IMG/VR virus record: IMGVR_UViG_3300009149_004752
Coordinates: 1-36,901 of that record
Reading direction: 5' to 3' (one strand)
Source: a virus
Length of the DNA: 36,901 bases
Below the pieces are notes generated by a model, which was not told the origin of the DNA, did no database searches, and worked only from the letters and a program-made list of their open reading frames with translations. The position numbers and the translations under genes are program-made. This document shows positions 1-36,901 of this stretch, piece after piece. Positions within the stretch are counted from its first letter, which is position 1. Each line of letters starts with the position of its first letter.

Positions 1-315
1 CCGGCAAAAGCGGCTCCAGCGAAGGCTGCTCCAGCGAAGGCTGCTCCAGCGAAGGCTGCTCCAGCGAAGGCTGCTCCAGCGAAGGCACCGGCGAAGGCTG
101 CTCCCGCAACGGCTCCGCTCACCAGGACCCAGGCAGCCGGCATGGCCATCAAGGAGTGTTCGTCAATTGCGAAGGCAGTTGCACGTACTGATGCACTCTT
201 CGTGAAGGCCGGAGGAGGTTCCAACGACAAGGAGAGCCGCTACGCAGTGAATGTAGCCGTCAAGGTGCTGGAGGGCTTCGGCGCAATCCAAGTGGACGGT
301 GACTCCATAAAGTGA
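1..315 (+). CDS. Partial Lys/Ala/Pro-repeat protein (5' end outside window)
   Basis: The reading frame is open from base 1 to the TGA at 313-315, giving 104 visible residues; the start lies outside the window. Residues 1 to about 40 are a low-complexity PAKAA repeat, the composition of histone H1-like or linker tails that bind nucleic acid. The last 60 residues look globular (MAIKECSSIAKAV..., ending FGAIQVDGDSIK) and are not recognised. The next gene can start at the GTG overlapping this stop codon, so the two are probably co-transcribed. A role in DNA binding is inferred from the basic repeat only; the repeat could equally be a flexible linker. Confidence 0.6.
   Translation, partial: PAKAAPAKAAPAKAAPAKAAPAKAAPAKAPAKAAPATAPLTRTQAAGMAIKECSSIAKAVARTDALFVKAGGGSNDKESRYAVNVAVKVLEGFGAIQVDGDSIK
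16..87 (+). repeat. 15-bp tandem repeat coding for PAKAA
   Basis: Four identical copies of the unit ccagcgaaggctgct run from 16 to 75. A shortened copy follows (76-87) and degenerate copies lie on both sides. The unit is in frame with the partial gene and encodes Pro-Ala-Lys-Ala-Ala. Nucleotide identity between copies, not just amino acid identity, suggests recent expansion by slippage. Confidence 0.9.
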
Positions 316-350
316 CCGTGTACTCCTCGGCACTAAGGGTAAGGGGTGAT

Positions 351-1349
351 ATGCTGTATTGCCCCTTACCCTTGAGCATTGATAGCTATTGGACGTGTGA
401 ACCGAACTGTGCTCATTGCTATTCACGACGGTTGAACCGCACTTGGGGAGACGACTTCCGGATGGCTGATGTGGAAGCAGTGGAGAAACGCCTACTATCC
501 AACCAGGGCAGTTCTCCTCTCTCACGAGCCCTTCAACAGCGCAAGACCATCCGAGTCGGGAACAGATCCGATCCGTTTCAGGAATGTGAGATTGAGCATC
601 AGGTATCCTCAAGACTGATACAGTTTCTCATGGCGCATAAATGGGACACTGTGATCAAGACCAAGTACCCCCAACGGGCATGGGATATGACAGGATTAGG
701 GAAGCATTGCATTCTCATGGCTGAGGTAACAGTAGGATTGGAAGAGGACTGGGAGATGTTTGAGTACCGGAAAACAGAGAATCCTCTGAGCCAGATACAG
801 ACGCTGGCCCAGGCACAACAGGCCGGATTCCGTGTTGGTGTTACTGGAGAGCCCTTCATTCCTGGGTATCATACTGTAGAGCAGTTCCGGGACGTCCTCA
901 AGCTGCTCAAGTCCCATGGCCTCCAGAGATACAATGTGTACAATCTTCATCTCAATGATCTGGTAGCGAAGAACCTCCACGCACTTGGCCTCGACATTGA
1001 GCGGATATGGTATATGAATCAGGACAAGCCTTGGCGCCGGATCTTGAGACAGCTGCTGGAAGCAGCCGACCAATATGATGTGATACTCGGCAACCCGGAC
1101 TTCGTCAACAGTGGATGGCTTTATAAGGAACGGGCTAACACCTGTTGCGGTCTGGATGTTCAGAATCCATGCACATTCAACACTCATCATTTCAAGCTGG
1201 CGATACAGGACGGCCGGGACCCATTGGAATTGTGGGATGGTGTAGGAGATTACAATGCTGGTATTGCAGTCCTGGACGGCTCCGCGACAGACAAATACAC
1301 AATGAAAGATGTTGTTGAGGAAGAGAGTGATGGTATCCAATTGCTTTGA
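351..1349 (+). CDS. Radical SAM protein, SplB-like, first of two
   Basis: This is a 332-residue protein with the radical SAM cluster motif CEPNCAHCY (CX3CX2C) near its N-terminus, so it should bind a [4Fe-4S] cluster and cleave S-adenosylmethionine. The following segment (IRVGNRSDPFQ, then TVIKTKYP) resembles the spore photoproduct lyase / Rv2578c-like branch. Near the C-terminus NTCCGLDVQNPC holds three more cysteines that could ligate a second cluster. I chose ATG 351 because AAGGGG sits a few bases upstream; a GTG at 312 overlapping the previous stop would add 13 residues. The gene overlaps the next one by about 20 bases. The substrate is unknown. The neighbouring PLP enzyme and second radical SAM protein suggest base or nucleotide tailoring rather than photoproduct repair, which is inference. 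Confidence 0.75.
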   Translation: MLYCPLPLSIDSYWTCEPNCAHCYSRRLNRTWGDDFRMADVEAVEKRLLSNQGSSPLSRALQQRKTIRVGNRSDPFQECEIEHQVSSRLIQFLMAHKWDTVIKTKYPQRAWDMTGLGKHCILMAEVTVGLEEDWEMFEYRKTENPLSQIQTLAQAQQAGFRVGVTGEPFIPGYHTVEQFRDVLKLLKSHGLQRYNVYNLHLNDLVAKNLHALGLDIERIWYMNQDKPWRRILRQLLEAADQYDVILGNPDFVNSGWLYKERANTCCGLDVQNPCTFNTHHFKLAIQDGRDPLELWDGVGDYNAGIAVLDGSATDKYTMKDVVEEESDGIQLL

Positions 1350-2148
1350 ATGTCTGGATACTCCCATTGAGGAGTACCAGGGGATCTTTGTGAAGCGCGA
1401 AGATCTCTGTGCTCCTTCGGATGCGCCACCCTTCAGCAAGATTCGAGGACTGATGAAGCATCTAGAACAGCTGAAAGAGGAAGGGGTTGAGGGAGTTGCC
1501 TATGTGGAGACTTCTATCAGTATGGCTGGATGGGGGGTGGCGTGGGCTTGCTTCCAATTAGGTTTGAAATGCTTGATATTCAATCCAGTGTACAAAGTCC
1601 CCATCTCACTGTTGTTATTCCACCGTAGCCAGTGGAAACAGTGGAAAGCGGAGATTATAGATGTGCCCGCAGGACGAGCGAAAGTGAACTATTACAAAGC
1701 TCGGCGGCAAATCCCTGCAGGGTATCGTCTGCTCCCATTAGGATTGCCATTGAATGAGACCATAGCAGAGACACATGCTGTGGCGGAGAAATGTCTGGAA
1801 CCGTATCGCAGTATCGTTGTATGTGTGGGGAGTGGGACTATTGCAGCTGGACTGTTCCAAGCGACCCAACCAGGGCAGACTTTGTATGGAGTATTGAGCC
1901 GTTCTGGGGATATGACAGTCAAGCGAAAGCACATCACATATGGGTCCCTCTTCTCTCACATCACCAGAGGGGATCTCCAATTGATTGATATGGGGTGGGA
2001 GTATTCCGCTTACTGCGGGACTCCGGTGCCCTTCCCCTGCCATCCCTACTACGATGCGAAAGCATGGGAATGGTTGAGAGACAACAAGGAACGAATCCAG
2101 CTGCCAGTGTTGTTCTGGAACATTGGTGCGGAAGGAAAGAAGGAATGA
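1330..2148 (+). CDS. Fold-type II PLP-dependent enzyme (ACC deaminase / tryptophan synthase beta-like)
   Basis: The 272-residue product resembles the fold-type II pyridoxal-phosphate family. VKREDL followed by PPFSKIRG matches the region around the Schiff-base lysine in ACC deaminase and D-cysteine desulfhydrase (usual form GGNKxR). GSGTIAAGL matches the glycine-rich phosphate-binding loop (GSGGT). A segment like the SNHA substrate loop is replaced by ETSISMAGWGVAWA, so substrate specificity has probably changed. ATG 1330 is preferred because GAGGAAGAGAG precedes it; ATG 1309 is the alternative. The protein is shorter than typical ACC deaminases. It lies between two radical SAM genes with overlapping ends, implying a shared pathway. 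Which amino-acid-like substrate it handles cannot be read from the sequence. Confidence 0.65.
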   Translation: MVSNCFECLDTPIEEYQGIFVKREDLCAPSDAPPFSKIRGLMKHLEQLKEEGVEGVAYVETSISMAGWGVAWACFQLGLKCLIFNPVYKVPISLLLFHRSQWKQWKAEIIDVPAGRAKVNYYKARRQIPAGYRLLPLGLPLNETIAETHAVAEKCLEPYRSIVVCVGSGTIAAGLFQATQPGQTLYGVLSRSGDMTVKRKHITYGSLFSHITRGDLQLIDMGWEYSAYCGTPVPFPCHPYYDAKAWEWLRDNKERIQLPVLFWNIGAEGKKE

Positions 2149-2363
2149 TGACTAAGAAGCTACTGGTGATGACTGAGGAGAAGTGGCAACGGTTCGCTCC
2201 ACCAGAGCAGGACAGGAGCAACACGTATATCAAAGTGTCTGAATTCCGCGCCGCCATGACTGAGGTGGACCTGGACGCAATAGCGAGCGAGTGGCTGGCA
2301 GACGAAACCGACAAGAGCTTCACAGAGATTCTGTTGGCCCACATGGAGGGGAAGGAAGGATGA
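2145..2363 (+). CDS. Small unrecognised protein in the radical SAM / PLP cassette
   Basis: A 72-residue protein beginning MMTKKLLVMTEEKWQRF. It starts at ATG 2145 (or 2148) inside an ATGATGA that overlaps the stop of the PLP gene, with GGAAAGAAGGA just upstream. It ends in a TGA overlapping the start of the second radical SAM gene. This double overlap makes it very likely to be translated and coupled to both neighbours. It is acidic, with no cysteines, membrane segment or recognised domain. It could be an accessory or substrate-carrier subunit for the adjacent enzymes, but that rests on position alone. Confidence 0.6.
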   Translation: MMTKKLLVMTEEKWQRFAPPEQDRSNTYIKVSEFRAAMTEVDLDAIASEWLADETDKSFTEILLAHMEGKEG

Positions 2364-3772
2364 CGGAATACTCAAAACTGCGTGAGACAGTCAGCCGGAT
2401 AGTTCCCGGCCTGCGTCCGTTCTTTGCATCCAGTGGGAAGGTTCAAGCTGTCCAGGAGAAGGGACGAAAGAAGAACTACAGCCAGTTCCATCTGTTGGAG
2501 AATGAGTGGAAGCGCCAGGAACGTCTGCTGAAAACAGAACAGATCAACAGCTTCCTCGAGATCTCCCTGCGGGCTCAGGCGTGCCCGATGCCATTCAACA
2601 TGGACATATGGGATGGACTAGCGTGTCCCTTCGCCTGCATCTACTGCTACGCGAATGCCTTTCGTGCCAGTCTGTACACCGCGTTCTTCGACAATAGCAA
2701 GACGATGGGCTTCCGCCATTGCAATCCAGACTACTACAAACGGGAAATGGACAAGATGCTCCCACTACGGGGAACAGATCCACACAAGTTGTCTGGTATC
2801 CAGAAGGCGTTTGCCTTGGAGATACCAGTGCGGATGGGCATCAGGTTCGAGGACTTCTTGCGTCAGGAGAGGAGAGCCGGCATCAGCTTAGAGATGCTCA
2901 GGTATCTGCGGGACATTGAATATCCTGTGATGATCAACACCAAATCAGACCTGATAGGAGAAGATGACTATGTACGGGCGTTGATGGAGAATCCGGCTGG
3001 AAGTGCTGTCCATATCACCATACTGACGTCTGATGATTCCATCAATGATACGCTTGAGCCCGGAGCGCCGAGGTACGCACGACGTATGGAAGCTGCGAAG
3101 AATCTGATTGATGCTGGTGTGAGAGTCGTTCCTAGAATTGAACCATATCTGTTCTTAGTGAATGACCAACCAGACGAGATCCGCCGATACGCGGAAGATA
3201 TGAAGCGTATAGGGGCTGAACATATCACATTTGATACCTACTCCTACACAGCCAATAACCCTGGGATCCGGCAGGACTTCATCAACCGAGGCTATGACTA
3301 CGATCGTCTGTTCACCGCCGGTTGTGACAGCCAGAAACTAGGGAGCTCTCTTCTGAGTGCATACATGAACATATTCCGGGCATATGGGATCTCCTGCTCT
3401 ACATTCGATCTTGGGAACGTCCCATCCAATGACCAGACTATCTGTTGTGAGGTAGAGGACTGGTTCAAAGGTGGATGGAATTATGGTTGTACAGTGATGG
3501 CAGTTCGTTTCATCACTCAGAACAGAGGAGCCCCGGTAACGTGGAGCCAGTACAAGCAGTGGGTGATGGAGCATGGAGGGTTTCTGACTCAGGCACTGGA
3601 GCGGGAAGTCCATGAATTGTGGAACATAGAAGGTTCCAATCCCGCATACAGTCCTATGTGGGCAGGCGGATTAGTCCCTGTTGGATGGGAGCAAGATGGG
3701 CTTGTGTGGGCGTACCTCCCTGAGACGGATGGACGAGCGGTATTGCTAGAATCATTGGAGGCACGAATATGA
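2360..3772 (+). CDS. Radical SAM protein, SplB-like, second of two
   Basis: The 470-residue protein has the radical SAM motif CPFACIYCYA (CX3CX2C) at about residue 94. The downstream EPGAPRYARRMEAAKNLIDAG and RIEPYLF resemble the SplB / Rv2578c branch. A C-terminal cysteine group (CSTFD..., TICCEVED, NYGC) could hold an auxiliary iron-sulfur cluster. ATG 2360 overlaps the previous stop (ATGA), with GGAAGGA upstream; an open stretch back to 2291 is ignored because it would run deep into the preceding gene. It is longer than and clearly different from the first radical SAM protein, so the two probably catalyse successive steps. The 3' end overlaps the next gene by four bases (ATGA). Confidence 0.75.
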   Translation: MTEYSKLRETVSRIVPGLRPFFASSGKVQAVQEKGRKKNYSQFHLLENEWKRQERLLKTEQINSFLEISLRAQACPMPFNMDIWDGLACPFACIYCYANAFRASLYTAFFDNSKTMGFRHCNPDYYKREMDKMLPLRGTDPHKLSGIQKAFALEIPVRMGIRFEDFLRQERRAGISLEMLRYLRDIEYPVMINTKSDLIGEDDYVRALMENPAGSAVHITILTSDDSINDTLEPGAPRYARRMEAAKNLIDAGVRVVPRIEPYLFLVNDQPDEIRRYAEDMKRIGAEHITFDTYSYTANNPGIRQDFINRGYDYDRLFTAGCDSQKLGSSLLSAYMNIFRAYGISCSTFDLGNVPSNDQTICCEVEDWFKGGWNYGCTVMAVRFITQNRGAPVTWSQYKQWVMEHGGFLTQALEREVHELWNIEGSNPAYSPMWAGGLVPVGWEQDGLVWAYLPETDGRAVLLESLEARI

Positions 3773-4602
3773 AAGTCACTACCAGGATAGAAACCATCTT
3801 TGCCCACGCAGTTGCTATGGATAACCGGGGAATGAAGAACATGATTCATTGCATCGGTTCCAACATCTTCATCGTCAATTTCGATTACAGCATGATGCTG
3901 CGATTCTCATTGCGCAAGAGTGAGACGGTCTTTGCCTCTCCCATTTCCTTCAATGCGAATGACTATGAATCTCCGGACTTCACGTGGTCAGAGAAGGATG
4001 GTGAGATCATCTTCCACACACAAGCCAAGGAGTATGAACGGAAGAAGATATGCCGGGGGAATGCCACAGGACCCAATGCCACAGAGATACGCAAAACCTA
4101 CCATAGGTTGAAGCATGAAGGAGAGGAGAGCCCACTTCTGTTCAATCTCTCCAATGAATGCTGTGGACTTCTGGATGAGGAACTATCTCATGTGGAGATC
4201 TCTGCGGAAGATTCAACACTGATTCTCCGCCAGCGAAATGTGTATACAGGAACAATGGTTGAGGTGAGCAAGAAGGATGATGGACTCATCTCTGTGGACC
4301 AGTTACCAAAGAGCATGGGGCCATTCGCCATGAGGACTCAGGACTTCCTGAGCTTGTTCCTGATCCACCGGTCGCTAGTGTTCATTCCCACTGAGGATTT
4401 CATCCTGGTGAAGGACCAGAAAGAGGACTTTGATGGTGTGATATCTCTGTGTAGGTATGACATGATCATCAATCTTCATGACGATGGAAAGGAGCGTGAC
4501 CATGGGAGGCAAGAGCAGAAAGCAAGGCCAGGTGAGTCGTCGATTGATCGACCGGCTGAAACAGCAGCACGGTTCCATCGAACCAACAAGCAAGAAGGGT
4601 AA
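3769..4602 (+). CDS. Unrecognised protein between radical SAM gene and acyltransferase-like gene
   Basis: A 277-residue protein starting at ATG 3769 in an ATGA overlap with the preceding gene. I recognise no family. The first 230 residues look globular and beta-rich, with many alternating hydrophobic strands. The last 40 residues (after INLHDDG) are basic, polar and probably disordered. The alternating pattern and the phrase DFDGVISLCRYD are loosely reminiscent of sliding-clamp-like folds, and a real sliding clamp lies two genes downstream, but this is too weak to name it. The disordered tail overlaps a possible small gene in another frame (4502-4723). Confidence 0.6.
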   Translation: MKVTTRIETIFAHAVAMDNRGMKNMIHCIGSNIFIVNFDYSMMLRFSLRKSETVFASPISFNANDYESPDFTWSEKDGEIIFHTQAKEYERKKICRGNATGPNATEIRKTYHRLKHEGEESPLLFNLSNECCGLLDEELSHVEISAEDSTLILRQRNVYTGTMVEVSKKDDGLISVDQLPKSMGPFAMRTQDFLSLFLIHRSLVFIPTEDFILVKDQKEDFDGVISLCRYDMIINLHDDGKERDHGRQEQKARPGESSIDRPAETAARFHRTNKQEG

Positions 4603-4723
4603 GGCGAATGCACGAGCAGAGGACCGACACCTACTTGAAACGGATGAGGGAACTGGAGGTTATCCCGAACTTCTGGACAACACAGGAGTATCTAGCAACC
4701 CAAGACGTAAGCCTCAAAAGTGA
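4502..4723 (+). CDS. Possible small basic protein overlapping both neighbours (tentative)
   Basis: ATG 4502 is preceded by AAAGGAG (4488-4494) at a 7-base spacing, a near-ideal ribosome binding site. The frame runs 73 codons and begins MGGKSRKQGQVSRRLIDRL. It overlaps the last 100 bases of the upstream gene, whose tail there looks disordered, and the first 116 bases of the downstream gene. The N-terminal half reads like a real basic protein; the C-terminal half is less convincing. It may be a true overlapping gene, or the ribosome binding site may be chance. Confidence 0.35.
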   Translation: MGGKSRKQGQVSRRLIDRLKQQHGSIEPTSKKGKANARAEDRHLLETDEGTGGYPELLDNTGVSSNPRRKPQK

Positions 4724-5372
4724 CGGAGAGGTGATGTGGATTCAGGAAGATGAATGGGCTGTGTTCCCTCCGTTGCCGCTCCGATCTGCCTCTTTACAGG
4801 GAATGAAGTGCCCTCCAATGAAGATATGGAGTGACTTCACCAACTTCTCTGTAGGGGCCGAGATGGAGTTCCTGGACTGGGAATACACCTATGACTCAAG
4901 CCGGTTTCAGGATCTGAGCGGAGGCCGATGGCGAATGTTCCGCAAGAACTCACGCAAATGGCCTCAAGCGAATACAGGATGGCAGTATTCACACATCATC
5001 CCGAGTGAGATGGACATTGAGAAGTTGTTGACGAAATGGCTGGAAGGAAAGGCAGAAGAAACCATTCAGGATAGTGAAGCCCTGTTGAGCTTCGTCTTCC
5101 ACGGGACCCGGCGTGGATTCCTGTTTCGTGACAGTGAATTGGTAGGGATGAATGTGTGGGATTCATATGAGCCTTATCTGATGTACAGGTATTGTATTGT
5201 GGATCCTGATGAACCGTTTCTGGATGAGTTCTGTAGGTTGCTGTTCTATCAGAGTGTTCCCAACTACATGGTGATAGACGGTGGGACACTGGGTCATCCA
5301 GGACTGGAGAGGTTCAAGGACAAACTCCTTCCTGTCAAGAAGCGTGCAGTATATTCAAGAATCATCCCCTAG
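4608..5372 (+). CDS. GNAT-fold acyltransferase-like protein (DUF2156 / FemX-like)
   Basis: A 254-residue protein starting at ATG 4608 after AAGGGTAAGG. Two regions resemble phosphatidylglycerol lysyltransferase C-terminal (DUF2156) and FemX-like GNAT proteins. The middle has SSRFQDLSGGRWRMFRKNSRKW, where that family has a basic LxGKKxxxKRN stretch. The end has IDGGTLGHPGLERFKDKL followed by LPVKKRAVY, like the family's closing glycine-leucine-phenylalanine-lysine motif. Such proteins move aminoacyl or acyl groups. No membrane segments are present, so a lipid target is unlikely. Its place just after the radical SAM / PLP genes suggests it could attach an acyl group to a modified base or nucleotide, which is inference. 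A good ribosome binding site for the sliding clamp follows. Confidence 0.5.
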   Translation: MHEQRTDTYLKRMRELEVIPNFWTTQEYLATQDVSLKSDGEVMWIQEDEWAVFPPLPLRSASLQGMKCPPMKIWSDFTNFSVGAEMEFLDWEYTYDSSRFQDLSGGRWRMFRKNSRKWPQANTGWQYSHIIPSEMDIEKLLTKWLEGKAEETIQDSEALLSFVFHGTRRGFLFRDSELVGMNVWDSYEPYLMYRYCIVDPDEPFLDEFCRLLFYQSVPNYMVIDGGTLGHPGLERFKDKLLPVKKRAVYSRIIP

Positions 5373-5400
5373 ACATCATAGCAAAAGAGGAGGTCGGAAT

Positions 5401-6426
5401 ATGAAAATCAACAAGGCAGAACTACAGAATGCATTAGAGGCAGTCCGTCCAGGACTGGCCAACAGGGAAACGATAGAGCAAAGCACCAGCTTTGCGTTCT
5501 ATGGAGACCGGGTGGTGACCTACAACGATGAGATCAGCATCTCCCATCCTGTGAAAGGAATGGACGTAACAGGAGCGATCAAAGCACAGACACTCTATGC
5601 GTTCCTCAACAAGGTGCAGAAGGAGGAGATTGACATTGAATGGGGAGAGAACCAGGTGCTCATCAAGGCCGGACGGTCCAAGGCGGGCATAACGCTTGAG
5701 CAAGAGATGAGACTCCCCATTGAAGAGGAGATTGGGAAGATTGGGAAATGGTACAAGGTTCCAAAGGGGTTTTTGGAAGCCTTGAAATTCTGCCACCCAT
5801 GTTGCTCCAAGGACATGAGCCGTTCTGTGCTGGCCTGCGTCCATGTAGAGGGTAAGAAGGTGGAGGCTTCCGACTCCTACCAGATTGCTATTTACACGCT
5901 GGATGAGGATATGCCCACAAATGGATTCCTGATTCCAGCATCATCCGTCCGGGAACTGATACACTATGACATCAAGGATGTTGCCGCAGGGGAAGCCTGG
6001 GTTCATTTCCGGACAGAGCAAGGAACCGTGTTCTCCACCAGAATCCTCAACAACACATTTCCCGACACCAGCAAGCATATGAAGGTGACTGGGGAAGCCT
6101 TCAGTTTCCCGGATGATACCAATCAGATACTTGAGCGTGCCACTGTCTTTTCAATGAAAGACACGCATGTTGGTGGGGACTTCCCTGTTGTGACGATTGG
6201 AATCAAAGACAAGCGGATGAAGATTGCTGCCGAGAATGAATATGGCTGGTTTGAGGAGGCTGCCCGCGTGAAGTACGATGGGGCACCTGTCACGTTCAAG
6301 ATCGGTGTGGAGTTCCTGACCAATATGTCTGGCAAGCTCCCGAGTTGCATCATTGGGAAGAACAAGATTCGATTCAGCGGGGGGAAGTGGGAACATGTAG
6401 TGGCCATGTTGGCCGAAACAGAATGA
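5401..6426 (+). CDS. dnaN: DNA sliding clamp (DnaN-like beta clamp)
   Basis: The 341-residue product has the length and layout of a bacterial-type beta clamp. An N-terminal MKINKAELQNALEAVRPGLANRETIEQ leads into a long run of amphipathic strands, with domain-like segments at about residues 1-110, 115-225 and 230-341. The motif VEASDSYQIA matches the clamp signature around ATDGHRLA in the second domain. AGAGGAGGT lies nine bases before ATG 5401, which decides the start over upstream in-frame codons. It should encircle DNA and hold the phage polymerase. The clamp loader encoded at 11353-12291 is the likely partner. Confidence 0.8.
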   Translation: MKINKAELQNALEAVRPGLANRETIEQSTSFAFYGDRVVTYNDEISISHPVKGMDVTGAIKAQTLYAFLNKVQKEEIDIEWGENQVLIKAGRSKAGITLEQEMRLPIEEEIGKIGKWYKVPKGFLEALKFCHPCCSKDMSRSVLACVHVEGKKVEASDSYQIAIYTLDEDMPTNGFLIPASSVRELIHYDIKDVAAGEAWVHFRTEQGTVFSTRILNNTFPDTSKHMKVTGEAFSFPDDTNQILERATVFSMKDTHVGGDFPVVTIGIKDKRMKIAAENEYGWFEEAARVKYDGAPVTFKIGVEFLTNMSGKLPSCIIGKNKIRFSGGKWEHVVAMLAETE

Positions 6427-6436
6427 GGATGCGCTG

Positions 6437-7666
6437 ATGCGAGGATTCTTTGAGAAGACAGCCACACAGCTCCCTTATCGGTCAGAGAAGGGCATCCACT
6501 CCTGCGCTTCCTGCGGGCTCTACAAGTCTGCACACTCACCAAAGATGGAGCCATACGGAGCCTGTGAGAAGGGAATCATGGTGATTGGAGAAGGACCTGG
6601 GGAAGATGAGGACCGTAAGGGTAGGCCATGGCAAGGCAGAACGGGTCATGTCCTCCAGCAGCAGTACACACGTCTGGGCATTGACCTGTTCCGAGACTGT
6701 GTCAGCTTGAACGCAGTCAACTGCCGTCCTGTTGACAAGAAGGGCTTCAACCGACCCCCGACGGAGTATGAGATCGCATGCTGCCGTCAGAAAGTCATCG
6801 ATGCCATAGCCCAGTACAAGCCAGGAATGATAATGCTCCATGGGGCAGGTGCCCTCTCTTCTCTGATTGGCTACAAGTGGAAGAAAGACCTGGGAGGCGT
6901 GATGAAGTGGCGGGGTTGGACGATACCAGATAGAGAGTACGGAGCATGGCTCTGCCCCACATTTCACCCATCCTACGTGGAACGGCAGGAAGAGGACAAT
7001 GAGGTTGCTATCATCTGGGAGAGGGACATCCAGCGAGCCTTCGAGAAGGTGGGGAAGCCGTTTCCATTCTCAGCAGATGAGGAACAGCGAATCATCGTGT
7101 CTGAGAACCCAGGAGACGTCCTGCCGATGCTTCTCAAAGAAGCTCCGCCTTTGATGACTATTGACATTGAGACGACCGGACTGAAACCCTACAACAAAGC
7201 AGAACATCAGATCGTTGCCATCTCATTCTGTTTTGATGTCAACAGAGCCTACGCGATCCCCTTTCCCACGGAGAAGCGGCATCTGGGACTATTGAAACGC
7301 ATCCTAACGAATCCTAATGTGGGCAAGATCGCAGCCAACATGAAGCATGAGGATAACTGGCTGAATGTACTGCATGGAATCGAAGTGAACCCATGGGCGT
7401 TCGACACGATGCAGGCTGCACACGTACTGGATAACCGCCCCGGCATCACAGGTCTGAAATTCCAGGCATACATTCAGTTTGGTGTTCTGGGATATGATGA
7501 AGAGGTCAGTCCTTATCTGCACAGCTCTGCTCCCAACATACCAAATAGGATCCTGGAGTTGACCAGAGATAAGGACTCATTCAGAAGGCTATTACTCTAC
7601 TGTGGGATGGACAGCCTGCTTGAGTTCCGGCTCGCGGAGCTTCAGATGAAGGAGATGGGATGGTAA
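6437..7666 (+). CDS. Family 4 uracil-DNA glycosylase fused to a DnaQ/Pol I-type 3'-5' exonuclease
   Basis: This 409-residue protein joins two enzymes. Residues 1 to about 200 are a family 4 uracil-DNA glycosylase: CASC at 23-26 plus C96 and C115/116 fit the iron-sulfur cluster ligands, GEGPGEDED...GRPWQGRTG is the uracil-pocket motif, and FHPSY (176-180) is the second catalytic motif. Residues about 235-409 are a DEDD exonuclease: TIDIETTGL (D243, E245), NMKHED (D306) and YCGMD (Y388, D392) are the Exo I, II and III motifs. The polymerase at 9946-11349 lacks an exonuclease domain, so this protein probably supplies its proofreading and removes uracil from the template. It starts ten bases after the clamp gene. 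Confidence 0.85.
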   Translation: MRGFFEKTATQLPYRSEKGIHSCASCGLYKSAHSPKMEPYGACEKGIMVIGEGPGEDEDRKGRPWQGRTGHVLQQQYTRLGIDLFRDCVSLNAVNCRPVDKKGFNRPPTEYEIACCRQKVIDAIAQYKPGMIMLHGAGALSSLIGYKWKKDLGGVMKWRGWTIPDREYGAWLCPTFHPSYVERQEEDNEVAIIWERDIQRAFEKVGKPFPFSADEEQRIIVSENPGDVLPMLLKEAPPLMTIDIETTGLKPYNKAEHQIVAISFCFDVNRAYAIPFPTEKRHLGLLKRILTNPNVGKIAANMKHEDNWLNVLHGIEVNPWAFDTMQAAHVLDNRPGITGLKFQAYIQFGVLGYDEEVSPYLHSSAPNIPNRILELTRDKDSFRRLLLYCGMDSLLEFRLAELQMKEMGW

Positions 7667-7689
7667 CGCTTTGAGGAGGAGGAGGTAGC

Positions 7690-8043
7690 ATGACGGAACT
7701 AGAGAAGGTCATTTATCCATTTGTGTACCCCAAGTTGAAAGGGAAGGACTGGGAACGCCGCGGGCACACAGTCTTTCTCTATCGAGTTGGAGGGATAGAG
7801 AACAGACGGCAGGTCTACGCCAAAATTGACCACGAGATACAACTTCTCTACATGCCAGACGGCAAGTACAACGCAAACTTCCTCATGCACGAGATAGAGC
7901 CGAGGTTACGAGCCGAGCGCGTCGCCTTGAGATTTGGGTTCGCAGGTGACAACTACTGGTATGTGGACCTGATAGACAAGGACGAAGCCTATGGCAATCC
8001 CGACCCCATGAAGGCAGTTGGAGAATACTTGGGGTTGAAGTGA
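7690..8043 (+). CDS. Unrecognised 117-residue protein
   Basis: Starts at ATG 7690 behind a strong GAGGAGGAGGT site and ends in a TGA overlapping the GTG of the next gene. The 117-residue product (MTELEKVIYPFVYPKLKGKDW...) is mixed alpha/beta with many charged and aromatic residues and no membrane segment or known motif. It sits inside the split polymerase region, between the exonuclease and the polymerase genes, so a DNA-related role is possible but unproven. Confidence 0.6.
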   Translation: MTELEKVIYPFVYPKLKGKDWERRGHTVFLYRVGGIENRRQVYAKIDHEIQLLYMPDGKYNANFLMHEIEPRLRAERVALRFGFAGDNYWYVDLIDKDEAYGNPDPMKAVGEYLGLK

Positions 8044-8495
8044 TAAACCAGAAGAACAGCACGGTATTGTTCGACTTCTGGGCTTGCCAACGACCTCTGA
8101 CTAGCCATTGGGGTAGTGGACAGGTTTGGGGTAGGATAGTCGAAGGGTTTGGCCAACCAGATGTGGCCTTTGGCAAGACAGATGGTATACCCGAAGGTGT
8201 GGTGGCAGTTGATTTGAATACGGGGTACGATTGGAAGAAACTACCGTTCAAAGACAATGAGTTTGAGTTTGGTTATTGGGACCCGCCATACGATCACCTC
8301 TATAAGAAAGAGGGCATGGAGATATGGCGTTGCTGCAGGCGTTTGGCGATACTCCACACGCATATCTGGCCGAGAGCGTGGCTTGTGGGGGCAAGGAGAG
8401 AAGCAATGATTGCAGTAACGATGGGGCCAATGAAGCAAATCCGCTGCCTCCAAGTACACCGAAAGGGGAGTATGCAGAGTTGCAAATTACTATGA
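8040..8495 (+). CDS. Mini DNA methyltransferase-like protein with DPPY motif
   Basis: A 151-residue protein whose GTG start overlaps the previous stop (GTGA). It carries YWDPPYDHLY (DPPY at about 81-84), the catalytic motif of N6-adenine and N4-cytosine methyltransferases, followed by RRLAILHTHIWPRAW and ARREAMIAVTMGP. No glycine-rich SAM-binding motif I (FxGxG) can be seen, so it is either a minimal family, a domain that works with a partner, or a degenerate enzyme. This compact form resembles small methyltransferase-like proteins of other phages. A second frame (8324-8521) runs through its 3' half but has no good ribosome binding site. Confidence 0.55.
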   Translation: MINQKNSTVLFDFWACQRPLTSHWGSGQVWGRIVEGFGQPDVAFGKTDGIPEGVVAVDLNTGYDWKKLPFKDNEFEFGYWDPPYDHLYKKEGMEIWRCCRRLAILHTHIWPRAWLVGARREAMIAVTMGPMKQIRCLQVHRKGSMQSCKLL

Positions 8496-8517
8496 AGGCG
8501 CACATGAAAGGAATGGA

Positions 8518-8838
8518 GTGAAACTCATCTATGTAGCAGGGCCGTACACTGCACCAACCTCGGCTGGTGAATTCAACAACATCATGCAGGCGCGGGCCAA
8601 GGGCCTTGCACTGATTAAGAAGGGATACGCTGTGATTATCCCTCACTTGAATTCAATGTTCATGCCAGTAACACGCGGAGAAATCATGTCAGTTGACCTT
8701 GAAATCCTGAGTAGGTGTGACGCCATCTACCTGTTGAAGGACTGGCAGGATTCCAAGGGTGCCATCCAAGAGAGGCAGTTTGCCGCGTCGCATGGCCTGA
8801 CGGTTTATGTAGAAGGCGTGAATGACCCACTTGACTGA
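8518..8838 (+). CDS. DUF4406 / nucleoside 2-deoxyribosyltransferase-like protein
   Basis: The 106-residue product starts at GTG 8518 after AAAGGAATGGA. YVAGPYTAPT at the N-terminus, HLNSMF, then LSRCDAIYLLKDWQDSKGA and a final QERQFAASHGL match the nucleoside 2-deoxyribosyltransferase superfamily (DUF4406 branch): a nucleotide-binding Rossmann-like fold with a catalytic glutamate usual in the GAxxE segment. Family members exchange or hydrolyse the base of a deoxynucleoside. Here it might supply, remove or remodel a modified nucleotide, in line with the methyltransferases around it and the tailoring cassette upstream; that link is inference. Its end overlaps the start of the cytosine methyltransferase gene. 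Confidence 0.7.
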   Translation: MKLIYVAGPYTAPTSAGEFNNIMQARAKGLALIKKGYAVIIPHLNSMFMPVTRGEIMSVDLEILSRCDAIYLLKDWQDSKGAIQERQFAASHGLTVYVEGVNDPLD

Positions 8839-9949
8839 AGGAATGTTGACCCATGTTGACCTGTTTTCAGGTATTGGTGGGTTCAGCCTTGCTGCAGAAT
8901 GGGCTGGATACACGACAGTCTTATTTGTGGAGAAGGACAAGTATTGTCAGGCTGTATTACAGAAGCACTGGCCGAACGTACCCATCATAGGAGATATACG
9001 CGATGTCAATGAAGAGACTGTTGCACACGCCTACTCAGAAGGCCAACCAGATGTCTCCGTCAATGAAGGAACGGGACGCAGGCAGTTGGATGAGAACAGA
9101 GACGGAGCTGGACTCCCCACAATCGACCTTCTTACGGGCGGTTTTCCCTGTCAGCCCTTCTCTGTTGCCGGGCGGAGAGGCGGCAAGGATGACGACCGTT
9201 ACCTCTGGCCGGAGATGCTGCGTGTTATTGCACTCCTCAAGCCCCGTTGGGTGCTTGCTGAGAACGTTGCTGGAATCATCAACATGGCACTCGACGACGT
9301 GCTATCTGACCTGGAAGGCGAGGGGTACGAAACGGGGACGGTTGTACTTCCAGCTTGTGCCGTCAACGCCCCACACCGAAGGGACAGGGTGTGGATTGTG
9401 GCCCACTGCGACGACGGACTCAGCCAGCGACAGGAAGGGCAAGTACAAGCAGGGAGGAACACCGTTGACGTTGGCCATGAAGATGTGGCCGACACCGACA
9501 GTGGCAGACGCAGGACACCCGGGAAGAATCAAGTTAAAGAAGGGGCAGCAAGTCCATTTATCAGAGGCTATACGGATGCTGCCGACACCAGCAGCACGGG
9601 ACTGGAAGGATTGCGGGGACTTCACAGTACACCCAGAGAAGTCAAAGCTAGTTCACAGCATAGGGGGGGAGCTGAATCCAGATTGGGTAGAGCTCTTGAT
9701 GGGCTACCCGAAAGGTTGGACCGAGGTTGGGATGAGAGTTGGGAAAGCAAAACACCAAGGGTCTCGGAAGTCCGTAAACCAGACAGAAACAACAGGCTCA
9801 AATGCCTCGGGAACGCCATCGTTCCGCAGGTTGCGTACGAGATCTTGAAGGGGATAAGACTGACGGAGATCATGATACATGAAGGCCGTTGTGACATGAC
9901 GAAGAAAGGTGCCTTCCTCAGAAGAACCAAATATCCTACTCTACTATGA
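8822..9949 (+). CDS. dcm: DNA cytosine-C5 methyltransferase
   Basis: A 375-residue protein with the C5-cytosine methyltransferase motifs in order: DLFSGIGG (13-20, SAM binding), GGFPCQPFS with catalytic Cys110, AENV (146-149), RRDRVW (about 186-191) and the closing GNAIVPQVAYEI. A 35-residue polar insert lies between the third motif and PCQPFS. The target-recognition region (about 195-330) is rich in ADTDS-type phrases and ends in ESRLGRALDGLPERLD, a common ending in phage relatives. ATG 8822 is used, with AAGG upstream; ATG 8843 would remove seven residues. A 281-codon frame overlaps most of the gene (see 9003-9848). It probably methylates phage DNA against host restriction. The stop overlaps the polymerase start (ATGA). 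Confidence 0.85.
   Translation: MTHLTEGMLTHVDLFSGIGGFSLAAEWAGYTTVLFVEKDKYCQAVLQKHWPNVPIIGDIRDVNEETVAHAYSEGQPDVSVNEGTGRRQLDENRDGAGLPTIDLLTGGFPCQPFSVAGRRGGKDDDRYLWPEMLRVIALLKPRWVLAENVAGIINMALDDVLSDLEGEGYETGTVVLPACAVNAPHRRDRVWIVAHCDDGLSQRQEGQVQAGRNTVDVGHEDVADTDSGRRRTPGKNQVKEGAASPFIRGYTDAADTSSTGLEGLRGLHSTPREVKASSQHRGGAESRLGRALDGLPERLDRGWDESWESKTPRVSEVRKPDRNNRLKCLGNAIVPQVAYEILKGIRLTEIMIHEGRCDMTKKGAFLRRTKYPTLL
9003..9848 (+). CDS. Long overlapping frame inside dcm with methyltransferase-family phrases (tentative)
   Basis: This frame, +1 relative to dcm, is open for 281 codons without a stop. ATG 9003 is preceded by AGGAG (8989-8993) at nine-base spacing. The first 90 codons look like noise. From about 9290 onward the translation has phrases I recognise from phage cytosine methyltransferase C-termini: LTWKARGTKRGRLYFQL, STPHTEGTGCGLWPT, MWPTPTVADA and ELNPDWVELLMGYPKGW. 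The main dcm frame also has familiar family phrases over exactly the same bases. Either both frames are used, or relatives have switched frame during evolution. Expression of this frame here is unproven. Confidence 0.35.
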   Translation: MSMKRLLHTPTQKANQMSPSMKERDAGSWMRTETELDSPQSTFLRAVFPVSPSLLPGGEAARMTTVTSGRRCCVLLHSSSPVGCLLRTLLESSTWHSTTCYLTWKARGTKRGRLYFQLVPSTPHTEGTGCGLWPTATTDSASDRKGKYKQGGTPLTLAMKMWPTPTVADAGHPGRIKLKKGQQVHLSEAIRMLPTPAARDWKDCGDFTVHPEKSKLVHSIGGELNPDWVELLMGYPKGWTEVGMRVGKAKHQGSRKSVNQTETTGSNASGTPSFRRLRTRS

Positions 9950-11349
9950 ACAGGATTGAGAGAAATATGAGAACCAAAGCCACCACAGTAGATGCCTATC
10001 GATTGATTCATGAAGGCATCCTTGCACTTGCCCGAGCGGAGCGCCAAGGCTTCCGGATTGATATTGAATACTGCGAGAAGAAGCGGGAGTCACTGACCCG
10101 GAAGATTGCGCACAATCAGCAGAGAGTTGAGGACACCAAGCTCTACCGCCGGTGGGCTCACATCTATGGAACAAAGACCAACATATACAGCAACCACCAG
10201 CTTGCCCGTATCCTCTACCAGGTGTTGAAGATTGAGCCTCCGAAGATGACGGAGAAGGGCGTGGAGGGAGCCACTGATGAAGAGTCCCTAGCTCAGATTG
10301 ATATGCCCGAATTGAAGTTGATACTACAGATGCGGAAGCTGGTGAAGATTCGGGATACATACCTGGGTGCGTTCATCAGGGAATCAAACGATGGATGGAT
10401 ACACCCAGTGTTTCATCTCCATACCGTCCGTAGCTATCGCTCCAGCAGTTCAGATCCGAACTTCCAGAACATCCCGAAACGAGACGCGGAAGCGATGGAG
10501 ATCTGCCGCCGGGCCATCTACCCTCGACTGGGGCATATGTTGGTGGAGATGGACTTTGCATCCCTTGAAGTGATGATCAGTGCATGCTATCACAAGGATC
10601 CCACCATGCTCAAATACCTCCGGGATAAGCAATCAGACATGCACGCAGATATGGCAGCGCAGATATTCAAGATGGAAACCATTGACCGAAGCCTACCTTC
10701 TCATTACATACTGCGACAGGCTGCCAAGAACGGGTTTGTGTTCCCACAATTCTATGGGGATTACTACGGCAACAATGCGGTCGGCATTGCTTCCTGGGTG
10801 GAGCTGCCTCAGAGCAGATGGAAGAAGGGACAGGGCATCCTCCTCCCAGACGGGTCAAGCATATCTGACCATCTCATGATGAACGGGCTGCATTCATATA
10901 ATCAGTTCGTCGAGCATATGAAGGGTGTGGAAGAGTCCTTTTGGGGACAGCGATTCACACGATACAACCAATGGCGTAAGGCCTGGGTCAAGAAGTATCG
11001 ACGGCTGGGCTATCTGGAAATGCTCACTGGGTTCACATTCTCCGGAGTGATGAGAAAGAATGAGATTATCAACTATCCGATGCAGGGGACCGCCTTTCAT
11101 TGTCTGTTGTACACGTTCATTGAACTGGACAAAATGATGCGGGATGAAGGATGGGATTCGAGGCTTGTAGGCCAGATTCACGACTCAATCCTGATGGATG
11201 TCCATCCAGAAGAGCTCCCACGAGTTGAGCAGGCTATCCGTATGATAGTGAAGGAAATGCTGCCAGCAGCATGGAAATGGATTATCGTCCCATTGGACGT
11301 TGAGATCGAACGTTATGAGATTGACCAGCCCTGGGTCAAGAAAGGATGA
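9946..11349 (+). CDS. Family A DNA polymerase, polymerase domain only
   Basis: The 467-residue protein is a Pol I-type polymerase without the 5' nuclease and 3'-5' exonuclease domains. Palm and finger motifs are visible: RSYRSSSSDPNFQNIP where Pol I has TGRLSS...NLQNIP; motif A LVEMDFASLEV (D203); motif B RQAAKNGFVFPQFYG (R257, K261, Y270); motif C GQIHDSILMD (D413, with Ser in place of the usual Glu after HD). The second catalytic aspartate is present, so it should be active. ATG 9946 overlaps the dcm stop; ATG 9967 is an alternative. Proofreading probably comes from the UDG-exonuclease protein encoded 2.3 kb upstream, and the clamp and clamp loader complete a phage replisome. Confidence 0.85.
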   Translation: MNRIERNMRTKATTVDAYRLIHEGILALARAERQGFRIDIEYCEKKRESLTRKIAHNQQRVEDTKLYRRWAHIYGTKTNIYSNHQLARILYQVLKIEPPKMTEKGVEGATDEESLAQIDMPELKLILQMRKLVKIRDTYLGAFIRESNDGWIHPVFHLHTVRSYRSSSSDPNFQNIPKRDAEAMEICRRAIYPRLGHMLVEMDFASLEVMISACYHKDPTMLKYLRDKQSDMHADMAAQIFKMETIDRSLPSHYILRQAAKNGFVFPQFYGDYYGNNAVGIASWVELPQSRWKKGQGILLPDGSSISDHLMMNGLHSYNQFVEHMKGVEESFWGQRFTRYNQWRKAWVKKYRRLGYLEMLTGFTFSGVMRKNEIINYPMQGTAFHCLLYTFIELDKMMRDEGWDSRLVGQIHDSILMDVHPEELPRVEQAIRMIVKEMLPAAWKWIIVPLDVEIERYEIDQPWVKKG

Positions 11350-11352
11350 GAA

Positions 11353-12291
11353 ATGTCAACTGAAGGGGTGGTACTCCACCTGAAATACCGACCGCAGACC
11401 TTAGATGAGGTGATGGGAAATGAAGATGTTATTGAGGTATTGCGTGCACAGATAAGTGGGAAGCAGGCAATGCCTCGGAGCATTCTTCTCCATGGCCCAA
11501 CTGGATGTGGCAAAACGAGTCTGGCCAGAATAATCGCTCATGGAGTAGGCTGCGGTGAAGCAGATCTGAATGAGATTGATTCTGCCTCCTTCGGGCGTGG
11601 CATTGACACTATCAGAGACATCCGGAAGCAGAGCGCATACCGGCCGCTTGAGGGCAAATGCCGCGTCTGGATACTGGATGAAGTCCACCGGCTGACTGGA
11701 GATGCCCAGAGTGCGTTGTTGAAGGCGTTGGAGGATACGCCTGAGCATGTGTACTACATTCTGTGTACGACAGATCCGCAGAAACTCCTGCCAACAATCC
11801 GGGGCCGGTGCTCTCAACTACAGGTTCAACCGTTGACTGACCGTGAGATGAAGCTGTTGATCCGGAAGGTAGTCAAGGGAGAAGGGGAAACACTGTCGAA
11901 AGAGATCTATGACCAGATTGTACAGGACAGTCTGGGGCATCCTCGGAACGCTCTCCAGATACTCGCACAGGTATTGGCAGTGGATGAGGAAAGCAGATTA
12001 CGGGTGGCAAAGCGTACTGCAGAAATAGAATCCAAAACCATCGAACTATGCAGAGCTCTCACCAACGCTGCTCCATGGAAACAGATTGCCAACATTCTGA
12101 AAGGACTGACAGATGAGGATCCAGAGCAGGTGCGGAGAGCAGTGCTTGGTTATTGCCAGGCAGTCCTCTTGAAGACCGAAGCGCAGAATGATGGCATTGC
12201 TAGTGTGATGCAAGAGTTCTTGGAGCCATTGTACAACACAGGGTTCCCTGGATTAGTTTTCGCCTGCTACAGCACAGTGTTTGGGGAGTGA
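11353..12291 (+). CDS. Clamp loader ATPase (DnaX / RFC small-subunit-like)
   Basis: A 312-residue AAA+ protein beginning with LKYRPQTLDEVMGNEDV, the usual clamp-loader N-terminus. Walker A is GPTGCGKT (48-55), Walker B WILDEVHRL (D109, E110), and the arginine-finger region reads RGRCSQLQV (about 150-158) in place of the common SRC. No zinc-binding cysteine module as in bacterial DnaX is seen, which makes it closer in size to RFC small subunits. It should load the sliding clamp encoded at 5401-6426. ATG 11353 follows AAAGGATGAGAA; the gene starts three bases after the polymerase stop. Confidence 0.85.
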   Translation: MSTEGVVLHLKYRPQTLDEVMGNEDVIEVLRAQISGKQAMPRSILLHGPTGCGKTSLARIIAHGVGCGEADLNEIDSASFGRGIDTIRDIRKQSAYRPLEGKCRVWILDEVHRLTGDAQSALLKALEDTPEHVYYILCTTDPQKLLPTIRGRCSQLQVQPLTDREMKLLIRKVVKGEGETLSKEIYDQIVQDSLGHPRNALQILAQVLAVDEESRLRVAKRTAEIESKTIELCRALTNAAPWKQIANILKGLTDEDPEQVRRAVLGYCQAVLLKTEAQNDGIASVMQEFLEPLYNTGFPGLVFACYSTVFGE

Positions 12292-12294
12292 GGC

Positions 12295-13485
12295 ATGAAA
12301 GCGTACTATCAAGACGGGAAGGCAAGCATATATTGTGGTACGTCTCTTGAAATGGGGTTACCTGACGGGTCTGTGCAATGTGTAGTAACGAGTCCTCCGT
12401 ATTGGGGATTGAGGAAGTATGAGGGAGAGCAGGATTCGGTATGGGGTGGCGACTCTGAATGCGAGCATGAGTGGGGGAGTGAGAATCTCCGAAAGACTGG
12501 CAGGAATGATGGGGATAGGCCACGGCTTTCTGCGGGGAGCTATTCGCCAGGGGGAGAAGCCAAGTATTACGTCTGCAACCAGACTGCCTCACAAGGCTCC
12601 TTCTGTCTCAAATGCGGTGCATGGCGCGGTGCTTTCGGCTTAGAGCCTACTCCCGAACTGTACGTCTCTCACACCGTCCTGTTCCTTCGGGAGATACGGA
12701 GGGTGTTGAAGGACGATGGGGTTGTGTTCTGGAACATCGCGGACTCGTACGCTGGCGGCGGACGCAACAGCGGCAACAGTCTTGCAAACACGAGTGCCAA
12801 GCAACTCACACAGATTCACTCTATGAGTTGCGGCAAGGCCACTGTGCCTGACGGTTTGAAGCCCAAGGATATGTGCCTGATTCCCTTTCGTGTAGCTTTG
12901 GCAGCACAGGCAGACGGCTGGTACGTGAGAAGTGACATCATATGGGCAAAGCCCAACCCGATGCCCGAGAGCGTGAGGGACAGGCCGACGAGTTCATACG
13001 AGCATATCTTCCTGTTCACGAAGTCTCAGCACTACTACTGGGGCCAAGACGCGGTAAGGGAACCTATAAATGGCAATGGTTCTCGGACATTGGGTGACCC
13101 CAAGCTGTTTAAGAGCAACCCTGTTCCTGACGACACTCGAGAATATGATAGGTCTGGCAGGTGCGGCGACCCGTTATCTGGCCGCAACCTCCGTGATGTC
13201 TGGACGATAGCAACGCAACCATCGGGCTTCAAGCACTACGCGGCGTTCCCGCTAGAGATTCCGACTCGGTGTATCAAGGCGGCAACCATGCCCGGCGACA
13301 CGGTACTCGACCCGTTCTGCGGAACGGGGCGAACACTAGAGGCTGCAATACACTTCAACCGCAAGGCCATAGGCTATGATGTGTCGGAAGCCTACTGCGA
13401 TATGGCGACAAGACGCTGCAGGGGCGAAGGAACAGCTGGAAATCAGCAAGGCACAGATGGAACAGTATATCCCAAATTGCTATAG
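12295..13485 (+). CDS. DNA N4-cytosine / N6-adenine methyltransferase (beta class)
   Basis: The 396-residue protein has the catalytic motif TSPPYWGL (32-39) near the N-terminus and the SAM-binding motif DPFCGTGRT near the C-terminus, the beta-class order. A cysteine-rich stretch (ECEHEW, then VCNQTASQGSFCLKCGAW) at about 58-110 may bind zinc and could act in target recognition. SPPY is compatible with either N4-cytosine or N6-adenine methylation. No matching restriction endonuclease gene is visible, so it is probably an orphan enzyme that protects phage DNA. It starts three bases after the clamp loader stop. Confidence 0.85.
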   Translation: MKAYYQDGKASIYCGTSLEMGLPDGSVQCVVTSPPYWGLRKYEGEQDSVWGGDSECEHEWGSENLRKTGRNDGDRPRLSAGSYSPGGEAKYYVCNQTASQGSFCLKCGAWRGAFGLEPTPELYVSHTVLFLREIRRVLKDDGVVFWNIADSYAGGGRNSGNSLANTSAKQLTQIHSMSCGKATVPDGLKPKDMCLIPFRVALAAQADGWYVRSDIIWAKPNPMPESVRDRPTSSYEHIFLFTKSQHYYWGQDAVREPINGNGSRTLGDPKLFKSNPVPDDTREYDRSGRCGDPLSGRNLRDVWTIATQPSGFKHYAAFPLEIPTRCIKAATMPGDTVLDPFCGTGRTLEAAIHFNRKAIGYDVSEAYCDMATRRCRGEGTAGNQQGTDGTVYPKLL

Positions 13486-13536
13486 GCATGAACGAAAGCA
13501 GCCGAGATTGTATAGTAAGGATAGAAGGAGGTGTTT

Positions 13537-14034
13537 ATGGATCTGAATTATGAAAAGGATCTCGCAATTGACTCAGAAGCCCTCGACATTGAGTGGCTGG
13601 GACAGGCAGAGCTGATGAGGAGATATACTCATCATGCCGCTGACATGAAGAAAGCGATGGATGAGGCGAAGGAACGGCTGGACCTCGCCAAGGCCCAACT
13701 CGACATGGGTATCCGGTCTGCTCCCAACAAGTACGGTCTTGAGAAGGTGACTGAGGGGGCTCTCCAGAGCCTCATCCTGTTACAACCTCAATGCCAGAAG
13801 CTCTCTCAAGCGTACATCGATGCCAAGTACGAATACGACATTGCTGTGGGCGCAGTACGTGCTGTGGACCAGCGGAAAGATGCGTTGGAGAACCTGGTGC
13901 GTCTGTTGAATGCCTCGTATTTTGCAGGACCGCAGACCCCTCGGGACCTCTCCCGAGAAAGGCTGGAAGCGCAGAACAGAAGGCAGCAGAATGCCAAGAT
14001 TCAAATCACAAGAGGGAAAAGGCCCCCAGGATGA
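13537..14034 (+). CDS. Coiled-coil protein, possible recombination mediator (UvsY-like role)
   Basis: A 165-residue, strongly helical protein (KAMDEAKERLDLAKAQLD, then a second helix ending VRAVDQRKDALENLVRLL). The ribosome binding site AGAAGGAGGTGTTT fixes the start at ATG 13537, not at GTG 13531. Small helical proteins of this kind often lie beside SSB and RecA-like genes in phages, and here an SSB and a recombinase follow. A mediator role like that of T4 UvsY is therefore plausible, but I rely on gene order and helical character, not on a specific motif. The stop overlaps the next start (ATGA). Confidence 0.6.
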   Translation: MDLNYEKDLAIDSEALDIEWLGQAELMRRYTHHAADMKKAMDEAKERLDLAKAQLDMGIRSAPNKYGLEKVTEGALQSLILLQPQCQKLSQAYIDAKYEYDIAVGAVRAVDQRKDALENLVRLLNASYFAGPQTPRDLSRERLEAQNRRQQNAKIQITRGKRPPG

Positions 14035-14204
14035 TTGATGGGGAAGTGGGAAAGAGTATCATTGCTCTCATTGCCATCATATTCCTGATCACTCCCCCAA
14101 TAGCGTTGTTGGTATCGTTCTTCTCATACATCGGCAAGGTATGGGCAATCAGACTACTATTATCAGACAGGAGGAAGAACAACAATGGTGACGAAACGAA
14201 GTAG
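14031..14204 (+). CDS. Small membrane protein
   Basis: A 57-residue protein starting at ATG 14031, overlapping the previous stop (ATGA) and running 20 bases into the SSB gene. Residues about 9-42 are almost entirely hydrophobic (IIALIAIIFLITPPIALLV and following), enough for one or two membrane-spanning helices broken by a Pro-Pro. A basic tail (DRRKNNN) should stay in the cytoplasm. AAAAGGCCCCCAGG upstream is a modest ribosome binding site. Function is unknown. A membrane protein inside a recombination operon is unexpected. Confidence 0.6.
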   Translation: MIDGEVGKSIIALIAIIFLITPPIALLVSFFSYIGKVWAIRLLLSDRRKNNNGDETK

Positions 14205-15306
14205 CAAACGGAGGGGGGCGTTCAAAGGCAAGGTTAGCCGGAACGCAGTGAAGCAGAGCAGGAATGCTCAGTACAAGCATCTGAATCTGCCCAAGGGAAT
14301 GCGTATCTTCAAGGAAGAGCCGAAATCCCGGGTGAGCTTGGACATCCTCCCCTACCAGGTGACGGACCCCCATCATCTCGACCGGGATGAAGAGTATGAG
14401 ACTGCTCTTGAGGGAGGGCTCTGGTACCGGCACCCCTACTGGATCCATCGCAACATTGGAGCCAACAACGAGTCTGTGGTCTGCCCAGGCAGCGTCAAAC
14501 AGAAGTGCCCCATCTGTGAACATCGTGCACAGCTGCTCAAGGACGGGACGGAATGGAATGACGATTCCGTGAAAGCACTGAAGGCATCACTGCGGAATCT
14601 TTACGTGGTGATCCCGAGGGGCATGAAAAACTACGAAGAGACGCCACACATCTGGGACATCAGCCAGTTCCTGTTTCAGGATAAGCTGAACGAAGAGATC
14701 CAGGAGAATGAGGAGTACGAGACCTTCCCGGACCTGGAAGAGGGCTACACTCTCCGCATCCGCTTCACTGCGGAGCAGATTGGCTCCAACAAATTCGCAG
14801 CCACCTCAAGGATTGACTTCATTGAGCGTGATAAGCCATACGCAGAGTCCCTCCTAGAGGATGTGCCGGCACTGGATGATATCCTAATAGTGCCCACATA
14901 CAAGACGGTTGAAGCTCTGTTCTTCGGCGGTCTCTCTCAGGATGAGATTGACGATGAGGACGATGACCGGCCGGACCGCGAAGAGGAAGAGGACGAAAAA
15001 CCAGAGCCAAGGCGCAAGGCCAGGAACAAACCTCCGGTGGACGATGAGGAGGATGAGCCCGAAGAGGATGAAAAACCAGAGCCCAGGCGCAAGGCTAAAC
15101 CCAAACCTGAGCCTGATGACGACGAGAAGGAAGAAGATGAGAAGCCAGAGCCCAAGCCAACCCGGAGAACCAGAACGAAAGACAAAGGCGAAGACGCTGC
15201 AGACAAATGCCCCCACGGCGGAACATTCGGCAAAGACTTTGAAGAGCTAGATGAATGTGAAGCCTGTGAGATGTGGGAAGCCTGCGCAGACGCCTCAGAG
15301 GGCTAG
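14185..15306 (+). CDS. Single-stranded DNA-binding protein, T4 gp32-like
   Basis: The 373-residue protein starts at ATG 14185 after GAGGAAGAACAAC. A basic N-terminal tail (TKRSSKRRGAFKGK) precedes a core with the zinc-ligand pattern CPGSVKQKCPICEH, the layout of gp32-like proteins of T4-type phages. The core ends near residue 250. The C-terminal 110 residues are acidic with three repeats of the type EDEKPEPRRKA, then a second cysteine/histidine group (CPHGG...CEACEMWEAC). In gp32 the acidic tail recruits replication and recombination partners; the expanded repeat tail here probably does the same. It lies directly before the RecA-like recombinase gene. Confidence 0.75.
   Translation: MVTKRSSKRRGAFKGKVSRNAVKQSRNAQYKHLNLPKGMRIFKEEPKSRVSLDILPYQVTDPHHLDRDEEYETALEGGLWYRHPYWIHRNIGANNESVVCPGSVKQKCPICEHRAQLLKDGTEWNDDSVKALKASLRNLYVVIPRGMKNYEETPHIWDISQFLFQDKLNEEIQENEEYETFPDLEEGYTLRIRFTAEQIGSNKFAATSRIDFIERDKPYAESLLEDVPALDDILIVPTYKTVEALFFGGLSQDEIDDEDDDRPDREEEEDEKPEPRRKARNKPPVDDEEDEPEEDEKPEPRRKAKPKPEPDDDEKEEDEKPEPKPTRRTRTKDKGEDAADKCPHGGTFGKDFEELDECEACEMWEACADASEG
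14980..15165 (+). repeat. Acidic/basic repeat tract in the SSB tail
   Basis: Three imperfect copies of a unit coding for (E)EDEKPEPxRKA start near 14990, 15061 and 15130, separated by acidic spacers. Codons differ somewhat between copies, so the repeat is older than the PAKAA repeat at the window start. Confidence 0.7.
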
Positions 15307-15322
15307 GCCAGAGGGCTAACCA

Positions 15323-16387
15323 ATGCAACGAACAAAGCATCGATCTGAGACGCTCAGTGCTCAGATCGAGAAGAAGCAACGTCATACTCAGGGGAGAATA
15401 CCACTCCCCGAGTATGACGGAGGGGATCAGGTTGTATCTACTGGCTCAACCCTTCTGGACCTAGCCATAAGTGGAGGTCGCTTCAAAGAGGGTGGTGTCC
15501 CTTTCGGAATCCTCGTGGAGATATTCGGGCCATCTGGAACAGGCAAAACAGTGCTGCTCTCTCAGATAGCCGGGAACGTACAGAAGATGGGCGGACATAT
15601 CATGTTCCATGATCCTGAAGCCCGCCTGAATAAGCAGTTTGCGCAGATGTTCGGGCTCCTCCCTGATGAGATTGAATACACCATTCCCAACACCATCCCG
15701 GAAGTGTTCAGATCTGTCAGGGAATGGATCCCTGATGAGCCAGAGGAGCGCACAGGACCCTATGGAGTGTTCGCAGACTCCCTTGCAGCACTCTCCACTG
15801 ATATGGAGATGGGCAAGGAGGAAGGGGACAAGATGGGGATGAGGCGAGCCAAGGAGTTCAGTGAAGAGCTTAGGAAGACTTGTCGCATCATCACACAACG
15901 GAACGTCCTGATGGTCTGCTCCAACCAAGTGCGGCAGGACCTGGATGCCGGTCCATATGGTCAGAAGTACCGGAGCCCCGGCGGGGAGGCCCTTGGATTC
16001 TACTCCAGCCTGCGGCTTCGATGTTTGAGTGCCCAGAAGATCAAAGTGAAACGGATCCTCCGAGGACAGGAATATGAACGCATCGTTGGGGTAAAGGTGA
16101 CGGTTGAAGTGTTCAAGTCTTCTGTGTGGAAACCCTTCCATACTGCAGAGATCAACATCCTGTTTGACTATGGCATCGATGATATCCGTGCCAATCTCCG
16201 TTTCCTCAAGACACAAACGAAATCCCCAGTGTATAGAGTGGGGGAGGTAGAGTTGGGTCGGTCTCTAGATTCCGCCATCAAGAAGGTGGAAGAAATGGGG
16301 CTAGAGCTGGAATTGAAGCAGCAGACGATAGCTCTGTGGAACGAGATTGAAGCACAATTCGTCGAAGGACGGAAACCAAAGCAATGA
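15323..16387 (+). CDS. RecA/UvsX-like recombinase
   Basis: A 354-residue RecA-fold ATPase. Residues 39-50 (STGSTLLDLAIS) are the typical lead-in, Walker A is GPSGTGKT (69-76), and VFADSLAALS is the Walker B region. NVLMVCSNQVRQD followed by the YRSPGGEALGFYSSLRLR loop matches the L2 DNA-binding area of RecA/UvsX. It should form filaments on single-stranded DNA and carry out strand exchange in phage recombination-dependent replication. Its partners are probably the SSB just upstream and the helical protein at 13537-14034. The start follows the SSB stop by 16 bases; the stop overlaps the nuclease start (ATGA). Confidence 0.8.
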   Translation: MQRTKHRSETLSAQIEKKQRHTQGRIPLPEYDGGDQVVSTGSTLLDLAISGGRFKEGGVPFGILVEIFGPSGTGKTVLLSQIAGNVQKMGGHIMFHDPEARLNKQFAQMFGLLPDEIEYTIPNTIPEVFRSVREWIPDEPEERTGPYGVFADSLAALSTDMEMGKEEGDKMGMRRAKEFSEELRKTCRIITQRNVLMVCSNQVRQDLDAGPYGQKYRSPGGEALGFYSSLRLRCLSAQKIKVKRILRGQEYERIVGVKVTVEVFKSSVWKPFHTAEINILFDYGIDDIRANLRFLKTQTKSPVYRVGEVELGRSLDSAIKKVEEMGLELELKQQTIALWNEIEAQFVEGRKPKQ

Positions 16388-16758
16388 CGACTACACGCAT
16401 CTTGATATCATCAGCCAAGGCAAAGGGGAAAGCCCTACAGAATTGGACATGCACACAGATCTCTGAACTGCTGGAGCTTCCCTGGGGGAAGGATGAACTC
16501 ATTGCCTCCAGGGAGGCTTCTCAATCTGGAACAGACGTCAGGCTCCTCGGTGAAGCCAAACAGCGTTTCCCCTTCTCTGTTGAATGCAAGAGCCAGGAGA
16601 CATGGGCTCTCCCAGGATGGATCAAACAGGCAGAGGCAAATCAGGTAGAAGGAACGGACTGGTTGCTCGTAGTGAAGAAGCGCCGGATGGACCCTGTAGT
16701 GGTGATGGGTGCGAGCGCGTTCTTTGAGTTGATGAGGAAAGGAAAATCGCAATGTTGA
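16384..16758 (+). CDS. PD-(D/E)XK nuclease, possible Holliday junction resolvase
   Basis: The 124-residue protein contains SGTDVRLLG (D51) followed by FPFSVECKSQE (E67, K69), a complete D...ExK metal-binding active site of the PD-(D/E)XK superfamily, with GWIKQAEANQ after it. Its small size and place between a recombinase and Mre11-Rad50-like genes suit an Hjc-like junction resolvase. A structure-specific or recombination endonuclease of another kind is also possible. It overlaps the recombinase gene by four bases and the next gene by seven. Confidence 0.7.
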   Translation: MTTTRILISSAKAKGKALQNWTCTQISELLELPWGKDELIASREASQSGTDVRLLGEAKQRFPFSVECKSQETWALPGWIKQAEANQVEGTDWLLVVKKRRMDPVVVMGASAFFELMRKGKSQC

Positions 16759-17807
16759 AATCTGTCTCCATTTCTAATTTCCAATCCCATAAGCACACAG
16801 TGCTGGAATTCATCCCTGGCACCAATGTGATCATTGGAGGGACTGATACCGGGAAGTCTGCACTGTTCCGGGCCATCAACTGGGTCTGCTCAAACCGACC
16901 GCTGGGGGACGCCTACCGATCTGAATGGGGTGGAGATACCAGAGTCATTCTTCATACATCAGAGGGGCACATCATTGAGCGCTTTCGCTCTGATACAAAG
17001 AATGAGTACATCATCAACGGGAAGGTGTTGGCTGCCTTCGGCTCCGAGGTCCCACAGGAAGTAGAACAGATCCTGGGGATGGACTTTGCTAACATCCAGA
17101 CGCAGATGGATCCCCCGTTCCTACTCTCAGCCACTCCCGGAGAAGCTGCCAGGATGCTGAATAAGGCTGCGTCCATTGATGATATTGACTATGCCTTATT
17201 CGGCCTGAAGAAGACCCATGGCAAGCTCTCCAGCAGCATCAAGTACAGTGAAGAGCATCTTGCTGAATGCAATGCTCAGATGGGGCAGTATGATGATATC
17301 CCCATCCTGGAGAAGGCCGTACAGAAGGCTGAACAGTTAGTATCATCTCTGAGCAAGAAGTCTACCACTATTGCTACCTTGAACCGATTGACTACTAGAG
17401 CCTCTGAGATGGAGAAGGAACTTGAAAGCACTGAGCACATCCTAAAACTGGCAAAGCGGCATGCAGAAGTAGAATTGTTCTACTCATCGTATCGAGGTCG
17501 CCTGGGGCAATACCAGAGACATTCCGCAGTAATGACCCGAGGGAAGGAACTACAGGCTGAACTCTCTTCCAATGAATATGTGGACCGCGCAATGATAGGC
17601 ATCAATAAAAGTGAGAAGATGCTTTCACGGTGGTCTGCACAATGGAAACAAACGGAAGGATTGAAGCAGCTGGTCATCAAAGGATTGGCTCAATCGGAAC
17701 ATATCAACCGTATGCAGCAGACGATTGAGGAACTAGAACAGGAGTTCAGCAAGTCTGCGCCGGAGTATTGTCCATTGTGCGGAAACCGATGGGAGAAGAG
17801 CAAATGA
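16752..17807 (+). CDS. Rad50/SbcC-like ATPase, N-terminal half ending in a zinc hook
   Basis: A 351-residue protein starting LKSVSISNFQSHKHTVLEF, the standard SbcC/Rad50 first strand, with Walker A GGTDTGKS (29-36) and a Q-loop region near IQTQMDPPFLL. Residues about 150-335 are coiled coil. It ends in YCPLCGNRW (C340, C343), the CxxC zinc hook that normally sits in the middle of Rad50. So the protein stops just after the hook and lacks the signature motif and Walker B, which are encoded at 18995-19630. The two products should assemble into one ATPase. It starts in the overlap with the nuclease gene and its stop overlaps the Mre11-like start. Confidence 0.8.
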   Translation: MLKSVSISNFQSHKHTVLEFIPGTNVIIGGTDTGKSALFRAINWVCSNRPLGDAYRSEWGGDTRVILHTSEGHIIERFRSDTKNEYIINGKVLAAFGSEVPQEVEQILGMDFANIQTQMDPPFLLSATPGEAARMLNKAASIDDIDYALFGLKKTHGKLSSSIKYSEEHLAECNAQMGQYDDIPILEKAVQKAEQLVSSLSKKSTTIATLNRLTTRASEMEKELESTEHILKLAKRHAEVELFYSSYRGRLGQYQRHSAVMTRGKELQAELSSNEYVDRAMIGINKSEKMLSRWSAQWKQTEGLKQLVIKGLAQSEHINRMQQTIEELEQEFSKSAPEYCPLCGNRWEKSK

Positions 17808-18766
17808 TGAGACGAACTAGGGGAAAGGGAACGAGTGCCGCAGATGCTATTGTGGTATCAGATCTGCACTTGACCGATACACCTCCCGTATCCCGCAATG
17901 ATGACTATCTTGTGGCGCAGGAGAAGAAGCTGCAATGGCTGTGTGAGCTGAGCAAAGACAATGATGGGTGCCCAGTACTATGCGCGGGAGACGTATTCCA
18001 CCATTGGAAAGCCAGTCCATGGCTATGCCAGATGGCATGGCACCTTCTGCCCCGGCCATTCGTCACCATCCCTGGGCAACATGACCTGCCTATGCACTCT
18101 TTGGAGGACTACGAGAAGTCCGCACTGTCATTGATAGATTCTATTGATGATGACGTGTATGTATTGAAACGAACAGGATTCTTCACACACGCTTATCGTG
18201 TTGTTGGATTCCCATTCGGGACCCTCGACGATCTTGAGACCATCAAGCTGGTACCAAAAGAAGAGGAAGAGTCCGGTCAGCGCCGGATTCTGATGCTGCA
18301 CGAACTCACCTGGAGTAAGAAGAGGCCCTCATGGGACAAAGGAAGCTGGACTGATCTGGAACTGCTGGAGCGGTATGGTGCCTACTATGACCTGATCGTC
18401 ACAGGAGATAATCACGCCGGTTTCGTCACCAGACAAGGGGACTCCCTATTGGTGAATCCTGGTAGCATGATGAGGATGACTGCAGACCAGAAAGACTACC
18501 AACCAGCATGCTATCTCTACTATGCAATATCCAATGAAGTGGTTCCTGCGTATTTCCCTATCCAGCCCAACGTACACAACACAGAACACCTAGACAAGGA
18601 CCGGGAAAGGGATGCACGCATTGCTGCTTATATTGAACGCATGGAACAGGACTGGAAAGTTGGGTTCTCATTCAGAGCGAATCTGGAAGCCTTCTTCACC
18701 GAGAACAAGGTGACGGAGCAAGTGAGGAAAATCATATGGCAACATCTAGAGACCGGGAACAGCTAG
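17804..18766 (+). CDS. Mre11/SbcD-like metallophosphoesterase nuclease
   Basis: A 320-residue calcineurin-type phosphoesterase. Metal-binding motifs appear in order: VVSDLHL (D20, H22), CAGDVFHHW, PGQHD (GNHD type with Gln for Asn), MLHEL, and TGDNHAGF (GxxH type). GSMMR and a C-terminal helical region follow, which in Mre11 binds Rad50. ATG 17804 (or 17807) has GGGAGAAGAG upstream; the longer open frame back to 17768 is not needed. It is encoded between the two halves of the split Rad50 and should be the nuclease of that complex, processing DNA ends for recombination. Confidence 0.8.
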   Translation: MMRRTRGKGTSAADAIVVSDLHLTDTPPVSRNDDYLVAQEKKLQWLCELSKDNDGCPVLCAGDVFHHWKASPWLCQMAWHLLPRPFVTIPGQHDLPMHSLEDYEKSALSLIDSIDDDVYVLKRTGFFTHAYRVVGFPFGTLDDLETIKLVPKEEEESGQRRILMLHELTWSKKRPSWDKGSWTDLELLERYGAYYDLIVTGDNHAGFVTRQGDSLLVNPGSMMRMTADQKDYQPACYLYYAISNEVVPAYFPIQPNVHNTEHLDKDRERDARIAAYIERMEQDWKVGFSFRANLEAFFTENKVTEQVRKIIWQHLETGNS

Positions 18767-19002
18767 GGCAGCGACTACTGAGGATGAAAGAGGAGCTCGA
18801 ACAGAAGAAGTCCCAGAGATCTGAGCTCCAGGGAGAGCTGAACAGCGTCATGAAGCAGCTCCAGGAGGAGTTTGGAGTGGGGACGCTGGAACAGGCCGAA
18901 GAGCGGCTGGAGAAGGAGAAACAGGAATTACAGGAGATGGAGACTGCGGTACAGGAACAGGTAGAAGAGATTGAGGAAATGATGGAGTCAAGCCATGCTT
19001 GA
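18736..19002 (+). CDS. Coiled-coil protein, possible ascending arm of the split Rad50
   Basis: The 88-residue protein is a nearly uninterrupted helix rich in Glu, Gln, Lys and Leu (MKEELEQKKSQRSELQGEL...). It starts at ATG 18736 inside the Mre11-like gene, with GAGGAAAATCAT as ribosome binding site, and overlaps the next gene by eight bases. Position between Mre11 and the Rad50 C-terminal half suggests it forms or extends the second arm of the coiled coil. No zinc-hook cysteines are present. Confidence 0.65.
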   Translation: MATSRDREQLGQRLLRMKEELEQKKSQRSELQGELNSVMKQLQEEFGVGTLEQAEERLEKEKQELQEMETAVQEQVEEIEEMMESSHA

Positions 19003-19630
19003 CGTCAGGACGCTCCGCAGCCGATTGGAGAATCGGAAGGGCCAGCGGGACCAGCTCCAACACTCCATTGAAGATCTTGAACAGAAGGTCCGGCTGGATA
19101 AGAGGCTGCTGCTACGCCATGAACGTGCTTTGGAGATAGTGAAACTGGTAGGACTGGCCACACAGAAGCAGCTAGAGTACCATCTAGCTGAACAGGTAAG
19201 TCTTGCTATGGAAGCCGTGTTTGACGACCCATATCAGCTCAAGGTGAATTTCGAGGAGAAGCGGGGGAAGACTGAGGTGGAGCTTCTGTTCACCCGTCGA
19301 ACACTTGAGTTCCCACCTATTGGTAGTGCCGGCGGAGGTGCTATCGACGTGGCAGCACTGGCCTTACAGATCGCCTACTGGGCAATGCGGCAGGACAGGA
19401 AAGTTCGCCCATTATTGCTGCTAGATGAGCCATTCAGTAGATTGAAGGGCGTGGAAGCCAACCGAAGGGCACTAGCAGTAGTGCAGGAGATCAGCCGTCG
19501 GCTTGGACTCCAGGTCATCATGGTGAGCGATGAGCGTGTAAGCAGAGAAGACATCATTTTCAATGCTGACGCGGTGACTCATGTCACCCAAAGTTCGGAT
19601 GGAGTCAGCACGGCCGTAAGGCTGGATTGA
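18995..19630 (+). CDS. Rad50/SbcC-like ATPase, C-terminal half
   Basis: A 211-residue protein with a short coiled coil (about 1-65), then the C-terminal ATPase lobe of Rad50/SbcC: signature motif SAGGGAIDVAALALQIA (from 111) and Walker B PLLLLDEPFSRL (D144, E145). It has no Walker A; that lies in the protein encoded at 16752-17807. ATG 18995 follows GGAGTCAAGCC. Each half alone lacks a complete ATP site, so they should work as a hetero-oligomer with the Mre11-like nuclease. It is the last gene of the rightward block. Confidence 0.8.
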   Translation: MLDVRTLRSRLENRKGQRDQLQHSIEDLEQKVRLDKRLLLRHERALEIVKLVGLATQKQLEYHLAEQVSLAMEAVFDDPYQLKVNFEEKRGKTEVELLFTRRTLEFPPIGSAGGGAIDVAALALQIAYWAMRQDRKVRPLLLLDEPFSRLKGVEANRRALAVVQEISRRLGLQVIMVSDERVSREDIIFNADAVTHVTQSSDGVSTAVRLD

Positions 19631-19679
19631 TAACATGCCGTACATTCATTGCGCACGCTTCATGTCAGCGGCGTGGTTC
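19631..19679. other. Convergence point of the two gene blocks
   Basis: About 49 bases separate the stops of the rightward and leftward blocks. I see no strong GC-rich hairpin followed by a T tract here. A weak inverted repeat (GGAACT...AGTTCC) lies just inside the 3' end of the leftward gene, near 19718-19738. Confidence 0.6.
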
Positions 19680-20351
19680 TCAGTTACAACCGATGATATG
19701 AGGTGGGTGCTCTGAAGGAACTGGTACTGGCAAGTTCCAGTTGTCCGCAAAGAAGGTAGCTGCATCCAAACCCCACTCACAAGGGAAGAATTCTGGAGTT
19801 CGCGGCTTGTTGCAGAGGGACCCATCACCACCTTGAGTACCGTATTTGAGGTTCATGAACCTCACCTGCAGCTTGTGGATCCCAAAGCGATGCGCATAGT
19901 CTGCTTGGCGTCGTCCAACCCAGAAGGCATTATCCTCGCTGAACTGTTTCATTCGACGTGTGAAATGGCTGGTATCAGCCGGTATCCTCACCTTCGGAGA
20001 TAGGGCTGTAGCCACATTCACTGCCACCGTTGGCTCACCCAGGTCCCTGCAAATATCACCAAGGAGGGCCAACATCTTGAGTACCTCTTCTGGTGAGAAC
20101 TTGGTCTTCCACACCATCTGCCTGCACATGTAGTAAGAACTGACGATTCCCATGACAGAAGCAGCCCTCACCTCAGCCTGAACATGAGTGAGTCCAGTAC
20201 AGATGATTCGCTTGAGCCTCTGTGCTTCGCCGTATGGAGCACCTATCTTTGCCAGCTTCTCCCGGTAAGCCACGCTCGCCTCGTATCTCTGGGGTACGAA
20301 CACTCTCTCTGGTAGTGATACCTTTGCCAATTGGTTCTTGATTTCGTTCAT
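19680..20351 (-). CDS. Unrecognised protein at the end of the leftward block
   Basis: A 223-residue protein starting at ATG 20351 behind GGAGGAGTGAG. It is mainly helical in the first 120 residues, with an aromatic and proline-rich C-terminal region (CEWGLDAATFF...). No signal peptide, membrane segment or lysin motif was recognised. Being the last gene after three small membrane proteins it holds the place where many siphoviruses have a lysin, but the sequence does not support calling it one. Confidence 0.55.
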   Translation of the reverse strand: MNEIKNQLAKVSLPERVFVPQRYEASVAYREKLAKIGAPYGEAQRLKRIICTGLTHVQAEVRAASVMGIVSSYYMCRQMVWKTKFSPEEVLKMLALLGDICRDLGEPTVAVNVATALSPKVRIPADTSHFTRRMKQFSEDNAFWVGRRQADYAHRFGIHKLQVRFMNLKYGTQGGDGSLCNKPRTPEFFPCEWGLDAATFFADNWNLPVPVPSEHPPHIIGCN

Positions 20352-20361
20352 CTCACTCCTC

Positions 20362-20655
20362 CTAAACCATCAGTTTTTCAGCTAGTCTGCATAAGACTGT
20401 CATCAATCCTATGAGGGCAGTACTCAACCCACCTACCTTCCATTTTGACTGCATCCATGCCGGGACTGCTCTTCCATCTAGCCGGTCGAGCCTCCTTTCA
20501 TGGTCTACTAGAGTGCCATTGACATGGTCGAGCCTGGCAATCACTGCCTTGTGCTGTTCAGCATTCAGGTCAATGGTTGAATTACCCTGAACGATCAGCT
20601 CCACCAAGAGATCATGGTTCTTCTTCTTTTCATACCCTTTGATTTTCTGTGGCAT
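20362..20655 (-). CDS. Coiled-coil plus membrane-anchor protein (XhlA/holin-like)
   Basis: A 97-residue protein. The start is ATG 20655, in a TGATG overlap with the previous stop and behind GGAGGT. Residues about 25-60 form a helical segment (HKAVIARLDHVNGTLVDHERRLDRLDG), and residues about 75-92 are a hydrophobic helix (STALIGLMTVLCRLA). This arrangement, coiled coil then C-terminal membrane anchor, is that of XhlA-type proteins of phage lysis modules. Role in lysis is likely but inferred from layout. Confidence 0.6.
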   Translation of the reverse strand: MPQKIKGYEKKKNHDLLVELIVQGNSTIDLNAEQHKAVIARLDHVNGTLVDHERRLDRLDGRAVPAWMQSKWKVGGLSTALIGLMTVLCRLAEKLMV

Positions 20656-20894
20656 CAAATGACCTCCATGAGTAGAATCACCGAGGGCAGCAGGACGAAA
20701 AAGTAGTGCGCCAGCATCCCGCCGACCACGTACCAGGTTTCAGCAGCAATCAGATACACAGCTTTGGCGCTGTGATGCACAATGAATGGCCACATGAAGT
20801 AAGGTGTAAACCAGCCGAGTAGGATAGCATGATGCTCGTCATAATTGAACGAACCATCTGCATTCCGGCAGAACTGGCAGAACGGCACTTTCAT
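20655..20894 (-). CDS. Small membrane protein, possible holin component
   Basis: A 79-residue protein starting at ATG 20894 in an ATGA overlap, with GGAGACGGC upstream. Two hydrophobic stretches (about 24-51 and 57-77) can span the membrane. Two cysteines near the N-terminus (CQFC) might bind metal. It lies between two other membrane proteins after the tail genes, where holins are usually found. The family is not recognised. Confidence 0.55.
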   Translation of the reverse strand: MKVPFCQFCRNADGSFNYDEHHAILLGWFTPYFMWPFIVHHSAKAVYLIAAETWYVVGGMLAHYFFVLLPSVILLMEVI

Positions 20895-21088
20895 GCCGTC
20901 TCCTTCGGCGTGTCTTTGTCGCCCCAGATGTGGGTTCTGATGCGGTCGCCCACGAATATCAGGATGACGCTGGCCGTCACTTTCTCAAAGGCGTCACTGA
21001 CAGCAATGCCCATCATCTGCATGGCGATCCACGCAGAGGCAAGCTCAATCACGAGGATTGGTCTCGTTGCCGTCTTTATCAGTTTCAT
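20891..21088 (-). CDS. Small membrane protein, possible holin
   Basis: A 65-residue protein starting at ATG 21088. It has one or two hydrophobic helices (about 9-30 and 37-47) and a charged C-terminus (RIRTHIWGDKDTPKET). It follows the last tail gene and precedes two further membrane proteins, so it is a reasonable holin candidate. No family motif was recognised. Confidence 0.5.
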   Translation of the reverse strand: MKLIKTATRPILVIELASAWIAMQMMGIAVSDAFEKVTASVILIFVGDRIRTHIWGDKDTPKETA

Positions 21089-21104
21089 ATCTTCATCTTA
21101 CTCC

Positions 21105-23306
21105 TTAGTAGAAATGCTGTCTCCACCTGGGGTCCTTAGCGAAATTCATCTTATCAAGGACAGTACGCGCCCGGTTAGACAGTTCGATCTGCACGTCCAT
21201 CCGGTTGTTCAGGCTACGTACTATGTGAATGATACGAGTAGCAGCCTCCAGCGACAGCGCCTCATCGATGGCCTTCACCTGATCGCCAAGGCTTACTGCA
21301 TCAGCCAAGAATCCATAGCGCTCTAGGTCTACCAACGAGCCCCCATAACTGACATGTGGGTAGGCGAGCTCACCGAGCAGCCGGACTGCCCATTCAAACA
21401 GGGTGGCAGAGTCGGTGATTGAGACGTCTACTACTTGGGCAGCAGCGAAGTCGTAAAGAGCCTTGGAGGCCAGGTCCTCAAGGTAGTCGACAGCCCCCGG
21501 CAGCGTGTACTCGATATAGAGCAGAGGGGACTTCGTAATTGCCGGTACGAGGTACGAACGTCTTGACTGGTACTCCTCGGTCGTGCGGTAGTCGTGGTCC
21601 TCCCAGAAGATGACCATGGCGTTGCCGCTCTCCCAGCCGACCCTGTCGACCACAGTCTGCACGGCAGCCACCACGTTGCGGGAGTAGACCTGCAGTCCAG
21701 TCCACGCCGGGATGTTGTCCCAGTTGACCTTGGTGGTGAGCGACCTCCCCTCATAATCCCCTATCGTCGAGAACTGGGCTGCGTCGTTGGCATCTTCCAT
21801 GTAGACCTTGCTGTAGACGTCGGAGCCTGAGCCGGGGTCAGCATGTGCGGTCAGCCGGAGCTCGGCGACGAGAATCTCTGCCCCCTGGGGAACGTTGACG
21901 CCGGGGAAGCGGCACGCACCGCCATAGGCTTTGAGATCGTCGTACGGCCAACCTACGCGCCACTGAGTACTGAGCGTGGTACCTCCGAGGCGGAAGCCCC
22001 ACTCGGAGACCGTCGTGTCGTACCACTTCAGTGCTAAATCAGCCACCACCTGCGGCTGAGAGGTCACCATGCCTTTGCCGAGCCTCACTAACGTTTCACC
22101 TTCTCCCGCACCCCAAGCCCAGAGGCGGTTGACCAAGTCGGTATAATCGGAAGACCGGCGCACCCCCATGAGGTTCTTGCCGAGCCTGAGCTGTTGTCCC
22201 ACGTCGGAGCCTATGGTAGTCCGCCACTGAAAGGCACCATCTGAGTCTACATACATATAGCCACCAACAGACTCGTGGAGGCGATTGAGGGCTCCCAGAA
22301 TGGTGTCCTTGGGAACATCAATCGAGCGATTGTCAGTGTAGTCGATAGTGCCCAACGTGATAGGAACCGGATGCTCCTGGAGGGCCAAGAGCTCTGAGAC
22401 AATGGTGTTGGTCGCTTTGTCATCAGCGGAGTAGTCGGTCACCACCTCCTTTTCAAGTTGAGCCAGAAGCCCGATAGCCTCAATGTGGAGGGTGCCCCTA
22501 TGGTGGAGGGGCGACTCAACAAGGAGCATATCAAGGGCCACAGAGGAAGGTGTCCTGGAAACTACGAGCATGTCAAGTGCGATGGTAGGGGCACTCATCA
22601 CACCGAGTGAGACGTCAAGGGCAACAGTGGAAAGCGCAGGACCACAGAGGAGGGCGTCTAGGCCCACCGTCTCAGGGGCTCTGGCGGCAACATGAGTATC
22701 AAGGTCTACATTGTGAGCAACTGTGCCACGAAGCAACGCACTGAGAGCAGCAGTGGGCACAGAAGAGGCATCTGCAAGGATAATGTCCAAGGCCACAGCC
22801 GAGGACTCGACGGTGTTAAGCCGAAGGTCAAGAGCCACGGTCGCAGCATCTATAGCCTCAAGCAGGACATCAAGAGCGACAGACTCCGAATCGGCCTGCT
22901 GCAGCAGTACGTCGAGCGACGGCGCTGTCGTGTATGTTGCGGCCCCTGCCTCGTTGAACTCAAACTCATAGAGCGCAATACTGTGACCCGTGAATGTGCC
23001 ATCATGTACTCTGGCTGCGGATACTGTCTCTGTTGAACCTATCTCAACTGTCTGCCAACTCAACGTTCCAACAAATGCAAGAGATAAGGTATGCCACCCA
23101 CCAGAATAGTAGACGTCAACATAGTCTAGCCAAGCAGCGTAGTACCTGACACTATCACATGATATAGGAGGGTCAATGTTTAGAATCAGCCATTTGGACT
23201 GACCATCATCAGTTGCAGCCGTGCCGTCATTTCCATCATAGGCATAGGTAGGATTAGTCCATCCACTATCAGGGTCTTCGTGACTCGTAGGTGATACCCA
23301 TGCCAT
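21105..23306 (-). CDS. Tail-tip/hub protein, second part, with LDALL repeats and carbohydrate-binding-like domains
   Basis: A 733-residue protein starting at ATG 23306 (AAGGAGATAGAATA upstream). Residues 1-120 look like a discoidin (F5/8C-type) domain. Residues 129-264 are ten 14-residue repeats of the form (S/T)VALDxLLxxxDx. From about 275 the sequence resembles the Gp37-like/Tal tail-hub proteins of siphoviruses (IGLLAQLEKEVVTDYS, SVGGYMYVDSDGAFQW, LVNRLWAWGAGEGE). A jelly-roll-like insert at about 425-605 (VNVPQGAEILVAELRL ... LLYIEYTLPG) resembles carbohydrate-binding modules. The final 120 residues return to hub sequence. It probably forms the tail tip and binds the host surface. The first hub segment seems to lie in the gene upstream. 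Confidence 0.7.
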   Translation of the reverse strand: MAWVSPTSHEDPDSGWTNPTYAYDGNDGTAATDDGQSKWLILNIDPPISCDSVRYYAAWLDYVDVYYSGGWHTLSLAFVGTLSWQTVEIGSTETVSAARVHDGTFTGHSIALYEFEFNEAGAATYTTAPSLDVLLQQADSESVALDVLLEAIDAATVALDLRLNTVESSAVALDIILADASSVPTAALSALLRGTVAHNVDLDTHVAARAPETVGLDALLCGPALSTVALDVSLGVMSAPTIALDMLVVSRTPSSVALDMLLVESPLHHRGTLHIEAIGLLAQLEKEVVTDYSADDKATNTIVSELLALQEHPVPITLGTIDYTDNRSIDVPKDTILGALNRLHESVGGYMYVDSDGAFQWRTTIGSDVGQQLRLGKNLMGVRRSSDYTDLVNRLWAWGAGEGETLVRLGKGMVTSQPQVVADLALKWYDTTVSEWGFRLGGTTLSTQWRVGWPYDDLKAYGGACRFPGVNVPQGAEILVAELRLTAHADPGSGSDVYSKVYMEDANDAAQFSTIGDYEGRSLTTKVNWDNIPAWTGLQVYSRNVVAAVQTVVDRVGWESGNAMVIFWEDHDYRTTEEYQSRRSYLVPAITKSPLLYIEYTLPGAVDYLEDLASKALYDFAAAQVVDVSITDSATLFEWAVRLLGELAYPHVSYGGSLVDLERYGFLADAVSLGDQVKAIDEALSLEAATRIIHIVRSLNNRMDVQIELSNRARTVLDKMNFAKDPRWRQHFY
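22515..22922 (-). repeat. 42-bp (14-residue) LDALL repeat array, about 10 units
   Basis: In the 733-residue tail protein, about ten degenerate units of 42 bp encode V-A-L-D-x-L-L repeats. Units containing LRLNTVES and DTHVAAR occur in the same order and spacing as in the array of the neighbouring gene. The array opens with TTAPSLD and closes with VESPLHH. Confidence 0.85.
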
Positions 23307-23319
23307 TATTCTATCTCCT

Positions 23320-25449
23320 TCATTGGTCCGTCTCCTCCATCATCTGAATCTTGCACCGTGAGATAACTGTTCCAGAGATGGAGTCCCTCACCCACAGCTG
23401 ATTCTTCCTCGTGAGCAGCTCAGCCCTTATCTCATCGATAGGCACTGAAAAACTCAGGATGTCCGGGACGTTGGTGGCTTGGTCTAGGCTCGCGCCAGGG
23501 AGGAGGTCTTTGATTACGCCCAACAGCACATCAGACGAATCACGAATCTCAATGGTATAGGGTGGGTAGTGGTGGTGAGTAGAGCTTTCCCAGAGGATGG
23601 CATCGAGAGCTACGGACTTCCCGCCTGTGCCCTCAAGCAGTGCATCAAGGTCGATGGTCTTTGAATCAGTGTCTCGGAGTAGTACGCTCAGGGCAGGCAA
23701 GGATGCCCCTATATCCTCCAGCAATACGTCAAGGGCAACAGACGCATATATCCGAGCAGCCACGTGTGCATCGAGGTCGATGGTAGTAGAGTCGGTGTCT
23801 CGAAGTAGGGTAGTGACGGTAACTGTTGCCTTGTCCAAGGCCTCAAGTAGAGCATCAAGCTCTACTGTCTTGGACTCGATGGTATTCAGCCGGACATCAA
23901 GGTCAACAGCAGAAGTGCCGATAGCCTCAAGTAAGATATCAAGGTCTATCGTCTTGGTATCGATAGCTTTGAGTAGAGCATCAAGGTCGATTGCCCCGGA
24001 GTCGGACTGCCTCAGCAGGGCCGACAGTGATACCGTGATGCTGCGTATCTCGGCAATGAGGGCATCGAGGTCTATCGACGTGGAATCGGTAGCGCGCAGC
24101 AGGGCGGAGACATCGACTCCGAGAGCCACCAAGCCCCTGAGCAACGCGTCGATGTCGATTGTCGTCGAGTTCGCCAGCAGGCCGACTATGACATCCAAGA
24201 GAATGGAGGCGTCATCGGTCTGTCGGAGCAGCGTATCCAGGTCTATGGTCTGGGAATCGGTCGCACGCAGATAGGCATCGAGGTTGATGGAGGCAGAGTC
24301 AACGGCTTTGAGCAGCGCGTCGAGAGACGGGGCTGTCGTCTGGACCAGCTTGTATTCAATGACCAGCTTGGGGCGCGTATTGGCAGTGGTGTGTTCGCTG
24401 GCGCGTAAGTTGGCGTCTGTGTGGCCTGAAGCCAAACCCTCAGTCGCATACTTCAGAAGAATCTCAGCAGCATTCTCATTAGCAACGGCATCCTCTACGA
24501 TATCCTGGACGTCCCATTCCATCCACGCATCAGCCGCAGCGGGAAAGGTGGTCGAACCGCCTGACGGATTAGAGGTAACGTAGTCGCCGCCCGCCGAAGT
24601 CCAACTTGAGCCTGTCTTGTAGATATTCCACGTGGCTTCTGTGTCTACCCAGTCGGTGCGGGATAGCTTGTACGCCCACACGGTTTTGCCGTTCGGGTCG
24701 TTGTTCCCATAACTGTTGTAGTAGAGTCCAAGGGTGGCTGATGTAATGGTTGCATTAGACGGAAGTGAGGAGATGTCAAACTCGAAAAGACATCGACGGG
24801 TCCAAGTAGTGAGGTCAAGCAAGACTAGCAGCATTCCAGTGCCATAGGAAGTATCAGGAAATCTCTCAAGTATGTCGCCATCTTGAGTTGCCGGCTGAAC
24901 CGTCAGCGTCGGGTCAATCGTGATAGGGTACTGGTCGTTAGTAGCTTCAAAGGATTCCGTAACGGAGTCGCCATCTTTGGAGACAGCAACGACAACGTCC
25001 TTTCCATTCTTGTCAAAGGCACGATACGCAACGGGGATGTTCCCCTTGACCTCGAACGTGGCGGACTTGCTCGCCTTCGGAGACTTGAGGATTCGTTGAA
25101 AGGATACGAAGTGCGTGTCGGCATGAATCACCACGTCTATGTCAGGCGCGTAGTCGGCCCATACGATGTCATTGCCTTTGTAGACCGGTTGGACCTTCTT
25201 AGTGGATGCGCCTTTCAGCGTGATAGACGACTCGCTTCCGTCCACGTCGGTCATGGTCAGAGACATCGCCTCTGTGTCTACGGCGAGCTTGTAGGGAACG
25301 CCTGTGAGCTTTCCGTCTACCCACTGCGGATTGTTCTCTTGCCACTCGCCCCCGTCCTCTCGGAACAGCACGGGGTAGCCATAGAATGTCTGTCTACTAC
25401 GGCCATTTCCAAGTCTTTCAGGGAGTGTCGAATTGCGAGTTTCTATCAT
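23320..25449 (-). CDS. Tail-tip protein with DNRLRE-like domain, LDALL repeats and hub N-terminal segment
   Basis: A 709-residue protein starting at ATG 25449. Residues about 1-185 are a beta-rich region of unknown type. Residues about 190-365 resemble a DNRLRE/CBM96-like jelly roll (RCLFEFDISSLPSNATITSA ... RPKLVIEYK). Residues about 372-623 are eighteen 14-residue repeats (IDLDALLxxxDSxT). The last 86 residues (TIEIRDSSDVLLGVIKDLL ... DILSFSVPIDE ... QLWVRD) look like the N-terminal domain of siphovirus tail-hub proteins, the part missing from the next gene. So the hub seems to be shared between two products. A role in receptor or glycan binding is inferred from the domains. Confidence 0.7.
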   Translation of the reverse strand: MIETRNSTLPERLGNGRSRQTFYGYPVLFREDGGEWQENNPQWVDGKLTGVPYKLAVDTEAMSLTMTDVDGSESSITLKGASTKKVQPVYKGNDIVWADYAPDIDVVIHADTHFVSFQRILKSPKASKSATFEVKGNIPVAYRAFDKNGKDVVVAVSKDGDSVTESFEATNDQYPITIDPTLTVQPATQDGDILERFPDTSYGTGMLLVLLDLTTWTRRCLFEFDISSLPSNATITSATLGLYYNSYGNNDPNGKTVWAYKLSRTDWVDTEATWNIYKTGSSWTSAGGDYVTSNPSGGSTTFPAAADAWMEWDVQDIVEDAVANENAAEILLKYATEGLASGHTDANLRASEHTTANTRPKLVIEYKLVQTTAPSLDALLKAVDSASINLDAYLRATDSQTIDLDTLLRQTDDASILLDVIVGLLANSTTIDIDALLRGLVALGVDVSALLRATDSTSIDLDALIAEIRSITVSLSALLRQSDSGAIDLDALLKAIDTKTIDLDILLEAIGTSAVDLDVRLNTIESKTVELDALLEALDKATVTVTTLLRDTDSTTIDLDAHVAARIYASVALDVLLEDIGASLPALSVLLRDTDSKTIDLDALLEGTGGKSVALDAILWESSTHHHYPPYTIEIRDSSDVLLGVIKDLLPGASLDQATNVPDILSFSVPIDEIRAELLTRKNQLWVRDSISGTVISRCKIQMMEETDQ
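23581..24336 (-). repeat. 42-bp (14-residue) LDALL repeat array, about 18 units
   Basis: Eighteen degenerate 42-bp units in the 709-residue tail protein, consensus IDLDALLxAxDSxT. The array opens with TTAPSLD and closes with WESSTHH, matching the boundaries of the array in the neighbouring gene. Nucleotide divergence between units is considerable, so expansion is not very recent. Confidence 0.9.
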
Positions 25450-25534
25450 GAGTGCATCCTAGTAAAGAGGCCGACTTGTAGCAGTCCGTACCTCTCCGTG
25501 CAACCGCTAGGCTCTACTCGTGCGTAGGGCATAA

Positions 25535-25954
25535 CTAACCCCTAAGGATGTCCTGCGTCTCACTCTCCGAGTGGGGCTGGGCAATCTTCACAGTCGTGCC
25601 ATTCGGGTAGATCTCAATCCGAGGACCAGCCTCAATACCAACCACGTAGCACATGACCTCCACCTTCACTGGCGAGCCACTGTTCATGACCAGCTTAGTC
25701 CTTCGAGCCACGAAGCCCATCGCTCCCCTGTTCTCGACACAATGCTTCTTGAGCCGGGGGTTATGGCGAAGCCCCAGCTGACCGTTCATCCCCGGTGGTA
25801 CTGGAATCCACCAATAGCGCTTCGCTCGCTTGTGATTGACTTCTGCATACCTATGCTCTACCATCTGGTCGAAGTCAAACTGAGCGCAATAGGAACCATC
25901 CTTGTACTCCACCAACCAGAACATCTCAACGACCGGCCTATTGTCTTGTCCCAT
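25535..25954 (-). CDS. Small unrecognised protein of the tail-tip module
   Basis: A 139-residue protein starting at ATG 25954 with GAGGTCTAGTC upstream; the stop of the preceding gene lies inside that site. MFWLVEYKDGSYCAQFDFD at the start and RYWWIPVPPG in the middle suggest a compact beta-rich domain. No family was recognised. Its position between the tail-tip genes and the Dit-like gene suggests a minor tail protein or assembly factor. Confidence 0.6.
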   Translation of the reverse strand: MGQDNRPVVEMFWLVEYKDGSYCAQFDFDQMVEHRYAEVNHKRAKRYWWIPVPPGMNGQLGLRHNPRLKKHCVENRGAMGFVARRTKLVMNSGSPVKVEVMCYVVGIEAGPRIEIYPNGTTVKIAQPHSESETQDILRG

Positions 25955-25956
25955 GA

Positions 25957-26538
25957 CTAGACCTCGTCGTACTGGAAGGTCAGGGTCTCTGCTGCACGGG
26001 CTCCCCGGACTGCATCATCATCGACCACTGCCTGAATCACAATGTGCTTGAACTGCTCCGCGATGGTGTGATCCCCACTGTCGACCAGAAGCTCCGTGCC
26101 TCCAGTCTCGTAGGCGCTGACGAGCCCGGTCTCCGGGTCCTGATCCTTGTAGCTAGCATGACCATCGACATCGTCTTCCATGAAGTCTCCGGAGATTCCT
26201 TCATCGCCTGTGGCCTGGTCATAAGACCCGATAGCGGTGCCGTTGTCACCAGCATCATGCAGTCCGATGACCAACTTGCCACCAGTCCCCAGAGCCCAAC
26301 CAATGGTACCGTCAGAGTAGAAGAGGTGATTGTTGAGCACTGTGGCGTCCTGAATGTTGGTGATGACAAGCTCCAGGCTCATCCAGTACGAATAGGAGAG
26401 CCCTGCGGCTGCAATAGGTATGGGGTTTGCGTTGCCTGGTGCGTTGGTGTCCGAGGTACTCAGCCTCGGAGTCGTCACCACGCTTTCGGTGGGGCCTGCT
26501 CCGTGTATTTGCTTTACTGCTACATCTGCTACGGCCAT
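25957..26538 (-). CDS. Putative minor tail protein
   Basis: A 193-residue protein starting at ATG 26538 behind AGGAGGATAAGACA. It has the Gly/Ala/Thr-rich, acidic, beta-rich composition of phage virion proteins, with a long middle region full of Asp and Gly (GDEGISGDFMEDDVDGH). No family was recognised. It lies between the Dit-like and tail-tip genes, where siphoviruses have minor tail proteins. Confidence 0.55.
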   Translation of the reverse strand: MAVADVAVKQIHGAGPTESVVTTPRLSTSDTNAPGNANPIPIAAAGLSYSYWMSLELVITNIQDATVLNNHLFYSDGTIGWALGTGGKLVIGLHDAGDNGTAIGSYDQATGDEGISGDFMEDDVDGHASYKDQDPETGLVSAYETGGTELLVDSGDHTIAEQFKHIVIQAVVDDDAVRGARAAETLTFQYDEV

Positions 26539-26550
26539 TGTCTTATCCTC

Positions 26551-27294
26551 CTAGATGAATCGCGCTCTGTATCGTATCCTCAAGGTGCCTAGCACCCCGA
26601 AGCCTACCACCGAGATGGAATTAGCCCCAGGTTTGAGCACCGGGAATTGTCCACTTATGTCGGCCATCGCAGTGGAACCGTCCAGACTCACGTACCACGA
26701 CTGGCAGTTGATGATGAGGGTATGCCCGTCTGCTATCGCCCCACTGTATTCAAACACCATACCAATTCCTGCATTCGAGATGGAGACTGAAGCATCCCAG
26801 GCCTCCCCAGCCTTCAGGTACAGTATGGGCTCTGAATCAGCCGAGCCCTCAGATGTGACTGTGATCACCTTGGGGTCAGCATCTAGGTCATAGGTGTCAT
26901 CCGACTCTGTCACAGCATAGGCGAACGGATCGAAGCAGGTGAATGACAGTGTGCCCCTGAACATGGTAGGCGATGGGTACGAACCAGAGAGGCCTTGGAA
27001 CCGTGCCATCCAGTAACGGTCAGAGAGTGTGCTCAGGATCAGCTTCTTGCTCATACGCTGGTTGAGCACTGCCTTGATGCTGTCGAGCTTGCTTTCAATA
27101 TCGGCTCTGGAGGTGCCTGTCACACTGACTCCCATCACCAGGCTCTTGGGGGGGAACTTGCCCTCCGGCGAGTATGATTTGGTGAGCAGTTGAAATGACT
27201 CAGACACCAACTGTGCCGAGGGGTCAGAAGTCGTGACCACCAGGTCGTAGGTTGCCGCTGACAGGTCCACTCCATTGTACGTTATGCTAGGCAT
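26551..27294 (-). CDS. Distal tail protein (Dit-like)
   Basis: The 247-residue protein starts MPSITYNGVDLSAATYDLVV, a typical siphovirus Dit opening, and has GTLSFTCFDPFAYAV in the middle, another common Dit feature. The C-terminal half (about 130-247) reads like the galectin-type domain of longer Dit proteins (WYVSLDGSTAMADISGQFP ... LRIRYRARFI). It follows the tape-measure gene directly (overlapping by eight bases), the canonical place. Dit forms the hexameric ring joining the tail tube to the tip complex. Confidence 0.75.
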   Translation of the reverse strand: MPSITYNGVDLSAATYDLVVTTSDPSAQLVSESFQLLTKSYSPEGKFPPKSLVMGVSVTGTSRADIESKLDSIKAVLNQRMSKKLILSTLSDRYWMARFQGLSGSYPSPTMFRGTLSFTCFDPFAYAVTESDDTYDLDADPKVITVTSEGSADSEPILYLKAGEAWDASVSISNAGIGMVFEYSGAIADGHTLIINCQSWYVSLDGSTAMADISGQFPVLKPGANSISVVGFGVLGTLRIRYRARFI

Positions 27295-29752
27295 ATCGTG
27301 TCCTTAGAGCCTGCATTTGGTAGAGCTTCTGGGCCACCTTGTCAACATCGGCTTCTTCCCTCACCACCAGCTGAGCGATGGAGAAGTTGTTGGTCACTTG
27401 GGTGAGAGCCCCAGCCGGACTGTCTCCCACAGGAGACACTCTCTCATCTCCAGCTTCGCCAGCGATGGCATATGGCCTCTGCGACTTCAGGCCATAGAGC
27501 AGTGTTGGCTCAGTGATCATGCCTCCGTTGCCCATAATGTCGAGGTTGGTTGGTCTGTTGACTTTCCCTGCAGGAGCTGTGCCAGCCAGAGCCGGAAGCT
27601 CTGGGATCTCAATCTTTTTACCTCCTGCCATGGCTATGAGGGCGTTGTAGTCCTCAGCAAACTTGAGAATATCCCCGTGGCCAGCCATGACCACTTCGTG
27701 CATCTCGACGAAGGCATCACGCTGCGCCTGGTACGACGCAACCTGGAGGGCCTGCTGATTCAAAATCAGTGCATTCTCAGTATTGAATGCAGCATCGGCT
27801 TCAGACTTCTTGCTCTCAAAATAGGCCTCATAGTCAGACTCCTTGATAGCGTTGAAGAGCCTGTCCCCAGCCTTCTCCTTGTCAAGCTTGGCTTCGTAGT
27901 CAGCAATCTCGTCCTGAATCCGCAACTTGCGGCTCTTGGTGAGGTCTTCCCCATACTCCAATTCGTGCTTCAGGTCACGTATTCTGCGTGCTTCAATCTT
28001 GGCCTCGCGCTTCTCATCGTCTGATTCCTGCTCATCAAGCATGTCAAGATATGCCTGTGCCTGTTCCCCAAGAGGTCCATCTATGGCAGCAAGTTCGGCA
28101 AGCATCTGCTTATCAATCTCGGCAATCTTATCTCTGGTGAAGTCCTGGTAGAATCCCAGGCGCTCCTCAATAGCCCTCTTCTCAGCATCACGCACATCTT
28201 CAGCAGCCGTGATTTGCTGTTCAGCCGACGTCTGTGCATTCGACACGAACTGCTCGTAAGCGCTCTCAACCTCAGCGAGCATTGTGTCTGCATCTGCCCT
28301 GATGGACCGTGACCACTCATTGAACTTGCGCTGGTTCTTGGTGAGTGACCTGTCCATGAAGTCAACCACCTTGTCCCAGTTGTTATGCAGGGCAATGATG
28401 CCGGTTACGAGTAGGGCGATCAGACCGATGACCAGGCCGATGGGGTTAGCCTTCATCGCTATGTTGAACCCGACAGTGCTTGCGGTCGCTGCATTCGTTG
28501 CCGTTGTCGTCGCGATCGTAGCAGCCTTGTGAGCTAGCATCGCGGTCGTTGCTGACCTGTAGAGTCCTATCAGGGTTGCAAGCCCCGTAGCTGCAAACCC
28601 CATACTCATAAGCAGTGGCCCCATAGCAGCAGCTACAAGGCTAATCACCACTGCTGTCTTCCTGACCGGCCCTGGCAGGTTACTGAACCACCTGAAGGCA
28701 TTGGTGATCTTCTCTATTAGTGGTGTAAGAATGGGCACCAGTTCGTCGGCAATAGCCAACTGTAGCCCTTCAAAGGCGCTTTTGAGTATGATAAGGATTC
28801 CATGCAATCCCTCCATCTGAGTCTTGGCGATGTTCTCTGCCGTACCCGCCGCACCCTCTAGTTCAGTGGTAAAGTCCCTGAGTGATTCGCTTCCAGTTTG
28901 CAGCAAGGCTGCCATTGCTGGCCCGGCCCTTGCCCCAAACAGTTCCACCATCTCTCCGGCGGTCATTCCCTTCTGCTCCAGCTGTTCCAAGATGTTCACC
29001 ATAGGCAATATCTTGCCACTGGTATCATACATGGTGATTCCGAATTCCTCCGACTTGGCGTTGAGCTGGATAAGGGCTTGCCTCAATGAGGTACCTGCCA
29101 TGCTCCCTTGAATACCGGCGTTACCAAATGAGCCCATGATGGCGGTGGTTTCTTCAAAGCTCATACCGAAACTCTTGGCTATCGGGCCAGCGTACTTCAT
29201 TGAGTCACCCAGCATCCCGAGATCGACGTTGGATGACGTGAAGGCTTTAGTTAGCACATCAACGGCTCCTGTGAGGTCTGTGGTTGCCATGCCGAACCCT
29301 GCCATGATGTTCGTGATAATGTCGGCAGCCTGCCCCATTGCCAAACCGCCAGCGGCAGCCAGATTCAGCGTGTCGGGCAAGGCCGCCATTATCTTGTTGG
29401 TGTCCATACCAGCCATACCCATGAATGCCATGGCCTCGGCAACCTCAGAGGCTGTATATCTAGTGGTACGACCCAGTTCCTTAGCCTGGGCATCCATCTG
29501 CGCAAACTGCTCAGTGGTAGCACCAGTCACAGCCTTGACCTTAGCCATCGACTCAGAGTAAGCAGCAGCCGTTTTAATGACCATGCCCCCCATTATCGCC
29601 AGGGGTGCTGTGACGTACAAGGACATCTTCTTGCCTGCATTCGTCATGGCCGTGCCTGTGCTTCTGAACTTATCCTCCATGGAGGACAATTGAGTGTTGG
29701 CCTTATCAATGCCGTCTATAGTCAGCCGCCCAACCAGTTCAAATACTGTCAT
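27287..29752 (-). CDS. Tail tape measure protein (TP901 family)
   Basis: An 821-residue protein starting at ATG 29752, overlapping the chaperone stop (ATGA). The N-terminus (FELVGRLTIDGIDKANTQL) and the region ATGATTEQFAQMDAQAKELG ... YTASEVAEAMAFMGMAG are hallmarks of TP901-type tape measures. Two hydrophobic blocks (about 365-395 and 435-455) fit the membrane-active segment. Residues about 475-685 are coiled coil. The end has the frequent GGMITEPTLL ... AGEAGDERVSP phrase. By the usual 0.15 nm per residue, the tail would be about 120 nm long. Confidence 0.9.
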   Translation of the reverse strand: MTVFELVGRLTIDGIDKANTQLSSMEDKFRSTGTAMTNAGKKMSLYVTAPLAIMGGMVIKTAAAYSESMAKVKAVTGATTEQFAQMDAQAKELGRTTRYTASEVAEAMAFMGMAGMDTNKIMAALPDTLNLAAAGGLAMGQAADIITNIMAGFGMATTDLTGAVDVLTKAFTSSNVDLGMLGDSMKYAGPIAKSFGMSFEETTAIMGSFGNAGIQGSMAGTSLRQALIQLNAKSEEFGITMYDTSGKILPMVNILEQLEQKGMTAGEMVELFGARAGPAMAALLQTGSESLRDFTTELEGAAGTAENIAKTQMEGLHGILIILKSAFEGLQLAIADELVPILTPLIEKITNAFRWFSNLPGPVRKTAVVISLVAAAMGPLLMSMGFAATGLATLIGLYRSATTAMLAHKAATIATTTATNAATASTVGFNIAMKANPIGLVIGLIALLVTGIIALHNNWDKVVDFMDRSLTKNQRKFNEWSRSIRADADTMLAEVESAYEQFVSNAQTSAEQQITAAEDVRDAEKRAIEERLGFYQDFTRDKIAEIDKQMLAELAAIDGPLGEQAQAYLDMLDEQESDDEKREAKIEARRIRDLKHELEYGEDLTKSRKLRIQDEIADYEAKLDKEKAGDRLFNAIKESDYEAYFESKKSEADAAFNTENALILNQQALQVASYQAQRDAFVEMHEVVMAGHGDILKFAEDYNALIAMAGGKKIEIPELPALAGTAPAGKVNRPTNLDIMGNGGMITEPTLLYGLKSQRPYAIAGEAGDERVSPVGDSPAGALTQVTNNFSIAQLVVREEADVDKVAQKLYQMQALRTRYA

Positions 29753-30090
29753 CTCTTGACCTTCTTCACCGTGATGCCCATACTCGCAAGGGTCGCGGTG
29801 TCGTCAACCGGAGCCGGCTTCTGCTGGTGTGCCTCAACGAGCCCCAGGCCCTCAAGGTACTCACCAAATGTCTTGCCCCCAGAGGCTCCGAGCTGGTGAC
29901 TTATGAACGCTGCAATCTGCATCTGCTGATTTAGCTCCTCTTGCTTGGTCTTGAGGTTAGCCCTTCGAACCAGACTGATGAGGCAGCAGAACCTCTCAAA
30001 GGAGAGTGCCCTAACAGCCTCGTCAGTCCAGCCATACCTAGCCTCAATTAGATCTACAGCTTCATCGAAGCCAGACGCGAGGCACGTGCG
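29749..30090 (-). CDS. Tail assembly chaperone, -1 frameshift extension (gpGT-like)
   Basis: This 113-residue segment has no start codon of its own. It is read by continuing from the chaperone gene at 30054-30419 after a -1 shift at the T TTT TTC site (30090-30096). It reads RTCLASGFDEAVDLIEARYGWTDEAVRALS..., where the YGWTDEAV phrase is typical of such extensions, and ends at a TGA overlapping the tape-measure start. The fused product would be about 223 residues, with 30090 read twice. Frameshifted chaperones between the major tail and tape-measure genes are conserved in siphoviruses, where the long form binds the tape measure during tail assembly. Confidence 0.85.
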   Translation of the reverse strand, partial: RTCLASGFDEAVDLIEARYGWTDEAVRALSFERFCCLISLVRRANLKTKQEELNQQMQIAAFISHQLGASGGKTFGEYLEGLGLVEAHQQKPAPVDDTATLASMGITVKKVKR

Positions 30091-30419
30091 AAAAAACCAC
30101 GCATGTCCTCTTGTTGCGCAAGGGTCTCGATTAGGTCAAGGACTGTGATGGCCGGCATCTTGCTGAACTCGGTGCTGCTCTTGCCAACCAGACTCGCCAT
30201 CCATTCCTTCAGGTCTTCCTCCAATTCAGTAAACAGGCACTGGAAGATAATCAGGCCCACCATCACTGGGTCTGCCTTCTTCCCTTCTGCCAATCCAGAC
30301 TCAGTGTCTGGCCTCAGCAGCTCAACAAGCTCCTCCCGTGCTCTCCTGGTTATCTTGCCTAGCATCCTGACAACCCGGAACACATCATCTACTTCCAACA
30401 GGCGAACCTCAATCACCAC
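30054..30419 (-). CDS. Tail assembly chaperone, short form (gpG-like)
   Basis: A 121-residue, mostly helical protein starting at GTG 30419 behind AGGAGGTGACTC. It is encoded between the major tail protein and the tape measure, the standard location for the gpG-type chaperone. The zero frame ends at TAG 30054-30056, only 11 codons after the slippery site at 30090-30096. This is the product made without frameshifting. By analogy with lambda gpG it is the abundant form. Confidence 0.75.
   Translation of the reverse strand: MVIEVRLLEVDDVFRVVRMLGKITRRAREELVELLRPDTESGLAEGKKADPVMVGLIIFQCLFTELEEDLKEWMASLVGKSSTEFSKMPAITVLDLIETLAQQEDMRGFFARASRLASMKL
30090..30096 (-). promoter_or_regulatory. -1 ribosomal frameshift site T TTT TTC
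   Basis: On the - strand the zero frame reads GGT TTT TTC, giving the classical slippery heptamer T TTT TTC. Slipping back one base moves ribosomes into a frame open for 114 codons, up to the tape-measure start. I did not identify a downstream pseudoknot by eye. Confidence 0.85.
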
Positions 30420-30444
30420 GAGTCACCTCCTCTCTACGTATGCT

Positions 30445-31560
30445 CTAGGCTGCGTTGTCGACAATGTTGCAGGCATTGCCAGACGAAGGCTTCAGTGCCT
30501 GGAACGTCACGGGCACCAATGTCTTCTCAGCCTTCTTGTAGCTCATGCCCACAGAGCCAGAGGCCGTCGCTCTCGGTATCTCGATTGAGCGAGTATACCC
30601 AGCCGGGTTGAGTCCAGTCAGCTTCAGGTTCAGCTCCTTCATAACACCACCACCAAGCGTGATGATATTGCCACTCCGCACAGAGCCAGCGAGCGCCATC
30701 TCAAGATTGGCAAGTGAACTCTCGGCCAGGTTACACGTGATCTCTAGGGTCTCCTTGGTGATGGCCCTGCCGATGGCAAAGGATTCCTCCTCAACATCCA
30801 CATCTGCGGTCTCAGCATTGTAGGTGAGGATCACACCGTCCTCGGTGTAGCCGATCTCGGTGTAAGGGCCTGAGAGGGAGAGACCAGGCACACTGCTGCT
30901 TCCTGGTGTGAGGCTATACTCCACGCTGTCGATGTATACCGCATCAATGAACTCATAGCGTCCAGTTGATGGGGGTGTACTCTCCCACAGTTCAACCCTG
31001 ACTCTGGTAAGAGTCCAGTCGGCACATGACTCAGCTGTAGCCGCTACCCAGAGGGCAAACAGAGCATCGCACTTGGTTACAATACCGGAAATTGCCTCAA
31101 TGGCGAAATCTCCCACAGCCCCATCATACGTGGTCTTCCCGTAGATGCCAGCCAGGTCAGCATCCGTGAGACTCTGGGCAAGCCACGCTGCCGTTCCGAG
31201 TTCCATGACGTCAATCTGGACTGTCACATCAACGTAGTTGTCGGCATCATTGGGGTCAGTGAACCGATACTCTAGCTGTGACCAGTACGCCTCGACCGCT
31301 TGCCGGTAACTCATGTAGCCCCACTCTTTGGCCGCACCACCCATGCCCTCAAAATCCGACAACTTCAAGGCAAGACCGGCAGCCAACGGTGTGAACTCCA
31401 CGTGTGTACTCCCGTAACTACCAGTACCAGATTTGGATAGTTTCACTAAGCGAGCATTAGTAAGGTGCTGCTCAGTAGACCACTCAGCTCTTGCATCGTT
31501 TGGCATTCGTACCGCCAGAGTTGCCACTCCCATCAAGACATTTGCTACTGTATTAGCCAT
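30445..31560 (-). CDS. Major tail protein
   Basis: A 371-residue protein. AGGAGGAAATACG fixes the start at ATG 31560 (MANTVANVLMGVATLAV), not at the in-frame ATG 18 bases earlier. Features common in phage tail-tube proteins include a Gly/Ala-rich N-terminal region and the C-terminal phrases KETLEITCNLAESSLANL and MSYKKAEKTLVPVTFQAL. It is followed by the chaperone and the tape measure, and preceded by the tail terminator, the canonical order. A central insertion (about 165-215, cysteine-containing) makes it longer than simple tube proteins. Confidence 0.7.
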   Translation of the reverse strand: MANTVANVLMGVATLAVRMPNDARAEWSTEQHLTNARLVKLSKSGTGSYGSTHVEFTPLAAGLALKLSDFEGMGGAAKEWGYMSYRQAVEAYWSQLEYRFTDPNDADNYVDVTVQIDVMELGTAAWLAQSLTDADLAGIYGKTTYDGAVGDFAIEAISGIVTKCDALFALWVAATAESCADWTLTRVRVELWESTPPSTGRYEFIDAVYIDSVEYSLTPGSSSVPGLSLSGPYTEIGYTEDGVILTYNAETADVDVEEESFAIGRAITKETLEITCNLAESSLANLEMALAGSVRSGNIITLGGGVMKELNLKLTGLNPAGYTRSIEIPRATASGSVGMSYKKAEKTLVPVTFQALKPSSGNACNIVDNAA

Positions 31561-31621
31561 CGTATTTCCTCCTATCAATCATTTCCCGTGTTCACTGTGA
31601 AACCGTTTATGTCCTCATACC

Positions 31622-32059
31622 TCACCTCCCCTCGATGGAGACAGCCTCAGCATCGCGTCGGAGTACCCATTCAAACAGCATCGCGTAATGCCAGATGTTC
31701 TGTTCAGATTGTGGGACGAACCCATCAGATGCAATCTCAACATGCACCTGCTTGACGTCATCAGTGCTGAATATCAACTCGTCCAATATCTCAATGAGCC
31801 TCTTCCTGATGGCCAGTACCTCATTGGCATTGGGGCTATCACTCCAAATGTCGAGGTAGTGAGTGGCTCTCTGGACCACGTGAAGGGGACCTTCTCTCCG
31901 AATGTCGAGCCGGTGTACCAAGTATGGGAACTCTGCATCAGGAGTCGCCCATGTAAGGAAGAGCCTGACTGTGCCACCCATGAGACCTGGCAGAGAGGCA
32001 TCCTCTGTCAGTAAGGTATAGACCTTAGCAAGTAGGCTGCTCTGCGTGTCTATAGCCAT
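31622..32059 (-). CDS. Tail terminator / completion protein (DUF3168-like)
   Basis: A 145-residue protein starting at ATG 32059 with GGGAGGGAC upstream. The pattern of an N-terminal helix (SSLLAKVYTLLTEDASL), FPYLVHRLD, then YLDIWSDS and the LDELIFS region fits DUF3168-type tail terminators such as lambda gpU-like proteins. It caps the tail tube before head joining. Order between the gp10-like gene and the major tail gene supports this. The end matches the common closing form HYAMLFEWVLRR. Confidence 0.75.
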   Translation of the reverse strand: MAIDTQSSLLAKVYTLLTEDASLPGLMGGTVRLFLTWATPDAEFPYLVHRLDIRREGPLHVVQRATHYLDIWSDSPNANEVLAIRKRLIEILDELIFSTDDVKQVHVEIASDGFVPQSEQNIWHYAMLFEWVLRRDAEAVSIEGR

Positions 32060-32490
32060 GTCCCTCCCAGTATCTTCTCCACCTTGGGCAACGCCTTCTC
32101 AAAGCTCGGTTTCAGCCACGGGCGAGCAGCCATGTTGTAACGCCTGCCCAGACTGTCTACGCCTGAAAACCCAAACTCAAGCCTCGGTCCATAAGGCATA
32201 TCTGTTCCCACTTCGCCAATGACTACCTTTGCCTCACTTCTGGCCTTCCCTGTGATGGATTGCCTCAGCCCAGCTGTAGCCACTGCCGGGGGCTCCCCTG
32301 GCGAAGAAGCCTGATAGGTCCTTGTAGTTCCAGGCACGCGGTAGATCCGGCCAGTGCGTTGACCTGATAGGGTTTCCAGTGTCTCATTTCTTACTTCTAT
32401 CACGGCCTGCAGCATTCTGCCTTTGGCAGTACCGTCTACCTGCGCCATTACCTTGGCCATGTTGCTATTGAATTTGACCGTAATGCTCAT
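32050..32490 (-). CDS. HK97 gp10-like head-tail protein
   Basis: A 146-residue protein starting at ATG 32490, which overlaps the stop of the preceding gene (TAATG). RTGRIYRVPG ... ASSPGEPPAVATAGLRQSI, GTDMPYGPRLEFG and the final ARPWLKPSFEKAL are characteristic of the HK97 gp10 family. Members are thought to act at the head-tail junction. The open frame extends upstream to 32571, but that would overlap the previous gene more and lacks a site. Confidence 0.85.
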   Translation of the reverse strand: MSITVKFNSNMAKVMAQVDGTAKGRMLQAVIEVRNETLETLSGQRTGRIYRVPGTTRTYQASSPGEPPAVATAGLRQSITGKARSEAKVVIGEVGTDMPYGPRLEFGFSGVDSLGRRYNMAARPWLKPSFEKALPKVEKILGGTWL

Positions 32491-32801
32491 TAGTCTCCCT
32501 TCACCATGACTGTAGTGTACCCCTTCGACTCCTGCGAGAAGGTCATGGGAATCAAGGTCATATCCCCCCACAGGAAGCGGTGCTTGCCCAGGTCGATATC
32601 GACAGGGCCACGGAAGATTACCTTATGGGTCACTGTCGTTTCCATCTGCTGATATGCTGCCTGAGCTCTCACATCAATAGCGACAACTCGTGCCCACCTG
32701 GTTTCTACCGGAACCCACGTCACGGTCTCACCCGTAGCGCCCATCGTAGCCACACGAAGTTGAAGCCTCACTCGGTCCTTCAACATATTTGCAATGTTCA
32801 T
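32490..32801 (-). CDS. Head closure / head-tail joining protein (SPP1 gp16-like)
   Basis: The 103-residue product starting at ATG 32801 has LKDRVRLQLRV, WVPVETRWARVVAIDVRAQAAYQQMET, THKVIFRGPVDI and KHRFLWGDMTLIP, the order of segments in phage head-tail joining proteins (SPP1 gp16 type). It should plug the connector and dock the tail. It overlaps the preceding connector gene by four bases (ATGA). Confidence 0.85.
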   Translation of the reverse strand: MNIANMLKDRVRLQLRVATMGATGETVTWVPVETRWARVVAIDVRAQAAYQQMETTVTHKVIFRGPVDIDLGKHRFLWGDMTLIPMTFSQESKGYTTVMVKGD

Positions 32802-33784
32802 AGCCAGCTCACCTTCAATGGTGCCAGCAGCTCTTTAGCCTGACTGGGGATGTCATAGATAACTGAACCAAGCCCAGTAATGCTCTCGCTCTTCAATTGG
32901 TCAGTCCTGTTCTCGTATAGATAGGCTACCATCAGGAGGACAGCAGCCACCGCATCAGGAATTAGCGCCTGGACAGCCGCACGAGTAGCATCATATCCAG
33001 CGACATAGACAACCTCAAAGAACTTGTTGGCAGTCCAGACACCTTCTGCGTACAACCTACCAATGCTGAGCCACTCAGTATATTCACTGATGGCAAGAAT
33101 GGTGTGAGTGTACTTTGCCGTCACCTTGGCCTCATCGGCCGGAGCAGCCACGAAGGTAATGTCAGCTCCATCAAGCGTGTAGTCAGTGGTGAGTTCCCGC
33201 AACACTCCATCTACATAGAGAAGTACGCTGGCTGCAGTAGGAACTTCATCAAGGGAGAAAGCCACAGTGCTGCCGTCCCCCAAGCCCACATTCTCAGACA
33301 CCTTCCTGACTACACTAGTGATGGAGTCTACCGGCTGCTTGTAGATATTCATCACCTTAGAACCATTCCCAAAGTGTGACTCCGTGATAGACCTCTGGAT
33401 GAACGCCCGCCCGGTGTAGTCTTCGGCCTTCTTGGTCGCTGCTTCGATGAGCTTCTCCAGTAGGAGGTCATCAAAGCTCTCAAAGGTATCATCGGCTGCA
33501 GCTGTATCGTAGGCAGCAGTGATGGCCTCTCCATCGCCTGGAGCGGCAACGAACGTGATGGTAGCAGCACTTATAGTGAAGTCAGTGGTTTCCACCTGGA
33601 GCGTGCCATCTACATAGAGCCTAAGACTTCCGTCCACCGGAGTGTTGTCTAAATCAAACGCTACAGCCACAGCGTTACCGATACCCACATACTCCGCATA
33701 GATGTGCTGAGATGCCATAGCGTCCACTCGGAGGTGGGCCTTTGCCTGAGTTAGAGTTACTAGAGCCGTATCACTCAGTGACAT
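32798..33784 (-). CDS. gp6-like head-tail connector with two inserted beta-sandwich repeats
   Basis: A 328-residue protein, much longer than usual gp6-like connectors (about 100-200). The connector parts are visible: VTLTQAKAHLRVD at the start, then LLEKLIEAATKKAEDYTGRAFI, YKQPVDSITSV and the helical C-terminus. Two copies of an about 61-residue beta module are inserted, at about 32-93 and 166-226. Each has GxGxxVAFxLDxxP, LYVDGxL, TDxT and ITFVAAP. The inserts probably form surface domains on the neck. It is preceded by AGGAGGTAATGA at the start ATG 33784. Confidence 0.8.
   Translation of the reverse strand: MSLSDTALVTLTQAKAHLRVDAMASQHIYAEYVGIGNAVAVAFDLDNTPVDGSLRLYVDGTLQVETTDFTISAATITFVAAPGDGEAITAAYDTAAADDTFESFDDLLLEKLIEAATKKAEDYTGRAFIQRSITESHFGNGSKVMNIYKQPVDSITSVVRKVSENVGLGDGSTVAFSLDEVPTAASVLLYVDGVLRELTTDYTLDGADITFVAAPADEAKVTAKYTHTILAISEYTEWLSIGRLYAEGVWTANKFFEVVYVAGYDATRAAVQALIPDAVAAVLLMVAYLYENRTDQLKSESITGLGSVIYDIPSQAKELLAPLKVSWL
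33107..33289 (-). repeat. Inserted beta-module, copy 2, in the connector gene
   Basis: Encodes residues about 166-226 of the connector: VGLGDGSTVAFSLDEVP ... LYVDGVLRELTTDYT ... ITFVAAPADEAKVTAKYT. It matches copy 1 (33506-33691) in spacing and at most core positions. Confidence 0.8.
33506..33691 (-). repeat. Inserted beta-module, copy 1, in the connector gene
   Basis: Encodes residues about 32-93 of the connector: VGIGNAVAVAFDLDNTP ... LYVDGTLQVETTDFT ... ITFVAAPGDGEAITAAYD. It is a diverged duplicate of 33107-33289. Confidence 0.8.
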
Positions 33785-33794
33785 TCATTACCTC

Positions 33795-34511
33795 CTATGA
33801 CTCAAAGTAACCCTTCTGTGTTTCATATATGTTGCGCCAGTCCTTAGCCGTCAGAGCCCCGGAGGCAATGAACAGCCGGGGGAACGGCCCCTTGTAGAAG
33901 TTTGCATTCTTGGAGTATCGAACTCCAATGACGAGGTCCCGGTCACATGTCTCAGGATCAACCAACTCATCTGAGACTGTAGCTACAGCCTCTCCATTGC
34001 GGTAGAACTGTGCTGAGTCTCCATCCCTACTCACCCCGAAGTGGAAGAGAGTGTCAGGAGTCCAACCCAACGAGTAAGCCCCAGTCCTGGGGTTGCCAGT
34101 GACCAAAGGCACTAAAGTCCCAGCATGGTGATGACGCAGAGTCAGGTAGTCCCCCCCGGCAGACTGAGTAAGGTAAAGCTCCCATCCAGATACGCTAAGC
34201 TCATACCTAGCCATCACAATCTGAGAGTATTCATCCACTGTCCACTTGAGCCATCCACCCAGACTGTAAGCACCACTTGTGAAGTTTAGGTCTGCACAGG
34301 AGGCAGCTACACACTGGCCATAGTCCGCCTCTCCGTCCAGGTTGATCGCCATCTTGCCCGACGCCAAGGCCTCCCATGAAGGAGTGCTTACCAGCGTCAC
34401 CGGGTGGTGGGGTTTCGCGAGGTCATGGACCAGGATGCCAGATCCCTCCTCAAAGGGGAGGTCTAGCAGTACATTCGCATTCACCAGTATGTCGTCGTAG
34501 TGTGCGCTCAT
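33795..34511 (-). CDS. LamG / concanavalin A-like lectin-fold structural protein
   Basis: A 238-residue protein starting at ATG 34511 (overlapping the previous stop). It follows the laminin-G-like pattern: LLDLPFEEGSG at the start, INLDGEADYGQC, YSLGGWLKW (SxxxWxK type), LFHFGVSRDGDSAQFYRNGEAV and a final LFIASGALTAKDWRNIYE. Such domains bind sugars or serve as virion-surface decorations. Its place among head and neck genes, not among tail-tip genes, suggests a head- or neck-bound adhesin. This is inferred. Confidence 0.75.
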   Translation of the reverse strand: MSAHYDDILVNANVLLDLPFEEGSGILVHDLAKPHHPVTLVSTPSWEALASGKMAINLDGEADYGQCVAASCADLNFTSGAYSLGGWLKWTVDEYSQIVMARYELSVSGWELYLTQSAGGDYLTLRHHHAGTLVPLVTGNPRTGAYSLGWTPDTLFHFGVSRDGDSAQFYRNGEAVATVSDELVDPETCDRDLVIGVRYSKNANFYKGPFPRLFIASGALTAKDWRNIYETQKGYFES

Positions 34512-35188
34512 GGTACTGCCTCATAGATGACAGCCCAGTCATAAGCTCGGTTGGTTCCTACCGTCTTCTGCATAGTCACCTTCACACCGAACCTGTTGGC
34601 CTCCAGCGCCACGTTGACCAGCTCAGGATCCACCAACCCGGCATACTCATCGGAGTCCTGGAGGATGTAGTCGCCCCCAGTCTTGATCCGGTAATAGACC
34701 TTGACCACCACGGTCTCTCCTGCTGTGTGGGCAGTGAAGTCGATCTTGACAGCCAGTGGCTTGAAGATCCCACTCGGAGCATCGCTGATATAGACGTTCT
34801 GCTCGTTGCCGTCAGTGGTGAGGGTCCCCCCTGTCTCGGCCAGAATAGGGATTGCGTCAGTCTTGGCCTGAATGACATCAACCACTACCTTGATGGCATC
34901 CACTACCACCTTGACCGCAGCAAGAGCAACGGCAGTAGCAGCAGCAAGGAAGCCTGCAGCGAGCGCCGCTATCAGATCATCGAACTCCTGAGGGAAGTCC
35001 AGGAACGATCCATCCTCATTGGTGATGCGTACCCTCTTGTCAGCTACAATCCAGTTAGTGCCATCATACGTAATGTACATGGCTCTGGTGTCGGTCTCCC
35101 GAAACGTAGTACCGGCGATAACACCAACCGGCTTGTCGTCTGTGGAGAGCCCTTCGTAATGTCCGTTTAGCAATTGTGTGATTGCCAT
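34508..35188 (-). CDS. Virion protein with duplicated N-terminal module
   Basis: A 226-residue protein starting at ATG 35188 behind AGGAGGAGTC. Residues 1-75 (HYEGLSTDDKPVGVIAGTTF ... YITYDGTNWIVADKRVRITNEDGSF) are a close paralogue of the whole product of the neighbouring gene at 35197-35427. An Ala/Val-rich helical stretch (about 75-105) and a beta-rich domain (about 118-226) follow. The C-terminal domain ends in YDWAVIYEAVP. It is probably a structural protein. No family was recognised. Confidence 0.65.
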   Translation of the reverse strand: MAITQLLNGHYEGLSTDDKPVGVIAGTTFRETDTRAMYITYDGTNWIVADKRVRITNEDGSFLDFPQEFDDLIAALAAGFLAAATAVALAAVKVVVDAIKVVVDVIQAKTDAIPILAETGGTLTTDGNEQNVYISDAPSGIFKPLAVKIDFTAHTAGETVVVKVYYRIKTGGDYILQDSDEYAGLVDPELVNVALEANRFGVKVTMQKTVGTNRAYDWAVIYEAVP

Positions 35189-35196
35189 GACTCCTC

Positions 35197-35427
35197 CTAT
35201 ATCGCTGCGATCAGTTCGTCAAATCCTCCTGGGATGTCTGCAAATGTACCATCCTCGTTGGTCAACCGAACACGCTCATCGGCCACTACCCAGTTGGTAC
35301 CATCGTAGCTGATAAACAGCGCTCGGGTATCTGTCTCAATGAACGTAGAGCCACCTATGACGCCAGTAGGTTTGGCGTCGGTTGACAGTCCTTCGTAGTG
35401 TGTGATCCTCAGCTTTGTCACTGCCAT
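35197..35427 (-). CDS. Small structural protein, paralogue of the N-terminus of its neighbour
   Basis: A 76-residue protein starting at ATG 35427, inside the end of the preceding small gene, with AAGGAGACCAAGC upstream. The whole protein (HYEGLSTDAKPTGVIGGSTF ... FISYDGTNWVVADERVRLTNEDGTF) aligns without gaps to residues 1-75 of the product of 34508-35188. Tandem duplication is clear. Function is unknown; a virion protein is likely from context. Confidence 0.7.
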   Translation of the reverse strand: MAVTKLRITHYEGLSTDAKPTGVIGGSTFIETDTRALFISYDGTNWVVADERVRLTNEDGTFADIPGGFDELIAAI

Positions 35428-35582
35428 TGCTTGGTCTCCTTAGCACCGTCCAGACTCTTGTCCTCCATGACGAGGCAAGTGCGAAGCAGATGAGCCTCTG
35501 CCTTGGGATCGATCTCCACAATGTCACCAGCCCGGAGAAGGACTCCTTTACGAATGAACACTCTAAGAACTCTGACTCTCAT
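35418..35582 (-). CDS. Small protein resembling its upstream neighbour
   Basis: A 54-residue protein (MRVRVLRVFIRKGVLLRAGD ... ending KETKQWQ) starting at ATG 35582 after GAGGTAATG; ATG 35585 is the alternative. Its pattern (M-x-V/I-x-V/L-L, G-x-x-L-x-x-G-D-I-V, then an aspartate/proline and a helix) parallels the start of the next upstream protein (35585-35869), so the two may be distant duplicates. It overlaps the genes on both sides by only a few bases. Confidence 0.65.
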   Translation of the reverse strand: MRVRVLRVFIRKGVLLRAGDIVEIDPKAEAHLLRTCLVMEDKSLDGAKETKQWQ

Positions 35583-35584
35583 CA

Positions 35585-35869
35585 TTACCTCGGGGTGTGC
35601 GGCTTGCGCCTTCTCAACACAGGCTTGGGTTCAGGACCAGCCTCAGCTTCAGGATTAGGCGCATCGGCCTGTTCTTCCACAGATTCTGCCACTGTTCCTT
35701 CTTCTGCCACAGATTCTGCCACTGTTCCTTCTTCTGCCACAGATTCCAGCGATTCAGCAATGCCATTCTTCACCCAGTTCTGTCCTATGTGGTCTGGGAC
35801 AACGACGATATCGCCCTCCAGAAACTGCCCATAGGCTGACACCAACGGCTTTAACAACTTTATCTTCAT
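35585..35869 (-). CDS. Small protein with acidic repeat and basic C-terminus
   Basis: A 94-residue protein starting at ATG 35869, with GGGAGGACAGACG upstream. Residues 1-42 form a compact domain (MKIKLLKPLVSAYGQFLEGDIVVVPDHIGQ). The rest is a disordered tail with a ten-residue repeat (SVAEEGTVAE, two copies plus a part) and a basic end (RRRKPHTPR). Small domains of this type are common in phage head-gene clusters. Function is unknown. Confidence 0.6.
   Translation of the reverse strand: MKIKLLKPLVSAYGQFLEGDIVVVPDHIGQNWVKNGIAESLESVAEEGTVAESVAEEGTVAESVEEQADAPNPEAEAGPEPKPVLRRRKPHTPR
35679..35738 (-). repeat. Two perfect 30-bp tandem repeats
   Basis: Two identical 30-bp units (35679-35708 and 35709-35738) and a partial third encode SVAEEGTVAE in the small acidic protein. 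Perfect identity points to recent slippage duplication. Confidence 0.9.
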
Positions 35870-35896
35870 CGTCTGTCCTCCCTCTTTCCTATTTGA

Positions 35897-35923
35897 GGAG
35901 GGTGGCTCGGCTCACCACCCTCC
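35897..35923 (-). terminator. GC-rich hairpin between head genes (terminator or processing site)
   Basis: A perfect 9-bp stem (ggagggtgg / ccaccctcc) with a 9-base loop lies in the gap between the genes at 35585-35869 and 35947-36318. No clear U tract follows on the - strand, so it may attenuate transcription or protect or process the mRNA rather than terminate fully. Confidence 0.5.
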
Positions 35924-35946
35924 CCTAAGAAAGGAGGTCCACCGCA

Positions 35947-36318
35947 CTAGGCGGCAGCGTCCTCCTTCAGTGATACTTCCTCAGCATCCCGGATTCGCTC
36001 AAGGAACTCGATGAAGCGCTCTGGTAGCCCCTTCAACAGGACATAAGACCTCTTGATTCTCTCCATCTCAATCTTGTCCAGTAGGACGGAATCCCCGGAC
36101 GCCCTGATTTTGTCGGCCAGGTCCTTAGCCTTGAACATTTCCTCGGGTGCCAGCTTGAGTTCGGTGTGGAAGAGCATTGACGCCAGGTTATCAGCGACGT
36201 CTATCGTGCCAAATCCTGTCTCTGAAGTGGGGTCTGGAACTTCGTAGTTACTCAGGTCAATCTTCCATCCCTTAAGCCCTTCCATTTTCCTTGTTTCCCT
36301 TGCGCTCTTTTCGCTCAT
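35947..36318 (-). CDS. Unrecognised protein of the head-gene cluster
   Basis: A 123-residue protein starting at ATG 36318 behind a strong AAGGAGGACTAAT. It is acidic and helical in its C-terminal two thirds (LASMLFHTELKLAPEEMFKAKDL ... LPERFIEFLERIRDAEEV). It lies between two hairpins, directly after the truncated capsid-associated gene. I do not recognise the family; a head-assembly or scaffolding-related role is possible but unproven. Confidence 0.65.
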   Translation of the reverse strand: MSEKSARETRKMEGLKGWKIDLSNYEVPDPTSETGFGTIDVADNLASMLFHTELKLAPEEMFKAKDLADKIRASGDSVLLDKIEMERIKRSYVLLKGLPERFIEFLERIRDAEEVSLKEDAAA

Positions 36319-36342
36319 ATTAGTCCTCCTTCTTTATTTAGT

Positions 36343-36367
36343 GGGGAGGTTTAAGCCTAACCTCCCC
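36343..36367 (-). terminator. GC-rich hairpin downstream of the capsid-associated gene
   Basis: A perfect 9-bp stem (ggggaggtt / aacctcccc) with a 7-base loop lies 15 bases after the stop of the gene at 36382. On the - strand it is followed by ACTAAATAAAG, not a U tract. Together with the similar hairpin at 35897-35923 it brackets the next gene. Confidence 0.55.
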
Positions 36368-36381
36368 GAAGCGTATTTGGT

Positions 36382-36901
36382 TTATGTGATGGGGCCGTCG
36401 TAGGTACGGATGTACTTCATGCCACCACCACCACCTGCTCCCTGGAAGATTGGTATGCTACCCGTAGGAGCGTCATCGCTAGTACCAGCTATATATCCAA
36501 GTGCCGTGGCTGGGTTATGGACAGCGAATATTGCGGTACACGTCTGAATGAAGTTCAAGTCCCAGATATTCAGTTGGGCAGGAGCAACGTCTAGAAGGAA
36601 TGACATTTTCTCCATGTGGAAGTAGCCCAAAGATGGGTCACCCGTCACAGCGGTTATCTGGTCAATAACGAGATGCATCGCTCCATAGTAAGCACCAACC
36701 AAAGTGCAATCCGCTCCTGGAGCCAACTTAATGACTGCTGCGTATGCTGAACCTGTCGCTATACCACTTATTGTTAGCTTGACATCAAAGAAGCCCTGGG
36801 TGTCGGGGTTGGCGGGAGCTTCCACAGTGCCGTAGAACTTAGCCAGCCTGCCATTCGCAGCCAACGCACTGAAGCTATGGCTAATCATGTTCTCTTCAAG
36901 A
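36382..36901 (-). CDS. Capsid-associated structural protein, probably 5'-truncated by the window edge
   Basis: The visible frame gives 168 residues from an internal ATG at 36888 (MISHSFSALAANGRLAKFYG...), but it stays open to the window edge, so the true start may lie outside. The protein is rich in Gly, Ala and Thr and beta-prone, with a glycine run near its end (GAGGGGGMKYIRTYDGPIT). Composition and position at the upstream end of the head-gene cluster suggest a capsid or decoration protein. No specific family was recognised. Confidence 0.5.
   Translation of the reverse strand, partial: LEENMISHSFSALAANGRLAKFYGTVEAPANPDTQGFFDVKLTISGIATGSAYAAVIKLAPGADCTLVGAYYGAMHLVIDQITAVTGDPSLGYFHMEKMSFLLDVAPAQLNIWDLNFIQTCTAIFAVHNPATALGYIAGTSDDAPTGSIPIFQGAGGGGGMKYIRTYDGPIT

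Follow-up and report, generated by a model that had tools for sequence, protein, structure and literature searches.

A conserved radical SAM gene module of uncultured viruses as a candidate system for replication-coupled DNA-base hypermodification

The chemically diverse DNA hypermodifications described in phages mostly begin with a hydroxymethyl handle; a carboxymethyl handle was added in 2025 (PMC12783734). The DNA of phage M6 holds 5-(2-aminoethyl)-dU (5-NedU) (PMC6449724), and M6-like phages encode a PLP enzyme and a radical SAM enzyme beside a kinase, the amino acid:DNA transferase ADDT and a hydroxymethylase (PMC9476957). The gene neighbourhoods of M6-like phages had this arrangement in our analysis as well, with the PLP and radical SAM genes adjoining those for the kinase, ADDT and hydroxymethylase. 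The radical SAM enzyme of the M6 pathway reportedly carries out an isomerase step, and the PLP enzyme a decarboxylase step. A literature search found no paper on a module comparable to the one described here.

The window, by which we mean the whole stretch of DNA analysed, is a virus record of 36.9 kb; it has no end repeats and begins about 300 bp before a module at 312-5372. In order, the module encodes a radical SAM protein (rSAM-A), a PLP enzyme, a second radical SAM protein (rSAM-B), a clamp-fold protein, the small protein MGGKSRK and a DUF2156-fold protein (Table 1). A preliminary description of this DNA had proposed a six-gene cassette, which is real, but it missed the conserved MGGKSRK gene and wrongly included a 72-aa ORF; this ORF has no homologue in any locus compared and is ruled out as a module member. 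Its account of the remaining gene order was confirmed: a fold type II enzyme of the PALP family lies, with overlapping ends, between two unlike radical SAM proteins, each of which has a CX3CX2C motif and further conserved cysteines, and rSAM-B is followed by a protein called unknown there, which has a sliding-clamp fold, and then by a GNAT/DUF2156-like protein. The first gene had been started at 351; because relatives of rSAM-A share an N-terminal ...RGD.LYCPL stretch with an invariant R11, its start is instead assigned to the GTG at 312.

Table 1. Genes of the module and its surroundings in the window.
Feature	Position	Strand	Basis or remark
C-terminal part of gene upstream of rSAM-A	1..315	+	cluster c8; truncated by contig end
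rSAM-A, SplB-like radical SAM, 345 aa	312..1349	+	GTG start at 312
PLP enzyme, fold type II (PALP), M6-type	1309..2148	+	alternative start possible at ATG 1330
72-aa ORF	2145..2363	+	not conserved; probably outside module
rSAM-B, SplB-like radical SAM, 470 aa, rSAM-A paralogue	2360..3772	+	cysteine motif and hhalign
Sliding-clamp-fold protein (PCNA/9-1-1-like)	3769..4602	+	AF2 model, Foldseek, VIA
Small basic protein MGGKSRK..., 73 aa	4502..4723	+	overlaps both neighbouring genes
DUF2156/MprF/FemX-fold protein, 254 aa, putative aminoacyl-tRNA-dependent transferase	4608..5372	+	AF2 model, VIA
DNA polymerase sliding clamp (processivity factor)	5404..6426	+	PHROG 947 E=8e-36; downstream neighbour
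Family-4 uracil-DNA glycosylase domain + PolI-type 3'-5' exonuclease fusion	6437..7666	+	PF03167 72 bits, PF01612 37 bits
Family-A DNA polymerase domain	9946..11349	+	matches phage DNA polymerases; kept beside module in relatives

The module lies within a replication operon. The truncated upstream gene belongs to a cluster (c8) whose proteins combine a low-complexity linker with a small conserved C-terminal domain, with direct repeats present, and its members in relatives sit between a DnaB-like helicase gene and rSAM-A. Downstream of the module follow the polymerase sliding clamp, the uracil-DNA glycosylase-exonuclease fusion (which also matches TIGR00758, E=4e-23) and then DNA polymerase genes; in relatives the module likewise occupies the position between the DnaB-like helicase and the clamp, glycosylase-exonuclease and PolA genes.

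The preliminary description had proposed looking for the same neighbourhood in other phages. The arrangement recurs in dozens of viral contigs, far beyond chance, and forms a conserved gene set in about 50 related uncultured viruses. We counted 53 distinct rSAM-B loci, each with at least 4.5 kb of downstream sequence, and in 51 of these each of the clamp-fold, MGGKSRK and DUF2156 genes lay downstream of rSAM-B. Upstream of rSAM-B, 44 of 51 loci carried rSAM-A and the other 7 a divergent rSAM-like gene. A scan of viral contigs with the single sequence P0006 gave no match because single-sequence patterns are too strict; a profile finds this protein in nearly all loci. The PLP gene is optional (24/51 loci); an aldo/keto reductase with a flavoprotein or a methyltransferase-like gene is present in other loci. 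The reductase occurred in 11 of 45 loci, always adjoining an FAD oxidoreductase or a c16 (methyltransferase-like) gene. Two relatives (L017 and L018) have a CmoA homologue inside the module, the former being the one case among the 45 tabulated loci, and a gene that looks QueD-like by eye lies in or near the module of a single relative; the window has no member of the CmoA cluster. All carriers seen are uncultured viruses, and a search of genome contigs returned just three, from metagenome bins and of 3.6-13.4 kb.

The PLP enzyme ties the module to a described pathway. It belongs to the PALP family by both its domain (PF00291, 41.7 bits against a cut-off of 35) and its catalytic lysine (K44, invariant), and it matches PHROG 7093 (E=2e-43). 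Its identity to the M6, YuA and CN1 enzymes is 36-39% (36% over 92% to that of M6), and a C-terminal FPC..YD.KAW...FWNIG stretch is also common to M6-type enzymes. Its clade is sister to the M6-type enzymes with support of 100/100.

The kinship of the radical SAM proteins with those of M6-like phages is more distant. In rSAM-A the CX3CX2C motif (C29, C33, C36) and C17, C278 and C279 are invariant among 29 aligned homologues, and C261 is nearly so; in rSAM-B, C89/C93/C96 together with C75, C121, C362 and C363 are invariant among 25. Radical SAM membership is thus indicated by the invariant motif in both alignments, with profile matches below curated cut-offs. The two proteins are paralogues (hhalign, 276 columns, E=1.6e-12). 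Their best NCBIfam matches are the SplB-like families rSAM_PA0069 (E=5.7e-10 for rSAM-A, under the family cut-off), Rv2578c and radical SAM mobile pair protein B, from which they differ in genomic context and in scores far under the cut-offs. Against the M6 radical SAM protein, hhalign gave remote matches at 90-96% probability (E 1e-6 and 4e-9 for the two), and tblastn did not reach M6-like phages. Because they are only remote relatives, the isomerase role of the M6 enzyme is not transferable to them. Their profiles retrieved nothing useful from PDB sequences.

Structure prediction was informative for the two larger proteins at the end of the module. A profile of the protein after rSAM-B found nothing useful among PDB sequences, and its fold was seen only in the AF2 model (pLDDT 83), which is a sliding-clamp fold distinct from the neighbouring polymerase clamp: Foldseek returned clamps, and VIA aligned 213 of its residues to the 9-1-1 clamp subunit RAD9 with Z 17.4 and rmsd 3.3. 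The MGGKSRK gene was present in 34 of 36 loci checked, the window included. Its product has a constant, basic N-terminus, and relatives often carry a C-terminal LF[DEGN]-like motif (29/58, versus 3.9 in shuffles). The last protein had been taken for an ordinary acyltransferase, but its model (pLDDT 94.8) has the tandem-GNAT fold of the DUF2156/MprF/FemX family, that of aminoacyl-tRNA-dependent transferases. In VIA alignments, 2hqy scored Z 21.9 (250 residues), the soluble domain of MprF 15.7, the aminoacyl-tRNA-dependent peptide synthase Sbb17 13.2 and FemX 12.8. The fold match to MprF, FemX and Sbb17 covers the protein from end to end, whereas sequence identity is 10-15% and the phage protein is encoded beside DNA replication genes; we consider it a putative aminoacyl-tRNA-dependent transferase.

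The M6-sister PLP enzyme, the helicase-polymerase position and the clamp-fold protein support hypermodification, as in the earlier proposal of an amino-acid-derived base modification, while the product named there is unproven. We infer, with a probability of roughly 0.55, that the module directs replication-coupled hypermodification of DNA bases, the DNA target and the chemistry both being part of that reading. It probably decorates bases with an amino-acid-derived group through radical chemistry and without the starting steps known from cultured viruses that have the related PLP enzyme.

Homology of the PLP enzyme to those of M6 and YuA, and a contig end so close upstream of the module, would also suit an ordinary M6-type pathway, in which a hydroxymethylase, a 5-hmdU DNA kinase, glycine attachment by ADDT, radical SAM isomerisation and PLP decarboxylation act in turn and the missing genes lie past the contig end. 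Because the window begins there, absences inside it alone prove nothing, and relatives were needed as the test. ADDT (PF18724) and the 5-hmdU-kinase helical domain HMUDK_hel (PF18723) were found in none of 76 virus records, and HMUDK_HMUD1 (PF18748) in none of 40, with a positive YuA control each time. The 76 include an apparently complete record (G012; 73,759 bases, 123-base direct terminal repeat), so a cut-off contig cannot account for the missing ADDT and kinase, and truncation of the window is ruled out as the cause. The radical SAM proteins of the module, moreover, appear to fall outside the M6 family. For the relatives an M6-type pathway is already largely refuted, and overall we regard it as very unlikely; the earlier expectation of a different chemistry is supported. 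The thymidylate synthase family, which would include a dUMP hydroxymethylase, is absent from the window and G012 and present in 3 of the 76 records; the member in G009 resembles archaeal thymidylate synthase. Searches for a Tet/JBP hydroxylase or aGPT-Pplase3 as an alternative entry, run without a positive control, gave no matches. Entry enzymes outside the reach of Pfam models may exist.

Other readings move the target away from polymerised DNA or the purpose away from modification. RiPP pathways include pairs of radical SAM enzymes and aminoacyl-tRNA ligases, and almost all loci encode a conserved short protein next to two radical SAM proteins and a transferase of the FemX fold, so MGGKSRK might be a RiPP-like substrate of these enzymes, tailored by the PLP enzyme, aldo/keto reductase or flavoprotein. 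We consider such protein or peptide modification unlikely: the N-terminus of MGGKSRK is constant and basic and its C-terminus resembles a clamp motif, neither a protease nor an exporter was noticed beside the module, and the PLP homologue comes from DNA-hypermodifying phages in an operon devoted to replication that includes a clamp-fold protein. A target in the deoxynucleotide pool or in RNA/tRNA is similarly improbable. FemX-fold enzymes do use tRNA, and single relatives have CmoA or the QueD-like gene, both related to RNA-modification genes, within or close to the module; however, CmoA is confined to the two cases above, nearly all loci have a dedicated clamp-fold gene, the module keeps its helicase-polymerase position, and the nearest functional relatives of the PLP enzyme act in DNA pathways. 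Least probable of all is a repair role coupled to replication, with the SplB-like proteins acting as photoproduct lyases or in some other repair reaction. Both have remote SplB-like similarity and YuA-type radical SAM proteins are annotated 'DNA repair photolyase', but repair does not account for the presence of two different radical SAM proteins, the PLP enzyme, the aminoacyl-transferase fold or the swapping of tailoring enzymes.

If the module does hypermodify DNA bases, the clamp-fold and MGGKSRK proteins would keep its enzymes on newly made DNA. Both radical SAM enzymes would functionalise the base directly, most likely converting the thymine 5-methyl group to a carbon-linked, amino-acid-like side chain and bypassing a phage-made, kinase-activated 5-hydroxymethyl-dU. 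The DUF2156/FemX-like protein may supply or add an aminoacyl group from aminoacyl-tRNA, and the PLP enzyme of this virus, by analogy with its M6 relative, may decarboxylate the alpha-amino-acid side chain to leave an amine. In other phages a flavoprotein or methyltransferase-like gene with the aldo/keto reductase would take the place of the PLP enzyme, and the product could protect DNA from host nucleases. Aminoacyl-tRNA transferases attach amino acids through the carboxyl group; the order of steps is uncertain because an amino acid attached in this way fits poorly with a later decarboxylase acting on the same residue. More tentatively, the module might represent a third route that needs no hydroxymethyl or carboxymethyl handle: a pair of SplB-like radical SAM enzymes, kept on DNA by a dedicated clamp, would build a carbon-linked amino-acid side chain on thymine itself, and an aminoacyl-tRNA-dependent transferase would bring charged tRNAs into DNA modification. 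A module this common that retains M6-type tailoring but dispenses with the entry steps would imply a new way to put amino acids onto DNA, radical SAM enzymes that act on bases by new chemistry, and a clamp that serves modification. The conserved core is a defined gene set for expression and testing.

With the M6/YuA-type system (5-NedU; M6, YuA, SN1, CN1, Pam3) the module shares a PLP enzyme of the same family, an adjoining SplB-like radical SAM protein and a phage replication context. It differs in that no ADDT or 5-hmdU-kinase families were found, its two radical SAM proteins appear to come from other families, the clamp-fold, MGGKSRK and DUF2156 genes are extra, and the PLP enzyme is optional. 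From the CmoA/CmoX/CmoY system for 5-carboxymethylcytosine it differs in being based on radical SAM proteins; the cassette in the window has no adjoining CmoA, and no asparagine-synthetase-like CmoY was noticed. That system, likewise, modifies phage bases without a hydroxymethyl handle as its starting point (PMC12783734).

The six genes that a preliminary description had assigned to the cassette were confirmed at 312-5372 of the window, but the conserved gene for MGGKSRK, a small basic protein, had been overlooked. The first radical SAM gene, rSAM-A, had been read from 351; it must instead start at GTG 312, because the stretch before ATG 351 is common to relatives.

Genes at 312-5372 of the window, and related viral loci with an interrupted rSAM-B
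Feature	Position	Strand	Remarks
rSAM-A	312-1349	+	radical SAM
PLP enzyme	1309-2148	+	PALP family
72-aa ORF	2145-2363	+	
rSAM-B	2360-3772	+	radical SAM
Clamp-fold protein (unknown protein at first)	3769-4602	+	predicted structure
MGGKSRK	4502-4723		overlaps clamp-fold and GNAT-like genes; conserved in relatives
GNAT-like protein	4608-5372	+	DUF2156/MprF/FemX fold, predicted structure
L042, rSAM-B	3014-5628		interrupted
L036, rSAM-B	8540-11155		interrupted
L037, rSAM-B	8706-11107		interrupted
L038, rSAM-B	8736-11122		interrupted
L010, rSAM-B	10855-13324		interrupted
L120, rSAM-B	7760-11119		interrupted

Scans of viral contigs recovered the same module from dozens of loci, with 66 distinct rSAM-B genes after copies with identical C-termini were collapsed. 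The module follows a DnaB-like helicase gene. Where at least 4.5 kb of downstream sequence was available (53 rSAM-B loci), genes for the clamp-fold, MGGKSRK and DUF2156 proteins were each found in 51 and a polymerase clamp in 50. Upstream (51 loci with at least 5 kb), rSAM-A was present in 44 and a divergent rSAM-like gene in the remaining 7, one of which has no recognisable CX3CX2C within its open frame. All 45 loci holding rSAM-A, rSAM-B and DUF2156 also carry the clamp-fold and MGGKSRK genes.

As previously described, both radical SAM proteins have CX3CX2C and extra cysteines; alignments of homologues showed the motif to be invariant in each, together with C17, C278 and C279 (rSAM-A) and C75, C121, C362 and C363 (rSAM-B). 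The two are paralogues (hhalign E=1.6e-12), remotely SplB-like and only distantly related to the M6-type enzyme. Several relatives have rSAM-B interrupted at codon 89 or ~96 (first or third motif cysteine) by what look like introns or other homing elements within the catalytic motif; by eye, L036 and L042 have an endonuclease-like ORF in the gap. The nearest long relative (L041) has a third rSAM-like gene (11754-13268) between its DUF2156 and clamp genes.

The PLP enzyme, encoded in 24 of 51 loci, scores above the PALP cut-off and is the sole module protein with full-length relatives in the cultured-phage collection, where rSAM-A, rSAM-B and the DUF2156 protein had none. It shows 36-39% identity to its counterparts in M6, YuA and Bordetella phages, has the same catalytic lysine and C-terminal motifs, and is placed as the sister clade to them (support 100/100).

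At good confidence (pLDDT 83), the clamp-fold protein is modelled as a sliding clamp, closest to RAD9 of the 9-1-1 clamp (Z 17.4, 213 residues), then PCNA. Clamp-motif-like C-termini occur in 29 of 58 MGGKSRK proteins (shuffle mean 3.9) and may bind a clamp. The GNAT-like model (pLDDT 95) matched 2hqy (Z 21.9), the MprF soluble domain (15.7), and FemX and the aminoacyl-tRNA-dependent peptide synthase Sbb17 (each ~13); it is aminoacyl-transferase-like by fold, and a common fold is no proof of reaction.

Downstream of the module in the window lie a DNA polymerase clamp, a UDG-exonuclease fusion and DNA polymerase A. The fusion (6437-7666) joins a family-4 UDG domain to a PolI-type exonuclease, split off from the polymerase domain (9946-11349); a uracil-glycosylase-like domain is found here among the replication proteins of a phage whose pyrimidines are probably modified. 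C5-cytosine and CcrM-like DNA methyltransferases (8822-9949 and 12295-13485) lie amid the replication genes. Two large adjoining ORFs (21105-23306 and 23320-25449, minus strand) contain, in translation, many imperfect repeats of the ...S.ALD.LL... type.

The window record (36,901 bases) has no end repeats. Amino acid:DNA transferase (ADDT) and the 5-hmdU-kinase helical domain (HMUDK_hel) were found in 0 of 76 virus records with the module (some near-duplicates), the YuA control being positive each time, and HMUDK_HMUD1 kinase in 0 of 40. Thymidylate-synthase-family proteins occurred in 3 of the 76; that of G009 looks like a true archaeal-type thymidylate synthase. G012 (73,759 bases, 123-base direct terminal repeat) carries the PLP and both rSAM genes, and all four families are absent from it. 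The contig end is thus not the sole cause of the lack, which supports the earlier remark that the chemistry would have to differ; entry enzymes beyond recognition by family searches are possible. L014 has a protein resembling archaeal thymidylate synthase between its clamp (ending at 17179) and UDG-exo (starting at 17998) genes, and L013, of the same virus group, has by eye a dCMP-deaminase-like gene inside the module (6931-7536), as if dTMP were in demand.

Tailoring genes vary, and several loci have the core alone. Aldo/keto reductase (11 of 45 loci) always adjoins an FAD-dependent oxidoreductase or a methyltransferase-like gene (cluster c16); amidoligase, a second DUF2156-like protein or CmoA are extras in single loci. 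Our main chemical inference is action on an alpha-amino-acid side chain, on which a decarboxylase, an amino-acid-oxidase-type flavoprotein and a carbonyl reductase could all act. In L017 (8540-9256; TIGR00740 E=3e-40) and L018 (7448-8161), a homologue of the carboxy-SAM synthase CmoA separates rSAM-A from the PLP gene, a possible link to carboxymethyl handle chemistry.

We favour DNA as the target because of the PLP kinship, the place of the module in a replication operon, its clamp-fold protein and the MGGKSRK C-termini; action on protein, RNA or nucleotide is possible. The base hypermodification proposed earlier is partly supported, with both its DNA target and its chemistry inferred. Most likely, a base, probably thymine, would be functionalised directly by radical chemistry to yield an amino-acid-like side chain, which the PLP enzyme would decarboxylate in the window virus; what the aminoacyl-transferase-like protein does, and at which step, is least certain of all.

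Phage DNA hypermodification and the PLP family are already known. The literature searched, a scope outside which the main papers on the M6 pathway fall, describes neither the core nor its clamp nor the absence of a hydroxymethyl route from it. M6-like phages and Pam3 group PLP and rSAM genes with hydroxymethylase, kinase, HMUDK_hel, Nmad5 and ADDT genes (PMC9476957), whereas ADDT and HMUDK_hel are absent from the 76 records with the present module. There is a real chance that the chemistry of this module is categorically new.

Follow-up and report, generated by a model that had tools for sequence, protein, structure and literature searches.

An overprinted phage C5-cytosine methyltransferase locus that probably encodes catalysis in one frame and target recognition in another

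Introduction

A methyltransferase gene of an uncultured virus raises the question of how the same bases can be open, and apparently meaningful, in two reading frames. The gene lies in a virus record of 36,901 bases, here called the window and analyzed over its whole length, with all coordinates on the + strand. A sequence-only reading had recognized cytosine methyltransferase motifs in the main frame as well as in the +1 frame of the recognition region, and had offered two explanations: true dual coding, or a family in which this region switches frame in evolution to change specificity. Our analysis leaves practically no doubt that the dual coding is real. We consider it very probable that the two frames together encode a split C5-cytosine methyltransferase, in which alpha would be the catalytic subunit and beta, read in +1, would supply the target-recognition domain (TRD) together with motif IX.

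Results

The nested reading frame

The outer gene, the inner gene and the signals upstream of the latter are arranged as follows:

8822..9949, + strand: alpha, C5-cytosine methyltransferase catalytic subunit (frame 0, 375 aa; PF00145, phrog_363)
8988..8990, + strand: TAG stop that bounds the +1 frame before beta and overlaps the Shine-Dalgarno site
8989..8993, + strand: AGGAG Shine-Dalgarno site, 9 nt spacing to ATG 9003
9003..9848, + strand: beta, nested +1 ORF, proposed target-recognition subunit (281 aa; phrog_1008, homologues, selection in relatives)

The +1 frame inside alpha is open over 8991–9845, between bounding stops at 8988 and 9846; the coordinates, the open frame and the spacing of AGGAG to ATG 9003 are thus as first described. 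Besides the recognition region, the beta ORF underlies the catalytic half of alpha (motifs IV–VIII). The proposal that the +1 frame is coding held up when its translation was searched against protein families: it matched PHROG 1008 with an E-value of 8e-34 over nearly the full length (residues 3–242 on profile positions 1–281 of 329), with no match in Pfam and NCBIfam. The same PHROG is matched by all 64 aligned beta proteins, yet its annotation reads only 'DNA methyltransferase' and the overlap is unmentioned there. Homologues of beta are present in both viral and bacterial loci.

The open frame is longer than chance would give. The longest +1 run in the alpha gene counts 285 codons, against means of 76–83 in synonymous resamples or permutations, and neither the former (0/5000) nor the latter (0/5000) reach it. 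Five neighboring genes have +1 runs of 32–100 codons, and the longest run in the +2 frame of the alpha gene is 52. Because conservation of frame 0 alone can give some likeness in another frame, we also scored the +1 frame against a profile of beta proteins of 63 relatives that excluded the window, using 1000 permutations as null. The window reached 260 bits (null mean 78, maximum 126) and its recognition part alone 104.8 bits (null mean 5, maximum 34.2).

Distribution of the methyltransferase motifs over both frames

Alpha could be divided into the following parts:

8858..8893, + strand: alpha motif I DLFSGIGGFSLA, SAM binding (sequence; alignment with M.HhaI)
9137..9163, + strand: alpha motif IV GGFPCQPFS, catalytic Cys (alignment with M.HhaI)
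9254..9274, + strand: alpha motif VI LAENVAG (alignment with M.HhaI)
9368..9403, + strand: alpha motif VIII region APHRRDRVWIVA (alignment with M.HhaI)
9404..9670, + strand: alpha frame-0 linker over the module array, containing 'ADTDS' and shadowing beta (identity and codon-position rates in relatives)
9671..9721, + strand: dual-conserved stretch, AESRLGRALDGLPERLD in frame 0 and LNPDWVELLMGYPKGWT in +1 (both frames conserved in relatives)
9794..9844, + strand: alpha motif X RLKCLGNAIVPQVAYEI (frame 0)

The PF00145 motifs I, IV (PCQ), VI (ENV) and VIII are all found in one frame of the window alpha, and the post-TRD motif X of the GNA/GNS..P type is present in the same frame as LGNAIVPQ within 9794–9844. 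Alpha matches phrog_363 with an E-value of 1.4e-78, while its PF00145 match (E 2.8e-43) covers profile positions 2–165 of 324 only. This differs from a single-chain layout, as the match ends at position 165 and the motif-IX-like segment is found in +1 only. In single-chain C5-methyltransferases from the same genomes or phylum, motif IX is in frame 0, such as LTPRECARLMGFDDDF. An AlphaFold model of alpha computed without alignment was useless (pLDDT 35).

Selection in relatives

Substitutions were examined in 57 independent pairs of DNA-aligned relatives, the window itself being without a close DNA relative, and differences were counted by frame-0 codon position. For positions 1, 2 and 3, respectively, they amount to 0.160, 0.103 and 0.388 before the overlap, 0.145, 0.077 and 0.219 in the overlap beneath the catalytic motifs, 0.285, 0.108 and 0.099 in the recognition region of the overlap, and 0.093, 0.053 and 0.319 after it. 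Position 3 differs less than position 1 in 55 of the 57 pairs in the recognition region, and more than position 1 in the two alpha-only flanks (44/46 and 34/36 pairs). Position 1 of frame 0 falls on the wobble position of +1 codons, so that the recognition region changes in the manner of a +1 gene. The comparison of codon positions in both frames thus places the constraint of the recognition region on +1 and that of the flanks on alpha. Beta therefore evolves as a real, conserved protein, and purifying selection acts on its relatives.

The protein sequences point in the same direction. Identity among relatives in the module region is 0.83 in +1 vs 0.64 in frame 0, with +1 higher in 48 of 53 pairs, and frame-0 codon position 1 over the module array changes at a near-wobble rate. 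The 'ADTDS' phrases of the main frame are thus largely a shadow: the pattern xATGTGGCCnACnCCnACn translates to MWPTPT in +1 and to a VADTD-like string in frame 0. The motif IX stretch has identities of 0.90 (+1) and 0.81 (frame 0) and codon-position rates of 0.173/0.025/0.095; 'ESRLGRALDGLPERLD / LNPDWVELLMGYPKGW' is the only stretch conserved in both frames and represents strict dual coding. The original impression of family motifs in both frames consequently stands for the motif IX stretch, but not for 'ADTDS', which is poorly conserved and mirrors the +1 MWPTPT.

Signals for independent expression of beta

Across relatives, the +1 constraint sets in near the usual beta start, from about 60 bases before to 60 bases after the PCQ codon. 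A strict Shine-Dalgarno sequence precedes the first +1 ATG or GTG in 31 of 69 representatives vs 95 of 1662 other +1/+2 starts (p 6e-19). The record of Paenibacillus phage Redbud annotates the same nested gene as 'g50 internal gene'; the other phage records examined annotate alpha alone. With homology to PHROG 1008, a start signal of its own and purifying selection in relatives, true dual coding is the one of the two initial explanations that we retain.

Modular anatomy of beta

Beta consists of an N-terminal core, a module array and a terminal helix:

9189..9371, + strand: beta N-terminal core MTTVTSGRR...YLTWKARGTKRGRLYFQLVPSTP (overprinted on alpha motifs IV–VIII; family alignment)
9396..9482, + strand: beta module 1 LWPTATTDSASDRKGKYKQGGTPLTLAMK (77.8% identity over 27 aa to a module of locus L059; also a module of L216)
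9483..9575, + strand: beta module 2 MWPTPTVADAGHPGRIKLKKGQQVHLSEAIR (related to a module of locus L039, 52%)
9576..9665, + strand: beta module 3 MLPTPAARDWKDCGDFTVHPEKSKLVHSIG (PTP-ARDxKD module type, seen in many loci)
9666..9731, + strand: beta motif-IX-like segment GELNPDWVELLMGYPKGWTEVG (register of motif IX in single-chain C5-methyltransferases)

The order is the same across the family: the core is followed by one to about five modules (three in the window) and by LNPxWVEWLMGYPxGWT. The modules open with W/L-P-T-P and mostly measure 33–45 residues (length quartiles 33, 39 and 45 aa); their boundaries were set by a regular expression and are approximate, with some arrays over- or under-split. 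They behave as exchangeable cassettes. Indeed, module 1 of the window is 78% identical to modules of a phage (L059) and of a Bacteroidetes bacterium (L216), although the core identity with L059 is just 34%; 383 pairs of modules reach 75% identity or more while their cores, by approximate identities, stay below 55%; and near-identical cores differ by whole modules. The exchangeable WPTP modules suggest tandem target-recognition cassettes.

Structural comparisons were less informative. AlphaFold with 64 sequences gave a weak model of beta (pLDDT 59), of which a hairpin of the N-terminal core is the best-predicted part. Comparing this model to folds in the PDB gave no meaningful match, and a profile search of whole beta in the PDB nothing significant; for the core, neither a known relative nor a solved homologue was found in the PDB profile search. 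The identification of the last helix as canonical motif IX is weak and is based on pattern and register: local hhalign gave P 0.0014 with a probability of 18% only, the full-profile comparison with four single-chain enzymes no match, and a PDB profile search with the motif IX segment no methyltransferase.

In three loci (L132:1474-2604, L157 and L159) beta passes the alpha stop by more than 100 aa into an extra in-frame domain, which opens with another PTP-like segment. The L132 extension has no match in Pfam above cut-off.

Distribution and constancy of the frame relation

Viral loci were collected by alpha while ignoring beta, and nearly all of the 80 loci found have a long +1 run. Using the beta alignment to scan 84,980 genomes of bacteria and archaea yielded another 80 loci from, by record titles, about a dozen phyla, 75 of them clearly nested. 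In 217 of the 218 loci where both motifs were found, the motif-IX-like helix lies in +1 and motif X in the frame of alpha; in the one frame+0 case (L214) both frames are broken by an indel. None of the loci examined has its WPTP/motif IX region intact in the frame of catalysis, and beta was seen only alongside alpha in viral and bacterial loci alike. Among single-chain controls, 1 of 17 has a +1 run above permutations at p<0.05.

Three further cases deserve mention. One bacterial locus (L187:2745-4044) has a short alpha that stops after motif VIII and a beta whose single frame includes the modules as well as motifs IX and X. One of the controls (L285) has a full-length C5-methyltransferase match and a +1 run of 165 codons (0/300 permutations), in which no nested motif was found. 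A single Roseovarius assembly (OX638333.1) carries five nested methyltransferases with equal match scores (L224, L225, L227, L228 and L229), suggesting a multiplying mobile element or prophage.

Neighboring genes in the window

The methyltransferase and some small genes sit between two parts of a family-A DNA polymerase (6437–7666 and 9946–11349), which appears split over two proteins: one combines uracil-DNA-glycosylase and 3'-5' exonuclease, the other has the polymerase domain. A small ORF at 8040–8495 has the DPPY motif typical of amino-methyltransferases, without a Pfam match. A second DNA methyltransferase, of the N6/N4 type (PF01555), is encoded at 12295–13485; its match spans residues 27–372 for a profile of 221 positions and therefore implies a large insertion.

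Discussion

Based on the motif layout of both frames, we propose the following organization. Frame 0 would give alpha, which carries motifs I–VIII and X for SAM binding and catalysis, and an internal ribosome-binding site before ATG 9003 would allow translation of beta in +1 as an N-terminal core, three WPTP modules and a motif-IX-like helix. Most likely, beta binds to alpha and thereby would bring the TRD and motif IX that are absent from the frame of alpha. The resulting methylase probably methylates one or more short sequences in the phage DNA and would thereby probably shield this DNA against host restriction.

Several other organizations have to be weighed against this model. A single chain might be made by programmed frameshifting, with a +1 shift behind motif VIII that brings the TRD and motif IX into the chain and a shift back for motif X. 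Such a product would restore the order I–VIII / TRD–IX / X in one chain, but it needs two opposite shifts and would not use +1 under motifs IV–VIII, to which the +1 constraint reaches upstream; moreover, Shine-Dalgarno sequences are strongly enriched at the first +1 start, and beta of L132, L157 and L159 outruns the end of alpha. Frameshifting is needless for explaining the locus and we judge it very unlikely. Somewhat less improbable, though still unlikely, is that beta is a separate overprinted protein dispensable for methylation, e.g., with an anti-restriction or regulatory role. The weakly supported homology to canonical motif IX and the core without known relative or solved homologue would fit such a protein. 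Against it, motif IX is missing from the frame of alpha across the family and in frame in single-chain relatives, beta was never found apart from alpha in the loci examined, and M.EcoHK31I consists of two polypeptides with the motif split proposed here (PMC3404938).

That the main frame alone is translated, with the open +1 frame as a by-product of codon bias and of a conserved main-frame protein, has very little probability left. Conservation of frame 0 by itself does yield part of the beta profile score, as the null mean of 78 bits illustrates, but the real values are far above the null maxima and single-chain enzymes have no comparable +1 excess; the substitutions of the recognition region, tracking +1 and not frame 0, already contradict this explanation. 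Least credible of all is the second proposal of the sequence-only reading, a recognition region that changes frame in evolution and so alters specificity. The bacterial locus with a short alpha and motif X in the beta frame could be cited in its favor, yet the frame relation is identical in 217 of 218 loci, the WPTP/motif IX region is intact in the catalytic frame in none of the loci examined, and the variation concerns which modules +1 contains.

The split enzyme that we favor resembles several known systems. In M.EcoHK31I the beta gene is located inside the alpha gene in a different frame, as beta is encoded within alpha in another frame in the window. This two-polypeptide C5-methyltransferase (YGGCCR), compared here by motif layout, has motifs I–VIII and X in the larger subunit and motif IX in the smaller (PMC3404938), a split like the one proposed for alpha and beta. 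Its predicted TRD was placed in alpha (PMC3404938), whereas in the window family beta carries the sequence that is conserved at the TRD position; unlike M.EcoHK31I, the window beta has a module array, and no restriction partner, as for EcoHK31I, was seen in the window. M.AquI (CYCGRG) also has two subunits with motifs I–VIII in the larger one, but its smaller subunit carries both motifs IX and X (PMC3404938), whereas motif X of the window is in the frame of alpha. Within our set only L187 has an AquI-like layout, and the relation of the two split types may be visible there.

Similar to the exchangeable modules described here, which lie between motifs VIII and IX, the methyltransferases of the Bacillus phages SPR, phi3T and H2 have tandem TRDs that provide several specificities (PMC8936443), in their case within one coding sequence, while the WPTP modules with their putative specificity are in a nested second frame. 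Given these tandem TRDs, the beta array may likewise give several DNA specificities. The ShiLan domain, an HNH endonuclease hidden in a phage methylase gene, is likewise a second protein encoded out of frame (PMC11855218); it is a mobile homing element, whereas beta is a constant part of an enzyme family.

The arrangement, found in hundreds of genomes of phages and bacteria, matches a known, little-studied kind, which appears much more widespread and more modular than the accessible literature describes; in open-licence papers we found the nested family described only as mentions of EcoHK31I. We lean, by a modest degree, toward seeing here a very widespread class of phage and bacterial C5-methyltransferases with an overprinted array of recognition cassettes, multispecific and rapidly re-targetable by the exchange of modules of about 30–45 aa. 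Modules would then be gained, lost and swapped between viruses and bacteria within the overprinted frame, the primary frame there being reduced to a stop-free shadow linker.

These considerations have consequences for annotation. Many records annotate one frame of the nested locus only, so that the presumed recognition half is missing or mislabelled, and the annotated alpha protein shows a shadow at the expected TRD position. If the proposed organization is true, the specificities of a large group of methyltransferases from phages and bacteria have to be predicted from the +1 frame. Overprinting would then be a stable modular design and not a rare viral curiosity, and the module array would form a testable code in which each cassette can be set against a methylated motif.

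Follow-up and report, generated by a model that had tools for sequence, protein, structure and literature searches.

The window, by which we mean the whole 36,901-nucleotide stretch of viral DNA analysed here, contains a four-gene locus that probably encodes a phage Mre11-Rad50 DNA-end-processing complex in which Rad50 is built from separate chains and a small coiled-coil protein (K) lies on its arm. The genes follow one another on the plus strand in the order N-half of Rad50 (N), Mre11-like nuclease (M), K and C-half of Rad50 (C), with neighbours overlapping by 4 to 31 bases (Table 1), and the N-half ends in ...PEYCPLCGNRWEKSK, the chain stopping eight residues past CPLC. The original prediction, made from the letters of the sequence, had placed these genes correctly and had read them as a Rad50 cut at its zinc hook, with a Walker A motif and the hook in the first half, a signature and Walker B in the second, and a Mre11-like gene and an 88-residue coil in between. 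All of these elements are present, and synteny, profile and fold matches and inter-chain couplings lend support to its view of the locus as a putative four-gene Mre11-Rad50 complex.

Table 1. Features of the split Rad50 locus and its upstream neighbours (positions are those of the window; residue numbers are those of the respective protein).
Feature	Position	Strand	Evidence or remark
gp32-like single-strand DNA-binding protein (SSB), upstream neighbour	14185..15306	+	PHROG 1192
UvsX/RecA-like recombinase, upstream neighbour	15323..16387	+	Pfam PF00154, PHROG 97
PDDEXK nuclease / Holliday resolvase-like, upstream neighbour	16384..16758	+	Pfam PF24608, PHROG 244
N-half of split Rad50 (N lobe, arm, terminal zinc hook)	16752..17807	+	351 aa; Rad50 N-lobe profile match; PHROG 16465, 77
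Walker A GGTDTGKS (N residues 29-36)	16836..16859	+	G29, G34, K35 invariant in 68 relatives
Q-loop glutamine Q118 of N	17103..17105	+	Q in 205/205 relatives
N arm base (residues 146-197), pairing with C-half coil	17187..17342	+	antiparallel N-C couplings
47-residue arm repeat 1 (residues 198-244)	17343..17483	+	lag-47 self-similarity; N237-K21, N234-K25
47-residue arm repeat 2 (residues 245-291)	17484..17624	+	lag-47 self-similarity; N284-K21, N281-K25
47-residue arm repeat 3 (residues 292-338)	17625..17765	+	lag-47 self-similarity; N329-K25, N331-K21, N318-K28
Zinc hook CPLCG (N residues 340-344), near C-terminal end	17769..17783	+	CxxC near end in 200/205 relatives
M, Mre11/SbcD-like nuclease	17804..18766	+	320 aa; Mre11 structure profile match; motifs DxH, GD, G[QN]HD, H, GDNH nearly invariant
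M C-terminal part (residues 265-315), likely Rad50-binding	18596..18748	+	couplings to coil base
K, coiled-coil protein	18736..19002	+	88 aa; helices 4-46 and 51-87; AF2 mean pLDDT 97
C-half of split Rad50	18995..19630	+	211 aa; Rad50 C-lobe profile match
C-half coil (residues 1-55), descending arm at base	18995..19159	+	antiparallel couplings with N146-197
Signature region SAGGGAID (SAGGGAIDV)	19325..19348	+	Gly replacing canonical Ser; Rad50 C-lobe alignment; motif census
Walker B LLLLDEPF	19412..19435	+	D144, E145 invariant in 75 relatives
H-loop position, IMVSDE	19517..19534	+	usual His absent in window's clade; motif census

The identity of the three larger proteins rests on profile searches against solved structures, which matched N to the Rad50 N-lobe (E 4e-15), C to the Rad50 C-lobe (E 2e-15) and M to Mre11 (E 4e-12). 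AF2 models N, at a mean pLDDT of 86, as the N lobe followed by helices 142-178, 183-226, 228-273 and 275-335, and the top Foldseek matches of this model are mostly Rad50. The Mre11 motifs DxH, GD, HD and H are nearly invariant in the family, and most members have the variant GDNH as against GHxH. The C lobe and Walker B of the C-half are clear; ATPase activity is not assured, because the signature Ser position is Gly and the H-loop His is absent in the window's clade, which carries SDE in place of the SH or TH of others, the His being kept in many relatives. K, which AF2 models as two helices joined by a short loop, has no match among solved structures, folds (Foldseek) or PHROG.

The split of Rad50 is an old, widespread family. 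A scan of viral contigs and metagenome-assembled contigs gave hundreds of matches, which came to 251 distinct loci after duplicates were removed; L020, a chimeric contig end, was left out. The order N-M-K-C, which the original prediction had proposed to look for in other phages, is found in 216 of the 251, many of the others being cut by contig ends. None of the 251 has an intact Rad50: N and C are two chains wherever both halves are present, and the sole fusion joins Mre11 to N (L033), with the C-half separate. The N-half closes with CxxC, followed by a median of 7 residues, in 200 of 205 loci; of the five exceptions, four still have two cysteines, spaced further apart. By tblastn, few named phages have part of the locus (Bacillus phage vB_BboS-125, Microbacterium phage Magritte and Microcystis phage Mvi-JY20), as does an uncultured 485-kb phage. 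Single-protein scans of a bacterial and archaeal genome collection yielded no relatives in one case and 21 loci in the second, all but one of the 21 coming from contigs titled MAG, mostly short, which makes host assignment unsafe. The phages that make Rad50 in separate pieces form a large and apparently undescribed environmental group; a literature search confined to openly licensed PMC papers found no description of a split Rad50.

Since the same order recurs in 216 of 251 loci and no intact Rad50 occurs, the arrangement reflects neither chance nor an assembly error. A frame or assembly error affecting a single gene, which the original prediction had named as an outcome that would overturn it, is excluded by the same counts, and gene decay is rejected for so conserved a family. 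One might still suppose that the pieces are mutually unrelated, decayed or misassembled, given that other genes separate them in some relatives and that N and C of phage Magritte lie far apart in the linear record; the shared order, the intact motifs in all four genes and the strong inter-chain couplings described below leave this reading with a negligible probability. K was found in nearly all complete loci and was never fused, and where its profile missed it there was mostly a K-like small coil ORF immediately before C. That K is a conserved fourth component and not an incidental coil had escaped the original prediction.

Inter-chain couplings suggest how the chains fit together. They were computed by mean-field DCA with our own scripts on paired sequences from 129, 163 and up to 205 loci, a depth at which the signal is noisy, and with fewer alignment columns for Mre11. 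The top N-C couplings form two groups, one in the head (N135-C128, N110-C140, N20-C175, N36-C114 and N119-C114) and one in the coil (N152-C49, N190-C4, N194-C8, N187-C11, N170-C25 and N159-C42). Within the head, N36-C114 and N119-C114 link Walker A and the Q-loop with the signature region and fit the composite ATP site that the two halves had been predicted to form. In the coil, the residue sums run from 194 to 202, so that all pairs share a single antiparallel N-C register to within roughly two heptad positions. M is coupled to the coil base through its C-terminal part (C56-M293, C44-M307, C49-M311, N148-M315), and it is at this base that Mre11 docks in known complexes. The couplings support a model with one composite ATPase head, an antiparallel coil formed by N and the first ~50 residues of C, and Mre11 at the coil base. 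The locus would combine several hallmarks of Mre11-Rad50, namely an ABC-type N lobe bearing Walker A and the Q-loop, a candidate zinc-hook CxxC motif at the arm tip, the Mre11 motifs and, as indicated by the couplings, an antiparallel coil with Mre11 docked at its base; the N and C lobes, usually on one polypeptide, are on two.

A very improbable alternative is a chromosome-organising SMC-like complex akin to archaeal ASRP/coalescin in place of an end-processing nuclease. The N-half does hit the ASRP profile, with E 6e-7 for the window and 4e-14 for L037, and ASRPs are likewise SMC-like ATPases with a zinc hook (PMC9389158), but the match is weak, the ASRP family score of the N-half being 28.6 bits against a cut-off of 300. 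ASRPs are also single chains (PMC9389158), unlike the two found here, and the related intact archaeal Rad50/ASRP-like chains found by the ASRP profile lack the lag-47 repeat signal described below. The conserved Mre11 gene with near-invariant catalytic motifs, the couplings at the coil base and the RecA and SSB neighbours all argue against it. Among the 163 loci having enough upstream sequence, a RecA homolog is present in 139 and a gp32-like SSB homolog in 100. On account of homology and these neighbouring genes, the complex would most likely be a phage nuclease that, like T4 gp46/47, processes DNA ends for recombination and recombination-dependent replication.

That the N arm past the C coil is an array of 47-residue repeats is supported less strongly. 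Arm lengths, counted from residue 146 to the hook, show distinct peaks at 147, 194 and 241 residues, or about 53 + 47n with n = 2, 3 and 4; the window's N has three repeats, and the 53-residue part equals the C coil in length. BLOSUM self-similarity of the arm at lag 47 is 0.03, compared with -0.66 +/- 0.02 in shuffles, and the AF2 model of N has helix breaks near 180, 227 and 274. The repeats are old, with 16.5% identity among them within one protein and 12.1% between different-number repeats across proteins. A quick M+C tree implies no fewer than 31 changes in their number, a rough figure because it comes from a single FastTree run. In the 2-, 3- and 4-repeat classes alike, K is constant at 74-76 residues and the C coil at 54-55, and length compensation, in which K or the C coil would grow with the N arm, is rejected (rho 0.07 between the N arm and K + C coil). 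The original prediction had overlooked both the varying number of units in N and the constancy of K and the C coil.

The couplings of K with N follow the same period. Smoothed antiparallel registers of K helix 1 on N lie at 253, 304 and 351, those of helix 2 at 275, 319 and 363, and the same residue pairs recur across repeats: K21 couples with N237, N284 and N331, and K25 with N234, N281 and N329. Folding over 47 gives helix 1 one best antiparallel offset, shared by the full data set and 7 of 8 half-splits; this offset outscores the best parallel one throughout and is lost when K is shuffled, that of helix 2 being less clear-cut. Discovery and testing of the registers drew on overlapping data of modest sequence depth. 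The distal register of helix 1 starts at the hook, and its proximal register stops where the C coil starts. The registers of the two helices overlap by ~14 residues, an overlap that the 4-residue loop barely permits. From these patterns we give nearly even chances to the proposal that the missing descending arm is replaced by several copies of K, each on its own repeat.

In a split Mre11-Rad50 with one K per arm, K would supply just one additional segment of the descending arm, beside the C coil, the extra repeats would pair with something else or fold on themselves, and the other couplings would be echoes of co-evolving repeats. The repeats do couple with each other at lag 47, so that one true K contact may echo in other repeats, and they are more alike within a protein than across proteins; moreover, the strongest single couplings (N237-K21, N217-K35, N210-K46) fall at the register beside the C coil, and the combined length of K and the C coil (~130 aa) corresponds to that of a 2-repeat arm (147). 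However, N281-K25 equals N234-K25 in strength, the three best smoothed registers of each helix are spaced 44-51, most of an arm with 3-5 repeats would lack a partner, and K stays the same length as the arm grows. We consider this arrangement unlikely, and still more doubtful is one in which K is a helical hairpin clipped on each 47-residue repeat, with helix 1 antiparallel and helix 2 parallel to N in a three-helix rod. The two helices and short loop of the AF2 model would suit such a hairpin, and N210-K46, N214-K50 and N214-K58 place the loop level with the beginning of helix 2, but helix 2 prefers antiparallel registers (the parallel score being nearly equal in some half-splits). The intra-K couplings contain no band at a hairpin register, and an intramolecular hairpin is not favoured.

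The core of the preferred arrangement has the backing of several computational results. They indicate that N and C fold into one ABC ATPase head, N supplying Walker A and the Q-loop and C the signature, Walker B and the H-loop region, that the first ~50 residues of C form the descending strand at the arm base, antiparallel to N146-197, that the C-terminal helices of Mre11 dock at this base, and that N continues to the zinc hook and then stops. With less support, helix 1 of K would lie antiparallel on each repeat, and K copies would line up one after another between the hook and the C coil in place of the missing descending strand; beyond this, we infer one K per repeat (N1:C1:K3 here), junctions bridged by K helix 2 and Zn-mediated hook-to-hook pairing as in ordinary Rad50. 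The original prediction had suggested that a single cysteine pair on a free hook end could alter the pairing of the arms. The N chain may act as a ruler, each of its 47-residue repeats recruiting one K, a proposal whose chances we place slightly short of even; gain or loss of repeats would lengthen or shorten the arm in whole steps of ~7 nm, other parts being unchanged. The complex would process DNA ends together with the adjacent UvsX-like recombinase and SSB.

The arms of Rad50 and SMC proteins relay signals across tens of nanometres, and this family, with arm lengths that differ by discrete units and other parts that stay constant, offers a natural test of the effect of arm length. An arm that can be separated into chains and reassembled from them would also make arm length, a nick in the descending strand and a free hook end directly testable. 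In addition, a likely function emerges for hundreds of phage genes that lack annotation, among them K, which matched no known family.

Like Mre11-Rad50, SbcCD and phage T4 gp47-gp46, the system would have an ABC head, a long antiparallel coil with a zinc hook and Mre11 at the coil base, and phage recombination genes adjoin it; it differs in having Rad50 in two chains cut just past the hook, a small conserved K, 47-residue arm repeats and Gly for the signature Ser. Altered gene structure is also known from the Mre11/Rad50 fusion proteins of Mimivirus (R555) and Bacillus phage 0305phi8-36, the latter missing one P-loop NTPase segment (PMC3175470); L033, with its Mre11-N fusion, resembles these, but fusion there contrasts with four separate genes as the rule here. 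SMC proteins also have arm lengths in preferred periodic steps, and the importance of periodic elements in the Rad50 arm has been called unclear (PMC5344682), but in SMC the chain runs continuously out and back, whereas here discrete 47-residue repeats lie on one strand and the partner strand apparently comes from other chains. Bacillus phage vB_BboS-125 (gp32 'exonuclease', gp34, gp35 'ATPase') is a cultured member of the family whose annotation does not recognise the split Rad50. It has an N-half ending in the hook, K, a C-half and a Mre11-like ORF nearby; its order is different (N, AP2-domain gene, K, C, gp36, M), and its arm is 298 residues long.

The ATPase motifs of the separately encoded C-half of Rad50 depart from the canonical form at two points: the signature serine is replaced by glycine across the split-Rad50 family, and the H-loop position reads SDE in the window's clade, whereas other members carry SH or TH. 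These differences may alter ATP hydrolysis. The zinc hook at the end of the N-half has a wider Cys-Cys spacing in four related loci, L071, L211, L260 and L423 (CPFYNVIC, CPVTGEYC, CPIFSVPC and CPIVEEFGSC, respectively). In Mre11, motif V is GDNH rather than GHxH in 166 of 205 members, a change that could possibly affect metal coordination.

The arrangement of the genes differs in some relatives. In the related locus L033, Mre11 is fused to the Rad50 N-half, possibly resembling the fusion of Bacillus phage 0305phi8-36, which is without one P-loop segment (PMC3175470). In Bacillus phage vB_BboS-125 (L001), an AP2-domain gene separates the N-half from the small coil protein, and NC_048735.1 has no CDS annotation at the Mre11-like ORF. 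In the linear record of Microbacterium phage Magritte (OR553905.1), the halves lie far apart, the N-half being near 93.8 kb and the C-half near 0.4 kb; gene 2 of this record is annotated as 'exonuclease'.

The family A DNA polymerase of the window likewise appears to be divided between two ORFs. Tail-type proteins of the window contain numerous short repeats of the SVALDVLL / TIDLDALLR kind.

Coordinates of the features discussed
Feature	Location	Remark
C-half signature region	window 19325-19348	
C-half H-loop position	window 19517-19534	
Mre11-like gene	window 17804-18766	
Mre11-like ORF, vB_BboS-125	L001:8247-9227	NC_048735.1 about 22423-23403
Mre11-Rad50 N-half fusion	L033:4999-7122	707 aa; C-half separate
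UDG-like + 3'-5' exonuclease ORF	window 6437-7666	
Separate ORF with polymerase domain	window 9946-11349	~2.3 kb from UDG-like/exonuclease ORF
Tail-type proteins with short repeats	window 21105-25449	- strand
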